DNA from: Planomonospora sp. ID67723
GTDB lineage: Bacteria; Actinomycetota; Actinomycetes; Streptosporangiales; Streptosporangiaceae
Direction: 5' to 3'
NCBI RefSeq assembly: GCF_015711605.1
Contig: NZ_JABTEZ010000002.1
Coordinates: 1,488,001-1,552,000, forward strand
DNA: 64,000 nt
In this document: piece after piece, positions 1 to 64,000 of the stretch
How positions within the stretch are numbered: the stretch's first letter is position 1
Layout: every line of letters begins with the position of its first letter
Position numbers and translations under genes: made by a program
Notes under the pieces: model-generated
Database searches by the model: none
Told to the model about the DNA's origin: nothing
The model's input: the letters and a program-made list of their open reading frames with translations, nothing else

Positions 1-431
1 CGACAGTTTGATCAAGGTTTTCCCTCGCGGGTCTGGAGCGGACACGGTCGCCTGAACCGTAGCGATCTCCGGAGTGCCCGGGCTGAACGCGCCGGGACGC
101 GGCGGTGAACATCTGCGATGCCGTACGGCCCGCGGGTCCCGCGGCAGGGCCGGTCGGGGCGGCGAAAACCGGTTGGTAACGCCGAGCGCCGCCGTTATGG
201 TGGGCGGACATCGCCTCGCGGCTGCTGAACCCCGGGGAGTCCGCCGGCCCGCATGCCGGCGTCGTCACGCGCGCCCGCGTGCGTCTGTATGCGCCGCGCG
301 CGACCGTGCCCGCGTCCCCGACCGTCCACCGGCGGGACGCCTGAGGGCCTCCCCTCCTCGCGGGAACCCGCCTTCCCCGCGCCGGATCCTCCCTTCCCCA
401 TCAGCGGCCGACAGAAAGGCTTGACGTCTTC
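1..431. other. Leading stretch without a recognisable gene
   Basis: No open frame here has a convincing start, ribosome binding site and recognisable product. The open frames that exist are arginine/proline-rich, as expected of shadow frames in GC-rich DNA. The last 20 bases hold a purine-rich AGAAAGG (about 412-418) that probably serves as the ribosome binding site of the RtcB gene. The promoter of that gene must lie in this stretch, but I could not pick one with confidence. Confidence 0.5.
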
Positions 432-1970
432 ATGGCGAACTCCAGGCGGCGCGGTGCCGCCGCGCCCCAGCAGGACCCCAGGCTGGTCCGCATCGACGAC
501 AACTGGCTCCGCCTGCCCAACCGGTGGGGCATTCCCGTGGACCTCTGCGCCGGCGTCGACGTACCCATCGAGTCCGGCGCCGTCGACGAGATCCTCACGC
601 TGCTCGAAACCGCCGACACCCTGGAGCGGCTCGGCGCCGCGGCCGGGCACGCGGACGCGGCGATCAGCCGGGTCGTGCTCACCCCCGACTTCCACAAGGG
701 CGCCAGCATCCCGATCGGCACCGTTCTGCAGACGCGCGGGGCACTGGTGCCCCAGGCGGTCGGCAACGACGTCAACTGCGGCATGCGGCTGGAGACGACG
801 TCGCTGACCGTCGAGCAGGTGCATCCCCGGCTGGACGCGCTGGAACGGCGGCTGCGGCACCTGTTCTTCGAGGGAGGCCGACGCGTCGCACTGTCCGGTC
901 TCCAGCGAGAGGCGCTTCTGCGTGACGGGCTGCCGGGCCTGCTCGGTGCGGGAACGCCGCGGACGGCGGACGGGGTGTGGGCGGCGCTGCAGCCCGGCGA
1001 CGCGCTCCCGGGACGGATCCACGGGGCCCGCTACCCGGTCGGCACCGCGGACGCCTTCCGCGACTGGATCCACAGCGCGGGCGGTACCAGCTACGACAGC
1101 ATCATCGGCAGCGTGGGCGGAGGCAACCACTTCGCGGAACTGCAGTACGTCTCGGCCGTCCACGACCGGCAGGCCGCCTACGCCTGGGGCTTCGTCCCCG
1201 GGCAGGTGGTGCTGATGGCGCACAGCGGCTCGTTGTCGCTGGGACACCAGGCCAACGCCACGGGGCTGGACCAGGCCAGGGCGGCCTGGCCCGGCGGCGT
1301 CCCCCTGCCGGCCAACAGGATCCTCCCGATGGCGCTCGGCGGGAGATCCGAGCCGATGCTGCGGCGTTACCTCGACGCGTTCGGCAACGCGGCGAACTTC
1401 GCGGTGGGCAACCGGTTCTTCCTCGCGCTGATGATGCGCGCCGGACTGGCCGCCGAGTGCGGGGATCTCGCCGCCGATCTCGTGTACGACGCCCCGCACA
1501 ACCTGCTGTGGCAGGACGATGACGGGTACGTCGTGCACCGCAAGGGCGCCACGCCGGCGGGCGGGTACGCCGAGACGGAGGGCGGGCCGTACGCGATGTG
1601 GGGTGAGCCCGTCATCGTCCCCGGCTCGATGGGGGCGCCCAGCTACGTGCTGCGCGGGCGCGGCAGCTCCCGGACGCTGGCGAGCGCCTGCCACGGCGCC
1701 GGCCGCCGGGTGCGGCGGGGCGCGGCGGCCGGCGCGAGCGACGCCGACCTGGACGCCTTCCTGCGGGAGTTCCGGGTGGTCACCCCGCTCGACCACCGTG
1801 ACCCGGCCGTCACCCGGCGCTCCGACGTGATGGCCGCCTGGCGCCGCGACCTCAAACAGGAGGCGCCGTGGGTCTACAAGGACATCGGACCGGTCGTCTC
1901 CAGCCTCCGCCGGGCCGGGGTGGCCGACCCCGTCGTCGAGCTGCGCCCGCTGCTGACCGTCAAAGGCTGA
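432..1970 (+). CDS. rtcB: RtcB family RNA ligase
   Basis: A 512-residue cytoplasmic protein of the RtcB family, which joins RNA 3'-phosphate or 2',3'-cyclic phosphate ends to 5'-hydroxyl ends using GTP and Mn2+. The family signature GNDVNCGMRL is at residues 111-120, with the metal-binding Asp113 and Cys116. PDFHKG lies at 85-90 and a GGGNHF block near 230. SACHGAGR near 418-425 places His421 where the family carries the guanylylated histidine. Length is slightly above the usual 400-480. The ATG has an AGAAAGG sequence about 13 bases upstream, rather far. No rtcA or archease gene is adjacent, so the gene probably acts alone in RNA repair. It ends facing the next gene, with a perfect 36-base palindrome between them. 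Confidence 0.93.
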   Translation: MANSRRRGAAAPQQDPRLVRIDDNWLRLPNRWGIPVDLCAGVDVPIESGAVDEILTLLETADTLERLGAAAGHADAAISRVVLTPDFHKGASIPIGTVLQTRGALVPQAVGNDVNCGMRLETTSLTVEQVHPRLDALERRLRHLFFEGGRRVALSGLQREALLRDGLPGLLGAGTPRTADGVWAALQPGDALPGRIHGARYPVGTADAFRDWIHSAGGTSYDSIIGSVGGGNHFAELQYVSAVHDRQAAYAWGFVPGQVVLMAHSGSLSLGHQANATGLDQARAAWPGGVPLPANRILPMALGGRSEPMLRRYLDAFGNAANFAVGNRFFLALMMRAGLAAECGDLAADLVYDAPHNLLWQDDDGYVVHRKGATPAGGYAETEGGPYAMWGEPVIVPGSMGAPSYVLRGRGSSRTLASACHGAGRRVRRGAAAGASDADLDAFLREFRVVTPLDHRDPAVTRRSDVMAAWRRDLKQEAPWVYKDIGPVVSSLRRAGVADPVVELRPLLTVKG

Positions 1971-2003
1971 CGGTCGGCGGTTGCCGGCCCGGCCTGTGCA
2001 CGG

Positions 2004-2039
2004 GTCCGGCCCCGGCCCCGATCGGGGCCGGGGCCGGAC
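2004..2039. terminator. 36-base perfect palindrome, probable bidirectional terminator
   Basis: Two 18-base arms (2004-2021 and 2022-2039) are perfect reverse complements with no spacer. They lie between the convergent ends of rtcB (stop at 1970) and the nonulosonate fusion gene (stop at 2069). The symmetry and position suit a factor-independent terminator working both ways, although there is no T-tract, as is common in actinobacteria. All-GC arms would also favour cruciform formation. Confidence 0.7.
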
Positions 2040-2068
2040 GGCGGAGGCCCGGTTCGCGGTGAGGGAAC

Positions 2069-4132
2069 CTAGACCGTGACGCGGCGCAGGCGGGACTTGG
2101 GGGCCTGCTCGCCGGGGAAGACCCGCTTGACGCCGTCGCCGAGTGCGGTCTCGATGATGCGGATGTCGCGGACCAGGTGCTCCAGGCCGGCCGGCTCCAG
2201 CGAGGCGGCGTGGTCGGAACCCCACATGGTGCGGTCCAGGGTGATGTGCCGCTCCACGGTCACCGCGCCCAGCGTGACGGCGGCCAGCGAGATCTGCAGG
2301 CCGCGCTCATGACCGGAGTAGCCGACCGGCACGCCGTAGCGCTCCTGGAGGGTGACGATCGTGCGCAGGTTGGCCTCTTCGGGCGGCAGGGGGTAGGTCG
2401 AGGTGGCGTGCATCAGCACCAGTCTGGAGGTGCCCAGGATCTCCACCGCCCGGTCGATCTCCTCCAGGGTGGACATGCCGGTGGACAGGATGATCGGCTT
2501 GCCCGTCTCGGCGAGCGCGCGCAGCAGTTCCAGGTCGGTCACGCTCGCCGAGGCGACCTTGTGCGTGACGACCTCCAGCTCCTCCAGGAACTCCACCGAC
2601 GGCACGTCCCACGGGGAGGCGAACCAGTGCAGCCCGCGCTCGGCGGCGTACTTGGCGATCTGGGTGTACTCGTCCACGCCGAACTCGGTGCGGATCTTGT
2701 ACTCCATGTAGGTCATCTCGCCCCACGGCGTCTGCCGGATCTGGTCGCGCTGCTCCAGCGGGACGCAGATCTCCGGCGTGCGCTTCTGGAACTTGACCGC
2801 CTGGCAGCCCGCCTCGGCGGCCACGTCGATCAACCGGCGCGCGATGTCCAGGTCGCCGTTGTGGTTGATGCCGATCTCGGCGATCACGTAGACCGGCTCG
2901 CCCGCGCCGACCAGCGCGTCACCGATCCGGACGGGCCGGGCGGCCGGGGCGAGCCGTAGCTCGGCGCGGGGCGCGGAGGCCGCCGGGAGCACGGCGGACT
3001 GCTCGGGGCGGGCGGCCAGGACCCGGTCGCACAGCTCCCGTACGGCCCCCGCCCCGCCCGGCCGGGTGAGCACGACCCGGGCGACGGCGCGGACCCTGGG
3101 GTGCGCGTCGGGGACGGTGACCGGCCAGCCGACGTCGCTCATCGGACCGAGGTCGTTGACGTCGTTGCCGACGTAGGCGACGCGCGCCGGGTCCAGGTTC
3201 TCGATGGCCAGCCAGTCGCGCAGCACGGTCCGCTTGTCGGTCAGGCCCTGCAGGACCGGGACGCCGAGCTTGCGGGCCCGGGCCGCGACCACCGGGTTGT
3301 GCTCGGTGGACATGATCATGAGCTTGACGCCGGACCGGCGCAGCAGCGAGATGCCCATGCCGTCGGAGCGGCTGACCGCGACCATCTCCCGGCCGTCGGA
3401 GTCGACGTAGGCGCGGTCGTCGGTGTGCACCCCGTCGAAGTCGGTGATCACGGCGTCCACGTCGATCGGCTCGGGCAGGTCGACGAACGGCGCCAGCGCC
3501 CGGACGATCTCCAGGTCCTCGGGGGTGTCCACCTCGACGGCGTGCCGCGACGGCACCGGCTGCACGGCGACCGCGCCGAAGAAGCGGTGCCCGTGCTCGC
3601 GCAGTCCCTCGGTGCGCATCGCGTAGAACGCCCCGGTCTCGCGGTAGTGCGGCTCCCGGTCCTGGCGGCGCGGCCGGAAGGACGGATCGTGGTTGACGCC
3701 CGCACCCGCGGCGTCCCACAGGAACTCGTGCGTCTCCAGTCCGGAGAAGACCACGTCGGCGCTGCCGTCGAGGACCTTAGCGATCGCGGAGTCCAGGTCG
3801 GCCGGGTCGATGAAGGCGCTGGTGCACTGGACGAGCAGGACCACGTCGGGGAGGTCGGGCATGTGGTCGAGCACGTGCAGCACGGCCGACTCGCTGGAGG
3901 CCGTCGCGCCGCTCAGCTCGCCGGGCCGGTCGATGACGGCGGCCCCGGCGGCGCGGGCGGTCTCGGCGATCTCCGGGTGGTCGGTGCTGACCACGACCTC
4001 GTCGATCAGCTCGGCCCGGACGCAGGCCTTCACCGCGCGGGCGACGAGAGGCGTGCCGCCCACGGCGGCCAGGTTCTTCAGCGGGACGCCCGCCGAACCT
4101 CCACGGGCGGGGATGACGGCCAGGACTCGCAA
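2069..4132 (-). CDS. Trifunctional CMP-nonulosonate enzyme: NeuA-like + KdsC-like HAD + NeuB-like
   Basis: A 687-residue fusion. Residues 1-215 are an acylneuraminate cytidylyltransferase (IPARGGSAGVPLKN at 7-20), which activates a nonulosonic acid with CTP. Residues 225-375 are a KdsC-type HAD phosphatase: DFDGVHTD with nucleophile Asp231 and Asp233, and VGNDVND near 321. Residues 400-687 are an N-acetylneuraminate synthase barrel (IAEIGINHNGD at 418-428, later GYSGHE), which condenses phosphoenolpyruvate with an N-acyl hexosamine. The protein stops at KSRLRRV, just where the C-terminal SAF (antifreeze-like) domain of NeuB normally begins. Start is TTG, supported by GAGGAG seven bases upstream. 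Vertebrate CMP-sialic acid synthetase also carries a HAD tail, but addition of the synthase is unusual. No epimerase (NeuC) or sialyltransferase is adjacent, so the exact sugar is unknown. Confidence 0.88.
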   Translation of the reverse strand: MRVLAVIPARGGSAGVPLKNLAAVGGTPLVARAVKACVRAELIDEVVVSTDHPEIAETARAAGAAVIDRPGELSGATASSESAVLHVLDHMPDLPDVVLLVQCTSAFIDPADLDSAIAKVLDGSADVVFSGLETHEFLWDAAGAGVNHDPSFRPRRQDREPHYRETGAFYAMRTEGLREHGHRFFGAVAVQPVPSRHAVEVDTPEDLEIVRALAPFVDLPEPIDVDAVITDFDGVHTDDRAYVDSDGREMVAVSRSDGMGISLLRRSGVKLMIMSTEHNPVVAARARKLGVPVLQGLTDKRTVLRDWLAIENLDPARVAYVGNDVNDLGPMSDVGWPVTVPDAHPRVRAVARVVLTRPGGAGAVRELCDRVLAARPEQSAVLPAASAPRAELRLAPAARPVRIGDALVGAGEPVYVIAEIGINHNGDLDIARRLIDVAAEAGCQAVKFQKRTPEICVPLEQRDQIRQTPWGEMTYMEYKIRTEFGVDEYTQIAKYAAERGLHWFASPWDVPSVEFLEELEVVTHKVASASVTDLELLRALAETGKPIILSTGMSTLEEIDRAVEILGTSRLVLMHATSTYPLPPEEANLRTIVTLQERYGVPVGYSGHERGLQISLAAVTLGAVTVERHITLDRTMWGSDHAASLEPAGLEHLVRDIRIIETALGDGVKRVFPGEQAPKSRLRRVTV

Positions 4133-4340
4133 GGTGACTCCTCTTACCTACGGCAGCGCCCCTGAGCTGGGGTGTTAAGCACGCTAGCCACGAGGGTGAC
4201 CGGTAAGGGGTTCGCGGGCTGAACGTCCGGAGTCGCCCGGCTTAACTTTCCGGGGATGGGGGTCCGGTCCGTGCGGAGCTCGATATGAGGGGCCTGGCAG
4301 GAGCCTGGCAAGAACCTGGCAAGGGGCCTGACACGCGAGA

Positions 4341-4370
4341 CGCCGCGGACGGGCGAACCCGTCCGCGGCG
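4341..4370 (-). terminator. Hairpin terminator downstream of the CsbD gene
   Basis: A perfect 13-base stem (4341-4353 with 4358-4370) closes on a four-base CGAA loop, 22 bases beyond the csbD stop in its reading direction. There is no T-run. The upstream neighbour starts at 4132 and reads away, so this hairpin most likely ends csbD. Confidence 0.65.
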
Positions 4371-4392
4371 CCGGCGATCCGGAGCGTTCCGG

Positions 4393-4578
4393 TTACGGGG
4401 TGAAGGTGTCCCGTGCGTTCTCGCCCGTTTCCCTGGCGCGGTCCTTGACCTTCTTGGCCGCCTGCTTCGCCTTGCCCTTGGCCTGTTCGGCCTGGCCGCG
4501 GCTGGTCATGCCCTCGTTGCCGGTCACCTTTCCGGTGGCTTCTTTGGCCTTGCCCCGGATCTGATCGAAGTTCGTCAT
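4393..4578 (-). CDS. csbD: CsbD family stress-response protein
   Basis: A 61-residue hydrophilic, lysine/alanine/glutamate-rich protein. It carries the CsbD-type opening FDQIRGKAKEATGKVTGN and repeated KGKAKQAAKK heptad-like segments, which predict a flexible helical protein. CsbD proteins are general-stress products of unknown biochemical role, in many bacteria controlled by an alternative sigma factor. The ATG is preceded by GGGGAAGGAACC, a good ribosome binding site. The 257 bases upstream are relatively AT-rich around 4630-4665 and should contain the promoter, but I could not assign a sigma-factor motif safely. It is monocistronic, with its own hairpin terminator. Confidence 0.85.
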   Translation of the reverse strand: MTNFDQIRGKAKEATGKVTGNEGMTSRGQAEQAKGKAKQAAKKVKDRARETGENARDTFTP

Positions 4579-4835
4579 GGTTCCTTCCCCGTTGGAATGA
4601 CAGGTTGTCGAGCAGTGTCATAACCGGAAATTAGGGCGATAATCGCGATCTAGGTATCTTTAGGTGACACAACACCTGTCGCTGGCATCCCGTTGGAGTC
4701 CCCGGCGGGAGCGCCGCGCCGTCCCGGTCGTGCGAGACCCAGCGGGCACGCGCCGCACCGCGCGCACCGCGCGTGAGCCTGCCCTGGCCGCCTCCACCGG
4801 CCGCGGGGACGGGACCCCGGACCGGCCGGACGGCG

Positions 4836-5801
4836 TCACCCGGCGTCGATCGCGTCCATCAGCATGGGGAGGGCGCGTTCCAGGGAGCGCTGCCAGTACG
4901 GCCAGCTGTGCGTACCGGGGCCGTAGAAGTCGGTGGTGATGTCGGCGCCGTCCGCCCTGGCCCGTTCGGCGAACGCCTCGGCCTGGGCGAGCAGGGTGGC
5001 CTCGCCGCCGTCGCGGGAAGCGGACGGGTCGTCCAGCGGGCCGGGGTTCCCGTCACCGCAGGAGACGAAGAGCCGTACGCCCTTGAGGCGCGCGGTCAGG
5101 GCGACCGGGTTGTGCGCCCGCCACAGCGGGCCGCCCGGAGGCCCCCACAGGTCCGCCGGATCCTCGCCGTGGCGTTCCAGCAGCCAGGGGGCGCTCTCGG
5201 TGGTGTCCAGCACGCCGGAGAAGGAGGCCGCCGCGCGGAACATGCCCGGGTGGCGGGCCGCGTAGGAGATCGCGCCGAACCCGCCCATCGAGAGCCCCGC
5301 CACCGCCCGCCGGTCCCCGGCGCCGTAGTCGCGCTCCAGGATCCCGCGGACCTCGGTGAGGTGGAAGGTCTCCCATCCCGGGCCGTCGCGCCAGTCGGAG
5401 TAGAAGCCGACCGAGCCGCTCTCCGGCATGACCACGATCACCGGGTGGCGCGCGGTGAGCCTCGCCGCCTCCCCCTCGATCGCCCAGGAGTCGTAGGCGG
5501 GCTGGCAGCAGCCGTTCAGCAGATACAGCACCGGCCACGGGCCCGAGCCCGGCCGCCAGCCCCCGGGGAGCAGCACCCGGACCCTGCCCTCGCGGCCCAG
5601 GGCGGGCGAGGCGACGGTGAGCACGTGGTCCCGCCCGCTGCGCCGCTCCACCCGCACGCCGGGCGGCGCGGTCTGCGCGGTGTCTCCGGCGGCGCCGGGG
5701 GAGGAGCGGGGAGACGGAGGCGACGGCAGGGCCAGCGCGACGGCGGCCGCCGCAAGTCCGGCGAGCAGGATCACGCCCAGGCGCGTGGCCGTACGGTTCA
5801 C
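4836..5801 (-). CDS. Secreted alpha/beta-hydrolase esterase (antigen 85 / esterase D-like)
   Basis: From a GTG at 5801 this gives a 321-residue protein beginning MNRTATRLG followed by a hydrophobic stretch and small residues, a typical Sec signal peptide. The mature part is an alpha/beta-hydrolase of the esterase D/antigen 85 type. The nucleophile elbow is GLSMGG and the catalytic His lies in GTHSWPYW near the C-terminus; an acid near DGNPG is likely. Such enzymes hydrolyse or transfer acyl esters at the cell surface. The frame is open to a GTG at 5846, adding 15 residues (KGCSRS and following), but that start has no ribosome binding site and would spoil the signal peptide. The substrate is unknown. 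Confidence 0.75.
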   Translation of the reverse strand: MNRTATRLGVILLAGLAAAAVALALPSPPSPRSSPGAAGDTAQTAPPGVRVERRSGRDHVLTVASPALGREGRVRVLLPGGWRPGSGPWPVLYLLNGCCQPAYDSWAIEGEAARLTARHPVIVVMPESGSVGFYSDWRDGPGWETFHLTEVRGILERDYGAGDRRAVAGLSMGGFGAISYAARHPGMFRAAASFSGVLDTTESAPWLLERHGEDPADLWGPPGGPLWRAHNPVALTARLKGVRLFVSCGDGNPGPLDDPSASRDGGEATLLAQAEAFAERARADGADITTDFYGPGTHSWPYWQRSLERALPMLMDAIDAG

Positions 5802-5876
5802 CGGACAATCTTGGCCCGCCGGACGGGACCGGGAACAGCCCTTCACGCCGGCGGCATGCCGGCCGGCCGGTGTCCG

Positions 5877-6071
5877 TCATCGAGCGCGGTGTCCGGTGCC
5901 CGCCTCGTGGGCGCCGGTCTCGAAGACGGTGCCCGGTGCGGTGTCGTCCTCGACGGGGACGGGGAACCGGGGCCGCCAGCCCTCCACCCACCTCTCCTCG
6001 CCCCGGGCGGTGAACAGGTGGAAGGCCTCCTCCGGGGGGAGGGGGACGGTGAGAGTCCCGGTGAGCTTCAC
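5877..6071 (-). pseudogene. Truncated SRPBCC (START-like) domain protein
   Basis: The 64-residue product begins like an SRPBCC/polyketide-cyclase-like protein (MKLTGTLTVPLPPEEAFHLF, then GEERWVEGWRPRFP and GTVFET). It stops after about 40 percent of the usual 140-150 residue domain, losing the rest of the sheet and the C-terminal helix. No continuation was recognised in the other frames before the esterase gene. Its ATG overlaps the stop of the upstream regulator-like gene (ATGA), so the pair is translationally coupled. I read it as a 3'-truncated relic, possibly still translated. Confidence 0.55.
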
Positions 6072-6328
6072 GGGGCCTCCTTGAGCCTGTGCGCGTCGGC
6101 GGAGGTCAGCGTCATGGAATAGACCTCCTTGAGCTGGTCGATCTTGGCCGTCGTCTCCGGCGAGAACGGGGCCCTGCCCTCGAAGGCGTGCAGGACGATG
6201 CCCTCCACGAGATCTCCGACGGACATGTCGAGATACTCGGCCAGGCCCTTGAGGACCTTCAGCATGCTCTTCTCGATGCGGAGCCCGGTCTGGACCCGTT
6301 CAACTGTTACCATGGTACCAATGTACAT
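6068..6328 (-). CDS. Small ribbon-helix-helix-like protein
   Basis: An 86-residue protein. The central part, VQTGLRIEKSMLKVLKG then AEYLDMSVGDLVEGIVLHAF, fits a ribbon-helix-helix DNA-binding fold: a short strand, a helix, a turn at SVGDL and a second helix. The C-terminal third (FSPETTAKIDQLKEVY) looks like an extra helix. This suggests a small transcription factor, but the fold is judged by eye. Start could be ATG 6328 or ATG 6313; neither has a clear ribosome binding site. Short palindromes (TACCATGGTA at 6308-6317, ATGTACAT at 6321-6328) overlap the start region and could be its own operator. It is coupled to the truncated SRPBCC gene. Confidence 0.6.
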   Translation of the reverse strand: MYIGTMVTVERVQTGLRIEKSMLKVLKGLAEYLDMSVGDLVEGIVLHAFEGRAPFSPETTAKIDQLKEVYSMTLTSADAHRLKEAP

Positions 6329-6417
6329 ATAAATAAGCGTGGTGACAGCACGGCGTCCCCGGTGGGAACAGGCGCCGACCGCGATCCCCGCAGCCGTGTC
6401 CGGCTCGCGGAGGTAGC

Positions 6418-6921
6418 GTGATCAAGATGAGTGAGCCCCACCTTGAGCCGGCGGAGTGGTACGCCACCCTGCCCACCGTGTTCGCCTCGGCCTGCCTGCT
6501 GTTCACCGACGCCGAGGACCGCGTCCTGCTGGTCAAGCCGAACTACCGGCCGTACTGGATGATCCCCGGGGGCGTCATCGAGCCCGGCGAGCTGCCCCAG
6601 GAGTGCGCGGCGCGGGAGATCGGCGAGGAGCTCGGCCTGGCCGTGCGGGCCGGCGACCTTCTCGTCGTCGACTGGTCCCCGCCCGTGGACGACCGCCCCC
6701 GTGTCCTGGTCAACTTCCTGTTCGACGGCGGCGTCCTCGACGGCCCGGTCGAGCTCCGGCTGCAGGCCGAGGAACTGGACGACGCGGCGTTCCTGCCGTG
6801 GGAGGAGGCCGCGGCCCTGCTCGCCGCCCACAACGCGCCCCGCCTGCCCGCGGCCCGCCGCGCCCGCAAGGAGAGGCGGACCATCTACCTCTCGGGCGGA
6901 CCGGCCGGAAACGGCGGCTGA
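6418..6921 (+). CDS. Nudix hydrolase
   Basis: A 167-residue Nudix-fold pyrophosphohydrolase, acting on a nucleoside diphosphate linked to another moiety. The Nudix box is complete at residues 51-74: GGVIEPGE, seven residues, then REIGEELGL, with the metal-binding REXXEE glutamates present. The GTG start at 6418 has GGAGG four bases upstream; an ATG nine bases further in is possible but would sit 13 bases from that site. Specificity cannot be read from the sequence. It is divergent from the small RHH-like gene, with about 90 bases between them. Confidence 0.88.
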   Translation: MIKMSEPHLEPAEWYATLPTVFASACLLFTDAEDRVLLVKPNYRPYWMIPGGVIEPGELPQECAAREIGEELGLAVRAGDLLVVDWSPPVDDRPRVLVNFLFDGGVLDGPVELRLQAEELDDAAFLPWEEAAALLAAHNAPRLPAARRARKERRTIYLSGGPAGNGG

Positions 6922-6936
6922 GTACGGCGCCGGCGG

Positions 6937-7130
6937 TCAGTTGATCTGGAAGGTCCGGGTGAACGTGTCGACGTGCGCGCCGGCCTCGGCCCACTCGCCT
7001 TCGGGGATGAAGAACCAGAACAGCCCGACGCCGGATCCCAGGCCCGCCAGACGATCCCCACGCCGCCCTCGCCGAGGGGCTCCTGCAGTCGGTACCGGCC
7101 TGCCAGCACGCGTGAACGATCGTCTGGCAT
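6937..7130 (-). pseudogene. Serine/threonine protein kinase remnant with internal deletion
   Basis: On the minus strand the frame from ATG 7130 encodes a kinase N-lobe start: VLAGRYRLQEPLGEGG with the glycine-rich loop, then VGIVWRAWD. After about 35 residues the kinase sequence ends. A different frame, ending at a stop at 6937-6939, encodes GLFWFFIPEGEW...FTRTFQIN, which looks like the end of a secreted or extracellular domain. The catalytic lysine region, HRD and DFG motifs are absent. The simplest reading is a receptor-type kinase gene that lost its whole middle by deletion, leaving both ends out of frame. Confidence 0.6.
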
Positions 7131-7227
7131 ATGGCGCGAGATATCGGCTCAATCATTCCTGATCCACGGCGATACCGGAACGGTGCTTCCGGGAGCCCGT
7201 GGAAGCGTGATCCCGGAAGCGCCCTCC

Positions 7228-7255
7228 CTGCCCCGGCGCCGCGACACCGGGGCAG
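7228..7255 (-). terminator. Hairpin terminator of the alpha-amylase gene
   Basis: CTGCCCCGG (7228-7236) pairs perfectly with CCGGGGCAG (7247-7255) across a ten-base loop, about 30 bases beyond the amylase stop at 7287 on the minus strand. Confidence 0.6.
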
Positions 7256-7286
7256 GACGATCTCGGGTACGGCCGGGGCCCGGAGA

Positions 7287-9065
7287 TTAGCGCCAGGTGT
7301 CGGTGCGCGTCGCCGTACCGCTGGAGGGGGTGGTGAAGGAGCGGTCGGGGTCGCTCTCCCAGGTCACCGAGCCGTCGGGGTTCTTCTTGATGTACTTGTA
7401 GGAGATCGACCTGCCGGCCGGGAGGTTCACCGTCGCCTTCCAGACCGGATAGTCGGCCGACGACAGCGCCACCGCCTTCGCCGGGTTCCACCCGCCCAGC
7501 TCGGCCGCGTCGCCGACGACGAAGACGTTCTGGCCCCAGGAGGTCGTCACGTTCGCGTTGAAGGAGGTGGCGATCCTGCCGGGGTCCACCGTCGGAGAGG
7601 GCGTCGGCGTGGGCGTCGGGGTGGGTCCGCCGCCGACGTGGACGGCGACCGCGCTCTTGGCGGGGACGGTCACGCTCGCGGTGCCGTCCGAGCCGACGGT
7701 CACCGAGCCGCTCCCGGCGACGTTGGCATAGGTGCCGGCGGGCAGGCCGGTGGTGAAGGTGCGGGTGACGGAGCCGCCCTCGTTGTTGATCGCGACCCAG
7801 CCCTTGTTCCCGCGGCTGAAGGCGATCACGTTGTTGCCGTTGTCGTACCAGTTGCCGACCGAGGTGCCCGCCACGGCGTTGTGGAAGCCGACCATCCCGG
7901 TCATCTGCCGGTGGAAGCAGGTCCACCGGCCGCTGCCGCAGTCGGCGTCGGTGACGAAGCCGCCTCCCGACGAGGGCGGGCCGGCCTCCTTGTCGCTCCA
8001 GGTGAAGCCGGAGTAGACGCGCGGTGTGCCGTACGGCCAGGCCAGCATGAAGACGTTGGCGAGCTTGTAGGTGTCGCCGTACTTGTAGGTGAGCGTGGCG
8101 TCGTTCTTCCAGGACTCCTTGCGCTCGGTGTCGTGGTTGTCGACGAACGTCACGGCCTTGTCGCCGGGCACCGACAGGCCCCAGCTCTGGCCGAACGTCT
8201 CCAGCCAGTGGATCTGGCCGGTGAACTGCTCCTTCAGCTTGCGGCCGAAGACGAACTCGTGCACGTCGCCGATGCCGGTGTACTGGCCCGGCTGGACCTT
8301 CTCGCCGTCGCCGTGGATGACCTCCAGATGCAGGTACGGCGAGCCGGTCAGCTTGGACTTGATGGCGGCCAGGTCGTCGGGGTGGATGTGCTTGGCCGCG
8401 TCGACGCGGAAGCCGTCCACGCCCAGGGCGGTGAGCCTGTTGAGCCAGCCTGCGATCTGGTTGCGGACGTACTCGGAGCCGGTGTTGAGGTCGGCCAGGC
8501 CGGACAGCTCGCAGTTCTGCACCCGCCAGCCGTCGTTCCTGTAGTCGGCGTCGTCGATGACGCAGGCGGGGGAGTTGCGGAAGTCCCAGGAGGAGTAGGT
8601 GCCGGGGTAGTCGTACTTGCTGAAGCCGTAGCCGCCGTAGCTGGTGCTGCCCTGGCCGGTCATGTGGTTGATGACCGCGTCGGCGTGGACCTCGAGGCCC
8701 GCGTCGTGGCAGGCCTTGATCATCCGCTTGAAGGCGTCCTCGTCGCCGAACTTGCTGGTGAGCGTGTAGCGGGCGGGCTGGTAGATGTCCCACCAGACCG
8801 AGCCGCCCTTGCTCATCGAGTCGTGCGGCGGGGAAACCTGGACGGCGCCGTAGCCGGCGGGGCCGAGGACGTCGGTGCACTCGCGCGCGACCGAGTTCCA
8901 GTTCCAGCTCCAGAGCTTGACGATGGGCCCGGTGCCGGCCGGGGGCGCGGCCTGAGCGGCGGCGGAGGAGGCGGCGCCGAGTGAGACGGGCGCGAGCAGG
9001 GCGGCGCCCGCCAGGACGCTCAGCACCGCGGCGGTCAGGGGGGCGGGGGGTTTGTAGGATCGCAT
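7287..9065 (-). CDS. Secreted alpha-amylase, GH13 with C-terminal CBM20
   Basis: 592 residues from ATG 9065, which has GGAGG nine bases upstream and begins a good signal peptide (MRSYKPPAPLTAAVL...); the longer open frame to 9152 is not supported. The GH13 barrel shows region I DAVINH near 126, region II GFRVDAAKH near 217 with the nucleophile Asp, region III EVIHG near 248 with the acid Glu, and region IV FVDNHD near 306. A domain-C sheet follows. Then comes a threonine/proline linker (PTPTPTPTPSP) and a CBM20 starch-binding domain from about 498 to the end (VFVVGDAAELGGWNP, ISYKYIKK). It would cut internal alpha-1,4 bonds of starch outside the cell. It lies downstream of the amylopullulanase gene on the same strand but behind a strong hairpin. 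Confidence 0.95.
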   Translation of the reverse strand: MRSYKPPAPLTAAVLSVLAGAALLAPVSLGAASSAAAQAAPPAGTGPIVKLWSWNWNSVARECTDVLGPAGYGAVQVSPPHDSMSKGGSVWWDIYQPARYTLTSKFGDEDAFKRMIKACHDAGLEVHADAVINHMTGQGSTSYGGYGFSKYDYPGTYSSWDFRNSPACVIDDADYRNDGWRVQNCELSGLADLNTGSEYVRNQIAGWLNRLTALGVDGFRVDAAKHIHPDDLAAIKSKLTGSPYLHLEVIHGDGEKVQPGQYTGIGDVHEFVFGRKLKEQFTGQIHWLETFGQSWGLSVPGDKAVTFVDNHDTERKESWKNDATLTYKYGDTYKLANVFMLAWPYGTPRVYSGFTWSDKEAGPPSSGGGFVTDADCGSGRWTCFHRQMTGMVGFHNAVAGTSVGNWYDNGNNVIAFSRGNKGWVAINNEGGSVTRTFTTGLPAGTYANVAGSGSVTVGSDGTASVTVPAKSAVAVHVGGGPTPTPTPTPSPTVDPGRIATSFNANVTTSWGQNVFVVGDAAELGGWNPAKAVALSSADYPVWKATVNLPAGRSISYKYIKKNPDGSVTWESDPDRSFTTPSSGTATRTDTWR

Positions 9066-9103
9066 GGCCGGGGGCCTCCAGGAGAGTTGGACGGGTTCCC
9101 GTA

Positions 9104-9133
9104 CCGGGCCGGGTGCTGCAACACCCGGCCCGG
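9104..9133 (-). terminator. Hairpin between amylopullulanase and amylase genes
   Basis: A perfect 12-base stem (9104-9115 with 9122-9133) encloses the loop CTGCAA. It lies 125-155 bases past the amylopullulanase stop and 39 bases before the amylase start, so it may end the first transcript or sit in the amylase leader. The loop read on the minus strand is TTGCAG, the same hexamer that is repeated upstream of malE, so a regulatory role is also possible. Confidence 0.5.
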
Positions 9134-9257
9134 CGGCTTGTGGCGGGTCCACCGGGACGGCGGGCCCGCGGACGGCTCCCCGGATCGCATGAAATCGCTT
9201 TCCGGGAGTTTCGTGCCGTCCGGCCGGTCCTGGGAAGGCCCGGGACCGGCCGGGACG

Positions 9258-15101
<5,844 letters not shown>

Positions 15102-15139
15102 TGGGGCCTCCACGGAGTTGTTTCGGGGGTGTTGCCCGG

Positions 15140-15168
15140 AAGTTACTCATTGGGCATGATCTATGCAA
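15140..15168 (-). promoter_or_regulatory. Candidate promoter of the amylopullulanase gene
   Basis: On the minus strand TTGCAT (-35, 15163-15168) and TAACTT (-10, 15140-15145) are separated by exactly 17 bases and lie about 40 bases upstream of the GTG start. The fit to a housekeeping-type promoter is fair. The -35 touches an operator-like sequence, which suits repression by a LacI protein. Confidence 0.4.
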
Positions 15169-15181
15169 TGCCTTGCGGCAA
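15163..15181. promoter_or_regulatory. LacI-type operator-like element near the amylopullulanase promoter
   Basis: The stretch TGCAATGCC TTGCGGCAA contains the dyad TTGC-G-GCAA (15173-15181) overlapping or just upstream of the putative -35. TTGCAR-type half-sites are what I recall for maltose/amylase regulators of Streptomyces; assignment to either LacI protein of this window is inference. Confidence 0.4.
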
Positions 15182-15344
15182 CTTTCTGAATCGTGATGGC
15201 CGCCTCGGTTCCAGGGAGTCCGAGAGGTCCCGGCGAGCTCTGGCTTCCGTCCGCTAAAGCAGCTTTGACCTGCGCATATCCTCTAATCCATGTGCGGTGG
15301 GCGAGTTCTCCCAGTTCACGGCGTTGGTTCGATATGTAACAAGT

Positions 15345-15366
15345 TTGCAGACTCTTGCAGCAACTT
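15345..15366. promoter_or_regulatory. Direct repeat TTGCAG upstream of malE, probable maltose operator
   Basis: TTGCAG occurs at 15345-15350 and again at 15355-15360, exactly one helical turn apart, followed by CAACTT. It lies about 105-125 bases before the malE start in the 367-base divergent region between the amylopullulanase and malE genes, which contains no gene. Known from Streptomyces: CTTGCAG-like repeats near malE and amylase promoters are bound by the MalR/Reg1 LacI repressor. That these sites serve the LacI proteins encoded at 20310 and 25197 is inference. Confidence 0.5.
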
Positions 15367-15468
15367 CTTCCAATGGGGTTCACGTCGGCGTAACGTCCGG
15401 CGTACTCCAACACCGGCCCGGTGGTTCTCCGCCAGAGGTCCGGCCCCCCTGAGCTATGAGGAGAAATC

Positions 15469-16761
15469 ATGCGGCGAGCCTTCTCTGCCGCGACGATAGT
15501 CGCGGCCCTCGCCCTGGCGGTTTCCGCCTGTGGCGGCGGCGACAGCGGTTCGGCGGCTCCGGCCCAGTCCGCCCCGGCCGACCCGTCCCAGATCAGCGGC
15601 GAGATCACCTGGTGGGACACGGTCCGTCCGGACAGCGAGGGGCCGACGTTCCAGGCCCTCATCAAGGAGTTCCAGGCCAAGTACCCGAAGATCAAGGTCA
15701 ACTACGTCAACGTCCCCTCGGACCAGGCGCAGAACAAGTTCCAGACCGCGGCCCAGGCCGGCACCGGCGCGCCCGACGTGATCCGCTCCGAGGTCGCCTG
15801 GACCTCCCAGTTCGCCTCACTCGGCTACCTCCAGCCGCTGGACGGCACCCGCGCCGTCGAGAACGAGTCCGACTTCCTGGCCGGGCCGCTGAGCAGCACC
15901 AAGTACAACGGCAAGACCTACGCCGTGCCGCAGGTCACCGACACCCTGGCGCTGATCTACAACAAGAAGCTGCTCAAGGAGGCCGGCTGGGACAAGGCTC
16001 CCGCCACGATCGAGGAGCTGAAGAAGGCCGCGCTCGACGTCAAGGAGAAGACCGGCGTCAACGGCCTCGCGCTCAACGTGGACGCCTACTTCCTGCTGCC
16101 CTTCATGTACGGCGAGGGCGGTGACCTGCTCGACGTGCAGGGCAAGAAGATCACCATCAACTCCCCCGAGAACGCCAAGGCCATGGCCGTGGTCTCGGAC
16201 CTGATCACCTCCGGCGCCGCGGCCAAGCCGGCCATCCAGGACAGCTACGCCAACGCCATGACCGCCCTCAAGGACGGCAAGGCCGCGATGATCTACAACG
16301 GCCCGTGGGCGCTGTCGGAGCTCTACCAGGGCAAGGAGTTCAAGGACAAGGAGAACCTGGGCATCGCCCCGGTCCCGGCGGGTTCGGTCAAGGCCGGCGC
16401 CCCGACCGGCGGGTGGAACTACGCCATCTACGCCGGCTCCAAGAGCATCGACGCCTCCTACGAGTTCATCCGCTTCATGAGCACCCCCGAGGCCCAGGCC
16501 AAGGTCGCCAAGGAGATCAGCCTCCTGCCGACCCGCACCTCCGCCTACGACAACCCCGACGTCCAGGGCAACCCCGACGTCGCCGTCTTCAAGCCGATCA
16601 TGGACACCGCGACCCCGCGTCCGTGGATCCCGGAGGGCGGCCAGCTCTTCCAGCCGCTCCTGGAGGGCTACCAGTCCCTGGTCGGCGGCAAGACCTCCCC
16701 TGAGGACATGCTCAAGACGGTCGACGAGAAGTACCGCGGCATCTTCAAGGACTGGAGCTGA
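15469..16761 (+). CDS. malE: Maltose/maltodextrin ABC transporter substrate-binding lipoprotein
   Basis: 430 residues beginning with a lipoprotein signal (LAVSAC, lipidated Cys21) and a glycine/serine spacer. The body is a type-I extracellular sugar-binding protein (SBP family 1: GEITWWDT, PDVIRSEV, DTLALIYNKKLLKEAGW, AMIYNGPWALSEL), which delivers sugar to the membrane permeases. The ATG has TGAGGAGAAATC in front, an excellent ribosome binding site. It is the first gene of malEFG plus alpha-glucosidase and is divergent from the amylopullulanase gene, with operator-like TTGCAG repeats upstream. Maltodextrin specificity is inferred from this context. Confidence 0.9.
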   Translation: MRRAFSAATIVAALALAVSACGGGDSGSAAPAQSAPADPSQISGEITWWDTVRPDSEGPTFQALIKEFQAKYPKIKVNYVNVPSDQAQNKFQTAAQAGTGAPDVIRSEVAWTSQFASLGYLQPLDGTRAVENESDFLAGPLSSTKYNGKTYAVPQVTDTLALIYNKKLLKEAGWDKAPATIEELKKAALDVKEKTGVNGLALNVDAYFLLPFMYGEGGDLLDVQGKKITINSPENAKAMAVVSDLITSGAAAKPAIQDSYANAMTALKDGKAAMIYNGPWALSELYQGKEFKDKENLGIAPVPAGSVKAGAPTGGWNYAIYAGSKSIDASYEFIRFMSTPEAQAKVAKEISLLPTRTSAYDNPDVQGNPDVAVFKPIMDTATPRPWIPEGGQLFQPLLEGYQSLVGGKTSPEDMLKTVDEKYRGIFKDWS

Positions 16762-16764
16762 TCC

Positions 16765-17781
16765 GTGGCGACCTCCACTGGACGTGTGACCGGCACGACC
16801 AGGGACCGGGCCGCGGGCGCCGCTGACGGCGCCCGCGGCCGGGGCCGCCCCAAGCAGGCCGGCCCGGTCCGGCGGGCGGTCTCGCAGTACTGGTACGCCT
16901 GGGCCATGGTGGTCCCGGTCGTCGTGGTCACCGTCGCGCTGATCGGCTGGCCGCTGGTCCGCGGCGTCTACCTCTCCCTGACCGACGCCACCGAGGCCAC
17001 GATGGGCCGCACCATCGGCGTCAACGTGATCCCCTCGACCTACGAGTTCGTCGGGCTGGACAACTACGTCGGCATCCTGACCGGCGGCCTGTTCTGGGAG
17101 AAGCTGACCTGGACGGTGCTGTGGACCGTCGCCTGCGTCGCGCTCCACTACGGCCTCGGCCTCGGCCTGGCCCTGATGCTCAACCGCAGGCTGCGCTTCC
17201 GCTCGGCCTACCGGCTGATGCTGGTCCTGCCCTGGGCGATCCCGCCGTTCGTCGCCGCGTTCATCTGGCGCTACCTCTACAACAGCGACTACGGCGTCAT
17301 CAACGCGATGCTGAGGTCCGTCGGTCTGGGCGCGGTGGGCTGGCTCGACGACCCGACCACGGCCAAGATCGCCGTCATCGCGGTCAACGTCTGGATCGGC
17401 ATCCCCTTCATGATGCTGGCGATGCTGGGCGGCCTCCAGTCGATCCCCAGGGAGCTCTACGAGGCGGCCGAGGTGGACGGCGCCACGCCGTGGCAGCGTT
17501 TCCGCTTCGTCACCGTCCCGGGCCTGCGGACCGTCTCCAGCACCGTCCTGCTGCTGGGCACGATCTGGACGTTCAACATGTTCCCGCTGATCTTCCTGAT
17601 CACCGGGGGAGGGCCGGGCAGCTCCACCGAGATCCTGGTGACCTACGCCTACCGCGAGGCCTTCACCGGCATCCGCAACTACTCGGGCTCGGCGGCCTGG
17701 GGCGTGCTCATCCTGCTGCTCCTCGTCGTGATGGCCGTCGTCTACCGCCGCGCGCTGCGCAAGCAAGGGGAGGTCTGGTGA
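16765..17781 (+). CDS. malF: Maltose ABC transporter permease MalF
   Basis: A 338-residue inner-membrane permease with about six hydrophobic segments after a charged cytoplasmic start. The EAA loop (YEAAEVDGATPWQRFRFV), which contacts the ATPase, lies about two-thirds along. It pairs with MalG as the channel of the importer fed by MalE. Start is GTG at 16765, three bases after the malE stop, with a weak GGAG inside the end of malE. The stop overlaps the malG start as GTGA. No ATPase gene follows; the MsiK-like protein at 23610-24899 probably supplies it. Confidence 0.9.
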   Translation: MATSTGRVTGTTRDRAAGAADGARGRGRPKQAGPVRRAVSQYWYAWAMVVPVVVVTVALIGWPLVRGVYLSLTDATEATMGRTIGVNVIPSTYEFVGLDNYVGILTGGLFWEKLTWTVLWTVACVALHYGLGLGLALMLNRRLRFRSAYRLMLVLPWAIPPFVAAFIWRYLYNSDYGVINAMLRSVGLGAVGWLDDPTTAKIAVIAVNVWIGIPFMMLAMLGGLQSIPRELYEAAEVDGATPWQRFRFVTVPGLRTVSSTVLLLGTIWTFNMFPLIFLITGGGPGSSTEILVTYAYREAFTGIRNYSGSAAWGVLILLLLVVMAVVYRRALRKQGEVW

Positions 17782-18644
17782 GCGCCGTCACCACCCGCAG
17801 GAGGGCCCGCGGCCGCGGCGAGCGCAGCCTCGGCGGCTCGGTCCTGCTGCACGGGACGCTGATCGTCGCGTCCCTCATCTCGCTGTTCCCCGTCGTCTGG
17901 CTCGTCCTGACCTCGCTCAAGCCGCGCGACGGCTGGCTCTCCACCGAGCTGAAGCTCTTCGACGACTCCTCGCTGGACAACTACGTCCGGGTGCTGACCG
18001 AGACCCAGTTCCCGAACTGGCTGCTCAACTCCGTGATCATCGCGGGGCTCACCACGGTCATCGGCGTCTTCCTGTCCTCGACGACCGGGTACGCGATCAG
18101 CCGCTTCCGGTTCCCGGGCTACCGCGGGGTCATGTGGATGCTGCTGGTCACCCAGATGTTCCCGGTGGCGATCCTGATCGTGCCGCTGTACAACCTGATG
18201 GCGGGCCTGGGGCTGCTCAACCAGATCCCGGGCCTGGTCATCGCCTACATGACCGTGGCGGTGCCGTTCTGCGCGTGGATGATGAAGGGCTACTTCGACT
18301 CCATCCCACGCGAGATCGACCAGGCCGGCATGATCGACGGGCTGTCGCCGTTCGGCACCTTCTGGCGGGTCATCCTGCCGCTGGCCCGGCCGAGCATCGC
18401 GGTCACCGCGTTCTACTCCTTCATGACCGCCTGGGGCGAGGTCGCCTACGCCTCGGTGTTCATGACGGGGGACGACACGCGCACCCTCGCCGCGGGCCTG
18501 CAGCAGTTCGTCGGACAGCACTGGTCCGACTGGGGCCTGATGACGGCCGCGGCCGTGCTCATCGCGGTGCCCGCGGCGGTCGTCTTCCTGCTCGTCCAGC
18601 GCAACCTCGTGGCCGGTCTCACCGCCGGCGCCACGAAGCTGTAA
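17778..18644 (+). CDS. malG: Maltose ABC transporter permease MalG
   Basis: 288 residues from GTG 17778, which overlaps the malF stop and has GGGGAGG just upstream. The open frame extends far upstream inside malF, but that part is a shadow. The protein has about six membrane segments and an EAA loop (IDQAGMIDGLSPFGTFWRV). Sequence features (PVVWLVLTSLKPRDGW near the N-terminus, TAWGEVAYASVFM near the C-terminus) fit the MalG side of sugar ABC importers. It is the second channel subunit of the maltodextrin importer. Confidence 0.9.
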   Translation: MSAVTTRRRARGRGERSLGGSVLLHGTLIVASLISLFPVVWLVLTSLKPRDGWLSTELKLFDDSSLDNYVRVLTETQFPNWLLNSVIIAGLTTVIGVFLSSTTGYAISRFRFPGYRGVMWMLLVTQMFPVAILIVPLYNLMAGLGLLNQIPGLVIAYMTVAVPFCAWMMKGYFDSIPREIDQAGMIDGLSPFGTFWRVILPLARPSIAVTAFYSFMTAWGEVAYASVFMTGDDTRTLAAGLQQFVGQHWSDWGLMTAAAVLIAVPAAVVFLLVQRNLVAGLTAGATKL

Positions 18645-18693
18645 CACCACTGTGCTATCACGTCCTGATATGTCGCTTGATCGGGGGACAAAT

Positions 18694-20316
18694 ATGACCG
18701 AGCTCGTCCACGTGGGCCATGCCGAGGCCGTCAGCACCGCGACCCGGTGGTGGCGCGACGCGGTGATCTACCAGGTCTACGTGCGCAGCTTCGCCGACGG
18801 CAACGGCGACGGCATCGGCGACCTGCTGGGTGTGCGGAGCCGGCTGCGCTACCTGGCCGACCTGGGCGTCGACGCGATCTGGCTGAACCCGTTCTACACC
18901 TCGCCGATGGCCGACTTCGGCTACGACGTGGCGGACTACCGGGACGTGGACCCCATCTTCGGCTCGCTCGCCGACGCCAAGGCCCTGATCGACGACGCGC
19001 ACGCGCACGATCTGCGCATCATCGTCGACGTCGTGCCCAACCACACCTCCGACCAGCACGTGTGGTTCCAGCAGGCGCTGGCCGCCGGACCGGGCAGCCC
19101 CGAGCGGGAGCGCTACATCTTCCGCGAGGGCAAGGGCGCCGGCGGCGAGCTCCCGCCGAACGACTGGGAGTCGGTCTTCGGCGGACCTGCGTGGACGAGG
19201 CTGCCCGACGGCTACTGGTACCTGCACCTGTTCGCCCCCGAGCAGCCCGACCTCAACTGGGAGAACCCCGAGGTCCACGCCGAGTTCGAGTCGATCCTGC
19301 GGTTCTGGCTCGACCTGGGCGTGGACGGCTTCCGCATCGACGTCTCCCACGGCATGGTCAAGGCCGAGGGGCTGCCCGACGTCGGCCACGCCGGCCAGGT
19401 CAAGATGATCGGCACCGAGGTGGTCCCGTTCTTCGACCAGGACGGCGTGCACGAGATCCACCGAGCCTGGCGCCGGCTGCTCGACTCCTACCCCGGCGAG
19501 CGGATCGGCGTTGCCGAGGCATGGGTGCCGTCCCTGGACCGGCTGGCCAACTACGTGCGCCCGGACGAGCTGCACCAGGCGTTCAACTTCCACTTCCTGA
19601 CCACCCCGTGGGACGCCGCCGCCTTCCGCACGGTGATCGACGAGTCGCTCGCCAGTGCCGGCTCGGTCGGTGCGCCCGCGACCTGGGTGCTGTCCAACCA
19701 CGACGTCAAACGGCACGTCACGCGGTACGGCCACGGCGAGCTCGGCCTGCGCCGGGCCCGCGCCGCGGCCCTGCTGACCCTGGGACTGCCCGGCTCCGCC
19801 TACGTCTACCAGGGTGAGGAACTCGGCCTGCCCGAGGTGCTCGACCTGCCCGAGGAGTACCTGCGCGACCCGCAGCGGCTGCGCAACCCCGAGGACGGCC
19901 GCGACGGCTGCCGGGTGCCGATCCCGTGGGCCGACGTGCAGCCGCACTTCGGGTTCAGCCTGCCCGGCATCGAGGAATCGTGGCTGCCGATGCCGGTCTC
20001 CTGGGGTCCGCTCAGCGTCGAGTCCCAGCTGCGTGACCCCGCCTCCACGCTCCACCTCTACCGGCAGGCGCTGCGGATCAGACGGGAGCGCGACTTCTCC
20101 GACGACGCCACGCTGACCTGGCTCGACTCCCCGGAGGGCACCCTGGCCTTCCGCCGGGGCGACGGGCTCGCCGTCACGGTCAACCTGACCGGTGAGCCGG
20201 TCGAGCTGCCCGCGCCCGGCAGGCTCCTGCTGTCCAGCGCGGAGCCGCTCGGCCCGGGTGCCGGGAGCGGCACGGTGCGGCTCGCGCCGGATTCCGCCGC
20301 CTGGTGGGAATGCTGA
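18694..20316 (+). CDS. Cytoplasmic alpha-glucosidase, GH13 (AglA/oligo-glucosidase type)
   Basis: 540 residues from ATG 18694 with GGGGGACAAAT upstream; no signal peptide. GH13 motifs: WWRDAVIYQVYVRSFADGNGD at the start of the barrel, region I DVVPNH (112-117), region II GFRIDVSHG near 212 with the nucleophile Asp, region III AEAW near 273, and region IV SNHDVKRH near 334. It would release glucose from imported maltodextrins inside the cell. It lies 49 bases after malG, so it is probably the last enzyme of the malEFG operon. Its stop overlaps the first LacI gene. Preference for alpha-1,4 versus alpha-1,6 links was not settled. Confidence 0.92.
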   Translation: MTELVHVGHAEAVSTATRWWRDAVIYQVYVRSFADGNGDGIGDLLGVRSRLRYLADLGVDAIWLNPFYTSPMADFGYDVADYRDVDPIFGSLADAKALIDDAHAHDLRIIVDVVPNHTSDQHVWFQQALAAGPGSPERERYIFREGKGAGGELPPNDWESVFGGPAWTRLPDGYWYLHLFAPEQPDLNWENPEVHAEFESILRFWLDLGVDGFRIDVSHGMVKAEGLPDVGHAGQVKMIGTEVVPFFDQDGVHEIHRAWRRLLDSYPGERIGVAEAWVPSLDRLANYVRPDELHQAFNFHFLTTPWDAAAFRTVIDESLASAGSVGAPATWVLSNHDVKRHVTRYGHGELGLRRARAAALLTLGLPGSAYVYQGEELGLPEVLDLPEEYLRDPQRLRNPEDGRDGCRVPIPWADVQPHFGFSLPGIEESWLPMPVSWGPLSVESQLRDPASTLHLYRQALRIRRERDFSDDATLTWLDSPEGTLAFRRGDGLAVTVNLTGEPVELPAPGRLLLSSAEPLGPGAGSGTVRLAPDSAAWWEC

Positions 20317-21374
20317 GCGCGATGACGTCGTACAACGGTGGTCCGCTGGCGCCCGGCACGGCCAGACTCTCCGACATCGCCGCGCACGCCGGGGTCAGCG
20401 AGGCCACGGTGAGCCGGGTGCTGAACGGCAAGCCGGGCGTCTCCGCGGCCACCCGGCAGTCGGTGCTGGCGGCGCTCGACGTCATGGGCTACGAGCGGCC
20501 GCAGCGGCTGCGCCAGCGCAGCAACGGGCTGATCGGGCTGGTCACGCCGGAGCTGGACAACCCGATCTTCCCGGCCTTCGCCCAGGCCTTCGAGAAGACA
20601 CTGACCCAGCACGGCTACACGCCGCTGTTGTGCACCCGGCTGCCCGGCGGCGCCGCCGAGGACGAGTTCACCGAACTGCTCGTCGAACGCGGGGTCAGCG
20701 GGATCATCTTCGTCTCCGGGTTGCACGCCGACGTCACCGCCAACCAGGACCGCTACACCCAGCTGCTCGGCCAGGGCGTTCCCATCGTCCTGCTCAACGG
20801 GCACTCCGGAGACGTGCAGGCCCCGTTCATCTCCCCGGACGACTGGGCCGCCGCGCGGCTGGCCGTGCAGCACCTGGTGGACCTGGGGCACGAGCGCATC
20901 GGCCTGGCCGTCGGCCCGGGCCGGTTCGTGCCGGTGATCCGCAAGATCGAGGGCTACCGGCGGGCGATGGCGCAGCTGCTGGGGGTGACCGAGGTCGACG
21001 AGCTGATCTCGCACTCGCTGTTCTCGGTCGAGGGCGGCCAGGCGGCGGCGGCGACGTTGCTGGAGCGGGGGTGCACCGGGATCGTGTGCGCCTCGGACCT
21101 GATGGCGCTGGGCGCGATCCGCGCGTGCCGGGACCGGGGCCTGTCGGTGCCCGGGGACGTCTCGATCGTCGGCTACGACGACTCGCCGCTGATCGCGTTC
21201 ACCGACCCGCCGCTGACCACCGTGCGCCAGCCGGTGCAGTCGATGGTGACCGCCGCGGTGCACACCCTGCTCGAAGCCATCGCCGGCACGCCCGGCCAGC
21301 ACTCCGAACTCATCTTCCAGCCGGAGTTCATCGTGCGCGGCTCGACGGGTTCCGGTCCCAAGATCGTGCGCTGA
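20310..21374 (+). CDS. LacI family transcriptional regulator (copy 1)
   Basis: A 354-residue repressor: N-terminal HTH (LSDIAAHAGVSEATVSRVLN) with the following hinge helix, then a periplasmic-binding-protein-like sensor domain (IGLVTPELDNPIFP, GISGIIFVSG-type strand, CASDLMALGAI, VPGDVSIVGYDDSPL). Start is uncertain among GTG 20304, ATG 20310 and ATG 20322, because the gene overlaps the end of the alpha-glucosidase gene. That overlap makes it part of the maltose operon, and it probably senses a maltodextrin. Long tracts are identical at DNA level to copy 2 at 25197-26261, including a 188-base perfect match. Confidence 0.9.
   Translation: MLSAMTSYNGGPLAPGTARLSDIAAHAGVSEATVSRVLNGKPGVSAATRQSVLAALDVMGYERPQRLRQRSNGLIGLVTPELDNPIFPAFAQAFEKTLTQHGYTPLLCTRLPGGAAEDEFTELLVERGVSGIIFVSGLHADVTANQDRYTQLLGQGVPIVLLNGHSGDVQAPFISPDDWAAARLAVQHLVDLGHERIGLAVGPGRFVPVIRKIEGYRRAMAQLLGVTEVDELISHSLFSVEGGQAAAATLLERGCTGIVCASDLMALGAIRACRDRGLSVPGDVSIVGYDDSPLIAFTDPPLTTVRQPVQSMVTAAVHTLLEAIAGTPGQHSELIFQPEFIVRGSTGSGPKIVR
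20864..21051. repeat. 188-base tract identical to 25751-25938
   Basis: Inside LacI copy 1. Compared base by base with LacI copy 2, no difference was found over 188 bases, synonymous positions included. A second identical tract of 107 bases runs 21058-21164 (with 25945-26051). The rest of the sensor domain differs clearly. This patchwork suggests recent gene conversion. Confidence 0.85.
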
Positions 21375-21541
21375 GGAACGTCGCCGCCGGCCTCCCGAAG
21401 CGGTCGCCGGACCCGGGAAACATCCTCTGGCGTGCGGTAACGGTTGGCTGGAGGTACGGTCTCGAAATGGCAGTCCCGGCAATGGTTGTGAAAGGATTCA
21501 AGTCGACCTTTCCAATCATGACGGCGATGGAGCGTGCCCGG

Positions 21542-22804
21542 ATGGAGCCGACCAGGCGGTGGATCGTTCCCACATTAGGGATGCTCGTGGCGGGCGGGAT
21601 GTTCGTTCCCGCCCCGGCCGCAGCGGCGGCGGGGACGACCTACTACGTCGACTCGCAGCGGGGCAACGACTCCGCGGCGGGGACCTCGGCCGCCACGGCC
21701 TGGCAGTCCCTGGAAGCCGTCAACGGCACCGAGCTCAAGCCCGGCGACACCGTCCGGCTCAAGCGCGGCGGTAGCTGGAAGGGCACCCTCACGCTGAGCG
21801 GCAAGGGCACCGCCGCCTCCCGCATCACCGTGGAGGCGTACGGCGAAGGCGCCTTCCCGAAGATCAGCGGCAGGGACGGCAACTGCGTCGAGATCAGCGG
21901 GTCCTACGTGCGGGTGACCGGACTGCGCGCCAGCGACTGCCGGTGGGCCGGCTTCGAGATCAGCGGCAACCTCAACGAGCTCGACGCCGTTCGCGCCGAT
22001 CGCAACATCAGCGGCGTGCACATCATGGGCTCCCGCAACACGGTCAAGAACAGCACCCTGACCGGCAACAACCGGATGAGCGTCAACGACAGGGGCGGTG
22101 ACGACGACTCCGGCGCCTTCGGCGTGCTGCTCAACGGCGACGACAACCTCGTCACCGGCAACACGATCACCGGCAGCTACGCCCCCAGCCGCGACTACCG
22201 CACCGACGGCGCCGCCGTCGAGGTCTACAACGGCGACCGCAACCGGGTCACCCACAACATCGCCCACAACAACGAGACCTTCGCCGAACTCGGCGCGCAG
22301 AAGGGCAGGACCGCCACCGGGAACGTCTTCGCGCACAACGTGGTGACCTCCAGCCGCAAGCGTGGCTCCTTCCTGATCACCCGGGGCGCCAGGCACGCCG
22401 TCGGCCCGGTGAAGGGCACCGTCGCGGTGCACAACTCGGTCTACCTTCCGGCTCGCGACACCATCGGCTGGTCCTGCCACGACGGCTGCTCGGCGGCCAT
22501 CCTCAAGCTCCGCAACAACGTCATCGTGGTCGGCGGGACGATGGGCTACGAGGACGGCAAGGGCGCCGACGAGGGCGGGAGCGTCTACCGCGGCCGCTCC
22601 ATCAAGTTCAAGCTCGGCCCCCGGTCCATCGTGGCCGATCCGCGCTTCCGGAGCACCAGGAACCTCCGCCTGGCCTCCGGCTCCCCGGCCATGGGCCGCG
22701 CTCTCAAGCTCGAGCCCGCCTGGTACGGCGGCGCCGCCCTGGCCCGCGACCTGTCCGGCAGGCCCCTGCCCTCGGCCCCCGCGGCGGGCGCCTACCAGAA
22801 ATAG
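21542..22804 (+). CDS. Secreted right-handed beta-helix protein
   Basis: 420 residues from ATG 21542, which has GGAG nine bases upstream; upstream in-frame ATGs at 21482, 21518 and 21527 lack good sites. A signal peptide (MEPTRRWIVPTLGMLVAGGM...APAAAAA) is followed by TTYYVDSQRGND, the usual opening of secreted parallel beta-helix proteins of the polysaccharide-lyase or Right_handed_beta_helix type. Repeated turns with N-x-V/I steps follow (NRVTHNIAHNN, NLVTGNTITG, NTVKNSTLTGNN). It may bind or cleave an acidic or plant polysaccharide. No catalytic residues could be assigned. It follows LacI copy 1 by 167 bases and may be independent of it. Confidence 0.75.
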   Translation: MEPTRRWIVPTLGMLVAGGMFVPAPAAAAAGTTYYVDSQRGNDSAAGTSAATAWQSLEAVNGTELKPGDTVRLKRGGSWKGTLTLSGKGTAASRITVEAYGEGAFPKISGRDGNCVEISGSYVRVTGLRASDCRWAGFEISGNLNELDAVRADRNISGVHIMGSRNTVKNSTLTGNNRMSVNDRGGDDDSGAFGVLLNGDDNLVTGNTITGSYAPSRDYRTDGAAVEVYNGDRNRVTHNIAHNNETFAELGAQKGRTATGNVFAHNVVTSSRKRGSFLITRGARHAVGPVKGTVAVHNSVYLPARDTIGWSCHDGCSAAILKLRNNVIVVGGTMGYEDGKGADEGGSVYRGRSIKFKLGPRSIVADPRFRSTRNLRLASGSPAMGRALKLEPAWYGGAALARDLSGRPLPSAPAAGAYQK

Positions 22805-22925
22805 CGTCCCCTGCCCCGGACGCCCCTCAAGATCGCCGCTGTTCAGGACATATCCTGGACATCTTCTCAGAACATTCGTGAAACCTGTCCAGGGCACTCT
22901 GGTGCCCGAAGAGAGGTGGTCGGCG

Positions 22926-23564
22926 ATGATCCTTCGGCTGCGGGTGTCCTTTCCCGACAGGCCGGGTGCCCTGGGACAGGTGGCACGGGTGCTCGGCACG
23001 CTGGGCGCGGACATCCTCCAGGTGACGGTGCTGGAACGCGAGACCGGCCGGGCCGTGGACGACTTCATCGTCTCCTGGCCCGGGGCCCCGGACTCCGCGG
23101 CCGTCCGGGACCGCCTGGCGGTGGTCCCGGGGATGCGGGTCGAGGGCGTCTGGCCCACCCGCGAGAGTCCCGGCGCGGCCCCGGACTACGACCTGCTGCG
23201 CCATGTCGCCGCCGACCCCTCGCGGGCCTTCCCCACCTTCGTGGACGCCGTGCCCGATCTGGTGGGCGCCGAATGGGCCGTCGCCCTCGCTTCAGGCGCG
23301 GGAGAGCTCGTCCACCGCAGCTGGCAGGCCCCGGCGGGGCTCGACGACACCGGCGGCCTCGTCGGCGTCAAGATCGGCGATCTCACGCCCCTGCGCCCCG
23401 CCGTCCTGACCTCCGGCCCCTACCGGCTGATGAGCCTGCCCGTTCCCGGCACGGCCCTGCACGTGGTCCTGGCCAGGACCGAGGGCCCGCCGTTCCACCG
23501 CGCCGAGGTGGACCGTGCCAACCGGGTCGTGGAGATCGTCTCCATCATCGCCGCCTCCATCTGA
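22926..23564 (+). CDS. ACT domain-containing protein
   Basis: 212 residues from ATG 22926, with GAGAGGTGG upstream; the frame is open further 5' but without support. Residues 1-70 are an ACT ligand-binding domain (LRLRVSFPDRPGALGQVARVLG, GADILQVTVLE), the module that usually binds amino acids as an allosteric sensor. The remaining 140 residues contain no domain I recognise. Such stand-alone ACT proteins are commonly annotated as amino-acid-binding regulators. No enzymatic motif is visible. It converges on the MsiK-like gene with a hairpin between them. Confidence 0.75.
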   Translation: MILRLRVSFPDRPGALGQVARVLGTLGADILQVTVLERETGRAVDDFIVSWPGAPDSAAVRDRLAVVPGMRVEGVWPTRESPGAAPDYDLLRHVAADPSRAFPTFVDAVPDLVGAEWAVALASGAGELVHRSWQAPAGLDDTGGLVGVKIGDLTPLRPAVLTSGPYRLMSLPVPGTALHVVLARTEGPPFHRAEVDRANRVVEIVSIIAASI

Positions 23565-23585
23565 GACCTCCGCCGGAGGGCGTCG

Positions 23586-23607
23586 CCCGGCCGTGCTCGC
23601 GGCCGGG
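23586..23607. terminator. Hairpin between convergent ACT and MsiK-like genes
   Basis: CCCGGCCG (23586-23593) and CGGCCGGG (23600-23607) form a perfect eight-base stem with a six-base loop, in the 45-base gap between two convergent stops. It is probably a bidirectional terminator. Confidence 0.55.
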
Positions 23608-23609
23608 GC

Positions 23610-24899
23610 TCAGCGGTGCGGCGGGTCGATGCGGGAGCCGTCTGCGGCGAACAGCAGCAGGCGGGTGGCGTCGACGCCGACCCGGGCGGGCTCGCCCGCG
23701 CGCCAGACGGGGCGGGAGCCGACGCGGACGATGAGGTCGGCCCGGCGGTGGGTGCCGCCGGTCTGCTCCTGGTTCTGGTACTGAGGGTCGGCCTCGGCGT
23801 CCGCGCTGGGAAACAGCCGGCGCATCATGGAGCGGATCCTGCTGCCCTGGGCGCCGGTCCCCGCGCCGTTGCGGGCGTTCAGCCGGGGGTCCGGCGGCTC
23901 GGGGACGGCGACGGAGGTGATGCCCGACTCGACGTAGGCCAGCCACTCGTGCCCGTGGTACTCCAGGGCGCGAACCCGCCCGAGGAAGGTGGGGCCGTCG
24001 AAGGTCTCCGGGACCGGGGCGAGGCAGTCGGGGCGGAGCCCGACGATGATCTGCCTGCCGACGTGCTGGGAGATCGCGTAGGCGCGCGGATCGGTCCAAG
24101 GAATGGTGATCTGGTGCGGGCCGAAGTCCAGCAGGATGAACTGGTTCTGCGGCGTGCGGACGGTCGCCGAGAGCAGGTTGAGCTGCTGTGAGCTGAGGAA
24201 GGCCGCGGTGAAGGCGGTGGCCGGGTCGTTGTAGACCTGCCCGGGGGTGCCGAGGTCCTGGAGCACCCCCCGGTTCATGATGGCGATCCGGTCGGCCAGG
24301 GTCAGCGCCTCGACCTGGTCGTGCGTCACGTAGATCGTCGTGACCCCGAGAGCGCGGACCAGCGCGGAGATCTCCATCCGGAGCTCGGTGCGCATGCCGG
24401 CGTCCAGGTTGGACAGCGGCTCGTCCATCAGGAACAGCGAGGGCTGGCGGACGATCGCGCGGCCCATCGCCACCCGCTGCCGCTGGCCGCCTGAGAGCGT
24501 TCCAGGACGACGGTCGAGCGTCTCGTCGATGTGCAGCGCCTTGGACAGCTCGGTGACCCGCTCCCTGACCATCGCCGGGTCCGCCTTGGCGATCTCCAGG
24601 GGGAAGGAGAGGTTGCCGCGCACGGTGCGGTGCGGGTAGAGCGCGCCGTTCTGGAAGACCATGGCGACGTCGCGGTCGCGCGGGGCGAGGTCGTTGGCGA
24701 GCTCGCCGCCCAGCCACAGGTCGCCGGAGGTGACCTCCTCGAGGCCCGCGATCATCCGCAGCAGCGTGGACTTCCCGCAGCCCGAGGGGCCGAGCAGGAC
24801 AAGGAACTCACCGTCGCCGGCACGCAGATTCATCCGATCGACTGCCAGGTACCCCCCCGGGTACACCTTGGTCACGTTGTCCAGGACGACGGTACTCAT
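23610..24899 (-). CDS. msiK: MsiK/MalK-type multiple-sugar ABC transporter ATPase
   Basis: 429 residues from ATG 24899 (GGAGGAACG upstream). Walker A GPSGCGKST, the Q-loop region, signature LSGGQRQRVAMGRAI, Walker B LMDEPLSNLD and the H-loop THD are intact, followed by the long C-terminal regulatory/TOBE domain of CUT1 sugar ATPases. Family length is about 365-380; here the C-terminal part carries an extra low-complexity segment (roughly residues 345-390, ARNGAGTGAQGSRIRSMM). In Streptomyces one MsiK energises several sugar importers. Both importers of this window (malEFG and 46884-50282) lack an ATPase, so this gene is the likely supplier. It is divergent from LacI copy 2. Confidence 0.92.
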   Translation of the reverse strand: MSTVVLDNVTKVYPGGYLAVDRMNLRAGDGEFLVLLGPSGCGKSTLLRMIAGLEEVTSGDLWLGGELANDLAPRDRDVAMVFQNGALYPHRTVRGNLSFPLEIAKADPAMVRERVTELSKALHIDETLDRRPGTLSGGQRQRVAMGRAIVRQPSLFLMDEPLSNLDAGMRTELRMEISALVRALGVTTIYVTHDQVEALTLADRIAIMNRGVLQDLGTPGQVYNDPATAFTAAFLSSQQLNLLSATVRTPQNQFILLDFGPHQITIPWTDPRAYAISQHVGRQIIVGLRPDCLAPVPETFDGPTFLGRVRALEYHGHEWLAYVESGITSVAVPEPPDPRLNARNGAGTGAQGSRIRSMMRRLFPSADAEADPQYQNQEQTGGTHRRADLIVRVGSRPVWRAGEPARVGVDATRLLLFAADGSRIDPPHR

Positions 24900-25101
24900 T
24901 CGCGCTCGTTCCTCCCGGACGGGGCGTCCGGATCCACCCTGTGATTGATGAGGTAGTACATCGCGACACTTGCCCATGTGTCCATAGATGACGTTAGAAA
25001 TCGCATATCCGGTGGTTACATCTGTATCTCTGGTCGATAACCGGCCTGGAGTCCTGTCCGTTTTCGGAGGTTCGCGACGCCGACGGGTGGGGGATGTTAG
25101 A

Positions 25102-25134
25102 GTTGCGGAAAATTTCGGAAATAATTTTCACAAC
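25102..25134. promoter_or_regulatory. Imperfect dyad in the MsiK-like / LacI-2 divergent region
   Basis: GTTG(CG)GAAAAT at 25102-25113 mirrors ATTTTC(A)CAAC at 25124-25134, an AT-rich interrupted dyad in otherwise GC-rich DNA. It sits about 65-95 bases before LacI copy 2 and about 200 bases before the ATPase start. Position suggests an operator for auto- and cross-regulation by LacI copy 2. It differs from the TTGCAG repeats near malE. Confidence 0.4.
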
Positions 25135-25196
25135 GGGTCCGGGCCGGGCTCCCATCCGGCTTGCGTCCCCTCCGCCCCCATGGTGAGGTACGTCGG

Positions 25197-26261
25197 ATGG
25201 ACGGTGAAGCAACGCGGATCGCGCGACCGCGCCCCGACGGGGCGGGCACCCGCCTGGCCGACATAGCCACCCAGGCGGGGGTCAGCGAGGCCACGGTGAG
25301 CCGGGTGCTGAACGGCAAGCCGGGCGTCTCCGCGGCCACCCGGCAGTCGGTGCTGACCGCGCTGGACCTGATGGGTTACGAGCGGCCACAGCGGCTGCGC
25401 CAGCGCAGCAACGGGCTGATCGGGCTGGTCACGCCGGAGCTGGACAACCCGATCTTCCCGGCCTTCGCCCAGGCGATCGAGAAGGCGCTGACCCAGCACG
25501 GCTACACCCCCGTGCTCTGCACCCAACTGCCCGGCGGCGCCCCGGAGGACGAGTTCACCGAGTTGCTGACCGACCGGGGGGTCAGCGGGATCGTCTTCGT
25601 CTCCGGGCTGCACGCCGACACCACGGCCCGGATGGACCGCTACACCCGGCTCACCGACCGCGGGCTCCCCATCGTCCTGCTGGACGGCTACACCGACCAG
25701 ATCGACGCGCCCTTCATCTCCCCGGACGACCGGCTCGCCGCCCAGCTGGGCGTGCAGCACCTGGTGGACCTGGGGCACGAGCGCATCGGCCTGGCCGTCG
25801 GCCCGGGCCGGTTCGTGCCGGTGATCCGCAAGATCGAGGGCTACCGGCGGGCGATGGCGCAGCTGCTGGGGGTGACCGAGGTCGACGAGCTGATCTCGCA
25901 CTCGCTGTTCTCGGTCGAGGGCGGCCAGGCGGCGGCGGTGAGGCTGCTGGAGCGGGGGTGCACCGGGATCGTGTGCGCCTCGGACCTGATGGCGCTGGGC
26001 GCGATCCGCGCGTGCCGGGACCGGGGCCTGTCGGTGCCCGGGGACGTCTCGGTGGTGGGCTTCGACGACTCGCCGCTGATCGCGTTCACCGACCCGCCGC
26101 TGACCACCGTGCGCAAGCCGATCGGCGCCATGGCCGCCGCGGCGGTGGAGACCCTCCTGGAGGGGGTCAACGGCACGCCGGGCCGCCACGTCGAACTGGT
26201 CTTCCAGCCCGAGCTGGTGGTGCGCCGCTCCACCGGCTCCGGGCCCCTGGTCAACCGGTGA
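25197..26261 (+). CDS. LacI family transcriptional regulator (copy 2)
   Basis: 354 residues from ATG 25197 (GAGG eight bases upstream). HTH LADIATQAGVSEATVSRVLN differs from copy 1 by only a few residues, with an identical recognition helix SEATVSRVLNGKPGVSAATR. The sensor domain diverges mainly around residues 120-190, where the ligand pocket would lie (TTARMDRYTRLTDRG, DGYTDQIDAPFI). With the same DNA-reading helix and a different pocket, the two proteins may read the same operators in response to different sugars. It is divergent from the MsiK-like ATPase and 34 bases upstream of a PfkB kinase gene, so it may control both. Confidence 0.92.
   Translation: MDGEATRIARPRPDGAGTRLADIATQAGVSEATVSRVLNGKPGVSAATRQSVLTALDLMGYERPQRLRQRSNGLIGLVTPELDNPIFPAFAQAIEKALTQHGYTPVLCTQLPGGAPEDEFTELLTDRGVSGIVFVSGLHADTTARMDRYTRLTDRGLPIVLLDGYTDQIDAPFISPDDRLAAQLGVQHLVDLGHERIGLAVGPGRFVPVIRKIEGYRRAMAQLLGVTEVDELISHSLFSVEGGQAAAVRLLERGCTGIVCASDLMALGAIRACRDRGLSVPGDVSVVGFDDSPLIAFTDPPLTTVRKPIGAMAAAAVETLLEGVNGTPGRHVELVFQPELVVRRSTGSGPLVNR
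25751..25938. repeat. 188-base tract identical to 20864-21051
   Basis: This is the second copy of the perfect match described for LacI copy 1, in the same orientation, 4,887 bases downstream. Direct repeats of this length could also recombine and delete the intervening beta-helix, ACT and MsiK-like genes. Confidence 0.85.
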
Positions 26262-26295
26262 CGACCCGTCACCTCCCGGAAAGGAACGCGAATCG

Positions 26296-27183
26296 GTGAC
26301 CCATGACGTGGCCGTGATCGGGGGGACCGGTGTCGACACCACCGTCTACGTGCCCGAGCTGCCCCTGCCGTACGCCGACACCTACGCCGTCCCCCCGGTC
26401 GTCGACCGGATCGGCAACACGGGCAGCGGCGTGGCGCTCGGCTGCCACGCGCTCGGCCTGCGGGTGCGGCTCGTCGACCTGGTCGGCGACGATCCCCAGG
26501 GCCGGTTCATCCGGGCGCACTTCGCCGACCGGGGCATCGAGGCGGGCTGGGGCCCCGCCCCGCAGGGCACCCGGCGCAGCGTCCTGCTCGTCGGGCCCGA
26601 CGGGCGGCGCACCTCGCTGTTCGACCCGCGCGCCGACCCGCAGGAGCGGCTCCCGCGAGAGCTCTACCTCGACGCCGCCCGCAGCGCCCGTCACGTCCAC
26701 GTCTCGATCATGGACTTCGCCCGTCACGTCTACCCCGACCTGGCGGGCAGGGACGCCGCCACCGTCTCCACCGACCTGCACGACTGGGACGGCGAGAACG
26801 ACCACCACCGCGACTTCGCCCGCTCCTCCGGCCTGGTCTTCCTCTCGGAGACCGCGCTCGGCGCACGGCGGGACGCGGTCATGCGGGGCATCCTCGAGGC
26901 GGGTCGCGCCGAGACCGTCGTCTGCACGGCGGGCGCCGCCGGCTGTCACGTGCTCGACTCCGAGGGCCTGCGGCACTTCCCCGCCGCGCCGTTGCCCGGC
27001 CCGGTGGCCGACAGCAACGGTGCGGGCGACGCCTTCGTCAGCGGGTTCCTGTACGGCAGGCTGCGCGGCCGGCCGGTGGAGGAGTGCGTCAGGTTCGGCG
27101 CGGTCGCCGGAGCCCACGCCTGCACGGTCCAGGGCACCCACGAGGACCCCGTCACGGAGAAGGCCCTCCTCGACCGGGTCTGA
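26296..27183 (+). CDS. PfkB/ribokinase family carbohydrate kinase
   Basis: A 295-residue cytoplasmic sugar kinase. The N-terminal strand VAVIGGTGVDTTVYV and GNTGSGVALGCHALG match the ribokinase fold. The C-terminal PfkB signature DSNGAGDAFVSGFLYG carries the catalytic Asp and the anion hole, with Ser in place of the usual Thr in DTxGAGD. It would phosphorylate a sugar or nucleoside with ATP. The GTG start follows AAAGGAACGCGAATC. It sits 34 bases after LacI copy 2, probably co-transcribed. A strong hairpin overlaps its stop codon. The substrate was not determined. Confidence 0.88.
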   Translation: MTHDVAVIGGTGVDTTVYVPELPLPYADTYAVPPVVDRIGNTGSGVALGCHALGLRVRLVDLVGDDPQGRFIRAHFADRGIEAGWGPAPQGTRRSVLLVGPDGRRTSLFDPRADPQERLPRELYLDAARSARHVHVSIMDFARHVYPDLAGRDAATVSTDLHDWDGENDHHRDFARSSGLVFLSETALGARRDAVMRGILEAGRAETVVCTAGAAGCHVLDSEGLRHFPAAPLPGPVADSNGAGDAFVSGFLYGRLRGRPVEECVRFGAVAGAHACTVQGTHEDPVTEKALLDRV

Positions 27184-27200
27184 CCGGTCGGGAGGGCCTT
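27160..27200. terminator. Strong bidirectional terminator overlapping the PfkB stop
   Basis: AAGGCCCTCC (27160-27169) pairs with GGAGGGCCTT (27191-27200), then CGACCGG (27171-27177) with CCGGTCG (27184-27190), with one bulged T and the loop GTCTGA containing the stop codon. The 17-pair stem lies between the PfkB gene and the convergent oxidoreductase gene, and the flanking A/T pairs suit intrinsic termination in both directions. Confidence 0.75.
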
Positions 27201-27219
27201 GCCCGCAGGGGCGGGAGCG

Positions 27220-30200
27220 TCAGCGGCCGGAGCCCAGCCTCCCCAGCAGGGCGGCGGCCCGCTCCCGGTAGGCGGCCACGTTGCCCAGCTTCACGTGCTC
27301 GTAGCCACGGATCATCTCGGGCAGCTCGGCCAGCTCGCGGACCTGGCCCACGGTCTCCGGGGACAGGTGCTCCAGGGCGCGGTGCACGTCGCGGGTGTAT
27401 TCGGCGACGAGCTCGCGCTCGACCCTGCGGACCCCGGCCATGCCGAACGGGTCCAGCTTCGTGCCGCGCACCCTGCGCATGCCGTACAGCAGGCGGAAGG
27501 CCGGATCGAACCAGGTGCCGAGGCGGATCTTCCGCTTCATGCCCAGCGCCCGCAGGAGCGGCGGGTGCAGGTTGTAGGAGATCTTCGCTCCGGGACCGAA
27601 CTCGGCGGCGATCCTGGCCCGCTCGGCCGGGTCGAGGTGGAGGCGCGCCACCTCGTACTCGTCCTTGTAGGCCATCAGCCGGTGCAGGTGGCGGGCGTAG
27701 GCCTCGGTGACGGGGGTCTCGGTGATAGAGGCCTCGGTGACGGGGGCCTCGGTGACGGGGGCCTCGGAGACCGGGCGGTGGCCCCGCCGCTCGCGGACGA
27801 GCACCTCGCGCACCGCGTCGGCGTATCCGGCGGCGTAACGCAGGTCCTGGTAGGCGACCAGGTCGGGCACCCGGACCATGAGCAGCCGGTGCAGCTCGCT
27901 CCCCTCGGCCGCGCCCACGGACCCGACCAGGCGAAGGACCTCCTCCGAGGGCCGCCCGGCCGCCGCGGCGGCGGAGGGCGAGCCCGTCGCCCTGGCCACG
28001 GCCTCGGGGTCGGCGACGACCGCCCGGCCCCAGTGGAAGGCCGCAACGGTCTTCTCCGCGGACTTCCCGCCGCCCGTCCGGATGGCCCGCTCGATCGACT
28101 CCAGGCTGAGCGGGATGAGCCCGCGCTGCCAGGCCGCGCCGATCACGATCGTGTTGGCCGGCATGTGGTCGCCGAAGATCGCCTGGGCCAGTTCCTCGGC
28201 GTCGAGGTAAACGTTCATCTCACGGCGGGTCCGGGCCTCCAGCGCGCCGATCGGCGAGCCGAGCTCGGTCAGGTGGGTGGACGGGTCGAGCACCATGGAA
28301 CCGGTCGGGACCAGGCTGGTGGAGACCACGGCGACGGTCCGGTCGCGGTCGGCCGTGCGCAGGTGCTTGGGGTCGGTGGCGCCGATCAGGTCCAGCGCCA
28401 GATAGGCGTCGACGCTGGCCGCGCTGGCCTGCCCGGACCGGTCGCCCTCACCGTCGAAGATCAGGATGTCGGAGACGACCGTGCCGCCCTTCTGCGCCAG
28501 GCCCGTCTGGTCGAGCCCGCGGGACTGCTTGCCGTCGAGCAGGGCGGCGGTGCCGAGGATCTGGGCGACCGAGACCACGCCGGTCCCGCCGATGCCGACC
28601 AGGCGGATCGTGGCCTCCCCGTCGCGCACCTCGGGGGCCGGCAGTTCCGGAGGGGCCGGTACGGCGCGCCTGCCGGCCTTCCCCGCCTTCCCCGGGACCA
28701 CGGTGACGAAGGACGGGCAGTCGCCCTCCACGCAGGAGTAGTCCTTGTTGCACGACGACTGGTGGATCTCGGTCTTGCGGCCGAACTCGGTCTCCACCGG
28801 GAGCACCGACAGGCACTCGGACTTCTTCGCGCAGTCGCCGCAGCCCTCGCAGACCCGCTGGTTGATCGCCACCCGTCGCACCGGGTCGGGCAGCGCGCCC
28901 TTCTTGCGCAGGCGCCGCTTCTCGGCGGCGCACTGCTGGTCGTGGACGAGCACGGTCACCCCGGGGATCGCGGCCAGCTCCCGCTGGGCGTCCTCCAGCG
29001 CGCTCCGGTCGCGGACCTCGGCGATCGGGGCCAGCCTGACGCCCCGGTAACGGGCCGGCTCGTCGGTGGTGACGATCACCCGGCGCACGCCCTCGACCTC
29101 CAGCCAGCGGGTCAGGTCGGCCACGGCCAGGGAGGGCTGGATCGTCTGACCGCCGGTCATCGCGACCGCGCTGTTGTAGAGGATCTTGTAGGTGATGTTG
29201 ACGCCCGCGCCGACGGCGGCCCGCACCGCGAGCGAGCCGGAGTGGTGGAAGGTGCCGTCGCCGAGGTTCTGGAAGATGTGCGGGGTGTCGGTGAACGGCG
29301 CCTGGCCGATCCACTGGGTGCCCTCGCCGCCCATCTGGGTCAGGCCGGTGAGGGTGCCCTTGCCCTCGGGGTTGATCACGACCATGGTGTGGCAGCCGAT
29401 CCCGGCGCCGACCGGCGCGCCGTCCGGGACGGCGGTGGAGCGGTTGTGCGGGCAGCCCGAGCAGAAGAACGGGGTGCGCTGGGCGGTGAGCAGCTTCAGC
29501 GGCTCCGGGCGGGAGATGACGGCCAGGCTCCTGGCGACGCGGTCGCCGAGGTCGGAGGCGTCCTGCCCGGTGGTCCCCTGCAGGGTGGTGACGCCCTTGC
29601 GGCGCAGGCGGAAGGCGATGGCCTTGGCCGCCAGGTCGGCGTCCACACCCCCCTCCTGAGGGATCAGCCGGGCGCCGTTCTCGTCCAGCTTGCCCAGGAC
29701 GCGCGGGGCGTTGGCGGTGCCGTACAGGACGTCCTTGACCAGCGTCTCCAGCAGCGGGGCCTTCTCCTCCACGACCATGATCTCCTCCAGGCCGCGGGCG
29801 AAGGTCCGGACGATCTCCGGCTCCAGCGGCCAGATCATGCCGATCTTCAGCAGCCGGACGCCGGCCTCCTCCGGTGTGACACCGAGCTTGCGGAAGCCCT
29901 CGCGCACGTCGTAGTAGGCGGTGCCTGAGGCCACGATGCCGAGCCAGGCGTCCGCCGGGTCGGCGGTGATCCGGTTGAGACCGTTCTCGCGGGCGTAGGC
30001 GCGGGCCAGCTCGGTGCGAGGGCCGACGAGCGTGCGCTCCATCTCCAGCGACCACGGGGTGAGCAGGGTGGCGTTGGGCATGTGCCGGTACGGCCTGCCC
30101 TGGTACTCGACGCCGTATCCGCCGCCGTTCCCGTTTCCGGCGTCGGGCATGACCGGGACGACCCGGTCATGCCCGACGCTCACGGTGCCGGTGCCGTCCA

Positions 30201-30828
30201 CGACGTTGGAGACGGCCTTCACCGCGACCCACAGCCCGCTCGCCCGGGACGCCGCGATCGCATGGCGGCCCAGGTCGAGCAGTTCCTGGACGCTGCCAGG
30301 GTGGACGATCGGCATGCCGAGGGCGGCGAGCGCGCTCTCGGTGGCGGAGGGGAGCGTGGAGGACTTGCACGTCGGGTCGTCGCCGCACAGGGCGATCAGT
30401 CCGCCCTCGGGATGGGCGCCGACGAAGTTGCCGTGCCGGAAGGCGTCGGCCGCGCGGTCCACGCCCGGGGCCTTGCCGTACCAGACGCCCAGCACGCCGG
30501 CCTTGCGCGGCCGGGGGAGCGTGGGCACGAGCTGGCTGCCCCAGACGGCGGTGGCGCCCAGCTCTTCGTTCTGGCCGGGCCGGTGCACCACGTCGAGTGG
30601 CTCGGCGTGCCGGCGGGCGCGGGCCAGCTCCAGGTCGAAGCCGCCCAGCGGCGACCCCGGGTAGCCGGACACCATCGCGCCCGTGTCGAGTCCGGCGCGG
30701 CGGTCGGCACGCATCTGGTCGAGGATCACCCGCACCAGCGCCTGCGTGCCGCTCATGAAGACCTGGCCCTCATCGAGGAGGTACCGGTCGTCGGGAGTGA
30801 TCTCGCGGGAGTCTGCGAAGATCGTCAT
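27220..30828 (-). CDS. Indolepyruvate ferredoxin oxidoreductase, fused alpha/beta (2-oxoacid oxidoreductase)
   Basis: A 1,202-residue single-chain enzyme that oxidatively decarboxylates aryl or branched 2-oxoacids to acyl-CoA with reduction of ferredoxin, using thiamine diphosphate. The N-terminal part has the pyruvate-oxidoreductase-like fold (GYPGSPLGGFDLEL). The middle has the thiamine-binding region (PFFCSGCPHNRST, GIGCHTM, GGEGTQWIG). Next is a cysteine cluster for Fe-S centres (CEGCGDCAKKSEC, then CNKDYSCVEGDCPSF). A gamma-type domain (GIGGTGVVSVAQILG) follows, and a C-terminal domain (MRRVRGTKLDPFG). Five 15-base repeats add a PVTEA-repeat spacer near residue 1020. The ATG has only a weak GGGAC upstream. 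An Lrp regulator is divergent, suggesting control by an amino acid. Confidence 0.9.
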   Translation of the reverse strand: MTIFADSREITPDDRYLLDEGQVFMSGTQALVRVILDQMRADRRAGLDTGAMVSGYPGSPLGGFDLELARARRHAEPLDVVHRPGQNEELGATAVWGSQLVPTLPRPRKAGVLGVWYGKAPGVDRAADAFRHGNFVGAHPEGGLIALCGDDPTCKSSTLPSATESALAALGMPIVHPGSVQELLDLGRHAIAASRASGLWVAVKAVSNVVDGTGTVSVGHDRVVPVMPDAGNGNGGGYGVEYQGRPYRHMPNATLLTPWSLEMERTLVGPRTELARAYARENGLNRITADPADAWLGIVASGTAYYDVREGFRKLGVTPEEAGVRLLKIGMIWPLEPEIVRTFARGLEEIMVVEEKAPLLETLVKDVLYGTANAPRVLGKLDENGARLIPQEGGVDADLAAKAIAFRLRRKGVTTLQGTTGQDASDLGDRVARSLAVISRPEPLKLLTAQRTPFFCSGCPHNRSTAVPDGAPVGAGIGCHTMVVINPEGKGTLTGLTQMGGEGTQWIGQAPFTDTPHIFQNLGDGTFHHSGSLAVRAAVGAGVNITYKILYNSAVAMTGGQTIQPSLAVADLTRWLEVEGVRRVIVTTDEPARYRGVRLAPIAEVRDRSALEDAQRELAAIPGVTVLVHDQQCAAEKRRLRKKGALPDPVRRVAINQRVCEGCGDCAKKSECLSVLPVETEFGRKTEIHQSSCNKDYSCVEGDCPSFVTVVPGKAGKAGRRAVPAPPELPAPEVRDGEATIRLVGIGGTGVVSVAQILGTAALLDGKQSRGLDQTGLAQKGGTVVSDILIFDGEGDRSGQASAASVDAYLALDLIGATDPKHLRTADRDRTVAVVSTSLVPTGSMVLDPSTHLTELGSPIGALEARTRREMNVYLDAEELAQAIFGDHMPANTIVIGAAWQRGLIPLSLESIERAIRTGGGKSAEKTVAAFHWGRAVVADPEAVARATGSPSAAAAAGRPSEEVLRLVGSVGAAEGSELHRLLMVRVPDLVAYQDLRYAAGYADAVREVLVRERRGHRPVSEAPVTEAPVTEASITETPVTEAYARHLHRLMAYKDEYEVARLHLDPAERARIAAEFGPGAKISYNLHPPLLRALGMKRKIRLGTWFDPAFRLLYGMRRVRGTKLDPFGMAGVRRVERELVAEYTRDVHRALEHLSPETVGQVRELAELPEMIRGYEHVKLGNVAAYRERAAALLGRLGSGR
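27701..27775 (-). repeat. Five 15-base tandem repeats inside the oxidoreductase gene
   Basis: Units at 27701-27715, 27716-27730, 27731-27745, 27746-27760 and 27761-27775 are variants of GCCTCGGTGACGGGG. Three are identical. Read on the gene strand they encode PVSEA-PVTEA-PVTEA-SITET-PVTEA, a flexible acidic insert between two structured parts. The multiple of three keeps the frame, so copy-number change would alter only linker length. Confidence 0.9.
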
Positions 30829-30927
30829 GCTGTGGTCCCGTCTGTCGGCCCCGCTTGGATTGCGGCAAGGTTATGTCACGAGGGGCGGAATCCGATGCCA
30901 ACATTCGTGCTCACTTGCACTCGCATT

Positions 30928-30940
30928 AGCATCTGATGCT
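30928..30940. promoter_or_regulatory. Dyad AGCATCTGATGCT at the Lrp start, candidate operator
   Basis: AGCAT-CTG-ATGCT is a perfect five-base inverted repeat ending directly before the Lrp ATG and within the 112-base gap shared with the divergent oxidoreductase gene. Lrp/AsnC proteins often bind such dyads to regulate themselves and their neighbour. If used, it would lie on the 5' end of the Lrp mRNA, which may be leaderless or nearly so. Confidence 0.4.
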
Positions 30941-31393
30941 ATGGACAACCTCGATCGCGCAATCCTCGCTCTTCTCCAGGTCGAGGGACGGCTGAGCAAC
31001 CAGGAACTGGCCGAGCGAGTACGGCTGACGCCCTCGCCCTGCCTGCGCAGGGTCCGCAATCTGGAAGAGTCCGGAGTGATCAGCGGCTACCGGGCCGTGG
31101 TCGACCCGGTCGCCGTGGGGCGCGGTTTCCAGGTGCTGGCCTACGTCGAGCTGGCGGGCCAGGACGCCGAGACCGTCACCGCCTTCGAGGCGGCCGTCAT
31201 GGAGATCGAGGACGTGGTCGAGTGCCTGCGAATGTTCGGCCGCCCCGACTACGTGCTCCGGGTCGCGGTGCCCGACATGGAGGCCTACAGTCAGCTCCGG
31301 CTGGAGCGGCTCGGCCGCCTGCCCGGCCTGGACAAGCTCACCTCCCAGATCGCCATGAAGGCTCTCAAACCCGGCGGCGTGCTGCCGTTGTGA
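30941..31393 (+). CDS. Lrp/AsnC family transcriptional regulator
   Basis: 150 residues from ATG 30941. The N-terminal HTH reads MDNLDRAILALLQVEGRLSN followed by QELAERVRLTPSPCLRRVRNLEESGVISGY, with the AsnC-type effector/oligomerisation (RAM) domain behind it (VLAYVELAGQD, VECLRMFGRPDYVLRV). Lrp proteins form octamers that wrap DNA and respond to amino acids. It is divergent from the indolepyruvate oxidoreductase gene, which acts on amino-acid-derived 2-oxoacids, so control of that gene is a reasonable inference. No ribosome binding site precedes the ATG. Confidence 0.9.
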   Translation: MDNLDRAILALLQVEGRLSNQELAERVRLTPSPCLRRVRNLEESGVISGYRAVVDPVAVGRGFQVLAYVELAGQDAETVTAFEAAVMEIEDVVECLRMFGRPDYVLRVAVPDMEAYSQLRLERLGRLPGLDKLTSQIAMKALKPGGVLPL

Positions 31394-31562
31394 GGACTCC
31401 GGAGAGGCCTCGGACCGGTGGCGTGTGCTCGTGAGGCAAGCCACTTCACTGGGTTCTCACCACGGCCGTGCGGGGGCGATCTCTCACGACGGCCTCCTGA
31501 CCGGAGGCGGAACGGCTTCCGGCGTCACCGCCGGGGCCAGTGATGATTCGGGAGAGTTTTCA

Positions 31563-31811
31563 ATGCCATCGTCGATGCGGCAGCGTGTCGCGCCCGTGGA
31601 GGCCGCACCGCCCCGGCGCCGGGCACCGGGCATGGCCTGGTTCGCCGACCTCGCCGTCCGCAACAAGATCCTGCTGAGCCTGTCGGGCGTGGTCGGGGTG
31701 AGCCTGGCGACCTCGACGGTGGCCCGGGCCCCGCGGGCCGTCGGCGAGCTGTCCCGGATGTCGGGTGAGCTGCGCGAGCTGCGCGAGCTGGTCGCCGGGT
31801 TCCGCTACTGA
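31563..31811 (+). pseudogene. Collapsed methyl-accepting chemotaxis protein gene
   Basis: From ATG 31563 (GGGAGAG seven bases upstream) comes an 82-residue product. Its first part (MAWFADLAVRNKILLSLSGVVGV) is the cytoplasmic start and first membrane helix of an MCP. Its last part (GELSRMSGELRELRELVAGFRY) matches the typical extreme C-terminus of actinobacterial MCPs. The sensor domain, second membrane helix, HAMP and signalling hairpin (about 400 residues) are missing. The frame is preserved, which points to a precise internal deletion. Whether the mini-protein is made is unknown. The upstream part of the open frame (31425-31562) has no coding support. Confidence 0.6.
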
Positions 31812-31870
31812 GTCCCCGCAGCGCGGGCGCCGAGGACAGGGCCGGCAGGCATGACGAGACCCGGTTCCGG

Positions 31871-32737
31871 CTAGGCGTCCCGGTAGTGGTCGTGGATCTC
31901 GGGAAGTCGCTGGAAGCCGGCTGACTTGTAGGTGGCGACGGCGCCGACATTGAAGCTCGGGGTGCAGACGATCGCGCTCGACGAGCCCAGCTCCCGGAGC
32001 GCGGCCGCCGCGGCGACGGTGATCGCCTCGCCGTAGCCGTGACCGCGATGTCCCCGGTGCACGCCCATCGGCTCGAGCAACCCGGGCTTACCCGGACCGG
32101 CCGACCACACCGTCACCGCCGCCACCGCGTCGCCCCGGCCGTCGTAGGCGACCAGACACCGGGCGTCGGCGTACGGCAGTCCGGCCGCCATCGCGTGCCA
32201 GCGCTCGTCCGTGAACGTCGATCCGTCGAACGACGCCCGCTGTACGGCGGTCCGCACGTGCGCCTGCTCCGGCCCGATCACCTCGATCCGCACGCCTGGG
32301 TCCTTCACCGGCTTCGTGAGGTCGCGGCGCAGCGGCGTCCACGGCTCGTCGGCGTGCCAGCCGTCCTTCGACAGCAGATCTTGGACCATGGTGCACATCG
32401 AAGCGTCGACGTGCACCTTCCCGTCGACCAGCACGCCGCGCTCCGGCTCGGTGACGTCCTCGACCAGCTGCTGCGCCAGCTCCTCGTCCCGCTGAGCGGC
32501 CGGCGCGACCGCCAGCCGCAACAGCGCGGGATGGTCCAGCAGCCCGACGGCGAGAATCTGTCCGTCCCGGCTCCACGTCCGGACCGCCGCAGCCGTCGCC
32601 TCCGCACCGAACCGCCAGAACCAGCCCAGGTCCCCCGGATGCAGTTGCATCGGCGCCCCGTCGTGCTGCCACTTCCGCAGCGCGCCCACAACCTCGCTCA
32701 GCCCGTCGACTCCCGGCTCACCCACCGCAATCGCCAT
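31871..32737 (-). CDS. GNAT family N-acetyltransferase
   Basis: 288 residues from ATG 32737. The C-terminal half is a GNAT fold: VAAVTVWSAGPGKPGLLEPMGVH followed by the acetyl-CoA loop HRGHGYGEAITVAAAAALRELG and a final CTPSFNVGAVATYKSAGF. The N-terminal half, with WFWRFG and LPWWS-like segments, resembles the degenerate first GNAT copy of two-domain acetyltransferases. Substrate unknown. The ribosome binding site is weak (GGGG two bases before ATG, GGTGGGG further up). The region upstream (32839-32860) contains TGACCCC repeated three times in tandem. Confidence 0.8.
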   Translation of the reverse strand: MAIAVGEPGVDGLSEVVGALRKWQHDGAPMQLHPGDLGWFWRFGAEATAAAVRTWSRDGQILAVGLLDHPALLRLAVAPAAQRDEELAQQLVEDVTEPERGVLVDGKVHVDASMCTMVQDLLSKDGWHADEPWTPLRRDLTKPVKDPGVRIEVIGPEQAHVRTAVQRASFDGSTFTDERWHAMAAGLPYADARCLVAYDGRGDAVAAVTVWSAGPGKPGLLEPMGVHRGHRGHGYGEAITVAAAAALRELGSSSAIVCTPSFNVGAVATYKSAGFQRLPEIHDHYRDA

Positions 32738-32966
32738 ATCCCCGATCACACCCCACCGCAGGGGCAGTCCGCACCCGGTTTTCCGGCCGGTCGGCGCGGT
32801 GGGGAGTGAGAGTCCGCCGTCCGCTCGCAAGCATGCGGTGACCCCTGACCCCTGACCCCTGGCCACGTCCACCGGCGACCCACCTGAGCGATGCTTTCGA
32901 CCTGCGGATCGGACGGTCCGCGCCCGAGGGTTGTTTGCCGGGAGTCTGGAGGGGGAGTCGGTCGGC

Positions 32967-33446
32967 ATGGGAGAGCGAACGGGCCGGGTAACGGCCGCCA
33001 TGAGCGGGGACCTCGTGCGGGGCGGTCTTGGCGGGATGCTCGCCACCGCCGCCATGAGCGTGGTGATGGTCGCCGGGGACCTGGCCGGGCTGATGCGCGA
33101 CCAGCCCCCCAAGCGCATCACCCGCGCGTTCCTGCCCGGAGGGCGGTACCGGCCCAAGCCGGGTGAGGGGGTGCTCGGCGCCGTCGCGCACGTCGGGTTC
33201 GGCGCCGCCGGCGGGGCGTTGTTCGGCCTCCTGGCCGGGGAACGCCGCCCGCCGGTCCCGGTGGGCGTCGGGTACGGCCTGGCGATCTGGCTGGCCAGCT
33301 ACCAGGGATGGGTTCCCGGCCTCGGCATCCTGCCACCGATCTCCCGGGACAGACCGGGCCGGGTCGCGGTGATGGGGGCGGCGCACGTGGTGTACGGCGC
33401 CGCGCTCGCCGCCGCGGTTAGCCGCCTCAACCGGGAACGGGGGTAG
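32967..33446 (+). CDS. Small multi-pass membrane protein
   Basis: 159 residues from ATG 32967 (GGGGGAG ten bases upstream). About four hydrophobic stretches are visible: GGMLATAAMSVVMVAG, HVGFGAAGGALFGLLAG, VGVGYGLAIWLASYQGWVPGLG and GAAHVVYGAALAAAV. Pattern and length resemble uncharacterised YqhR/DUF1440- or DUF6789-like membrane proteins. No catalytic motif is visible and no neighbour suggests a role. An ATG at 33000 is an alternative start. Confidence 0.65.
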   Translation: MGERTGRVTAAMSGDLVRGGLGGMLATAAMSVVMVAGDLAGLMRDQPPKRITRAFLPGGRYRPKPGEGVLGAVAHVGFGAAGGALFGLLAGERRPPVPVGVGYGLAIWLASYQGWVPGLGILPPISRDRPGRVAVMGAAHVVYGAALAAAVSRLNRERG

Positions 33447-33474
33447 CGGCCCCATGCGTGTGCATCCGGCGGAC

Positions 33475-34074
33475 TCAGTGCTCGGCGAAGCGGATGGCCT
33501 GCAGCCGGTCCGCGGCGGACCGGTCGAGGATCGTGGCACTCGCCATCGGGGGAAGGGCTCCGGCGCGGGCGCGGGTGACGAGCCGCTGCCAGCGGCGGCA
33601 GTGCCGGACGAACAGGCCGGGGGTCACGACCCGGCCCCGGGAGACCTGCCCCTCGCGTGCGACCCCGGGCTCCACGTCGAGCAGGATCAGGTGCATCTCG
33701 GCGCCGCCGAGCCGGGCGACCCAGGCCAGGCCGTGCATGATGTGCGGCCAGGTGCCCCGGCTGTGCGCGACGACCGCGCGACCGCCGAGCACGGCGCGGG
33801 CGATGCGCGTCATGTGGGTGGCGTGCACGATCGGGGTGCGCAGGCGGGGCGGGAGCGAGACGAGGCGGGGCGCCCACCAGGCACGGGACTGCCGCGAGTC
33901 GATCACCACGGTGTCACCGGCCGTCACCGGCCCGGTCTCGTCGCCGCGCAGGCCGTACAGGCGGTCCAGCAGGGTGCTCTTGCCCGCGCCGGGGAGACCG
34001 GTGAGCAGCACCAGCGATCCGGCCGGGTAGGTGAGATCCTCGACGGACGACGAGCAGGCCGGAGTGACGGCCAT
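33475..34074 (-). CDS. P-loop ATP-binding protein / small-molecule kinase-like
   Basis: 199 residues from ATG 34074 (GAGG eight bases upstream; the frame extends to 34275 without support). Walker A GLPGAGKSTLLDRLYG lies near residue 25, DTVVIDSRQSR provides the strand-2 acid, and GGRAVVAHSRGT the next strand. It resembles AAA_33 / zeta-toxin-like or gluconate-kinase-like phosphotransferases. No antitoxin-like partner is adjacent, so a toxin role is not supported. The C-terminal half (MHLILLDVEPGVAREGQV) keeps the lid-like arginine region. Substrate unknown. Confidence 0.75.
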   Translation of the reverse strand: MAVTPACSSSVEDLTYPAGSLVLLTGLPGAGKSTLLDRLYGLRGDETGPVTAGDTVVIDSRQSRAWWAPRLVSLPPRLRTPIVHATHMTRIARAVLGGRAVVAHSRGTWPHIMHGLAWVARLGGAEMHLILLDVEPGVAREGQVSRGRVVTPGLFVRHCRRWQRLVTRARAGALPPMASATILDRSAADRLQAIRFAEH

Positions 34075-34316
34075 CGCATGTACCTCGCATGGGGATAGGG
34101 GGAGACGTCCTCCCATCATGGGGGCCGCGCGGACCACACGTGCACGTGCGCGCTCCCGGAGGAGCCCCCTAGTCCCCCGCGGGCGGCCGGCCCGGTGTGT
34201 GGGTTCACCGGACCGGCCGCCCGGCTCCGGGATGGCGGGAAGGGGGGCGGGGCACGGGGAGTGGACGGGGCGCAAGGGCGGGACCGTCGGCGGGAGGCCG
34301 GTGGAGCCCTACCGCG

Positions 34317-35480
34317 TCAGTAGGAACTCGGCGGGGTCGTCGCGGTCGCGGATGGTGTGGCGCTGGGCGTCGCCGTGGCGCCGCCCCCCGCTCCGGCAGG
34401 GCGGATCAGGCCGAGCAGGCCGTGCGTGCCGCCGTCGCTGCCCGCGCTGAACCACAGGGCGTTCTCGCCGCCCACCGCTGCGGTGCCGGGTTCCAGGTCC
34501 CACAGGCCGCCCAGGACGATCGGCCTGCCGTCGGCGGCACGCAGGGCCCCGAGCGGGCGGCCGTTGCGCGGGTTGTAGGCGAGGATCCGCCCGTCGCCGA
34601 AGTTGCCCACCAGCAGCGCCCCCGACATGCGGCCGAAGCCGCGCGGGGCGAGCGTCATCGCCCAGGGGGCGTTCAGTGCGCCGCGGGCGGCGAAGCGGCC
34701 CACGAACCGGCCGTCGCCGTCGAACTGGCTGACGAACCCCTTGCCGGGCCCGGCCACGGACTTCCCCGTCTCCGGGTCGCGCTTGGCGTAGGCCACGAGG
34801 ATGGAGCGGCCCACCACCTCGACGTTGAACGCCGAGTAGTCGTCGGGCAGGCCGGGATCGCGGAACGCGCGGCGGTGCGTGCGCAGGTGGTTGAAGTCAC
34901 CGTCGAAGACGTGCACGCGGTTGTTGGCGAAGTCGGCGGCCAGCAGGCGCGGGCCCCGGTTGGTCTGGGCCATGGCCAGTCCCTTGAAGTCGGCGCCGCG
35001 CACGAACGCTCCGATGATCGCGTCGTCGGCGTCGGCCTGGGCGTTCCAGCCGGTGATCGCCCCGCTGGGGCTGGCGAAGATGAACGTCGCGGGGCCGGAC
35101 CCGCCGGCGCCCTTCACCACGAACTCCTGGCCCGGGTTGACCACCTGCCCGGTGGGCCGGCCACCGGGGATGCGGACCCGGGTCCTCTCCTGCTGCACGG
35201 TGCCCTGGCCGCCGGAGTAGACCGTGGCCAGGTCGCTGCCGGTGGCCGAGACCCACAGCGTCTTCCCCATGGCCAGCCCCCACGGGTTGACCAGCGTGGG
35301 GTCGGTGACCGCCGCCCGGCCCTTCACGTCCGAGACCAGGTTGGCGACGGCGTAGCGGTTGGGGGTCTGAAGGCGGTCGGGGGTCCGAAGGCGGTCGGGG
35401 GTCTGGGGCGTTCCGGCGTGCGCCGTACCGGCTCCGAGAGCCAGCAGTGCCGTGCATACCGCGACGATGCGTACACGCAT
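34317..35480 (-). CDS. Secreted TIGR03118 family protein (beta-propeller-like)
   Basis: 387 residues with an ATG preceded by GAGGAGGCACCG. A signal peptide (MRVRIVAVCTALLALGAGTAHA) is followed by three copies of a TPDRLRTPDRLQTPNRY-like segment, then the TIGR03118 body: VSDVKGRAAVTDPTLVNPWG, PSGAITGWN, RLLAADFANNRVHVFDG, ALLVGNFGDGRILAYNP, GGLWDLEPG and ENALWFSAG. The repeating strand patterns suggest a propeller, and the biochemical role of the family is unknown to me. The C-terminus ends in a threonine/serine/proline tail. It lies 72 bases downstream of the double-MerR gene on the same strand and may be its target. Confidence 0.85.
   Translation of the reverse strand: MRVRIVAVCTALLALGAGTAHAGTPQTPDRLRTPDRLQTPNRYAVANLVSDVKGRAAVTDPTLVNPWGLAMGKTLWVSATGSDLATVYSGGQGTVQQERTRVRIPGGRPTGQVVNPGQEFVVKGAGGSGPATFIFASPSGAITGWNAQADADDAIIGAFVRGADFKGLAMAQTNRGPRLLAADFANNRVHVFDGDFNHLRTHRRAFRDPGLPDDYSAFNVEVVGRSILVAYAKRDPETGKSVAGPGKGFVSQFDGDGRFVGRFAARGALNAPWAMTLAPRGFGRMSGALLVGNFGDGRILAYNPRNGRPLGALRAADGRPIVLGGLWDLEPGTAAVGGENALWFSAGSDGGTHGLLGLIRPAGAGGGATATPSATPSATATTPPSSY
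35361..35404 (-). repeat. 18-base repeats in the TIGR03118 gene
   Basis: GGGGGTCTGAAGGCGGTC (35361-35378), GGGGGTCCGAAGGCGGTC (35379-35396) and a partial third unit encode the repeated TPDRL/TPNRY hexapeptides right after the signal peptide. They keep the frame and vary only spacer length. Confidence 0.85.
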
Positions 35481-35552
35481 CGGTGCCTCCTCTGCTCGGG
35501 AGTGCTGTCGCCGCGAGATACGCGTGGGGCGCGTGCCCGGTTCAGAGCCGCT

Positions 35553-36323
35553 CTAGCAGCCGGGCGCCGGCCGCAGGGCGTCCCGGTGGCCGGAGACGGA
35601 GTCTTCGCCGGTGACGGGGGTGATGTAGCGGTGCAGATGGCTGGAGCCTTCGAGCATGGCCGCCGCCCGTTGCGCCAGCCCCGTCCTGCGTTGCGCGATG
35701 GCCGCGCGGAGCGCGTCGCTGCCGCCCGTCCGGCGCAGGCCGTCGAGCACGGGCCGGATCTGGGCGAAGGAGTAACGGCTCTGCCGGAGCATGTCGATCA
35801 TCCGCGCGTCCCGCACGTCGGCCGGGCTGAAACGGCGGTACCCGGTGCCCCGCTCGCGCTCGGGTGCCAGCAGGCCGGCGTGCTCCCACACCCGCAGGGC
35901 GGAGGTGCGCACGCCGAGGCGGGCGGCCACCTCGCCGATGCGCATGCCCGATCGCGGCAGCGCCGGGGTGTCCGGGGGCTGAGCCGCGAGCGCCGCGAGC
36001 GCCTCGCTCGCGGCCTGGAGGGAGAGCCGCTGCTCGTGCAGGGCGGCATGGCCGGCGTTCACGAGCGCGAGCGCCGCGGGGAGGTCGCCCGCATGAACGG
36101 CCTGCATGATCGACCGGGCGGTGTCCGGCCCGTACCCTCTGGCCAGGGCCCGGTAGGTGAGCAGGGCCCGGCGGTGCCGGTCGTCGAACCTGCGGTAGCC
36201 GGCGGGGGAGCGCGGGGTGGGCGGCAGGATGCCCGCATCGCCGTAGTTGCGGATCTGCTGGGTCGAGACGCCCGCCAGCCGCGCCAGGTCGACGGGGCGA
36301 AGGCCCGCTCCCTCCCGGCTCAT
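35553..36323 (-). CDS. Double-MerR-domain transcriptional regulator (TioE-like)
   Basis: 256 residues from ATG 36323, with GGGAGG eight bases upstream. Two MerR helix-turn-helix domains occur in one chain. The first is near residues 7-75: LRPVDLARLAGVSTQQIRNYGDAG, with GYRRFDDRHRR. The second is near 125-195: MRIGEVAARLGVRTSALRVWEHAGLL, with GYRRFSPADVRDARMIDML. This arrangement matches what is annotated as the TioE family in actinobacteria. A normal MerR has one domain and dimerises; this protein could bind its operator as a monomer or bridge two sites. No metal-binding cysteines are seen; the only cysteine is at the C-terminus. Confidence 0.88.
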   Translation of the reverse strand: MSREGAGLRPVDLARLAGVSTQQIRNYGDAGILPPTPRSPAGYRRFDDRHRRALLTYRALARGYGPDTARSIMQAVHAGDLPAALALVNAGHAALHEQRLSLQAASEALAALAAQPPDTPALPRSGMRIGEVAARLGVRTSALRVWEHAGLLAPERERGTGYRRFSPADVRDARMIDMLRQSRYSFAQIRPVLDGLRRTGGSDALRAAIAQRRTGLAQRAAAMLEGSSHLHRYITPVTGEDSVSGHRDALRPAPGC

Positions 36324-36538
36324 CTGCCCGCCCTCCCGGTGACAGGGGTCATCCAACGATTTGAGGGTCCGCTGGAAGCCTGCTGGCCGCGACGCCTGCG
36401 ATGGATGAAAAGTATCAACTCCTTGCTTCAAGGGAAACGTGAAGGCGCGAATGCCGGTGACCGCAATGGACCGGAAGCACCCGCTCGCCGGGTGCCACCG
36501 GACGACGGTCGCCGGCCGGGGCCGGCGGACCGGACGGC

Positions 36539-37159
36539 TCAGGCGCCCGGGCGGAGCGCGGCCGCCTCGGCGGCCAGCTTCTCGATGCGGGCGTAGTCAC
36601 CGGTGGCCAGCGCGTCGGCCGGGGTGAGCCAGGTGCCGCCCACGCAGCCGACGTTCGGCAGCGCGAGATAGTCGGGGGCGGTGGCGAGCTTGATCCCGCC
36701 CGTGGGGCAGAAGCGCACGTCGGGCAGGGGGCCGCCCAGGGACTTCAGGTACGGCAACCCGCCCGCGGCCTCGGCGGGGAAGAACTTCATCTCGGTCAGC
36801 CCGCGCTCGGCCAGCGTCATGACCTCCGACGCGGTCGCCACGCCCGGCAGGAACGGCAGGCCGCTCGCCTCCATGGCGTCCACCAGGGCCGGGGTGCTGC
36901 CCGGGCTGACCAGGAACTTGGCGCCCGCCTCCACGGAGGCCAGCACGTCGTTCCTGGTCCGGACGGTCCCGGTGCCGATCACCGCCTCGGGGACCTCGGC
37001 GGCGATCCGCTTGACGGCCTTCAGCGCGGGGACCGTGCGCAGGGTGACCTCGATGACCGGCAGGCCGCCCGCCACCAGGGCGCGGGCCAGGGGCACCGCG
37101 GTCTCCAGGTCGTCGATGACGACGACCGGGACGACCGGGGCGATGTCGAGAAGGCTCAT
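36539..37159 (-). CDS. eda: 2-dehydro-3-deoxyphosphogluconate (KDPG) aldolase
   Basis: A 206-residue class I aldolase that splits KDPG into pyruvate and glyceraldehyde 3-phosphate, the last step of the Entner-Doudoroff pathway. Visible motifs are IEVTLRT with the catalytic Glu37, IGTGTVRT at 61-68, MKFFPAEAAGG with the Schiff-base Lys125, and CPTGGI for phosphate binding. Its ATG overlaps the glk stop (ATGA), so it is the last gene of the zwf-edd-glk-eda operon. Length is normal. The 215 bases downstream before the MerR gene contain nothing I recognise. Confidence 0.94.
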   Translation of the reverse strand: MSLLDIAPVVPVVVIDDLETAVPLARALVAGGLPVIEVTLRTVPALKAVKRIAAEVPEAVIGTGTVRTRNDVLASVEAGAKFLVSPGSTPALVDAMEASGLPFLPGVATASEVMTLAERGLTEMKFFPAEAAGGLPYLKSLGGPLPDVRFCPTGGIKLATAPDYLALPNVGCVGGTWLTPADALATGDYARIEKLAAEAAALRPGA

Positions 37160-38121
37160 GCGTACTCCAGGTTGGACGTGTTCGTCAGGCGCTGCTCCAG
37201 CCAGGCCGCCGCACCGGTGAGCGCGGGCTGGGGCGCCACGATCAGCGTGGTGGCGATGGCGGACAGGTAGTCGCCGAGGGTCGGGGTGGCCTCGAAGCGG
37301 CGGCGGAAGTCGCTGGCGCACACCCGCCCCACGATACGGGGCAGCACGCCGCCGCCGAGGTAGACCCCGCCCCGGGCGCCCATGGTCAGCGCGACGTTCC
37401 CGGCGAAGGTGCCGAGCAGGCCGCAGAAGACCTCGACGGTCTCGGCGCACAGCGAGTCGTCCAGCCGGGCCACGATGTCCGAGGCGGGCAGGTCCGGCGT
37501 GGTCACGCCGTTGACCAGCGCCAGCGCGTGGTACAGCCGGGTCAGTCCCGGTCCGGACAGCAGGTGCTCGGCCACCACGTGCTCCAGCCCCTCGGCGCGC
37601 AGCACCCGGACGACCTCGTGGTCCCGCTCGTCCAGGACCGGCACGGTCACGTGCCCGCCCTCGCACGGGACCGGCATCCATCCCTCCGCCACGGGCACCA
37701 GGCCCGCGACGCCGAGACCGGTCCCCGGGCCGAGCACCGCCTTGACCCCGCGCGCGGGCTCCGGCCCGCCGAGGGAGACCAGGTCGTCCCCGGCCAGGTG
37801 CGGCAGGGACGCGGCCAGGGCCTCGAAGTCGTTGAGCAGCTCGACGTGGGCGATCCCCAGGTCGCGGACCGAGCCCGACCACCCGGCGTTGGTCAGCCGG
37901 TAGCGGTCGCCGTCGACCGGACCGGCGATGGCGATGCAGGCCGCTCCCGGCTGAACTCCGCCCGCATGGTCTGCGAGATAGGCGGCTACGGCTTCGGGGA
38001 GGCCGGCGTGGTCTTTTCCTGCCAGTACGGCTATCGCCTCGGGCTGCCCACCGGCCTCGGTGACCAGACCGAACCGGGCGTTGGTGCCGCCGATGTCGGC
38101 GACGAGCCAGGGAGTCGTCAT
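37156..38121 (-). CDS. glk: Glucokinase, proteobacterial Glk type
   Basis: A 321-residue ATP-dependent glucokinase. The phosphate-binding opening [29 protein letters not shown] with the catalytic Asp, [13 protein letters not shown] and PCEGGHVT belong to the Glk family of Gammaproteobacteria/cyanobacteria. They are not of the ROK family (with its CGRxGC zinc motif) that supplies glucokinase in most actinobacteria. Start and stop overlap the neighbours as ATGA on both sides, so translation is coupled. It would produce glucose 6-phosphate for Zwf, which fits with glucose released by the alpha-glucosidase of this window. Confidence 0.93.
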
Positions 38122-39992
38122 GCCCTGTCCCCGCTGCCCTCGCTCGCCAGGCTCTCGGCGCGGCCGTTCAGGGCGAAGATTCCGGCGCCGCGCTCGGCGG
38201 GCCCCGCCGCGGAGCGGAACGCCCTGAACAGCTCGCGGCCGGTGCCCACCCACTGGGCGTCGGTGAGCGGTGCCCCCTGCGGGGTGCGGGCGGCCAGCTC
38301 CTCGGCCGGGACCAGCAGTTGCAGGGTGCCGGCGGTGGAGTCGAGGCGGATCGGGTCGCCGTCCCGCACCAGCGCAATCGGGCCGCCGTGGGCGGCTTCC
38401 GGCGACAGGTGGATGGCGGCCGGGACCTTGCCCGACGCCCCGGACATGCGGCCGTCGGTGACGATCGCCACCCGCTGACCGCGGTCCAGCAGGACCGCCA
38501 TCGGCGGGGTGAGCTTGTGCAGCTCCGGCATGCCGTTGGCGCTCGGTCCCTGGTAGCGGATGACCGCCACGAAGTCCTGCCCGTCCAGCTCGCCGGCCTC
38601 GAAGGCGCGCAGCAGCTCCAGCTGGTCGTCGAAGACCTTGGCCGGGGCCTCGACCACCAGGTGCTCGTCCTTGACGGCCGAGACCTTGCTGACCGCGCGG
38701 CCGAGGTTGCCGTCGAGCATGTGGATGCCGCCGTCGGGCGAGAAGGCGCCGCTCACCGGCCGGAGCACGTCGAGGTCGGTGCTGCCCTCGGTGCGCTCGC
38801 TCCAGACCAGCTCGCCGTCCTTCAGCTCGGCGGCGGAGCGGTAGTGGTCCAGGCCCTGACCGGCGATGGTCAGCACGTCGCCGTGGAGCAGCCCGGCGTC
38901 GAGCAGCTCGCCGATCAGCACCTGCATGCCGCCCGCAGCCTGGAAGTGGTTCACGTCGGCCTGGCCGTTGGGGTACATCCGGGTCAGCAGCGGCACGGCC
39001 TTCGACAGCGCGGCCAGGTCGTCCCAGAGCAGCTCGACGCCGGCCGCCGCGGCGATGGCGACCAGGTGCATGGTGTGGTTGGTCGACCCGCCGGTGGCCA
39101 GCAGCGCCACGCAGGCGTTGACGATCGCCTTCTCGTCGACCACCCGGCCGACGGGGGTGTACTCGCCGCCGTGCGCGGTGATCTCCACCGCGCGGCGGCC
39201 CGCGGCCTTGGTCAGGGCCTCGCGCAGCTCGGTGCGCGGGTTGACGAACGTCGCGCCGGGCAGGTGCAGGCCCATGACCTCGATCATGACCTGGTTGGAG
39301 TTGGCGGTGCCGTAGAAGGTGCAGGTGCCGGGGGAGTGGTAGGACTGCGACTCGGCGTCCAGGAGTTCGTCCTTGCCGACCTTGCCCTCGGCGAACAGCT
39401 GCCGGGTGCGGGCCTTGACCTTGTTGGGCAGTCCGGAGCCCATCGGCCCGGCGGGCACGAAGACCGCGGGCAGGTGGCCGAAGTGCAGCGCGCCGATCAG
39501 CAGACCCGGAACGATCTTGTCGCAGACGCCCAGCATGAGCGAGGCGTCGAACATGTCGTGGGAGAGCGCGATCGCGGTGGACATCGCGATGACCTCGCGG
39601 CTGTAGAGCGACAGCTCCATGCCGGCGCGGCCCTGCGTGATGCCGTCGCACATCGCCGGCACGCCGCCGGCGAACTGGGCGACGCCGCCCGCCGCGCGGA
39701 CGGCCGCCTTCAGGATCGGCGGGTAGCTCTCGTACGGCTGGTGCGCCGAGAGCATGTCGTTGTAGCTCGACACGATCGCCACGCCCGGCTTGACGTTCGC
39801 GCGCAGGTCGGGCTTGTCGATCCCGGCGGCGGCGAAGCCGTGCGCCAGGTTGGCGCAGCCCAGGCTGGAGCGGGCGGGGCCGCGGCGGCGGGCCGCCTCG
39901 GCCTCGGCGTCCAGCCGGGCGAGATAGGCGCCGCGGCTGGCGCGGCTGCGCTCGATCAGGCGGTCGGTGATCTCCTGGATGACGGGGTTCAT
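38118..39992 (-). CDS. edd: Phosphogluconate dehydratase
   Basis: 624 residues from ATG 39992, preceded by GGAGGAGGCCGG. It removes water from 6-phosphogluconate to give KDPG. The IlvD/Edd family is recognised by [62 protein letters not shown] and [14 protein letters not shown]; conserved cysteines in CDG, CDK and TCTFYG would hold the Fe-S cluster. An in-frame ATG at 40064 overlaps the zwf stop as ATGA. Using it would add 24 polar, His/Asp/Arg-rich residues not seen in the family. The overlaps at the other junctions make that start worth testing. Confidence 0.94.
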
Positions 39993-40060
39993 CCGGCCTC
40001 CTCCGTGGTCGTCGGTGCGATGGCTGTGGGCCGTACGGCCTGTGTCGTCGGTGCGGTCAC

Positions 40061-41536
40061 TCATGCGAGGTCCTCCTCGTGCCAGGCGCGGCCGCTGCGA
40101 CCGACGAGTTCGTGCGCTCCGGCGGGCCCGGCGGTGCCCGCCGGGTACGGCTCGGGCAGCATGTTCTGCGACTCCCACTCGGTGAGGATCGGGTCGATCC
40201 ACCGCCAGGCGGCCTCCACCTCGTCGCGCCGCATGAACAGGGTCGGGTTGCCCGCCAGGACGTCCATGAGCAGCCGCTCGTAGGCGTCGGGCACGCGGGC
40301 GGTGAAGGTCTCGGCGAAGCTCAGGCTCAGCGGGACCGGCTTGAGCGCCACCTCGCCCGCGCCCGGCTCCTTGGCCATCAGCTCCAGCCGGATGCCCTCG
40401 CTCGGCTGCAGCCGCAGCACCAGCCGGTTGGGCGTGCTGCCCGGGAAGATCGAGTGGGGCACTTCCTTGAACTGGACCACGATCTCCGAGGACCGGTACG
40501 GCATGCGCTTGCCGGTGCGCAGGTAGAACGGCACGCCCGCCCAGCGCCAGTTCTTCACCTCGGCGCGGATCGCGGCGAAGGTCTCGACCCGGTGGGAGGC
40601 CTCGGTGGGCGGGGTGTTGTCGGGCTCGTCCAGGTAGCCGGGGACCTGCACTCCGCCGGAGACGCCCGCGGTGTACTGGCCGCGGACGGTGAAGCGGTCC
40701 ACCTCGCCGCCGGTGATCGGCCGCAGCGACTCCAGCACCTTGACCTTCTCGTCGCGGATGGACTCGCGGTCGTTGCGGGCCGGGGGCTCCATGGCGACCA
40801 GGCAGAGGAGCTGGAGCAGGTGGTTCTGCACCATGTCGCGCAGCGCGCCCGCGTGGTCGTAGTAGCCGCGGCGGCCGGGCGTGCCGACGGTCTCGGCGGC
40901 GGTGATCTGGACGTGGTCGATCCACAGGGAGTTCCAGATCGGCTCCAGGAACGCGTTGGCGAAGCGGAGCACCAGCAGGTTCTGGACGGTCTCCTTGCCC
41001 AGGTAGTGGTCGATGCGGAAGATCTGCCGCTCGTGGAAGATGGCGCCGACCTCGTCGTTGATGTGCTGGGCGCTGGCCAGGTCGCGGCCGAGGGGCTTCT
41101 CCAGCACCACCCGCGAGGCGGGGGTGACCAGCCCGGCGCGGTGCGCCTCCCGGCAGAACGGGCCGAACGTCATGGGCGGGCTGGCCAGGTAGAACACCCG
41201 GTCCCGCTGCTCGTGGCCGGCGAGCAGGGCGGTGACCTTCGCCCAGCCCGTGCTGTCCCCGCCGGAGACGTCGATGGAGACGTGGTGCAGGCGCCCGAGG
41301 AAGCGCTGCCAGGTGGCGAGGTCGTCCACCGGCACCGAGCCGCGGACCTCGGCGTCCACCTTGCCGCGGAAGTCGGCGTCGTCGAGCCCGCCGCGCGACA
41401 TCGCGATGATCCGGGTCTCGGGGGCGAGCAGGCCGTCGCGGTCGCAGTGGTAGAGCGCGGGCAGGAGCTTCCGCATGGAGAGGTCGCCTGTGCCGCCGAA
41501 GACGATCAGGTCGGCGGGCTGCGGGGTCTCGGACAT
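40061..41536 (-). CDS. zwf: Glucose-6-phosphate 1-dehydrogenase
   Basis: 491 residues; the ATG has GGAG seven bases upstream. It oxidises glucose 6-phosphate with NADP+ (or NAD+). The Rossmann fingerprint is [12 protein letters not shown] (13-24, the GxxGDLxxRKL form) and the active site is RIDHYLGKE (174-182) with the catalytic His and Lys; EKPLGRD near 146-152 also fits. It is the first gene of the Entner-Doudoroff operon. A candidate promoter with 17-base spacing lies at 41580-41608, and an AAAGTT dyad lies further up near the divergent ROK regulator. Confidence 0.95.
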
Positions 41537-41579
41537 GGGGAAGCTCCGTTAGTGATCTACCGGTTTGAGGATAGATCGG

Positions 41580-41608
41580 ACACTAGCCATGTCTTGCGCT
41601 CTACACAA
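41580..41608 (-). promoter_or_regulatory. Candidate promoter of the zwf operon
   Basis: On the minus strand TTGTGT (41603-41608) and TAGTGT (41580-41585) are 17 bases apart, ending 44 bases before the zwf ATG. The match to the housekeeping consensus is moderate, and no better pair was seen in the gap. Confidence 0.35.
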
Positions 41609-41633
41609 GCAGAGTTTTGTAATTCGAGATGAG

Positions 41634-41647
41634 AAAGTTGGAACTTT
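41634..41647. promoter_or_regulatory. AAAGTT-GG-AACTTT dyad, candidate ROK operator
   Basis: A perfect six-base inverted repeat with a two-base spacer in the AT-richer middle of the 144-base gap between zwf and the ROK regulator, 34-47 bases before the regulator ATG. Position and symmetry suit a dimeric winged-helix regulator controlling both directions. Confidence 0.45.
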
Positions 41648-41680
41648 TCATTTCGTAAGGGGGTGTGGTTCACTGGGCCG

Positions 41681-42850
41681 ATGCCCCGACGTCCCGCTGC
41701 CGCGCTCGCCACGAGCGGTGAGGTCCTCCGCCTCATCCGCACGGGCGAAGCCGTCACGCGCGCGGACATCGGACGGGTCACCGGCCTGTCCCGGCCCGCC
41801 GTCTCCCTGCGCGTCACCGAGCTGCTCGACCGTGGCCTGGTCGTGGAGAACAGCGAAGGCCCCTCCACCGGCGGCCGCCCGCCGGCGCGGCTGGCCTTCA
41901 ACGCCTCCGGCGGGGTCGTCCTGGTCGCCTCGCTCGGCGCGAGCCGTACCCAGATCGCCGTCTGCGACCTCGCCGGCGCCGAGCTGGCCCGCACCGACCT
42001 CGGCATCGACGTCGAGGAGGGCCCCGACGTCGTGCTCCCGCTGGTCATGCGGACCTGGAGCGACCTGCTCGGCGATCGCCCCGCCTCCCTGGTCCGCGGT
42101 GTCGGCCTGGGCGTCCCCGCGACCGTGGAGTTCGCGGCCCGCCGTACCGAAAGCGCCCGGATCATGGCGAGCTGGACGGGGGTGGCCATCCCGCCGATCA
42201 TCGAGGAGAGCTTCCCGGTCCCGGTCTTCCTCGACAACGACGTGAACGTGATCGCCATCGGCGAGCACCGCGCGATCTACGCGGGAGAGGCCGACGATCT
42301 GCTGTTCATCAAGGTCTCCACCCGGATCGGATCGGGTGTCATCGCGGGCGGCGAGATCCTGCGCGGCGCGCTGGGCGCGGCCGGGGAGATCGGCCACATC
42401 CCGGTACGGCACGGCGGGGGAGTGCTCTGCCGCTGCGGGAACACCGACTGCCTCGACTCGGTCGCCAGCGGAACCGCGCTGCTGAAGACCCTCCGGGCGC
42501 GCGGACACGAGGTGAAGACCCTCGCCGACGTGGTGGCCCTGGTCCGCGCGGGCGACGCCGAGACCATGACGGTGATCCGCGACGCCGCCCGGATGCTCGG
42601 CGAGGTCGTCGCCAGCGCGGTCAACCTGCTCAACCCGGCCGTCGTCGTCCTCGGCGGCGACGTCGCCGAGACGTTCCAGCCCCTGGTCTCCGGCGTCCGC
42701 GAGGTCGTCTACCGCCGTTCCACCGCGCTGTCCACCCGCAACCTGCGCATCGAGCGCAGCCGCCTCGGCCCGGCGGCCGGCATCACCGGCTGCGCCCACA
42801 TGGTCCTCGACCACATCCTGTCCCCCGAGGCGATCGACTCCCCGCACTGA
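41681..42850 (+). CDS. ROK family transcriptional regulator
   Basis: 389 residues from ATG 41681; the frame is open to a GTG at 41663, but that codon directly abuts the purine run. The N-terminal winged helix (TRADIGRVTGLSRPAVSLRV then TELLDRGLVVE) and wing with STGGRPP precede a ROK sugar-kinase-like domain. In that domain, GVGLGVPATV, FLDNDVNVIAIGEH, GSGVIAGGEILRGALGAAGEIGHIPV and the zinc-type motif CRCGNTDCLDSVAS are seen. Such XylR/NagC-like proteins sense a sugar or sugar phosphate. Divergence from zwf-edd-glk-eda makes it the probable regulator of that operon. Confidence 0.9.
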   Translation: MPRRPAAALATSGEVLRLIRTGEAVTRADIGRVTGLSRPAVSLRVTELLDRGLVVENSEGPSTGGRPPARLAFNASGGVVLVASLGASRTQIAVCDLAGAELARTDLGIDVEEGPDVVLPLVMRTWSDLLGDRPASLVRGVGLGVPATVEFAARRTESARIMASWTGVAIPPIIEESFPVPVFLDNDVNVIAIGEHRAIYAGEADDLLFIKVSTRIGSGVIAGGEILRGALGAAGEIGHIPVRHGGGVLCRCGNTDCLDSVASGTALLKTLRARGHEVKTLADVVALVRAGDAETMTVIRDAARMLGEVVASAVNLLNPAVVVLGGDVAETFQPLVSGVREVVYRRSTALSTRNLRIERSRLGPAAGITGCAHMVLDHILSPEAIDSPH

Positions 42851-42858
42851 GCCCGTGC

Positions 42859-42877
42859 GGTTCCGCCGGGCGGAGCC
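42859..42877. terminator. Hairpin between the convergent ROK and membrane-protein genes
   Basis: GGTTCCGCC (42859-42867) pairs with GGCGGAGCC (42869-42877) with one G-T pair and an essentially one-base loop, in the 57-base gap between two convergent stops. The very tight loop would need one or two pairs to open. Confidence 0.45.
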
Positions 42878-42907
42878 GGACCGGGGCCGCGGGGCCGGGG
42901 CCGGCCG

Positions 42908-43903
42908 TCACGACGTGGGCTCCGGCCGCTTGTCGACCGCCCGTGAGGAGTCGCGGACGTTGCGCAGGACGACCTGCCCCTGCGCGTCCACCAGGCGGGT
43001 CACCAGTTGCTGGGCGGCTCCGAAGACGACCGCCCAGGCGATGATCTGGGCGCTGGTGTCGAGGTTGCTCAGGCCGGGGACGAAGCCGCCCTGGACGAGC
43101 AGCAGACCCAGGACCGCGGAGACGGCGCCCGCGGGAAGCTTCAGCAACGCCAGCGTCATCGGCAGCGTGTAAGGGGTCGCGGTGCCCCGGATGTGGCGCA
43201 GACCGGCGGCGCCGGTCAGGGCCGCCGCGGCCAGCCCCACGAGCTCCACGATCGCCACATCCCACCTGTCCGGAGAGCTCCGGATGGGGCAGGCGGGACC
43301 GGTCGACGGGTCGTGGAAGCAGAGCCTCAGCTTGTTCGGCTGGAGGAACCCCACCACCGCGAGGACGACGGCGATGGCGGCCATGATGAGGGCCGAGGCC
43401 AGGACGATGTTGCGGAAGCTGCGAAGGCTGCACTTCTCGATCTGGGCGGAGACGTTGGCCGCCTGCAGCGTGCTGACCGCCAGGGCCCGGTCCTCCGGCA
43501 CGAGCCGGCCGTCCGTCTTGCGCAGGCGCGCCTCCAGCCTGGCTCTCCGCGGGTCGCCGGGCCCCAGGTGCTGGGCGGCCCGGGCGAGGACGTCGGCGCT
43601 CCACCACGGGAGTTCGGCGTCCGGGGTCAGCCTCAGCAGGGTGGCCTCCGCCTGGTGGATGTTGGCCCAGGTGCGGTCCACGGCCGCTCCGGTCAGCGCG
43701 GAGAGCAGGCCGTGCTGCTCCGCCGCCGCCTGCCGCGCGACGTCCAGGTGCCGTTGCGCCCCCACGGCCAGGGCGGAGCCGTCGCCCAGCCGGTCGAGCT
43801 GCGTCTGCAGCTCGGCGATGACGGCCAGCGCCTGCTGACGCCACGAGGACGTCCTGGGGCCGGCCGCATCCCGCGGCGGGCCCGTTGACGCGCTCGTCGA
43901 CAT
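42908..43903 (-). CDS. Membrane protein of unknown function
   Basis: 331 residues from ATG 43903 (GGGGAGG six bases upstream); the much longer open frame is not supported. The N-terminal 150 residues are soluble and helical (QALAVIAELQTQLDRLGDG, RTWANIHQAEATLLRL), possibly a coiled coil. Four membrane helices follow (IVLASALIMAAIAVVLAVVG, VAIVELVGLAAAALTGAAG, LLKLPAGAVSAVLGLLLVQG, IIAWAVVFGAAQQLVTRL). A periplasmic loop between the first two contains CFHDPSTGPACP, a likely disulfide. I do not recognise the family. Confidence 0.7.
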   Translation of the reverse strand: MSTSASTGPPRDAAGPRTSSWRQQALAVIAELQTQLDRLGDGSALAVGAQRHLDVARQAAAEQHGLLSALTGAAVDRTWANIHQAEATLLRLTPDAELPWWSADVLARAAQHLGPGDPRRARLEARLRKTDGRLVPEDRALAVSTLQAANVSAQIEKCSLRSFRNIVLASALIMAAIAVVLAVVGFLQPNKLRLCFHDPSTGPACPIRSSPDRWDVAIVELVGLAAAALTGAAGLRHIRGTATPYTLPMTLALLKLPAGAVSAVLGLLLVQGGFVPGLSNLDTSAQIIAWAVVFGAAQQLVTRLVDAQGQVVLRNVRDSSRAVDKRPEPTS

Positions 43904-43986
43904 GGTGCGCCTCCCCGCAGGCGTGGCGGCCTGACCGGTCCCCGGTGCACCGCCGGCTCGGGGGGCCGGGCGGCGGCGGGCCGTGC

Positions 43987-44265
43987 TCAGCCCGCCTCTG
44001 TCATGCCTCCGCGCATCTTGCGGCTCTGGTTCTGGCGGCGGATCGCCAGGGCCATGTCGATCGCCGCCACGATGGCGAGCACGACCATCACGACCGTCAG
44101 CCAGACGATGCCGCCGGCGAAGGCGAGGGCGCCGATCGCCAGGGCGGCGATCAGGGCGAAGGAGCCAAGACGGATGTGGGCCACGTCGCGGGGAGTCGCC
44201 GGGACCATGGGCTTGCCGGTCTTCGAGGTCTCCTCCGGCTGCTGCGGTTCGGAAGTCATCATCAT
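43987..44265 (-). CDS. Small two-helix membrane protein
   Basis: 92 residues from ATG 44265, directly after GAGGAGGGAA. A polar N-terminal 35 residues is followed by two adjoining hydrophobic stretches (GSFALIAALAIGALAFAGGI and VWLTVVMVVLAIVAAIDMAL) and a basic tail (RRQNQSRKMRGG). Function unknown. It is divergent from the ChaB-like gene. Confidence 0.65.
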   Translation of the reverse strand: MMMTSEPQQPEETSKTGKPMVPATPRDVAHIRLGSFALIAALAIGALAFAGGIVWLTVVMVVLAIVAAIDMALAIRRQNQSRKMRGGMTEAG

Positions 44266-44384
44266 TTCCCTCCTCAGTATCAGACCTCCCGTACCCGCCC
44301 CGCCCCCTCCCATGCACGTCGCATGATCGGGTACGGCATGGGCAATGGAGGGGTTCCGACAAGCGGAAAGAGGTGAGGTTCGCG

Positions 44385-44780
44385 ATGCCGGCACGTGAAG
44401 AGCTGCCGTCCACCCTGCGCCGTTCCCCCAAGAAGGCCCAGGAGACCTGGATCAAGGCGCACGACTCCGCGGTGGAGAGCTACGGGGAGGGGGAGCGGGC
44501 GCACCGTACGGCCTTCGCCGCGCTGAAGCACTCCTTCGAGAAGGTGGGCGACCACTGGGAGGCGAAGAAAGACGGCAAGGGCCCTTCCGACGCCCAGGCG
44601 AGGAAGAGCACGCCGAAGGCGGGCAGGACCGCCGAGGGCGTGGACGCGAACGCGTCCAAGCAGCACCTGTACGACCTGGCCCGGCGCCTGGACGTCAGGG
44701 GCCGGTCCACCATGAGCAAGGACCAGCTCGTCGAGGCCGTTCGCAAGGCCAACGCCAGGGCCACCGCCAAGGCCCGCTGA
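44385..44780 (+). CDS. ChaB family protein with C-terminal Rho-N/SAP-like domain
   Basis: 131 residues from ATG 44385 (GAGGTGAGG upstream). Residues 1-60 are ChaB-like (LPSTLRRSPKKAQETWIKAH then SAVESYGEGERAHRTAFAALKH), followed by a lysine-rich linker. The C-terminal 40 residues (KQHLYDLARRLDVRGRSTMS then KDQLVEAVRKAN) match the Rho termination factor N-terminal/SAP-like helix-extended-helix that binds nucleic acid. ChaB was named from an E. coli cation-transport locus but has no proven transport role. Here a nucleic-acid-associated stress protein is more plausible. A strong terminator follows. Confidence 0.82.
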   Translation: MPAREELPSTLRRSPKKAQETWIKAHDSAVESYGEGERAHRTAFAALKHSFEKVGDHWEAKKDGKGPSDAQARKSTPKAGRTAEGVDANASKQHLYDLARRLDVRGRSTMSKDQLVEAVRKANARATAKAR

Positions 44781-44803
44781 CCGGCCCGGCCGGCCGCCCG
44801 CGC

Positions 44804-44844
44804 CCCGGGAGTCCGCGCGTCCGGGTGACTCGCGGACTCCCGGG
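44804..44844 (+). terminator. Hairpin terminator after the ChaB-like gene
   Basis: A perfect 14-base stem (44804-44817 with 44831-44844) around a 13-base loop, 24 bases after the stop. There is no T-tract. Confidence 0.65.
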
Positions 44845-44965
44845 CGGGGCCGCGGGCCATGAAGGGCTGTCCGTTTTGATGAAAATTCTTTCTCCCTGAG
44901 CTATAAGCGGTGTTCCATCGGAAAGGAAGGCCGGGAGCTGATGCCGCACGGAGGGAGACGTCCTC

Positions 44966-46621
44966 ATGACGGACGTGTCGAGCAAGGGTCCGCAGCCGGG
45001 TGACGAGCGCCCGGTGCTGACCAACCGCCAGGGACACCCGGTCTACGACAACCAGAACCAGCGCACGGTGGGCGCCCGAGGGCCCGCGACGCTGGAGAAC
45101 TACCAGTTCCTGGAGAAGATCAGTCACTTCGACCGGGAGCGCATCCCCGAGCGGGTGGTGCACGCCCGGGGGACGACCGCCTACGGCTACTTCGAGGCCA
45201 CCGGCTACCTGGGTGATGAGCCGATCAGCCGCTACACCCGGGCCAAGCTGTTCCAGGAGGCGGGCAAGCGCACCGATCTCGCCATCCGGTTCTCGACCGT
45301 CATCGGCGGGCGGGACTCCTCCGAGGCCGCGCGCGACCCGCGCGGCTTCGCGGTGAAGTTCTACACCGAGGACGGCAACTGGGACCTCGTCGGCAACAAT
45401 CTGGCCGTCTTCTTCATCAGGGACGCCATCAAGTTCCCCGACGTGATCCACGCGCTCAAGCCCGACCCGGTGACCTTCCGCCAGGAGCCCAACCGGATCT
45501 TCGACTTCATGTCGCAGACGCCCGAGAGCATGCACATGCTGGTCAACCTGTTCAGCCCGCGCGGCATCCCCGCCGACTACCGGCACATGCAGGGGTTCGG
45601 CGTCAACACCTACAAGTGGGTCAACAACAAGGGCGAGACGCACCTGGTGAAGTACCACTGGATGCCCAAGCAGGGCGTGCGGAGCATGACCGCCGCCGAC
45701 GCGGCCGCCGTACAGGCGAACGAGCTCGGTCACGCCACCAAGGACCTGCGCGACGCCATCGACCGGGGCGACTACCCCGAGTGGGAGCTGCTGGTCCAGA
45801 TCATGACCGACGAGGAGCATCCCGAGCTGGAGTTCGACCCGCTGGACGACACCAAGGTCTGGCCGGAGGACCAGTTCCCCGCCCGGCTCGTCGGGCGGAT
45901 GGTGCTCGACCGCAACGTCGGCAACAACTTCGCCGAGAACGAGCAGATCTCCTTCGGCACCGGCGTCCTGGTCGACGGCCTGGACTTCTCCGACGACAAG
46001 ATGCTGGTCGGCCGCACCTTCTCCTACAGCGACACCCAGCGCTACCGGGTCGGTCCCAACTACCTGCAGCTCCCGGTGAACCAGGCCAAGAACGCCGACG
46101 TGCGCACCAACCAGCGCGACGGCCTGATGACCTACCACGTCGACGGCCGGGGAGAGAACCCGCACGTCAACTACGAGCCCTCGATCACCGGAGGGCTGCG
46201 CGAGGCGCAGTACCCCACGCACGACGAGCAGGGGCCGACGATCGCCGGGCGGCTCACCCGCAAGCGCATCCCCCGCACCAACGACTACAAGCAGGCCGGG
46301 CAGCGCTTCCGGCTGATGGAGCAGTGGGAGCGTGACGACCTCGTGCTCAACTTCGTCACGCTCCTGTCGCAGTGCGACCGCCCCATCCAGGAGCGCATGG
46401 TCTGGCACTTCCTGCTGGTCGAGGACGAGCTCGGACTGCGCGTGGGGGAGGGGCTCGGCATCGCTCCGGAGGACGTCGCCTACCTGGAGCCGCTGGCCAG
46501 CCAGGACCTCACCGACGAGGACCGCGAGCGGCTGTCGCGGCTGGGCAAGAACGGGCCGCGTGACGTCACCGGCCTGAGCATGACCCACTGCGTGCCCAAC
46601 GAGCGCGCCGTCATGGCCTGA
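44966..46621 (+). CDS. katA: Catalase (haem, KatA type)
   Basis: 551 residues; the ATG follows GGAGGGAGACGTCCTC. A haem catalase that turns hydrogen peroxide into water and oxygen. The distal His66 is in [14 protein letters not shown], the distal Asn region is [13 protein letters not shown] (about 141-153), and the haem ligand Tyr354 is in [14 protein letters not shown]. It is longer than small-subunit catalases (about 480-500) and shorter than the 700-residue class, with an extra C-terminal tail rich in charged residues. The region upstream includes an AT-rich stretch (44873-44907) likely to hold the promoter; spacing was not convincing enough to assign boxes. A terminator follows. Confidence 0.95.
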
Positions 46622-46628
46622 GGTCCGG

Positions 46629-46670
46629 CCCGGCGCCCGCGCTCCGGTCTCCACCCGCGCGGGCGCCGGG
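46629..46670 (+). terminator. Hairpin terminator after catalase
   Basis: CCCGGCGCCCGCG (46629-46641) pairs perfectly with CGCGGGCGCCGGG (46658-46670) across a 16-base loop, beginning eight bases after the catalase stop. Confidence 0.65.
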
Positions 46671-46883
46671 GCGACCGCCGTCGACCCGGGACATGACACG
46701 CCTTGACGAGAAGCGGTTCTCCGGAAAACGTTGATTCAACCGGCCCCCGCGGGGCAGTCGGGTCTCCCAGCCCGGTCGCCCGGCCGGGAACGGCTGCTCG
46801 GCGGCCGAATCCTCGACGTGATGGATCCCCCGCCGGGCTCGGCCGCAACGCGGGCTGGGAGCGACGATTCGTGAGGAGGCCCC

Positions 46884-48329
46884 ATGTCCGGCAGCTCGGT
46901 GAACCCCGCTCGCACCACGGCGGTGCCCCCCGACCGCGCCGCCGCGGTGAGCCCGGGGCGCACCGGCCCGGCGAGATCGCGCCGCGCGGGGCTGGCCCCG
47001 GTGCTGGTCTCGGCGCTGGTCGCCGCCCTGGCCGCCTGCGGCGGGGTCGGCTCGGGCGGCGGAGGCGGCGGGGAGAAGAGCGGCGGAGGGGCCTCGCTGA
47101 CCACGATGGGCTTCGGGCTCCCGGACGAGATCGCCACCGTCCGCGTCGAGGCCTTCAAAAAGGCCCGTCCCGACGTGGCCCTCCAGATCAACGAGGGGCA
47201 GTTCGACGAGCAGGCGTTCCTGTCGGCGATCGCCGCCGGCAACCCACCGGACGTCGTCTACCTGCCGCGCGACCGCATCGGCGGCTACGCGGCCCGCGGC
47301 GCGATCCAGCCGCTGGACGGCTGCGTCACCGAGCAGGGCATCCCGACCGGGGACTTCTACCCGGCCGCGCAGCAGCAGGTGAAGTACGACGGCAAGTGGT
47401 ACGGCATGCCGGAGTTCTACAACTCGATCGTCCTGGTGGTGAACGACAAGGCCGCCAAGGACGCCGGGATCGACCCGGCGGGGATCGACACCTCCGACTG
47501 GGACCGGCTGGCGGAGCTGGCGGGGAAGATGACGCGGGCCAAGGGCGGCACGATCGAGCGCTTCGGCTTCTATCCCAAGCTGCCGGAGTTCCTGCCGCTG
47601 TGGGCCAAGGCCAACGGCGCCGACATCCTCAGCGCCGACGGCCGCACCTCCCGCCTCGACGACCCGAAGGTCACCGAGGCGCTGGCCTACGCCCACCGGC
47701 TGGTGGAGGCGCAGGGCGGCTGGACCAAGCTCAAGGCGTTCACCGACACCTTCGACTACTTCGGCGAGGGCAACCCGTTCGCCAAGGACCAGATCGGCGC
47801 GATGCTGACCGAGCAGTTCGTGGTGACCGCGATGGCCGGGACCACGCCGGACGTCGCCATCACCGTGCTGCCCTTCAAGGACCGCCGGGGCAACCCGGTC
47901 AACAACGTGGGCGGCAACGCGTGGGTGATCCCCAAGGGGGCCAGGAACCCCGACGCCGCGTGCGCCTGGGTCAAGACCATGACCGCGGCCGACACCTGGA
48001 TCGCCGCGGCGCGGGCCCGCGCCGACAAGCGCGCCCAGGAGGGCAAGGCCTACACCGGCACCTACACCGGCAATGCCAAGGCCGATGAGGTGATCTTCTC
48101 CGAGATCGTCAAGCCCAGCGGGCGCAAGGCCTTCGACGACGCGGTCAAGGTGATCCGCTCGGTGCAGCAGGCCGGGTTCGTGGTGCCGCAGTCGGCGGCG
48201 GCCGCGGAGTTCAGGAAGGCGTGGGAGGACGCGGCGCTGCGGGTGCTGCAGGGGGACCAGAAGGCGGCCGACGCCCTGGACCGGGCCCACGCGGAGGGGC
48301 AGAAGGCCATCGACGAGGCGACCTCGTGA
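46884..48329 (+). CDS. Sugar ABC transporter substrate-binding lipoprotein (second system)
   Basis: 481 residues; the ATG follows GAGGAGGCCCC. An unusually long basic N-terminus leads to a lipobox (AALAAC, Cys52) and a glycine-rich spacer. The body is an SBP family 1 protein (GFGLPDEIATVRVEAFKKAR, PPDVVYLPRD, YGMPEFYNSIVLVVNDKAAK, GNAWVIPKGARNPDAACAWV). It is first in a three-part importer with two permeases, separated from them by a small repeat-rich frame. No ATPase or regulator gene is adjacent. The 262-base upstream region contains CCGGAAAACGTTGATTC (near 46719-46736), a loosely LacI-operator-like sequence. Substrate not determined. Confidence 0.88.
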   Translation: MSGSSVNPARTTAVPPDRAAAVSPGRTGPARSRRAGLAPVLVSALVAALAACGGVGSGGGGGGEKSGGGASLTTMGFGLPDEIATVRVEAFKKARPDVALQINEGQFDEQAFLSAIAAGNPPDVVYLPRDRIGGYAARGAIQPLDGCVTEQGIPTGDFYPAAQQQVKYDGKWYGMPEFYNSIVLVVNDKAAKDAGIDPAGIDTSDWDRLAELAGKMTRAKGGTIERFGFYPKLPEFLPLWAKANGADILSADGRTSRLDDPKVTEALAYAHRLVEAQGGWTKLKAFTDTFDYFGEGNPFAKDQIGAMLTEQFVVTAMAGTTPDVAITVLPFKDRRGNPVNNVGGNAWVIPKGARNPDAACAWVKTMTAADTWIAAARARADKRAQEGKAYTGTYTGNAKADEVIFSEIVKPSGRKAFDDAVKVIRSVQQAGFVVPQSAAAAEFRKAWEDAALRVLQGDQKAADALDRAHAEGQKAIDEATS

Positions 48330-48466
48330 CCGGCGCCGTGCGACGGCGACCGGCCAGGACCGTGGCGCGGATCAGGGCGCGGATCAGGGCGCGGATCAGG
48401 GTGCGGATGAGGGAGCGGATCAGGATGCGGACCGGGGGGACCGGGGGGACCGGGAGGACCGGGTGA
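48326..48466 (+). CDS. 46-residue arginine-rich repeat frame between binding protein and permease
   Basis: A GTG at 48326 overlaps the stop of the binding-protein gene (GTGA), and the frame ends in a TGA at 48464-48466 that overlaps the GTG of the next permease gene. It thus bridges the two genes exactly. The product starts with TGAVRRRPARTVARIRARIR and runs through RIR-type repeats into GGTGGTG. DNA repeats make up most of it. It may be a coupling leader that carries ribosomes to the permease start rather than a functional protein. Expression is unproven. Confidence 0.35.
   Translation: MTGAVRRRPARTVARIRARIRARIRVRMRERIRMRTGGTGGTGRTG
48365..48436 (+). repeat. Six 12-base tandem repeats
   Basis: Units starting at 48365, 48377, 48389, 48401, 48413 and 48425 are variants of GCGCGGATCAGG (the first three identical), followed by a 9-10 base GGGACCGGG-type repeat up to the permease ribosome binding site. 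Slippage here would change the spacing between two operon genes without harming either. Confidence 0.85.
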
Positions 48467-49374
48467 GACGCCTGAGACCCGAGACCCGCTGGGCGTACGT
48501 CTTCGTGCTGCCCTGGCTGATCGGCCTGGTGCTCTTCCAGGCCGGGCCGATGGTCGCGAGCCTGGTGCTGTCGTTCACCGACTACGACCTGATCGGCTCC
48601 CCGGAGTTCGCCGGGACGGCCAACTACGCGCGGATGATGGAGGATCCCAAGGTCGCCCGCGCGATCGGCAACACCGTCGTCTACACGCTCCTGCACGTCC
48701 CGCTGGCCATCGCCCTGGCGCTGGCCCTGGCGCTGGTGCTGAACCGGGTCACCGGCCGGGCCGCAGGGGCGTTCCGGACGATCTTCTACCTGCCGTCCAT
48801 GACCCCCTACGTCGCCGTCGGCGTGCTCTTCCTCTTCCTGCTCAACGGCCAGGCGGGCGTGGTCAACCAGTTCCTCGCCCTGTTCGGTGTCGAGGGGCCG
48901 CAGTGGACCACCGACCCCGACTGGATCCTGATGGGCATCGTGCTGATGTCGCTGTGGAACCTGGGCTCCACGACGATCATCCTGTTCGCGGCCCTGCGGA
49001 ACGTGCCCCGCGAGCTGAGCGAGGCCGCGATGATCGACGGAGCCGGGCCCTGGCAGCGCTTCCGCGCGGTGACCCTGCCGATGATCAGTTCGGCGCTCTT
49101 CTTCGTGGTGATCATCAATACGATCACCTCGCTGCAGATGTTCGACCAGGTGTACACGATGTTCTTCGGCAACCAGACGGCCCAGCAGTCGTACGGCGAC
49201 GCGGCCCTGTTCTACGTGGTGTACCTGTTCCAGCAGGCCTTCCAGTTCCTGCGCATGGGATACGCTTCGGCGCTGGCGTGGGTGCTGTTCCTGGTGATCG
49301 CGATCATCACGCTGGTCCAGGTGAAGGTGGGCAACCGGCTGGTCTACTACGAGGCCGAGGAGCACGCCGGATGA
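48463..49374 (+). CDS. Sugar ABC transporter permease (MalF-like, second system)
   Basis: 303 residues from GTG 48463 (GGGAGGACCG upstream, inside the repeat). About six membrane helices, with the EAA loop LSEAAMIDGAGPWQRFRAV near residue 190 contacting the ATPase, and the typical CUT1 opening RWAYVFVLPWLIGLVLFQ. The stop overlaps the next permease start as ATGA. Together with 49371-50282 it forms the channel for the binding protein at 46884. Confidence 0.9.
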   Translation: MRRLRPETRWAYVFVLPWLIGLVLFQAGPMVASLVLSFTDYDLIGSPEFAGTANYARMMEDPKVARAIGNTVVYTLLHVPLAIALALALALVLNRVTGRAAGAFRTIFYLPSMTPYVAVGVLFLFLLNGQAGVVNQFLALFGVEGPQWTTDPDWILMGIVLMSLWNLGSTTIILFAALRNVPRELSEAAMIDGAGPWQRFRAVTLPMISSALFFVVIINTITSLQMFDQVYTMFFGNQTAQQSYGDAALFYVVYLFQQAFQFLRMGYASALAWVLFLVIAIITLVQVKVGNRLVYYEAEEHAG

Positions 49375-50282
49375 CCGCGGCCGAACCGATCCGGGCCGCG
49401 GTCCAGGCCGGGCCCGCCCCCGCCGCGGCCGGCCCGGCGGCGGATCCGGCGGGGCGGGGCACCAGAAAGGTCTTCCTCCTCACCGTCCTGGCCGCCGCTT
49501 CGGTGATCTTCCTGTTCCCGTTCGTCTGGCTCGTCGTCGCCTCGCTCAAGCCGCGCGACCGGACCTTCTCCGACCCGTTCCTGCCCTGGCCGGTGCCGTT
49601 CCGGCCGGAGAACTACGCGGCGGTCTGGGACGCCGCGCCCATGCTGACCTGGCTGGTCAACACGGTGGTCGTCGGCGTCGCGGCGGCGCTGACGGTCACG
49701 CTGTCCAGCGCCTTCGTCGCCTTCGGCTTCGCCTACTTCCGCTTCCCCGGCCGGAACCTGGTCTTCGGCAGCGTGCTGGCGACGATGATGCTCCCCGCCG
49801 CGGTCACCCTGGTGCCGACCTTCCTCATCTGGAACTCGGTGGGGCTGACCGGCACCCAGGTCCCCCTGTGGGCGGGCAACCTGTTCGGCTCGGCGTTCTA
49901 CATCTTCCTGCTGCGGCAGTTCCTGCTCGGCGTGCCCCGCTACGTCTTCGAGGCCGCCCGGGTGGACGGCGCGTCCTACCTCGACCTGTTCTGGCGGATC
50001 GCGCTGCCGCTCTCGCGCCCCGCGCTGATCATCGCCTTCATCTTCGAGCTCAAGGCCAGCTGGTTCGACCTCATGAAGCCGCTGATCTATCTGCAGGACC
50101 CGGCGCTCTACACGCTGCCGCGCGGGTTGAAGGCGGTCGTCGACCAGTTCTACCAGGGCGGCGACCCCAAGTGGGAGATCGTCCTGGCGGCCAGCGTGGT
50201 CACCACGCTTCCGCTGATCGGGATCTTCTTCCTCGGCCAGCGCTACTTCGTCCAGGGCATCGCCACCACCGGCCACCGCTGA
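49371..50282 (+). CDS. Sugar ABC transporter permease (MalG-like, second system)
   Basis: 303 residues from ATG 49371, overlapping the previous stop (ATGA). An alanine/proline-rich cytoplasmic start precedes VFLLTVLAAASVIFLFPFVW and the usual SLKPRDRTF segment; the EAA loop is FEAARVDGASYLDLFWRI. It is the last gene of the importer operon, followed by a strong terminator. An ATPase must come from elsewhere, most likely the MsiK-like protein of this window. Confidence 0.9.
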   Translation: MTAAEPIRAAVQAGPAPAAAGPAADPAGRGTRKVFLLTVLAAASVIFLFPFVWLVVASLKPRDRTFSDPFLPWPVPFRPENYAAVWDAAPMLTWLVNTVVVGVAAALTVTLSSAFVAFGFAYFRFPGRNLVFGSVLATMMLPAAVTLVPTFLIWNSVGLTGTQVPLWAGNLFGSAFYIFLLRQFLLGVPRYVFEAARVDGASYLDLFWRIALPLSRPALIIAFIFELKASWFDLMKPLIYLQDPALYTLPRGLKAVVDQFYQGGDPKWEIVLAASVVTTLPLIGIFFLGQRYFVQGIATTGHR

Positions 50283-50314
50283 GGGGACCCGCCGGCGGGC
50301 CCCGGCAGCCGGAA

Positions 50315-50357
50315 GGCCGCGGGGCCGTCCTTCTCGGGAGAGGACGGCCCCGCGGCC
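50315..50357. terminator. Strong bidirectional terminator
   Basis: A perfect 17-base stem (50315-50331 with 50341-50357) with the short loop TCTCGGGAG, between the second importer operon and the convergent CBS-domain gene. Confidence 0.75.
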
Positions 50358-50400
50358 GGTGGTGCGGACCCTCCGGTGCCGGAGGTCCGGCCGGTGGCGG

Positions 50401-50817
50401 TCAGTCGCTGCTGATCGCGTCGAGCAGGTCCCCGACCGGCCGGTCCGGCAGTGCCCGGGCCACGTCGGCCAGGGCGACGATCCCGACCAGCTTGTGGCCG
50501 TCGATCACCGGGAGCCTGCGCACCCGGTGCGAGGCCATCGTGCGGAGGATCTCCGCGGCGTCGTCGTCGGCGCCGATGGTCACGGCCTCACCCTGGGCCA
50601 GTTCTCCGGCCAGGCAGGACCCGGGGTCCTTGCCCTCGGCGAGCACCTTCACCACGATGTCGCGGTCGGTCAGCATGCCCTTCAGCCGGTCGTCGGTGCC
50701 GCAGATGGGCAGGGAACCCACCCCCAGGCGCGCCATCTTCCTGGCCGCGTCGAGAACCGTCTCGTCGGCGTTCACGCACTCCGCGTTCGGCGTCATGATG
50801 TCGCGTGCGGTCGGCAT
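50401..50817 (-). CDS. CBS-domain-pair protein
   Basis: 138 residues from ATG 50817 (AAAGGAG six bases upstream; the frame is open further up without support). Two CBS motifs are visible: ARDIMTPNAECVNADETVLD then LPICGTDDRLKGMLTDRDIV, and AVTIGADDDAAEILRTM then LPVIDGHKLVGIVALADVA. CBS pairs bind adenine nucleotides and act as energy or redox sensors. It stands alone with no catalytic domain, as is common for the stress-related HRP1-like proteins of actinobacteria. It is monocistronic. Confidence 0.9.
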   Translation of the reverse strand: MPTARDIMTPNAECVNADETVLDAARKMARLGVGSLPICGTDDRLKGMLTDRDIVVKVLAEGKDPGSCLAGELAQGEAVTIGADDDAAEILRTMASHRVRRLPVIDGHKLVGIVALADVARALPDRPVGDLLDAISSD

Positions 50818-51004
50818 TCTCGCTCCTTTCGGTGGTTGCGGAATCCTGCGGCTGCCCGCGGGGAACCGGATGAAACCGCCGGAACGGGCGGAACGCGGCG
50901 CAAGAGACCGGTATCGCGCGGCTGAGCTGCGCAAGGGGGCCGGCGAAATGTCTCCGGCCGGCGGAGGACCGTTTGCCGTGCGGGGCCAGGGGTAACGAGG
51001 TGCG

Positions 51005-52444
51005 GTGTCCGAGTTATCGCGATTACGACGTTATGTCCCTGCACGTCAGGATCTCCGGGTCCGCTGGCGGCTTTCGGTGACGGAGTTCCTGTTCACTCCC
51101 CTGCTCATGGTCCTCGGGTCCGTCGCGCTCGCGGTGGGGGCCGTCCTCCTCGACAGGTCCTCGCCGGACTGGCCCGGCGAGGTCCGGGGCGTCTTCCTGC
51201 GCCTGTTCCCGCACGACAACCTCGTCAGCATGCTGCGGGTGGTCGCGACCGGGCTGGTGACGGTGACCACGCTCACGCTCTCGGCGCTGCTGGTGGCGAT
51301 CTCGCACACCGCGACGACCGTCGCCCCCGTCGTGTTCGACCAGTTCCTGCGGCGCAGGGCCAACCAGGCCTACTTCGGCTACGTCGCCGGCTGCGCCACC
51401 TACACCTATCTCGTCATGGCCGTCATGCGACCCGAGTGGGCCGGGGTCGGCGCGCTGCTCGCGCTCGTCCTGGCCGCCGTGGCGCTGGTCCTGCTGGTGT
51501 TCATGGCCTACGCCATGATCGACCAGATGCGCCCGACCTCCGTGGTGCGCTCGATCCAGGAGCTGGCCTTCAAGGCCCGGCTGCGCCAGCTCCCCCTGCT
51601 CGCCCGATCCCGCATCCGGCCGCTCCTCGAAGGGGAGTCCGTCCCCGTGACCACCCGGGCGACCGGTTACGTGGTCGACATCAGCACGGCCCGCCTGGCC
51701 AAGCTGCTGGCCCCCACCGGGGACGCCGTCGAGGTCGCCTTCCAGGTGCGGATCGGTGACCTGCTCGCCTACGGCGACACCGTCGCGCGGATCCGCGGCG
51801 GGAGCGAACGGCAGCGCCGTACGGTCGCCGACAGCGTGCTCGACTGCGTCACGATAGACCGGGTCCGCAACGCCGACGTCGACCCGGACCACGCCATCGA
51901 GCAACTGGGCAACGTCGCCTGGGCGGCCACCTCCACCCGGCAGAACCCGGACGTCGCGCTCGCCTCGGTCGGCGCGCTGCGTGATCTGTCGGCCCGCTGC
52001 GCCGCCGCCGGGGTTCCGGACGCGCAGGCGTACGGCGGGGAGCTGCCGGTGGTCTACGACGACGCCCTGCAGCGCCGGATCGTGGCGGCCCTGGTCGACC
52101 TGGTGGTGGTCAGCACCTCCTCCCGGCAGCACCAGACCTGCGCCGTGGCGCTGTCGACCCTCGCCGAGATCCTGCCCCAGCTCGCCGGCCGGGACCGCGA
52201 CATCGCGGTCAGGAGCCTGCAGCGGGCGCTTCCGGCGACGTTGTCGCATGTGGCCAGCGTGGAGATGGGGCGCGGCCTGGCCAAGCTGCGGGCCGCGTTC
52301 GACGCGATCGGCCGCGAGGACATGGCCGACCAGGTCCGCGACATGGGCCCCCGCCTGGTCAGGGAGAGCGGCCTCGACGACGACCTCATCGGCCACCTCG
52401 ACGAGTACGACATCACCGGGCCGCGTCCCTTCCGGTACCGCTGA
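51005..52444 (+). CDS. DUF2254 family membrane protein
   Basis: 479 residues from GTG 51005 with a GAGG-type site just upstream. Four membrane helices lie in the first 180 residues (FTPLLMVLGSVALAVGAVLL, LVTVTTLTLSALLVAISHTA, YFGYVAGCATYTYLVMAVM, LLALVLAAVALVLLVFMAY). A roughly 300-residue cytoplasmic domain follows, with RATGYVVDISTARLAKL and VAFQVRIGDLLAYGD. These match the DUF2254 family of predicted membrane proteins with unknown function; the domain after the helices may form an S1-like beta fold. It is divergent from the CBS gene by 187 bases. Confidence 0.85.
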   Translation: MSELSRLRRYVPARQDLRVRWRLSVTEFLFTPLLMVLGSVALAVGAVLLDRSSPDWPGEVRGVFLRLFPHDNLVSMLRVVATGLVTVTTLTLSALLVAISHTATTVAPVVFDQFLRRRANQAYFGYVAGCATYTYLVMAVMRPEWAGVGALLALVLAAVALVLLVFMAYAMIDQMRPTSVVRSIQELAFKARLRQLPLLARSRIRPLLEGESVPVTTRATGYVVDISTARLAKLLAPTGDAVEVAFQVRIGDLLAYGDTVARIRGGSERQRRTVADSVLDCVTIDRVRNADVDPDHAIEQLGNVAWAATSTRQNPDVALASVGALRDLSARCAAAGVPDAQAYGGELPVVYDDALQRRIVAALVDLVVVSTSSRQHQTCAVALSTLAEILPQLAGRDRDIAVRSLQRALPATLSHVASVEMGRGLAKLRAAFDAIGREDMADQVRDMGPRLVRESGLDDDLIGHLDEYDITGPRPFRYR

Positions 52445-52521
52445 GGCCGCTCCGGTCCCCGCATCCGCCGATCCTTCCGTACGGGGAGCCGCGAACAGGC
52501 CCGCACGCACCGGTGCGGATC

Positions 52522-53631
52522 TCACCGGGTACCGCCGGGCAGCACGATCTGCGCCTCCTGCGGCAGGTCGTACAGCGGCGTCCGGCCCCCCGCCTCCGTC
52601 CACGTCTCCAGCACGGACCCGGTCAGTACGGCGAAGCCGTCCCCGACCGGCGCGATCGGCGTCTCGCCCGGACCGGGCCGCAACCGGGCCAGCTCCCGGC
52701 CTCCGGTGTCGTACGCGACGACCGCCGTGAGGTCCGGTGCCACGGCGTAGATCCTCTCCCCGGCCACCCGGATCGCCGGGCCGCCGTCCGGAGTGACCAG
52801 CGGGACGGTGCCCGCCTCCAGCGTGATCCGCCGCCCGGAGTCGCCGACGGCCAGAGTGACGCGGGTGGAGCGCTTGCCGTACCGGCTCTCGTCGAACAGC
52901 AGCGGCTCGCCGGAGGCGAGCATGCCGACCGGCTCGAACCCCGGGGGCGGGGTGAGCGCGGTGGTACGGCCATCGGCCAGGTCGACCGTGACGTAGGCCC
53001 CCACCTCGCCGTCGGCGTGGTGGCCGAGCACGAGCCGCCGTCCGTCGGCCGACCAGGTCCACGGGCTGTAGACCGCGCCCGGCGCGCCGTCCCGTGGGGC
53101 CTCGATCCTGTGGACGGTGCCGCCGGTCAGGTCGCGCAGCTCGTAGCCGGCCGCGGTCGGCAGGCCGAGCCAGCGGCCGTCGTGTGACAGAGTCAGGTTG
53201 CCGTGCGGCGGCGCGGTCTTCTCGCCCAGCAGGTACTGGCGGCCGTCGGCGGTCAGCAGGTAGGTCGGGCAGCCGTGCATGCAGGCGGTGTAGATCAGCC
53301 GGCCGGAGACGCCGGTGCCCCCCTCGGGGAGCGGGGGCGCGTTCTCCGGCGGCCTGACCGCGATCGGCCCGGTGGCGCCGGGTGCGGGCCCCGCGGAGGC
53401 CGTCGTGCCGGTGGCGGGTCCGCCGCCCTGGGACGTCCACGGCCCGTACCCGGTCACCCCCACCGTCACCGCCGCCACCGCGGCCGCGGCGAGGGCGGCG
53501 GCCGCCGTCGCACGCCGGGTCCTGCGGCGCCCGGCCGCGGCGACGGCCCGGGCCGGGTCGGCGTAGTCGCGCGCGCCCTGCTCCAGCTCGCCGTACGCGG
53601 TGCGCAGCACCTCGGCTTCCCTGTCCTCCAT
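52522..53631 (-). CDS. Membrane-anchored beta-propeller-like protein, probable partner of the sigma factor
   Basis: 369 residues from ATG 53631, with GGAGGGGAG upstream. A GTG at 53664 that overlaps the sigma-factor stop (GTGA) is an alternative. The N-terminal cytoplasmic part (VLRTAYGELEQGARDYADPA) is followed by one membrane helix (ATAAAALAAAAVAAVTVGVT) and a long extracytoplasmic region. That region has repeated strand/WS-D-GR patterns (YSPWTWSADGRRLVLGHHAD, LSHDGRWLG), typical of WD40/TolB-like propellers. Genes in this position behind SigE-type ECF factors often encode anti-sigma or sensor proteins; no zinc-type HxxxCxxC motif is present, so the anti-sigma role is unproven. Confidence 0.75.
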   Translation of the reverse strand: MEDREAEVLRTAYGELEQGARDYADPARAVAAAGRRRTRRATAAAALAAAAVAAVTVGVTGYGPWTSQGGGPATGTTASAGPAPGATGPIAVRPPENAPPLPEGGTGVSGRLIYTACMHGCPTYLLTADGRQYLLGEKTAPPHGNLTLSHDGRWLGLPTAAGYELRDLTGGTVHRIEAPRDGAPGAVYSPWTWSADGRRLVLGHHADGEVGAYVTVDLADGRTTALTPPPGFEPVGMLASGEPLLFDESRYGKRSTRVTLAVGDSGRRITLEAGTVPLVTPDGGPAIRVAGERIYAVAPDLTAVVAYDTGGRELARLRPGPGETPIAPVGDGFAVLTGSVLETWTEAGGRTPLYDLPQEAQIVLPGGTR

Positions 53632-53660
53632 GGAACGGCTCCCCTCCTGCGGTCCGGCGT

Positions 53661-54170
53661 TCACGGGCGCGCTTCCTTCGACGTCTCCAGCAGCTCCGGC
53701 GCGACCTTGCGCAGCCGGGCGAGAGCATCGTGGAGATGCCGCTTGACCGTACCGAGCGAGCAGTTCAGCCGCGTGGCGATCTGCTCCTGCGGAAGGTCCT
53801 CGTAGAAGCGCAGATAGAGCACCGCTCTCTGCCGCGGTGACAGGACGGCCAGCGCGCGGGCGAGCATGACCCTGCGGTCGCTGTCGCCCGAGCCGTCGGC
53901 GGCGACCGGCTCGGGTACCTCGGCCGCGCTGAAGAACGTCAGGCGGCGCGGTCGCCGCCAGGTCCGCAGCTGGTTGAGCATGACGGTGCGGACGTACGCC
54001 TCCGGGTCGCCGCCGGCCGCGATCCTGCGCCAGTGCGTGACCGTCCTGGTCAGCGCCTCCTGCAGCAGGTCGGCCGCCGTGTGGTGGTCGCCGGTGAGCA
54101 GGAAGGCGGTCCGCGACAGCGCGAGGCCGCGAGCGGCCACGAACTCGTGGAAGCCTTCAGGATCTGTCAC
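53661..54170 (-). CDS. SigE-type ECF RNA polymerase sigma factor
   Basis: 169 residues from GTG 54170 with GAGGGG five to six bases upstream; the frame extends to 54275 without support. Region 2 is FHEFVAARGLALSRTAFLLTG then LLQEALTRTVTHWRRI, and region 4 is LSPRQRAVLYLRFYEDLPQEQ then IATRLNCSLGTVKRHLHDAL. This is the short SigE70/SigE family of actinobacteria. It directs polymerase to stress promoters and is followed, with near overlap, by a membrane propeller protein that probably controls it. Confidence 0.93.
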   Translation of the reverse strand: MTDPEGFHEFVAARGLALSRTAFLLTGDHHTAADLLQEALTRTVTHWRRIAAGGDPEAYVRTVMLNQLRTWRRPRRLTFFSAAEVPEPVAADGSGDSDRRVMLARALAVLSPRQRAVLYLRFYEDLPQEQIATRLNCSLGTVKRHLHDALARLRKVAPELLETSKEARP

Positions 54171-54324
54171 GGGTGCCCCTCGCCTCGCGGATGTTCTCAC
54201 CCCGGTAAACCGATGCCGGCACGCGAAAGGTTGGGGGCCGGGCGCAGAAATTTCACGCCGCTGCGGGAACGTCACGCCGTTGCGGGCGCCCGTGCAGGAC
54301 GGGCGCCCGCGCGGGGACGGACGT

Positions 54325-54711
54325 TCACGCCGGGACGAGCAGCAGGAGCAGCCCGGCGAGCAGCACCGCCGCCGCCTGCGCGAAGGAGACCGCCGAGACG
54401 GGGGCGGCGGTGCCGAAGCACAGGCAGGGCGCCCGGTCCCCGACGGCCAGCAGGTAAGCCTGCAGGCCGGTGAAAACCGTGCCGAGGGCCGTACCCGCCG
54501 CCCCCACCAGTACGGCAGGGGCGGGGGAGAGGGCCAGTGCCACCGCGAGCGCCTCCACGGCGATGATCGTGGAGGCGCCCGCCCAGGTCGCCGGGCCGTA
54601 CAGCCCGTAGCGGCCCAGGGAGAGGCGGAAGGCGGTGAAGTGCCGCGCTTTGCCCGCCACGGCGAGGGCGAGGAGGACGGCCAGGCCGTACCGGGCGAGG
54701 AGCGTGGTCAC
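54325..54711 (-). CDS. MauE-like membrane protein (DoxX/MauE family)
   Basis: 128 residues from GTG 54711, overlapping the upstream stop (GTGA). About four membrane helices, with an RAPCLCFG motif (Cys96, Cys98) between helices 3 and 4. Such a cysteine pair before a final helix is typical of MauE-family proteins, which take part in disulfide formation or cofactor maturation for exported methylamine dehydrogenase. It is the last gene of the operon that begins at 57165 and includes a MauD-like thioredoxin and a Tat-exported cysteine-rich protein, so redox maturation of that protein is the likely job. Confidence 0.72.
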   Translation of the reverse strand: MTTLLARYGLAVLLALAVAGKARHFTAFRLSLGRYGLYGPATWAGASTIIAVEALAVALALSPAPAVLVGAAGTALGTVFTGLQAYLLAVGDRAPCLCFGTAAPVSAVSFAQAAAVLLAGLLLLLVPA

Positions 54712-55253
54712 CGCAGAACCACCAGGACGAACACCAGGGGGACGGAGGCGAGAACGAACAGCGGCTTCAACTCCGGCAGTGCGAAGTCGAAGGCCTTGTC
54801 CGCCGCGGCCTTGTCCCGTGCCAGCAGGAAGGTGAGGAGCATCAGCGCCCGGCCCAGCGCGAACCCGGTGCCCGCCAGGAGCGCGTCGGACCACGAGCCG
54901 AGCAGGAGCAGGCAGAGCGCCATGATGTGGGGGAGACCGGTGGGCGAATACGTGCGCATACCGGTTCCCATCTCCGCACCGAACTGCACGGAGCCCCAGA
55001 ACGGGGTCATCGCCACGAACTGCGGCACCAACCGGGCGTTCTGCAGGAGCGGGAACTTCAGCACATTGAATTCCCGCAGGACGAAGACCAGCGCGGCCAG
55101 CCCGGCCAGGACCTGGCGGGCGAGTTCGGGCAGCGGAGCACGCAGCACCGAGCCGACGACCACGAAGGCGAGCGCGGTCGGCAGCGCCGCGAGAAACAGG
55201 CCGGTGATGAAACCGGCCGCGTCAGAACCTCGCCGGACCGACGAGGACAGCAC
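54708..55253 (-). CDS. Multi-pass membrane protein, in frame with an upstream short gene across a TGA
   Basis: 181 residues from GTG 55253. About five hydrophobic segments (FITGLFLAALPTALAFVVVG, VLAGLAALVFVLREFNVL, HIMALCLLLLGSWSDALLAG, FALGRALMLLTFLLARD, PLFVLASVPLVFVLVVLR), with a conserved-looking loop GAEMGTGMRTYSPTGLP. The start has no good ribosome binding site. The frame reads back six codons to a TGA at 55272-55274 and then through the 47-residue upstream gene, so the two may be one gene split by a stop. The stop overlaps the MauE-like start. Family not recognised; a DsbD/CcdA- or MauF-like role is speculation from context. Confidence 0.6.
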   Translation of the reverse strand: MLSSSVRRGSDAAGFITGLFLAALPTALAFVVVGSVLRAPLPELARQVLAGLAALVFVLREFNVLKFPLLQNARLVPQFVAMTPFWGSVQFGAEMGTGMRTYSPTGLPHIMALCLLLLGSWSDALLAGTGFALGRALMLLTFLLARDKAAADKAFDFALPELKPLFVLASVPLVFVLVVLR

Positions 55254-55271
55254 CCAGGCGCTGTTGAGGCT

Positions 55272-55415
55272 TCAAACCGAGCCGGACAGGGAGAACCCCG
55301 CCACGAGCGCGGCCGCGAGCCACACGAAGCCGCCGGGGCCGTACCACAAGGCTGCGAGCTCGGCCACGACGACGGCCGACAGCCCCGGGACGAGCAGGCG
55401 AGTCGCTGTGGTCAT
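55272..55415 (-). CDS. 47-residue membrane protein, probably the 5' part of the next gene
   Basis: ATG 55415, three bases after the stop of the Tat-exported protein gene, gives MTTATRLLVPGLSAVVVAEL followed by a second hydrophobic stretch (FVWLAAALVAGFSLSGSV) and a TGA. The same frame continues six codons later into the 181-residue membrane protein. Read through, the two would make a 235-residue protein with two extra membrane helices, and the join (SGSV-stop-SLNSAWVLSS) looks continuous in character. It is therefore either a real small subunit or the front of a gene with a nonsense or recoded TGA. Confidence 0.5.
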   Translation of the reverse strand: MTTATRLLVPGLSAVVVAELAALWYGPGGFVWLAAALVAGFSLSGSV

Positions 55416-55418
55416 GGA

Positions 55419-55910
55419 TCAGATCGCGGTCCGGCAGATGGAGAAGCGGGAGACGTTGCCGCCGCCGCAGTCGTGGTACTCGTAGTGCCCGTCCGAGCAC
55501 TTGCGCCGGGCGGTACGGCCGGTCCAGCGCCAGGCGTTCCTGCCGTCGCATTCGGTGGGCTTCGGCCGATAGCGGAAGTTGTAGCAGGTGCCCGAGCCGC
55601 CCTGGTCCTTGTGCCAGCTGCCGTTGCAGTTGCCGCTGAACAGGGCGCTGCTGGGCACGCAGACGGTGCTGGAGTCGAAGTAGCCGCGGCAGTCTCCCAT
55701 CCCCCACTGGGTCAGGGCGTCGGCGGCCTTCGGCTTGGACCACGGGAGCAGGTCGAGAGCCCCCAGTCCCGCGGCGACGGTGACGCCGGCGACGGTGCCC
55801 AGCAGGCGGCGGCGGCTCCAGCGGGCGGTCTCCTTCACGGCGACCCGGCTGGGCTGGGCGTTCTCCGGCATCACCTCGGCACTGGGGATGCGGCTGAGGA
55901 TGTCTGTCAC
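55419..55910 (-). CDS. Tat-exported eight-cysteine protein, MauA-like in outline
   Basis: 163 residues. A twin-arginine signal (WSRRRLLGTVAGVTVAAGLG, residues 31-50) follows an unusually long N-terminus. The exported domain has cysteines at 74, 84, 95, 109, 121, 138, 148 and 159, enough for four disulfides, and tryptophans at 69, 99, 127 and 129. The segment YEYHDCGGGNVS recalls, from memory, the YRDCCGYNVS region of methylamine dehydrogenase light chain, which also has a Tat signal and many disulfides, but only 8 of its 12 cysteines are matched in number and no MauG gene is near. The ATG overlaps the MauD-like stop (ATGA). Folding before export would need the neighbouring redox proteins or late oxidation outside. 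Confidence 0.65.
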   Translation of the reverse strand: MTDILSRIPSAEVMPENAQPSRVAVKETARWSRRRLLGTVAGVTVAAGLGALDLLPWSKPKAADALTQWGMGDCRGYFDSSTVCVPSSALFSGNCNGSWHKDQGGSGTCYNFRYRPKPTECDGRNAWRWTGRTARRKCSDGHYEYHDCGGGNVSRFSICRTAI

Positions 55911-56398
55911 AGGGAGGGTTCCTTTCTGGCGGCGGCGCGTTCGACGAGGGCGGCCACGGCCTCCCCCGATCCCGCGGGGGTGGTGAAAACGATCGTGCCC
56001 TGTTCGTCGACGACCAGCAGGGCGGGCGTGTAGGGCACGTTGATCGAGCGCCAGACCTTCGCGTCGGTGACGACCTGGACGTTCTCCGGCAGTGGCTTGT
56101 CGAAGGCGGGGTCGTCGGAGATGACGGCGAAGGACACGTCGTCGGGCAGTTCCGGGGCCAGCTTGGCGATGGCCGCCACGACGTCGTCGCAGATGGGGCA
56201 GCGGCGGTTGATCTTGGCCACGAGGGTGGTCGCGCCCGGCCGTCCGATGGACAGGCTCTCCTGCGGCAGTTGAATCCCCACGCCGTTGTAGGTGGCCAGC
56301 TCCAGCTCCTTGACCCGGCGGAACAGCCCGGCCCCGGCGGCCGCGAGCAGGGCCACCAGCACGAAGAGGATGACGAGCGCGGCGGTGGTCGGCTCCAC
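55907..56398 (-). CDS. MauD-like membrane-anchored thioredoxin
   Basis: 163 residues from GTG 56398, chosen because GGGGAG lies seven bases upstream; a GTG two codons earlier overlaps the previous stop (GTGA). One N-terminal membrane helix (LVILFVLVALLAAAGAGLF) anchors an extracytoplasmic thioredoxin-like domain with the redox motif CPIC (67-70) and the cis-proline region VPYTPALLVVD. MauD proteins have this architecture and are needed for disulfide formation in the methylamine dehydrogenase light chain. Here the substrate is probably the eight-cysteine protein encoded directly downstream. Confidence 0.8.
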   Translation of the reverse strand: MEPTTAALVILFVLVALLAAAGAGLFRRVKELELATYNGVGIQLPQESLSIGRPGATTLVAKINRRCPICDDVVAAIAKLAPELPDDVSFAVISDDPAFDKPLPENVQVVTDAKVWRSINVPYTPALLVVDEQGTIVFTTPAGSGEAVAALVERAAARKEPSL

Positions 56399-56400
56399 CG

Positions 56401-57165
56401 TCACGCTCCCCAGCGGGCGCTCTTGACCCGGGACAGGAAGTCGGCCGCGACGCCCAGCGCGTTGCTCTGCTCCTGCGCCGACCGGGCCTGCGGCGACTGG
56501 CCCTGCTGGCCCTTGCGCGGGACGTCCCACGGGTCGAGGGTGACCACCGCGCTCTCGGTGGCCAGCATGAGCGACTCGTACTCCGGTCCCTCGGTGCTGC
56601 TCATCCGCCAGATCTCGCCGGCCGGGGTGGACAGTCCCCGCCAGGCCGGCACCGGGGTGGAGGAGCTTCTCTTCGGCTCGACCTGCAGGGTGCCCACCCC
56701 CGCCACGGGCAGGAAGTACTGCACGAGCTGGAGGTTGAAACGCCGCCCCGGGGAGACGGTCATGCCCTCGGGCGTGTCGGTCCACCGGACCCGGGAGAGG
56801 ACCTGCAGGACGTCGTTGGCCTCCCACTGCGGCGCGTAGAACATGCCGTGCACCATGTTCCACGGCCCCACCCAGGTCGCCCACCGGGCGTCGGGGATGT
56901 CGCCGCAGTCGTAGATGATGACCTCGCCGCCGTTGTAGGCGAAGCGCTCGCGCTCCGTGCCGCGGACCGAGTTGGCCCCGGCGCCCAGCGAGCTCTTGGG
57001 CGCCAGCTCCATCGCCCACACGTCGGCGGTGTTCCCCCGGGCGCCGTATCGCGGGGTGTAGCGGATGTGCCCGGTCCAGGAGTGCAGTTCCTCGGCGGTC
57101 ACCCCTTCCAGATCGAGCGTGACCAGAGAATTATCCACCGCACGGACGGTTGAAGTTTGGACCAT
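56401..57165 (-). CDS. Uncharacterised 254-residue protein leading the mau-like operon
   Basis: From ATG 57165; the nearest purine-rich site (AGGAGAGG) is 13 bases away, long for a ribosome binding site. No signal peptide or membrane helix is visible, so it is either cytoplasmic or exported with a partner. Recognisable stretches such as TAEELHSWTGHIRYTPRYGA, EVIIYDCGDIPDARWATWVG and MFYAPQWEANDVLQVLS suggest a beta-rich globular protein with many tryptophans and tyrosines; I do not know the family. It is not the beta-propeller heavy chain expected in a true methylamine dehydrogenase. Its stop overlaps the MauD-like start. An inverted repeat lies upstream. Confidence 0.65.
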   Translation of the reverse strand: MVQTSTVRAVDNSLVTLDLEGVTAEELHSWTGHIRYTPRYGARGNTADVWAMELAPKSSLGAGANSVRGTERERFAYNGGEVIIYDCGDIPDARWATWVGPWNMVHGMFYAPQWEANDVLQVLSRVRWTDTPEGMTVSPGRRFNLQLVQYFLPVAGVGTLQVEPKRSSSTPVPAWRGLSTPAGEIWRMSSTEGPEYESLMLATESAVVTLDPWDVPRKGQQGQSPQARSAQEQSNALGVAADFLSRVKSARWGA

Positions 57166-57686
57166 TCTGTTCGTTTTTCCTCTCCTGGCGATAGGTGAAG
57201 GGAGAACAGCGACGCCGAGAAGAATGACGACAGACGAGTTGAGCAGCGGAAATGGGCATGCTCAAGAGGATTCCCCGTCGATCTCTCCCCGTGTTCGCAC
57301 CCCGAGTGAACGCCCCCCATGGTTGATCATGGAGGAGGTTTAACGCAAGAGAAATTCAGAAATATCGTCGCCCTCATTTCCGGGCCGCATGTCTCCCGAG
57401 GCGGCCGGGCGTCGGGCGGTCGCGGAGGGCCGGTCCCGGAGTCGCTCCGGGGTCGCTCCGAGGAGTGGTCTCAGGGCCGGTCCGACGCTGGTCGGCCGTT
57501 CAGGGAACGGCCCGGGGGCGGGTCCGGCGCCGGTCCCGGGCACCGGTCCCGCGGTCGCGACGACGGCACTTGATCATGTTGTTGCGATTCGGTAGGTTCG
57601 GTCGGCGGCGGGGATCCCAGAGAAAAACGCTCCTCGGCCATTTCTCACTTCGGTGAACGACCGCTCTCGTCCGAAGGAAGCGAACA
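57166..57686. other. 520-base intergenic region between divergent genes
   Basis: No gene is supported here. The left part (57166-57380) is comparatively AT-rich and should hold the promoter of the mau-like operon; it contains the TTGAGCA/TGCTCAA dyad listed separately. The right part is GC-rich with short, imperfect GGTCCCGG/TCGCTCCG-like repeats and a small hairpin (GGCCGTT 57494-57500 with AACGGCC 57506-57512). The last 100 bases (57560-57660) are again AT-richer and may carry the sugar dehydrogenase promoter. Confidence 0.5.
57239..57265. promoter_or_regulatory. Inverted repeat upstream of the mau-like operon
   Basis: TTGAGCA (57239-57245) and TGCTCAA (57259-57265) are perfect seven-base inverted repeats with centres 20 bases apart, about two helical turns, 74-100 bases before the first start of the operon. 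They are a candidate dimer binding site for an unknown regulator. Confidence 0.4.
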
Positions 57687-58829
57687 ATGTCATTCCCGAC
57701 GCCCTCGGAGAACGCCGCCCGCAGGTCGAAATACGTACGCGCGGCGCTACTCGGCGTCGCCGTTCTCGTGGCGGTTCCGGCCGCCGCCCACGCGAATGCG
57801 GCACCGCACGCGAACACGGTGACCAAGGAAATCGCGGCGGTTCACGCCGATACGGCGACCGCCACCGATCCGGTCGTGCACAAAACCATCGCCACGGACC
57901 TGCAGGTCCCCTGGGGGGTGGCGTTCCTGCCCCGGCGCGAGACGCTCGCCAGCGAGCGCAACACCGCGCGCGTGCTGTCGGTCACCCCGTCGGGCAAGGT
58001 CCGCGAGGTCGGCGTCGTGCCGGGTGTGAACGCGGCCGGCCAGGGCGGGCTGATGGGCCTGGCCGTCTCCCCGTCCTTCGCCAGGGACCGCTACGTCTAC
58101 GCCTACCTCACCGGCGAGACCGACCAGCGGATCGTGCGCATGCGCTACACCGGCGGCAGGCTCGGCGCGCCCGAGCCGGTGCTGACCGGCATCCCGACGG
58201 GCACCTCGCACCTGGGCGGGCGGATCGCGTTCGGCCCCGACGGCTTCCTCTACGTGGGCACCGGCGACGCGGGCACCCCGGACTCCGCGCAGGACCGCCA
58301 GAGCCTGGGCGGCAAGATCCTGCGGATCACGGCCGACGGCGCGCCCGCGCCCGGCAACCCGTTCCCGGGCTCGCCGGTCTACTCCCTGGGCCACCGCAAC
58401 GTGCAGGGCTTCGGCTGGGACTCCCGGGGGCGGCTGTGGGCCTCGGAGTTCGGCCAGGCCACCTGGGACGAGCTGAACCTGATCACGCCGGGCGCCAACT
58501 ACGGCTGGCCGGTCGTGGAGGGCCAGGCGTCGACTCCGGGCTTCGTCGATCCGCTGTGGCAGTGGTCCCCGGCCGAGGCGTCCCCCAGCGGGCTCGCGAT
58601 CGCCGACGACGTGATCTACATCGCGGGGCTGCGCGGCCAGCGGCTGTGGCGCATCCCGCTGCAGGGCGAGGGCATCGGCACTCCCGCGGCGTTCCTGACC
58701 GGCGAGTACGGCAGACTGCGCACCGTCGTCCGCGCTCCCGGCGGGAAGCTCTGGCTCACCACGAGCAACCGCGACCAGCTCGGCACCCCGCGCCCCGGCG
58801 ACGACAAGATCCTGAGTGTGAAGCCGTGA
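57687..58829 (+). CDS. Secreted PQQ-type sugar dehydrogenase (YliI/aldose dehydrogenase family)
   Basis: 380 residues; the ATG follows AAGGAAGCGAACA. A signal peptide (KYVRAALLGVAVLVAVPAAAHANA) leads into a six-bladed propeller of the glucose/sorbosone dehydrogenase family: VPWGVAFLP, GGLMGLAVSPSFARDRYVYA, TGTSHLGGRIAFGPDGFLYV with the catalytic His, GTGDAG, LGHRNVQGFGWD, WASEFGQATWDELN and GANYGWPVVEG. It oxidises aldoses outside the cytoplasm with pyrroloquinoline quinone. No PQQ synthesis genes are in the window. Divergent from the mau-like operon. Confidence 0.92.
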   Translation: MSFPTPSENAARRSKYVRAALLGVAVLVAVPAAAHANAAPHANTVTKEIAAVHADTATATDPVVHKTIATDLQVPWGVAFLPRRETLASERNTARVLSVTPSGKVREVGVVPGVNAAGQGGLMGLAVSPSFARDRYVYAYLTGETDQRIVRMRYTGGRLGAPEPVLTGIPTGTSHLGGRIAFGPDGFLYVGTGDAGTPDSAQDRQSLGGKILRITADGAPAPGNPFPGSPVYSLGHRNVQGFGWDSRGRLWASEFGQATWDELNLITPGANYGWPVVEGQASTPGFVDPLWQWSPAEASPSGLAIADDVIYIAGLRGQRLWRIPLQGEGIGTPAAFLTGEYGRLRTVVRAPGGKLWLTTSNRDQLGTPRPGDDKILSVKP

Positions 58830-59134
58830 CACCGCAACCGCTCTCCGCGACCGGCGAGGAGACCGCCGCCGGGGCCGTCGCCGCGCCACGCTCCGCGGGC
58901 GGGAGCTGGGGACGTCGTCGGCCGGCGGGCGTGCCTCGCTGACGTCGCTGCTGGCCGCGGGCTCCTGGACGCCGGAGGCGATCGCGGACGGGCACGCGGC
59001 CGTCCAGCGGTTGCAGGCCGAGATGTTCGACGGGCGCAGGAACCGCCTGGTCCGCCTCGGCTTCCCGCCGGACGAGGCGGCCGGGCTGTCGGCCCTGCAC
59101 ACCCGGAACTTCATGTGGGAACGAGAGGACGGCG
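58830..59134. other. Gap before selD with a coding-like relic
   Basis: No complete gene is visible. One plus frame, about 58942-59115, reads TSLLAAGSWTPEAIADGH...MFDGRRNRLVRLGFPPDEAAGLSALHTRNFM, which has the composition of a real protein C-terminus. It has no start or ribosome binding site, and no stop until it runs out of frame into selD. It may be the 3' end of a gene whose front was lost. The remainder (58830-58940) looks like an arginine-rich shadow frame. Confidence 0.35.
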
Positions 59135-60139
59135 ATGAACGGGGGAACGGCGATGCGGTTGACGCAGTACGCGCAGGGCGGCGGGTGCGCCTGCAAGATC
59201 CCGCCCGGGGAGCTGGAGGAGGTGCTCACCGGGCTGGGCGTCCCGGCTCCGGAGCAGGCCTGCGGCGAGCTGATCGTGGGCCTGGAGACGGGCGACGACG
59301 CGGCCGTGGTCCGGATCGAGGGCGGTACGGCCGTCGTGGCCACCGCCGACTTCTTCACACCCGTGGTGGACGACCCCTACGACTGGGGCAGGATCGCCGC
59401 GGCCAACGCGCTGTCCGACGTGTACGCGATGGGCGGGCGCCCGCTGATCGGGGTCAACCTGCTGTGCTGGCCCCGGGACGTCCTGCCGTACGAGGTCGCC
59501 CGGGAGGTGCTGCGCGGCGGTGCGGCGGTCGCGGCCGAGGCCGGGTGCCACCTGGCGGGCGGGCACACCGTCAACGACCCCGAGCCGAAGTACGGCATGG
59601 CGGTGACCGGGACCGCCGACCCCGAGCGGCTGCTGCGCAACGACCGGGGAGCGGCCGGGCTGCCGCTGACGCTGACCAAGCCGCTCGGCCTGGGCGTGCT
59701 CAACAACCGGCACAAGGCGACGGGCGAGGTGTTCAAGGAGGCCGTCGAGACGATGACCCGGCTGAACGCCGAGGCCAGCCGGGCCGCCCTGGAGGCGGGC
59801 GTCCGGTGCGCCACCGACGTCACCGGGTTCGGGCTGCTCGGCCACCTGTACAAGCTGGCGCGGGCATCGGGGGTGTCGGCGGTGGTCGACACGGCGGCGG
59901 TGCCGTACCTGGCCGGAGCCCGCGAGGCCGTGCGTGACGGGTACGTGCCGGGAGGGACGCGGCGCAACCTCGACTGGGTCGCGCCGCACGCCGACCTCGG
60001 CCGGGCGGACGAGGGGACCCGGTTGCTGCTGGCCGACGCCCAGACCTCCGGCGGGCTGCTGCTCGCCGGGGAAATCCCGGGCGCGCCGGTGATCGGGGAA
60101 CTCGTGCCCCGGGCGGGGCACGTGCTCATCCTGCGCTGA
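59135..60139 (+). CDS. selD: Selenide, water dikinase
   Basis: 334 residues from ATG 59135 (GAGAGGA upstream); an ATG at 59153 with GGGGGA upstream would give the more usual start MRLTQYAQ. It makes selenophosphate from selenide and ATP. The active-site loop is GGGCACK (Cys18 in the reactive position, Lys21), a cysteine form rather than selenocysteine. ATP-binding motifs GDDAAVV, TADFFTPVVDDPYDWGRIAAANALSDVYAMGG, GGHTV and DVTGFGLLGH are present. No selA, selB or tRNA-Sec gene was seen in the window, so its use in selenocysteine or selenouridine synthesis cannot be told from here. Confidence 0.94.
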   Translation: MNGGTAMRLTQYAQGGGCACKIPPGELEEVLTGLGVPAPEQACGELIVGLETGDDAAVVRIEGGTAVVATADFFTPVVDDPYDWGRIAAANALSDVYAMGGRPLIGVNLLCWPRDVLPYEVAREVLRGGAAVAAEAGCHLAGGHTVNDPEPKYGMAVTGTADPERLLRNDRGAAGLPLTLTKPLGLGVLNNRHKATGEVFKEAVETMTRLNAEASRAALEAGVRCATDVTGFGLLGHLYKLARASGVSAVVDTAAVPYLAGAREAVRDGYVPGGTRRNLDWVAPHADLGRADEGTRLLLADAQTSGGLLLAGEIPGAPVIGELVPRAGHVLILR

Positions 60140-60210
60140 CACTCCTGCGCTGACACCGCGCAGAGGTCTCGCTCCGGCTGCCCGGCCGGACGGACCACCG
60201 CCTCGGGACA

Positions 60211-60885
60211 CTAGCCCTCGACGTCGGTGGCGCCGTGCGGCGTGCCGACCGGCTTGGACTCGGGGGAGCCCCGCTGCCGCAGGTAGATGGAGAGCACCAC
60301 CATCGACAGCACCGCGAGGAACTCCGACTGCCAGTTCTGCAGGGTCCGGTTCCAGAAGTCGGCCGAGGTGACGTACTCCCCCCAGCTCACCGGGTCCTGG
60401 AGCCGGGCCAGCCGCTCGGAGTTGCGGCTCGCCTGACCGGCCACCGACTGGGCCAGCCACGACAGCAGGAAGACCAGCCCCATCACGGTGCCGAGGGAGT
60501 TGCCGTACAGCGTCTGCCGCAGGCCGGTGGCCTTGGCCCAGGCCGGGCTGTCCGGATCGGCGTGCCGCCCGACCTTCTGCTGCTCGTCGCTCTCCGGGCC
60601 CTCGTCCCCGGGCTTCTTCGACTCCGGCGAGCCGCGCTGCACCCACCAGACCGTGGCCATGATGAACAGCAGGAACTGCAGGTACTCCGACTGCCAGTTC
60701 TCCGCGACGTCGACGGCGAACTCGGAGGAGGTGACGTACTCCGGCCAGGAGACCGCGGCTCCGCCCTCGGCGCGCTGGCGCTCGTTGTAGGCGGCGTTGC
60801 CCGCCACGGACTGGCCGGCCAGCGCCAGCGCGAACAGGAGCAGGAAGAACAGGCTGAGCGCGTTGTCCTTGGCGAAACGTCTCAC
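60211..60885 (-). CDS. DUF6766 family membrane protein with internal duplication
   Basis: 224 residues from GTG 60885, with AGGAGGGACC spanning the stop of the preceding small gene. Two similar halves (about 5-95 and 125-215) each contain a helix ending in QSVAG, then VSWPEYVTSS or VSWGEYVTSA, NWQSE(Y/F)L, a second helix and RGSPESK. So there are four membrane helices in a head-to-tail repeat, joined by an acidic linker (GDEGPESDEQQ). Function unknown. It is the last of a three-gene operon with a lipoprotein and a 27-residue membrane peptide. Confidence 0.8.
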   Translation of the reverse strand: MRRFAKDNALSLFFLLLFALALAGQSVAGNAAYNERQRAEGGAAVSWPEYVTSSEFAVDVAENWQSEYLQFLLFIMATVWWVQRGSPESKKPGDEGPESDEQQKVGRHADPDSPAWAKATGLRQTLYGNSLGTVMGLVFLLSWLAQSVAGQASRNSERLARLQDPVSWGEYVTSADFWNRTLQNWQSEFLAVLSMVVLSIYLRQRGSPESKPVGTPHGATDVEG

Positions 60886-60893
60886 GGTCCCTC

Positions 60894-60977
60894 CTATCGG
60901 TCGAGCAGGCCGACGGCGAGGAGATATGCCAGGCCGGCCACGATGATGACGAGTGTCGTGACGAACATCAGGCGCAT
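60894..60977 (-). CDS. 27-residue single-helix membrane peptide
   Basis: ATG 60977, with GGAGGGCTGAG directly upstream, encodes MRLMFVTTLVIIVAGLAYLL then AVGLLDR and TAG. It is one hydrophobic helix with a positively charged N-terminus and a charged end, the composition of a real membrane peptide. Its start lies one base after the lipoprotein stop and its stop codon overlaps the ribosome binding site of the DUF6766 gene, so it is firmly built into the operon. A small regulatory or stabilising subunit of the DUF6766 protein is plausible. Confidence 0.6.
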   Translation of the reverse strand: MRLMFVTTLVIIVAGLAYLLAVGLLDR

Positions 60978-60978
60978 C

Positions 60979-61374
60979 TCAGCCCTCCACCTCGCAGTCG
61001 TAGGGCAGGTCGCCGCGGGGGCGGCAACCCGCCCCCCGGACCAGCCACCCCTGCGTGAAGCGGTGCAGGAAGACGGTGTCGCGCGCCAGCCGTACCTGGG
61101 CCTCGTCGCCCCAGACCCGGGTCCCTGTCACGTCGCCGCCGGGCAGGGCGAGAGCCAGGACGGCCTGCTCGCACGTCTCGCCTGCGGCCCGGAGGCCCTC
61201 GGCGGCCTCGGGGGTCAGCAGCGAGCAGGCCTGACCGCCCTGCCCGCCCGCCACCGCGGCGTAGAAGCGCAGCACCGCCCGCTCGGCGGCCGGCCCATCG
61301 GCGGAGGCGCAGCCGGACAGAGCCAGCAGGCTCGTCAGAGCCGCTCCGGCCGCGAGTGTGCTTCGCGTGTTCAT
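60979..61374 (-). CDS. Small lipoprotein
   Basis: 131 residues; the ATG follows GGAGGGGCCG. A lipoprotein signal with lipobox LSGC (Cys22) precedes an NTF2-like small domain: AERAVLRFYAAVAGGQGGQAC, LLTPEAA, CEQAVLALALP, RVWGDEAQVRLARDTVFLHR and GWLVRGAGC. Four further cysteines could form two disulfides. Function unknown. It heads the operon with the 27-residue peptide and the DUF6766 protein. Confidence 0.78.
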   Translation of the reverse strand: MNTRSTLAAGAALTSLLALSGCASADGPAAERAVLRFYAAVAGGQGGQACSLLTPEAAEGLRAAGETCEQAVLALALPGGDVTGTRVWGDEAQVRLARDTVFLHRFTQGWLVRGAGCRPRGDLPYDCEVEG

Positions 61375-61404
61375 CGGCCCCTCCTACCCCGCCGACAACC
61401 GACG

Positions 61405-62394
61405 TCACATGAGCAGATCGGTCAGGACGGCCGGGCGGTCCCCGGTGACCTCGGCGATCAGGCGGTCCCAGTCGGACAGGAACCGGCCCAGGCCGTAGCG
61501 GGCGAGCGCGGCGGCGCGGGCGGTCCTGCCGACCTGCCGGGCCAGCTCCGGCTCGCCGACGAAGGCGTCCAGCGCGGCGGTGAGGACGGAGACGCGGGTC
61601 GAGATCACCCCGGCCTCCGGAGGCACCGCCTCCACGGCCTCGGTGGTGGCCAGCGCCACCACCGGCATGCCCAGCAGCATGGCCTCGATCAGGGACAGGC
61701 CGAGCGAGGTCCACCGGTAGGGGTGGAGGTACACCCGGCGCCGGGCCAGTTCGGCGTGCATCCGCGCCTGCGGCAGGTCCTCGAAGACGCCCACCGGGAT
61801 GCCGAGGTGGTCCGGCAGGCCGGTGACCCCCATGCCGAACACGTCCAGCGGCGCCTCCTCGGCGAACTGCGGAAGCAGGTCGGTGCCCGCGACCCGCTCG
61901 CGCCGGATCGGCTCGTTGACCACGACGCCCGCCCGGGGCAGCTCGCCGGTGTAGAGGTAGCCGGGATCGACGACGCCGTGCTCGATCACGCGCGTGGGGG
62001 CCCGGCCGCAGTCCCAGAACAGGTGGTTGAAGTGGGTCACGTGGACCACGGGGATGTCGTCGCGCTCGGCCAGCGGGTGCCGGGTGGCCGGGACCTCGCC
62101 CTTGGGGGTGTTGTGCTCGACGTAGACGGCCGGCACGTCCCGGCCCGGGCGGCGGCCCAGCCACTCGGCGGCCAGCTCCAGCTCGTGCGGACGCTGCAGG
62201 ACGACCAGGTCCACGTCCTCGTCGCGGAGCCGGTCGGCGGGCACCTCGCGGGCGGCCTCCGGCCAGGGATAGGTCTGCGCCCGGCCGCGCCCGTCGGGGC
62301 CCCGGTCCGGGGTGAGGGGCACCAGGTAGTCGTGGGCGCCGTGCACGAACGACGTGGTCCACGAGCCGTGCACGTGCCAGAGCAGGACTCTCAC
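61405..62394 (-). CDS. Glycosyltransferase (GT-B, family 4-like)
   Basis: 329 residues from GTG 62394 with GGAGG seven bases upstream, overlapping the stop of the phosphatase gene (GTGA). The N-terminal Rossmann domain (VRVLLWHVHGSW, DLVVLQRPHELELA, VYVEHNTPKGEV) and the C-terminal donor domain (LDVFGMGVTGLP, VYLHPYRWTSLGLSLIEAML, GMPVVALATTEAVEAVPPE) with the EX7E-type glutamates resemble GT4 enzymes. It transfers a sugar from a nucleotide donor. Coupling to a GmhB-type phosphatase suggests a heptose or related sugar, but this is inference. Confidence 0.85.
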   Translation of the reverse strand: MRVLLWHVHGSWTTSFVHGAHDYLVPLTPDRGPDGRGRAQTYPWPEAAREVPADRLRDEDVDLVVLQRPHELELAAEWLGRRPGRDVPAVYVEHNTPKGEVPATRHPLAERDDIPVVHVTHFNHLFWDCGRAPTRVIEHGVVDPGYLYTGELPRAGVVVNEPIRRERVAGTDLLPQFAEEAPLDVFGMGVTGLPDHLGIPVGVFEDLPQARMHAELARRRVYLHPYRWTSLGLSLIEAMLLGMPVVALATTEAVEAVPPEAGVISTRVSVLTAALDAFVGEPELARQVGRTARAAALARYGLGRFLSDWDRLIAEVTGDRPAVLTDLLM

Positions 62395-63002
62395 GATGCG
62401 ACCTCCCCGGCCGTCTGGATCTTTTCTCCGCCCGGTACGGCGAGCGGGGGCCGCTCCACCGCCGCGGGCTCCGCGGTGCGGCCGAGGACCAGGTCGACCG
62501 CGGCGGCGAGGTCGGCGGCGACCTCCCCGGCGGCGGCGACCTCCCCGGGCAGCGTCACGGCCGTGGGCACCAGGATGCCCCGGGCCCCGGCCGCGCGGGC
62601 GGCCTCGACGTCCCTGCCGATGTCGCCGATCACCACGCAGTCGCGGGCATCCACGCCGAGGGCCGCCGCCGCGCGCAGCACCAGCCCGGGGGCGGGCTTG
62701 CGGCAGGCGCATCCGTCGGCGTCGTCGTGCGGGCAGATCGCCCACACGTCGAACGGCCCGAGCAGCTCCTCGACGCGGGCGTTGACCGCCTCCAGCTCCC
62801 GGGGCCCGATCAGGCCCCTGGCGACGCCGGACTGGTTGCTCACCACCCCCACCGGCACGCCCGCCCGGCGGAGCCGGTCCACCGCGGCGCGCCCGCCCGG
62901 AACCGCCTCGACCAGTTCTGGATCGTTGTTGTAGGGGACGTCGTGAACGAGTGTTCCGTCACGATCGAACAGCACGGCGGCGGGCCGTTTCCCGTGCGGC
63001 AC
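62391..63002 (-). CDS. HAD-IIIA phosphatase, GmhB/HisB-N type
   Basis: 203 residues from GTG 63002, which has GGAGG five bases upstream; a GTG two codons earlier abuts that site. Motif I is FDRDGTLVHDVPYN, motif II VVSNQSGVARG, the zinc-binding loop CPHDDADGCACRKP, and motifs III/IV KPAPGLVL and VVIGDIGRDVEAA. This pattern is that of D-glycero-D-manno-heptose 1,7-bisphosphate phosphatase and histidinol phosphatase; the zinc loop with C-x-H and C-x-C is complete. The C-terminal 50 residues are a low-complexity alanine/valine/glutamate tail. It is divergent from the carbamoyltransferase gene. Confidence 0.88.
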   Translation of the reverse strand: MPHGKRPAAVLFDRDGTLVHDVPYNNDPELVEAVPGGRAAVDRLRRAGVPVGVVSNQSGVARGLIGPRELEAVNARVEELLGPFDVWAICPHDDADGCACRKPAPGLVLRAAAALGVDARDCVVIGDIGRDVEAARAAGARGILVPTAVTLPGEVAAAGEVAADLAAAVDLVLGRTAEPAAVERPPLAVPGGEKIQTAGEVAS

Positions 63003-63140
63003 GAGCACCTCCGGAGGGATTGTTCGCTGGTCTCGGGTCGCTACCCGGTCGTCCGAAAACTAACCCTAAAAAAACTACTTAGCGTAACAAGTCGCAGCTC
63101 GCAGCCTTTCTAGCTGCACTTCTACCCAATGATGGTGTTT

Positions 63141-63154
63141 GAGAAGCGCTTCTC
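63141..63154. promoter_or_regulatory. GAGAAGCGCTTCTC palindrome, candidate operator
   Basis: A perfect 14-base palindrome 36-49 bases before the carbamoyltransferase start, in an unusually AT-rich intergenic stretch (63055-63175 includes a run of seven A at 63067-63073). Symmetric sites of this kind bind GntR- or LacI-like regulators; no regulator gene is visible before the window ends. Confidence 0.5.
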
Positions 63155-63189
63155 TCGGTAGTGGTTAAGCATCTGCGGGAGGCGAATCC

Positions 63190-64000
63190 ATGAACTTTCT
63201 GGGATTAAACGCGATTTTTCATGACCCGGCAGCGGCGCTCGTAGTGGACGGCGAAGTGGTGGCCGCCGCCGAGGAGGAAAGGTTCAGCCGTCGCAAGCAC
63301 GGCAAACGTCCCGTTCCCTTCTCCGCCTGGGAATTACCCGAGCAGGCCGCCGCCTGGTGCCTGAAACAGGCGGGTCTGCGGCCCGAGGACCTCGACGCCG
63401 TCGCCTACTCCTACGACCCCGCGCTCGTCCGGCCCGGCCAGCAGGGGCTCGACGAGCGCTGGGAGGACCTGCGCACCACCTACGCCCACCGGGCTCCCGC
63501 CTTCCTGGCCACCGCCCTGCCCGGCCTCGACCCCGCCCAGGTCCGCTACGTGCCCCACCACGTCGCCCACGCCGCCTCCGCCGGGCTGGCCGCGCCGTAC
63601 CGGAACTCGGCGGTGCTGGTCTGCGACGGCCGAGGCGAGGCCGTCTCCCACCTGGCCGGGCGCTACCTCGACGGCGAGCTGGACATCCTGGCCACCCAGG
63701 AGCTGCCGCACTCCCTCGGGCTGATGTACGAGGAGGTCACCGAGCACCTGGGCTTCCTGCGCTCCAGCGACGAGTACAAGGTCATGGCCATGGCCTCCTA
63801 CGGCGAGCCCCGCTTCCTGGGCGAGCTGCGCGAGCTGATCCACACCACCGGCGACGGCGGTTTCCGCGTCGAGCCGATCAACTGGGGAGGTTACGCCAAG
63901 GCCCTCGGCAGAGGAGAGGAGTGGTCGGCCGACCACGCCGACCTCGCCGCCAGCGTGCAGAAGCGGCTGGAGGAGGTCCTGCTCGACCTCGCCCGCTGGC
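63190..64000 (+). CDS. Carbamoyltransferase, NodU/CmcH family (partial, runs off the window)
   Basis: The first 270 residues are present from ATG 63190 (GGGAGG seven bases upstream), and no stop occurs before the window ends. The N-terminal ASKHA-like domain reads MNFLGLNAIFHDPAAALVVD, AAAEEERFSRRKHGKRPVPF and VPHHVAHAASAG (metal-binding histidines), then VLVCDGRGE and SSDEYKVMAMASYGEP. This family transfers a carbamoyl group from carbamoyl phosphate to sugar hydroxyls in antibiotics and nodulation factors. With the adjacent glycosyltransferase and heptose-type phosphatase it suggests a modified-sugar locus continuing to the right. Confidence 0.92.
   Translation, partial: MNFLGLNAIFHDPAAALVVDGEVVAAAEEERFSRRKHGKRPVPFSAWELPEQAAAWCLKQAGLRPEDLDAVAYSYDPALVRPGQQGLDERWEDLRTTYAHRAPAFLATALPGLDPAQVRYVPHHVAHAASAGLAAPYRNSAVLVCDGRGEAVSHLAGRYLDGELDILATQELPHSLGLMYEEVTEHLGFLRSSDEYKVMAMASYGEPRFLGELRELIHTTGDGGFRVEPINWGGYAKALGRGEEWSADHADLAASVQKRLEEVLLDLARW

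Follow-up and report, generated by a model that had tools for sequence, protein, structure and literature searches.

Described systems and layout of the operon

In the CcdA/DsbD scheme of membrane redox transfer two cysteines are used, and CcdA pairs with a membrane-anchored TlpA-like protein. Other sets of genes that bear comparison with the locus described here are the mau genes (MauE, MauD) and the candidate families reported for Streptomyces with decRiPPter, in which MauE and MauD homologues accompany precursors containing at least eight Cys (PMC7794033). Among the selenoproteins compiled in Table 1 of a recent catalogue (PMC13188914), two are of interest for the comparison: TsoB (NF045694), a rhodanese/DsbD fusion-like protein with the motif UxxxxU, two Sec and a rhodanese domain, and the selenoprotein form of YeeE/YedE (PF04143), a transporter family, with the motif GUxSG.

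The window is the whole stretch of 64,000 nucleotides from Planomonospora sp. ID67723 that was analysed. The earlier note had proposed a redox operon related to the maturation half of a methylamine dehydrogenase cluster, and an operon was confirmed at that place, with five coupled genes on the minus strand in the order A, B, C, U, F:

Gene A, 56401..57165, minus strand: 254 aa; heads the operon
Gene B, 55907..56404, minus strand: 165 aa; membrane-anchored thioredoxin-like protein (TlpA/MauD-type) with CPIC and an N-terminal hydrophobic segment
Gene C, 55419..55910, minus strand: 163 aa; Tat-exported (predicted) protein with eight Cys and the core NAWxW...CSDG
Gene U, 54708..55415, minus strand: 235-aa putative membrane selenoprotein; two called ORFs joined via TGA
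Gene F, 54325..54711, minus strand: 128 aa; MauE membrane protein with CLC

Overlaps of 4 bases join A to B, B to C and U to F, and C and U are separated by a gap of 3 bases. Gene A, said from its letters to be of no known family, gave indeed neither a Pfam or NCBIfam family (E up to 1) nor a match in the PDB (E up to 10). The description of B as a membrane thioredoxin with CPIC was upheld, with a weak match to Redoxin (PF08534; E 0.0082, below the cut-off) and with CxxC present in 102 of 113 B-family matches, the other 11 of which look like cut or off-frame segments. The MauE-like nature of F was established by its match to PF07291 (E 1.8e-15; 57.8 bits against a cut-off of 27), and a tblastn search of F against plasmids returned nothing.

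Conservation of the set was surveyed around 112 copies of U, which derive from two locus sets partly repeating the same genomes (thinning at 92% identity leaves 83 of 110). Within 5 kb and on the same strand, A was present at 110, B at 111 and C at 107 of these copies, and all three together at 105. Two of the seven copies lacking the full set (L055 and L097) are close to a locus edge, and the other five (L073, L075, L092, L107 and L112) have a Cys-rich protein between B and U, with a core that is C-like by eye. Gene F was near U in only about 69 of the 112 copies; counts of the F motif, made with a profile that had drifted, were set aside. The association of A, B and C with U is not due to chance, and the operon is retained over many genera; neither of the outcomes that the earlier note had named as refuting its reading, loss of the arrangement in relatives and a match of C to an unrelated described family, was observed.

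Probable reading of gene U through the UGA codon

Mechanical ORF calling cuts U in two. A frame of 47 residues runs from ATG at 55415 to TGA at 55274-55272, and the same frame then continues to 54708. One or two membrane proteins had been expected here; the membrane coding is present, and the two ORFs are very probably a single protein joined through the TGA. The features concerned are the following:

Putative selenocysteine codon UGA of U, 55272..55274, minus strand: residue 48; TGA kept in homologues
First hairpin after UGA, 55247..55264, minus strand: register differs between two subfamilies
Second hairpin, bacterial SECIS-like, 55229..55245, minus strand: loop GGUCC here (consensus GGUCU); 32 nt from UGA to loop
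selD-like gene, Cys form, 59135..60139, plus strand: AIRS domains; divergent neighbour outside the operon

Relatives of U align uninterrupted across the TGA. This codon was found at the site in 30 of 30 loci of one set, in all 82 copies from 80 loci of another, and, for 297 genomes of the order, in all listed matches that cover the site; four rows there without a stop start past it. Neither TAA or TAG nor a Cys codon was found at the site among the 82 copies of the family or the listed matches from the 297 genomes. In 81 U sequences invariant residues stand on both sides of the TGA, which is straddled by the strongest motif, SGSxUSxNSA, and residue 48 is the sole invariant Sec/Cys position, a second conserved Cys being absent. 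An in-frame stop could also signal a decaying pseudogene, or a UGA decoded as one of the ordinary amino acids; this is extremely improbable given the strict conservation of TGA to the exclusion of the other stops, the intact frame downstream and the association with tRNA-Sec and SelB (see below).

The second hairpin was paired in 99.7% of cells in 58 distinct sequences. It includes a compensatory change from UA to GC, in which a Ser/Ala change on the first side is matched by a synonymous change of an Arg codon: U occurs with CGA (23), CGG (23) and CGU (1), and G with CGC (11). Two of the five covariation measures were not above shuffles (pairs with two-sided changes, 445/500; further pair types, 247/500), and sliding the register by +3 gave more two-sided cells (34 vs 25). 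The rule given for bacterial SECIS elements in section 5 of the catalogue, G in the first two loop positions at 16–37 nt from UGA (PMC13188914), was applied for loop and distance, and this hairpin agrees with it in both. An Rfam scan of positions 50000–64000 gave one match, under the gathering score, and nothing relevant.

The genome encodes selA (433 bits), selB (259 bits) and tRNA-Sec (74 bits), all over the cut-off, and selB adjoins tRNA-Sec. The gene at 59135..60139, for which the domain evidence is AIRS only, is called selD-like from its motif, and it is a likely functional partner of the operon. A homologue of it was within the fetched stretch at 20 of 80 loci, and tRNA-Sec, selD or selB at 23 of 80. 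Each of the 90 genomes in which U was matched had tRNA-Sec at E 3.7e-13 or better, versus 191 of 297 genomes of the order over the cut-off; probabilities calculated for this co-occurrence are overstated, because related genomes are not independent.

Further evidence came from a distant sister family of U, with 22 copies carrying TGA and three carrying TGC (Cys) at the redox site. The hairpin is broken up in the three Cys copies, and SelB exceeded the cut-off in 23 of the 25 genomes with TGA copies versus none of the three with Cys copies, one of the TGA genomes (G604) having been entered from the genome match alone, with the position of the TGA unverified. The two TGA genomes with only partial SelB matches, G413 and G640, are 86% and 84% complete. 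Two genomes outside this tally (G563 and G485) both had SelB over the cut-off, and the partial match in G485 yielded no locus. Among the 29 loci, L117, L131 (masked), L141 and L145 escaped the motif or length filter; seen apart from the filtered tally, L141 and L145 do show TGA. SelB was over the cut-off in three of 20 genomes without a match, a non-random sample of the first listed, all of the class of the window.

The gene calls could be taken at face value, as a 47-residue peptide followed by a 181-residue membrane protein that starts at a GTG 21 bases further on and is coupled by re-initiation. Mechanical ORF calling does yield the second piece, and the GTG does follow in the window. Nevertheless, the most conserved motif of the family spans the TGA, and the first base of the codon at the GTG position is C in 34 of 57 distinct sequences, so that no usual start exists there; this arrangement would also leave the compensatory hairpins, the co-occurrence with tRNA-Sec and SelB and the Cys copies unexplained, and hardly any credence is given to it. 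On the basis of the conserved TGA, the hairpin, the Sec machinery, the co-occurrence and the Cys copies of the sister family with their lost hairpin and SelB, U is very probably one membrane protein in which UGA is read as selenocysteine.

Relationship of U to known families

No match to U was found in Pfam or NCBIfam (June 2026). It was not among the 119 families of the 2026 catalogue, as compared by name or motif for those entries that give one (PMC13188914), and no description of it was found among the best-ranked matches from the open-licence literature. Thus, judging from sequence data, U appears to be a widespread and undescribed selenoprotein. A U match was found in one record of the annotated collection, without a gene table at that spot.

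In hhalign comparisons the U profile matched that of the sister family (99.3%, E 1e-20), with Sec falling on the SPC/SPU residue, and the sister profile matched CcdA-type proteins at the SPC motif (96.3%, E 1.7e-9, 208 columns). The direct comparison of U with CcdA was not significant (0.2%), and those with MauE and YeeE were below 1%, the MauE control being weakened by its alignment, which came from a drifted F profile. The 81 U members gave scattered weak matches in Pfam, none of them to PF02683, and PF04143 was absent among those listed. An AlphaFold2 model of U had a pLDDT of 90.7, and CcdA (5vkv) was the most probable of 50 listed Foldseek matches out of 202 (0.72; E 0.24, TM 0.36); no fold match reached E 0.001.

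Like CcdA/DsbD (PF02683), U is a membrane protein that adjoins a membrane-anchored TlpA-like protein, B. In contrast, its first Cys would be replaced by Sec and the second is missing, and it shows no direct significant similarity. Since the sister family bridges U and CcdA, the data support, without proving, a place for U in the CcdA/DsbD superfamily as a divergent member whose first redox Cys was replaced by Sec and whose second was lost; without a second conserved Cys it cannot cycle as CcdA does. TsoB is also a selenoprotein named for a DsbD-like part, but has two Sec and a rhodanese domain, and U gave no NCBIfam match at E up to 10.

The presence of only one redox residue in U would also suit a transporter or a one-selenol sensor of peroxides or thiols, in an operon for selenium/sulfur species or for peroxide stress in the wall. 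YeeE/YedE is likewise a selenoprotein of a transporter family listed in the catalogue (PMC13188914, Table 1), and U genes often adjoin selD and tRNA-Sec. This explanation is considered unlikely, although it retains a real chance: the YeeE/YedE motif differs and no relation was found by profile (0.5%, YeeE/YedE being represented by only three sequences), CcdA and the sister family match each other at the SPC motif, and U is constantly paired with the thioredoxin-like B and the exported Cys-rich C.

The cysteine-rich protein C and a possible role of the operon

Export of C through the Tat pathway, proposed together with its eight Cys, is predicted by TIGR01409 (19.4 bits; cut-off 16.7). Five Cys and two Trp, the latter in a WxW motif, are invariant in 69 aligned sequences of the family. 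Family searches with C revealed no unrelated described family. The light chain of methylamine dehydrogenase (MauA, PF02975) was not matched by C, by the 69 aligned members or by the Cys-rich proteins of the sister family, and in 296 genomes of the phylum only one weak match (8.4e-4) and none over the cut-off was found. The model of C was moderate (pLDDT 74.4, pTM 0.64), and its fold search gave no MauA among 50 listed of 1030 matches. The identification of C as the MauA light chain was rejected on the profile and the listed fold matches.

With the mau genes the operon shares the MauE-family F, the thioredoxin-like partner B and the Tat-exported Cys-rich C; it differs in that C is not MauA by PF02975 and in the addition of U, a putative selenoprotein membrane carrier. 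These shared components, a conserved set, are what stands of the methylamine dehydrogenase maturation reading. Together with the invariant WxW they would fit a MauA-like subunit with a tryptophan-derived cofactor, for which the operon would be the maturation set. The PF02975 and fold results oppose this, and neither a heavy chain nor MauG was noticed by eye among the nearby ORFs, so that it is regarded as highly improbable. For the suggested modification of tryptophan in C, nothing was found beyond the two invariant residues.

The domain PG_binding_1 was detected in five of five tested C-like proteins, and an LGFP domain in five of five tested Cys-rich proteins of the sister family. The sister Cys-rich protein had matches in 56 records, of which the 20 listed align mainly over the LGFP part. 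Between C and the sister Cys-rich proteins the Tat leader alone aligns (46 columns). Because several of its relatives are fused to cell-wall-binding domains, C probably acts in the cell wall. The decRiPPter families have in common with the operon MauE/MauD and a protein with at least eight Cys, and selenocysteine goes unmentioned in what that source says of them (PMC7794033); by analogy, C could be the precursor of an exported, RiPP-like Cys-rich peptide modified by B, U and F. The peptidoglycan-binding or LGFP domains of some C relatives and sister proteins and the spread of the operon over many genera argue against a precursor, which is thought improbable.

The operon may thus serve to manage the redox state of a Cys-rich protein that is exported and probably resides in the cell wall. 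The explanation that we favour for the whole, with some reserve, is a CcdA-like relay from a selenoprotein U via B, and perhaps F, to the wall protein C. U would take reducing equivalents from a cytoplasmic thiol donor and, with its single selenol and a transient selenenylsulfide, would hand them to the outward-facing thioredoxin-like B. In turn B, perhaps with the MauE-like F as oxidising or docking partner, would set or repair the disulfides of C, and A may assist C or U from the cytoplasm. The interaction of B, C, F and U and the direction of the electrons are inferred.

The putative selenoprotein family has a match in 90 of 297 sampled genomes of one order, is split by ordinary ORF calling and, among the copies examined, showed no Cys form of its own that would reveal it. 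A single-selenol redox carrier in the membrane would challenge the two-cysteine CcdA/DsbD scheme, would suggest a role of selenium at the actinomycete cell surface and would offer a concrete test case for MauE/MauD-type modules outside methylamine metabolism. More tentatively, and with somewhat more doubt than confidence, CcdA-like membrane carriers with one selenol could form a large clade that has so far gone undescribed; every member would work with a thioredoxin-like partner and with a Cys-rich protein that is exported by Tat and located in the wall, and the clade could be a main Sec user in many actinomycetes and help to explain why the Sec machinery is kept.

With respect to other users of Sec, this genome has two U genes and gave no match to TIGR01553 (one formate dehydrogenase family) over the cut-off or containing a stop, which speaks for U as a main user; Sec formate dehydrogenases reported in other actinomycetes (PMC7176365) speak against it. 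A few organisms that use Sec but have no known selenoproteins were noted in an earlier survey and ascribed mostly to incomplete genomes, and Amycolatopsis vancoresmycina is listed as an ‘orphan SelD’ organism in the same source (PMC5029168). In the present analysis a genome of Amycolatopsis vancoresmycina (L054) proved to contain a U gene with TGA.

Gene content of the operon and the reading frame of U

Where the earlier note had counted five or six overlapping genes, five coupled genes were read, neighbouring ones overlapping by 4 bases or standing 3 bases apart.

54325-57165, minus strand: five-gene coupled operon, A, B, C, U and F (ORF reading)
Gene A, minus strand: 254 aa
Gene B, minus strand: 165 aa, with CPIC
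Gene C, minus strand: 163 aa, with a Tat signal and eight Cys
Gene F, minus strand: 128 aa, with CLC

The MauE-like protein with CLC proposed in that note was confirmed as F (Pfam MauE, E 1.8e-15), and the Tat-exported eight-cysteine protein as C, whose Tat signal score exceeds the model cut-off. The proposed membrane thioredoxin with CPIC is B; the motif was present, but the resemblance to Pfam redoxin profiles was weak. Pfam/NCBIfam profile search assigned no family to C or to A (56401-57165), the protein of unknown family in that note.

U, the membrane gene, was read as a 47-residue frame from 55415, a TGA at 55274-55272 and the same frame onwards to 54708. When gene C was searched against 297 genomes of the order, matches came from 41. 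Among the 30 best loci, which were retrieved, the U-gene alignment was unbroken in 30/30, with TGA at the same site, so that the option of two membrane proteins gives way to a single frame through the TGA. The joined-U alignment, scanned against named genomes, yielded 122 relatives, and in the best 80 loci kept TGA occupied the U site in 82/82 aligned copies. SGS, residue 48 and NS around this site, and FGxEMGTGxRT in the second half of U, were invariant among 81 thinned sequences. Every listed U-profile match spanning the Sec (selenocysteine) site in the 297 genomes has one TGA; four stop-free matches begin downstream of it. U is almost certainly a selenoprotein. The U of the window matched nothing in Pfam and NCBIfam at E up to 10, two sets of relatives (81 and 18) gave only scattered weak matches to family libraries, and no entry of a 119-family catalogue table of May 2026 (PMC13188914), compared by name or motif, fitted U.

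Selenocysteine machinery and hairpins after the UGA

The genome of the window contains selA (433 bits), selB (259 bits) and, adjoining selB, tRNA-Sec (74 bits), located on the same contig as the operon and about 1.25 Mb away from it. A selD-like gene, named from its motif, lies 2 kb from the operon, and its homologue adjoins gene A in both Planobispora relatives (L036, L037).

59135-60139, plus strand: selD-like gene, Cys form (GGGCACK)

The U profile matched 90/297 genomes of the order, weakly or in pieces in two of them (G248, G285), and a tRNA-Sec match of E 3.7e-13 or better was found in 90/90 (checked by eye); tRNA-Sec exceeded the family cut-off in 191/297. The chance of this co-occurrence is 2e-22 under independence, although the genomes are not independent. 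In G007, of the same genus as the window, the U profile matched nothing and tRNA-Sec reached 3.4e-8 at best. tRNA-Sec, selD or selB lay inside the fetched stretch at 23/80 named loci (18, 20 and 17, respectively). Amycolatopsis vancoresmycina, listed in 2016 as an 'orphan SelD' organism (PMC5029168), has a U gene with TGA (L054).

A second U gene with TGA is present in the window's genome beside its own A and C; simple gene calling gave no B there. Four U matches were found in another genome, G251.

L149 5432-7960, contig 3 of the same genome: second set (A, C, U)

Two hairpins follow the UGA in 58 distinct U sequences. For helix 2 (columns 31-35 with 41-45), 99.7% of cells were paired. The outer pair is UA 23, UG 23, GC 11 and UU 1; since its 3' base falls at the third position of an invariant Arg codon, the switch between Ser and Ala is accompanied there by a synonymous change. 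Helix 1 was paired in 80.5% of cells when read in one register, which is offset by two bases between two subfamilies. The cells paired (89.2%), the two-sided cells (25 vs a shuffle mean of 8.2) and the covariation score were above all 500 shuffles; two further counts, one of pairs that changed on both sides and one of additional pair types, did not exceed all 500. Pairing and covariation score were also clearly ahead of slid versions, while a +3 slide yielded 34 two-sided cells vs 25 without a slide. The helix 2 loop, GG-type in most sequences, lies 32 nt from the UGA, within the 16-37 nt of a published bacterial SECIS model (PMC13188914).

Sister family and probable relationship to CcdA

The U profile matched 31 of 396 genomes of the phylum, the window's own included; in most of the others the match belongs to a distant family marked by WSP[U/C]GxSM (L118-L145, other Actinomycetota, all but one outside the window's class). 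Of 29 sister loci fetched, the motif filter caught 25, with TGA at the site in 22 and TGC in 3. Downstream of the TGA, each pair of a six-pair hairpin was formed in 17-22 of the 22 TGA copies, and a compensatory exchange of C-G (16) for G-C (5) was seen; the Cys copies kept the six pairs in 2, 3, 2, 1, 0 and 2 of 3. SelB was over cut-off in 23/25 TGA genomes vs 0/3 Cys genomes (Fisher p 0.003), the remaining two being incomplete assemblies with partial SelB matches. Classical Sec/Cys pairing is thus observed, in the sister family only. B-like genes were found in 24/29 sister loci and F-like genes in 6/29.

The AlphaFold2 model of U was all-helical and confident (pLDDT 90.7, pTM 0.89), residue 48 starting a helix after a break. 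No PDB chain reached E 0.001 in the fold search; CcdA had the highest probability, 0.72, with poor superposition, among the best 50 of 202 matches. Profile comparison linked U to the sister family (99.3%, E 1e-20, the SPC/SPU residue aligning with residue 48) and the sister family to the relatives' CcdA-type proteins (96.3%, E 1.7e-9, at the SPC motif), whereas U against CcdA directly gave 0.2%, and MauE and YeeE were below 1%. On these comparisons U would function in the manner of a CcdA-type carrier and probably derives from one. Placement in the CcdA/DsbD superfamily is likely, but U lacks one defining feature, the second redox Cys, and is not classed as a member. U might relay electrons through B to C, a route to which we give even chances.

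The exported protein and neighbouring genes

Five Cys, two Trp (WxW) and one Asp of C were invariant in 69 sequences. At five loci without a C-profile match, the Cys-rich protein is longer and has a core like that of C; 5/5 of these proteins had PG_binding_1 domains.

L073, L075, L092, L107, L112 (Actinophytocola, Streptomyces): C-like proteins with peptidoglycan-binding domains

In the sister family, a Tat-type protein with 15-17 Cys per 100-residue window follows in 12/25 short loci, proteins with 22 and 24 Cys were found when longer regions were taken from another two genomes (one with a Cys copy), and 5/5 of the Cys-rich proteins tested had LGFP repeats. Wall-binding fusions of two different kinds, one in each family, point to the cell wall as the likely place of action of the exported Cys-rich product. 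In Streptomyces, decRiPPter reported as peptide candidates clusters in which MauE/MauD accompany proteins holding eight or more Cys (PMC7794033).

The selD-like gene is separated from the operon by a glucose/sorbosone dehydrogenase-like gene (57687-58829, plus strand; PF07995, E 9.6e-72); gene calls showed none at that place in Planobispora L036. Just downstream of the operon, an apparent ECF sigma factor gene and a second gene (53661-54275 and 52522-53664, minus strand) were named by eye, and this pair might be co-regulated with it. ARAGORN called an unusually long tRNA-Phe of 92 bases at 21146-21237 (minus strand); this call could be spurious or atypical.
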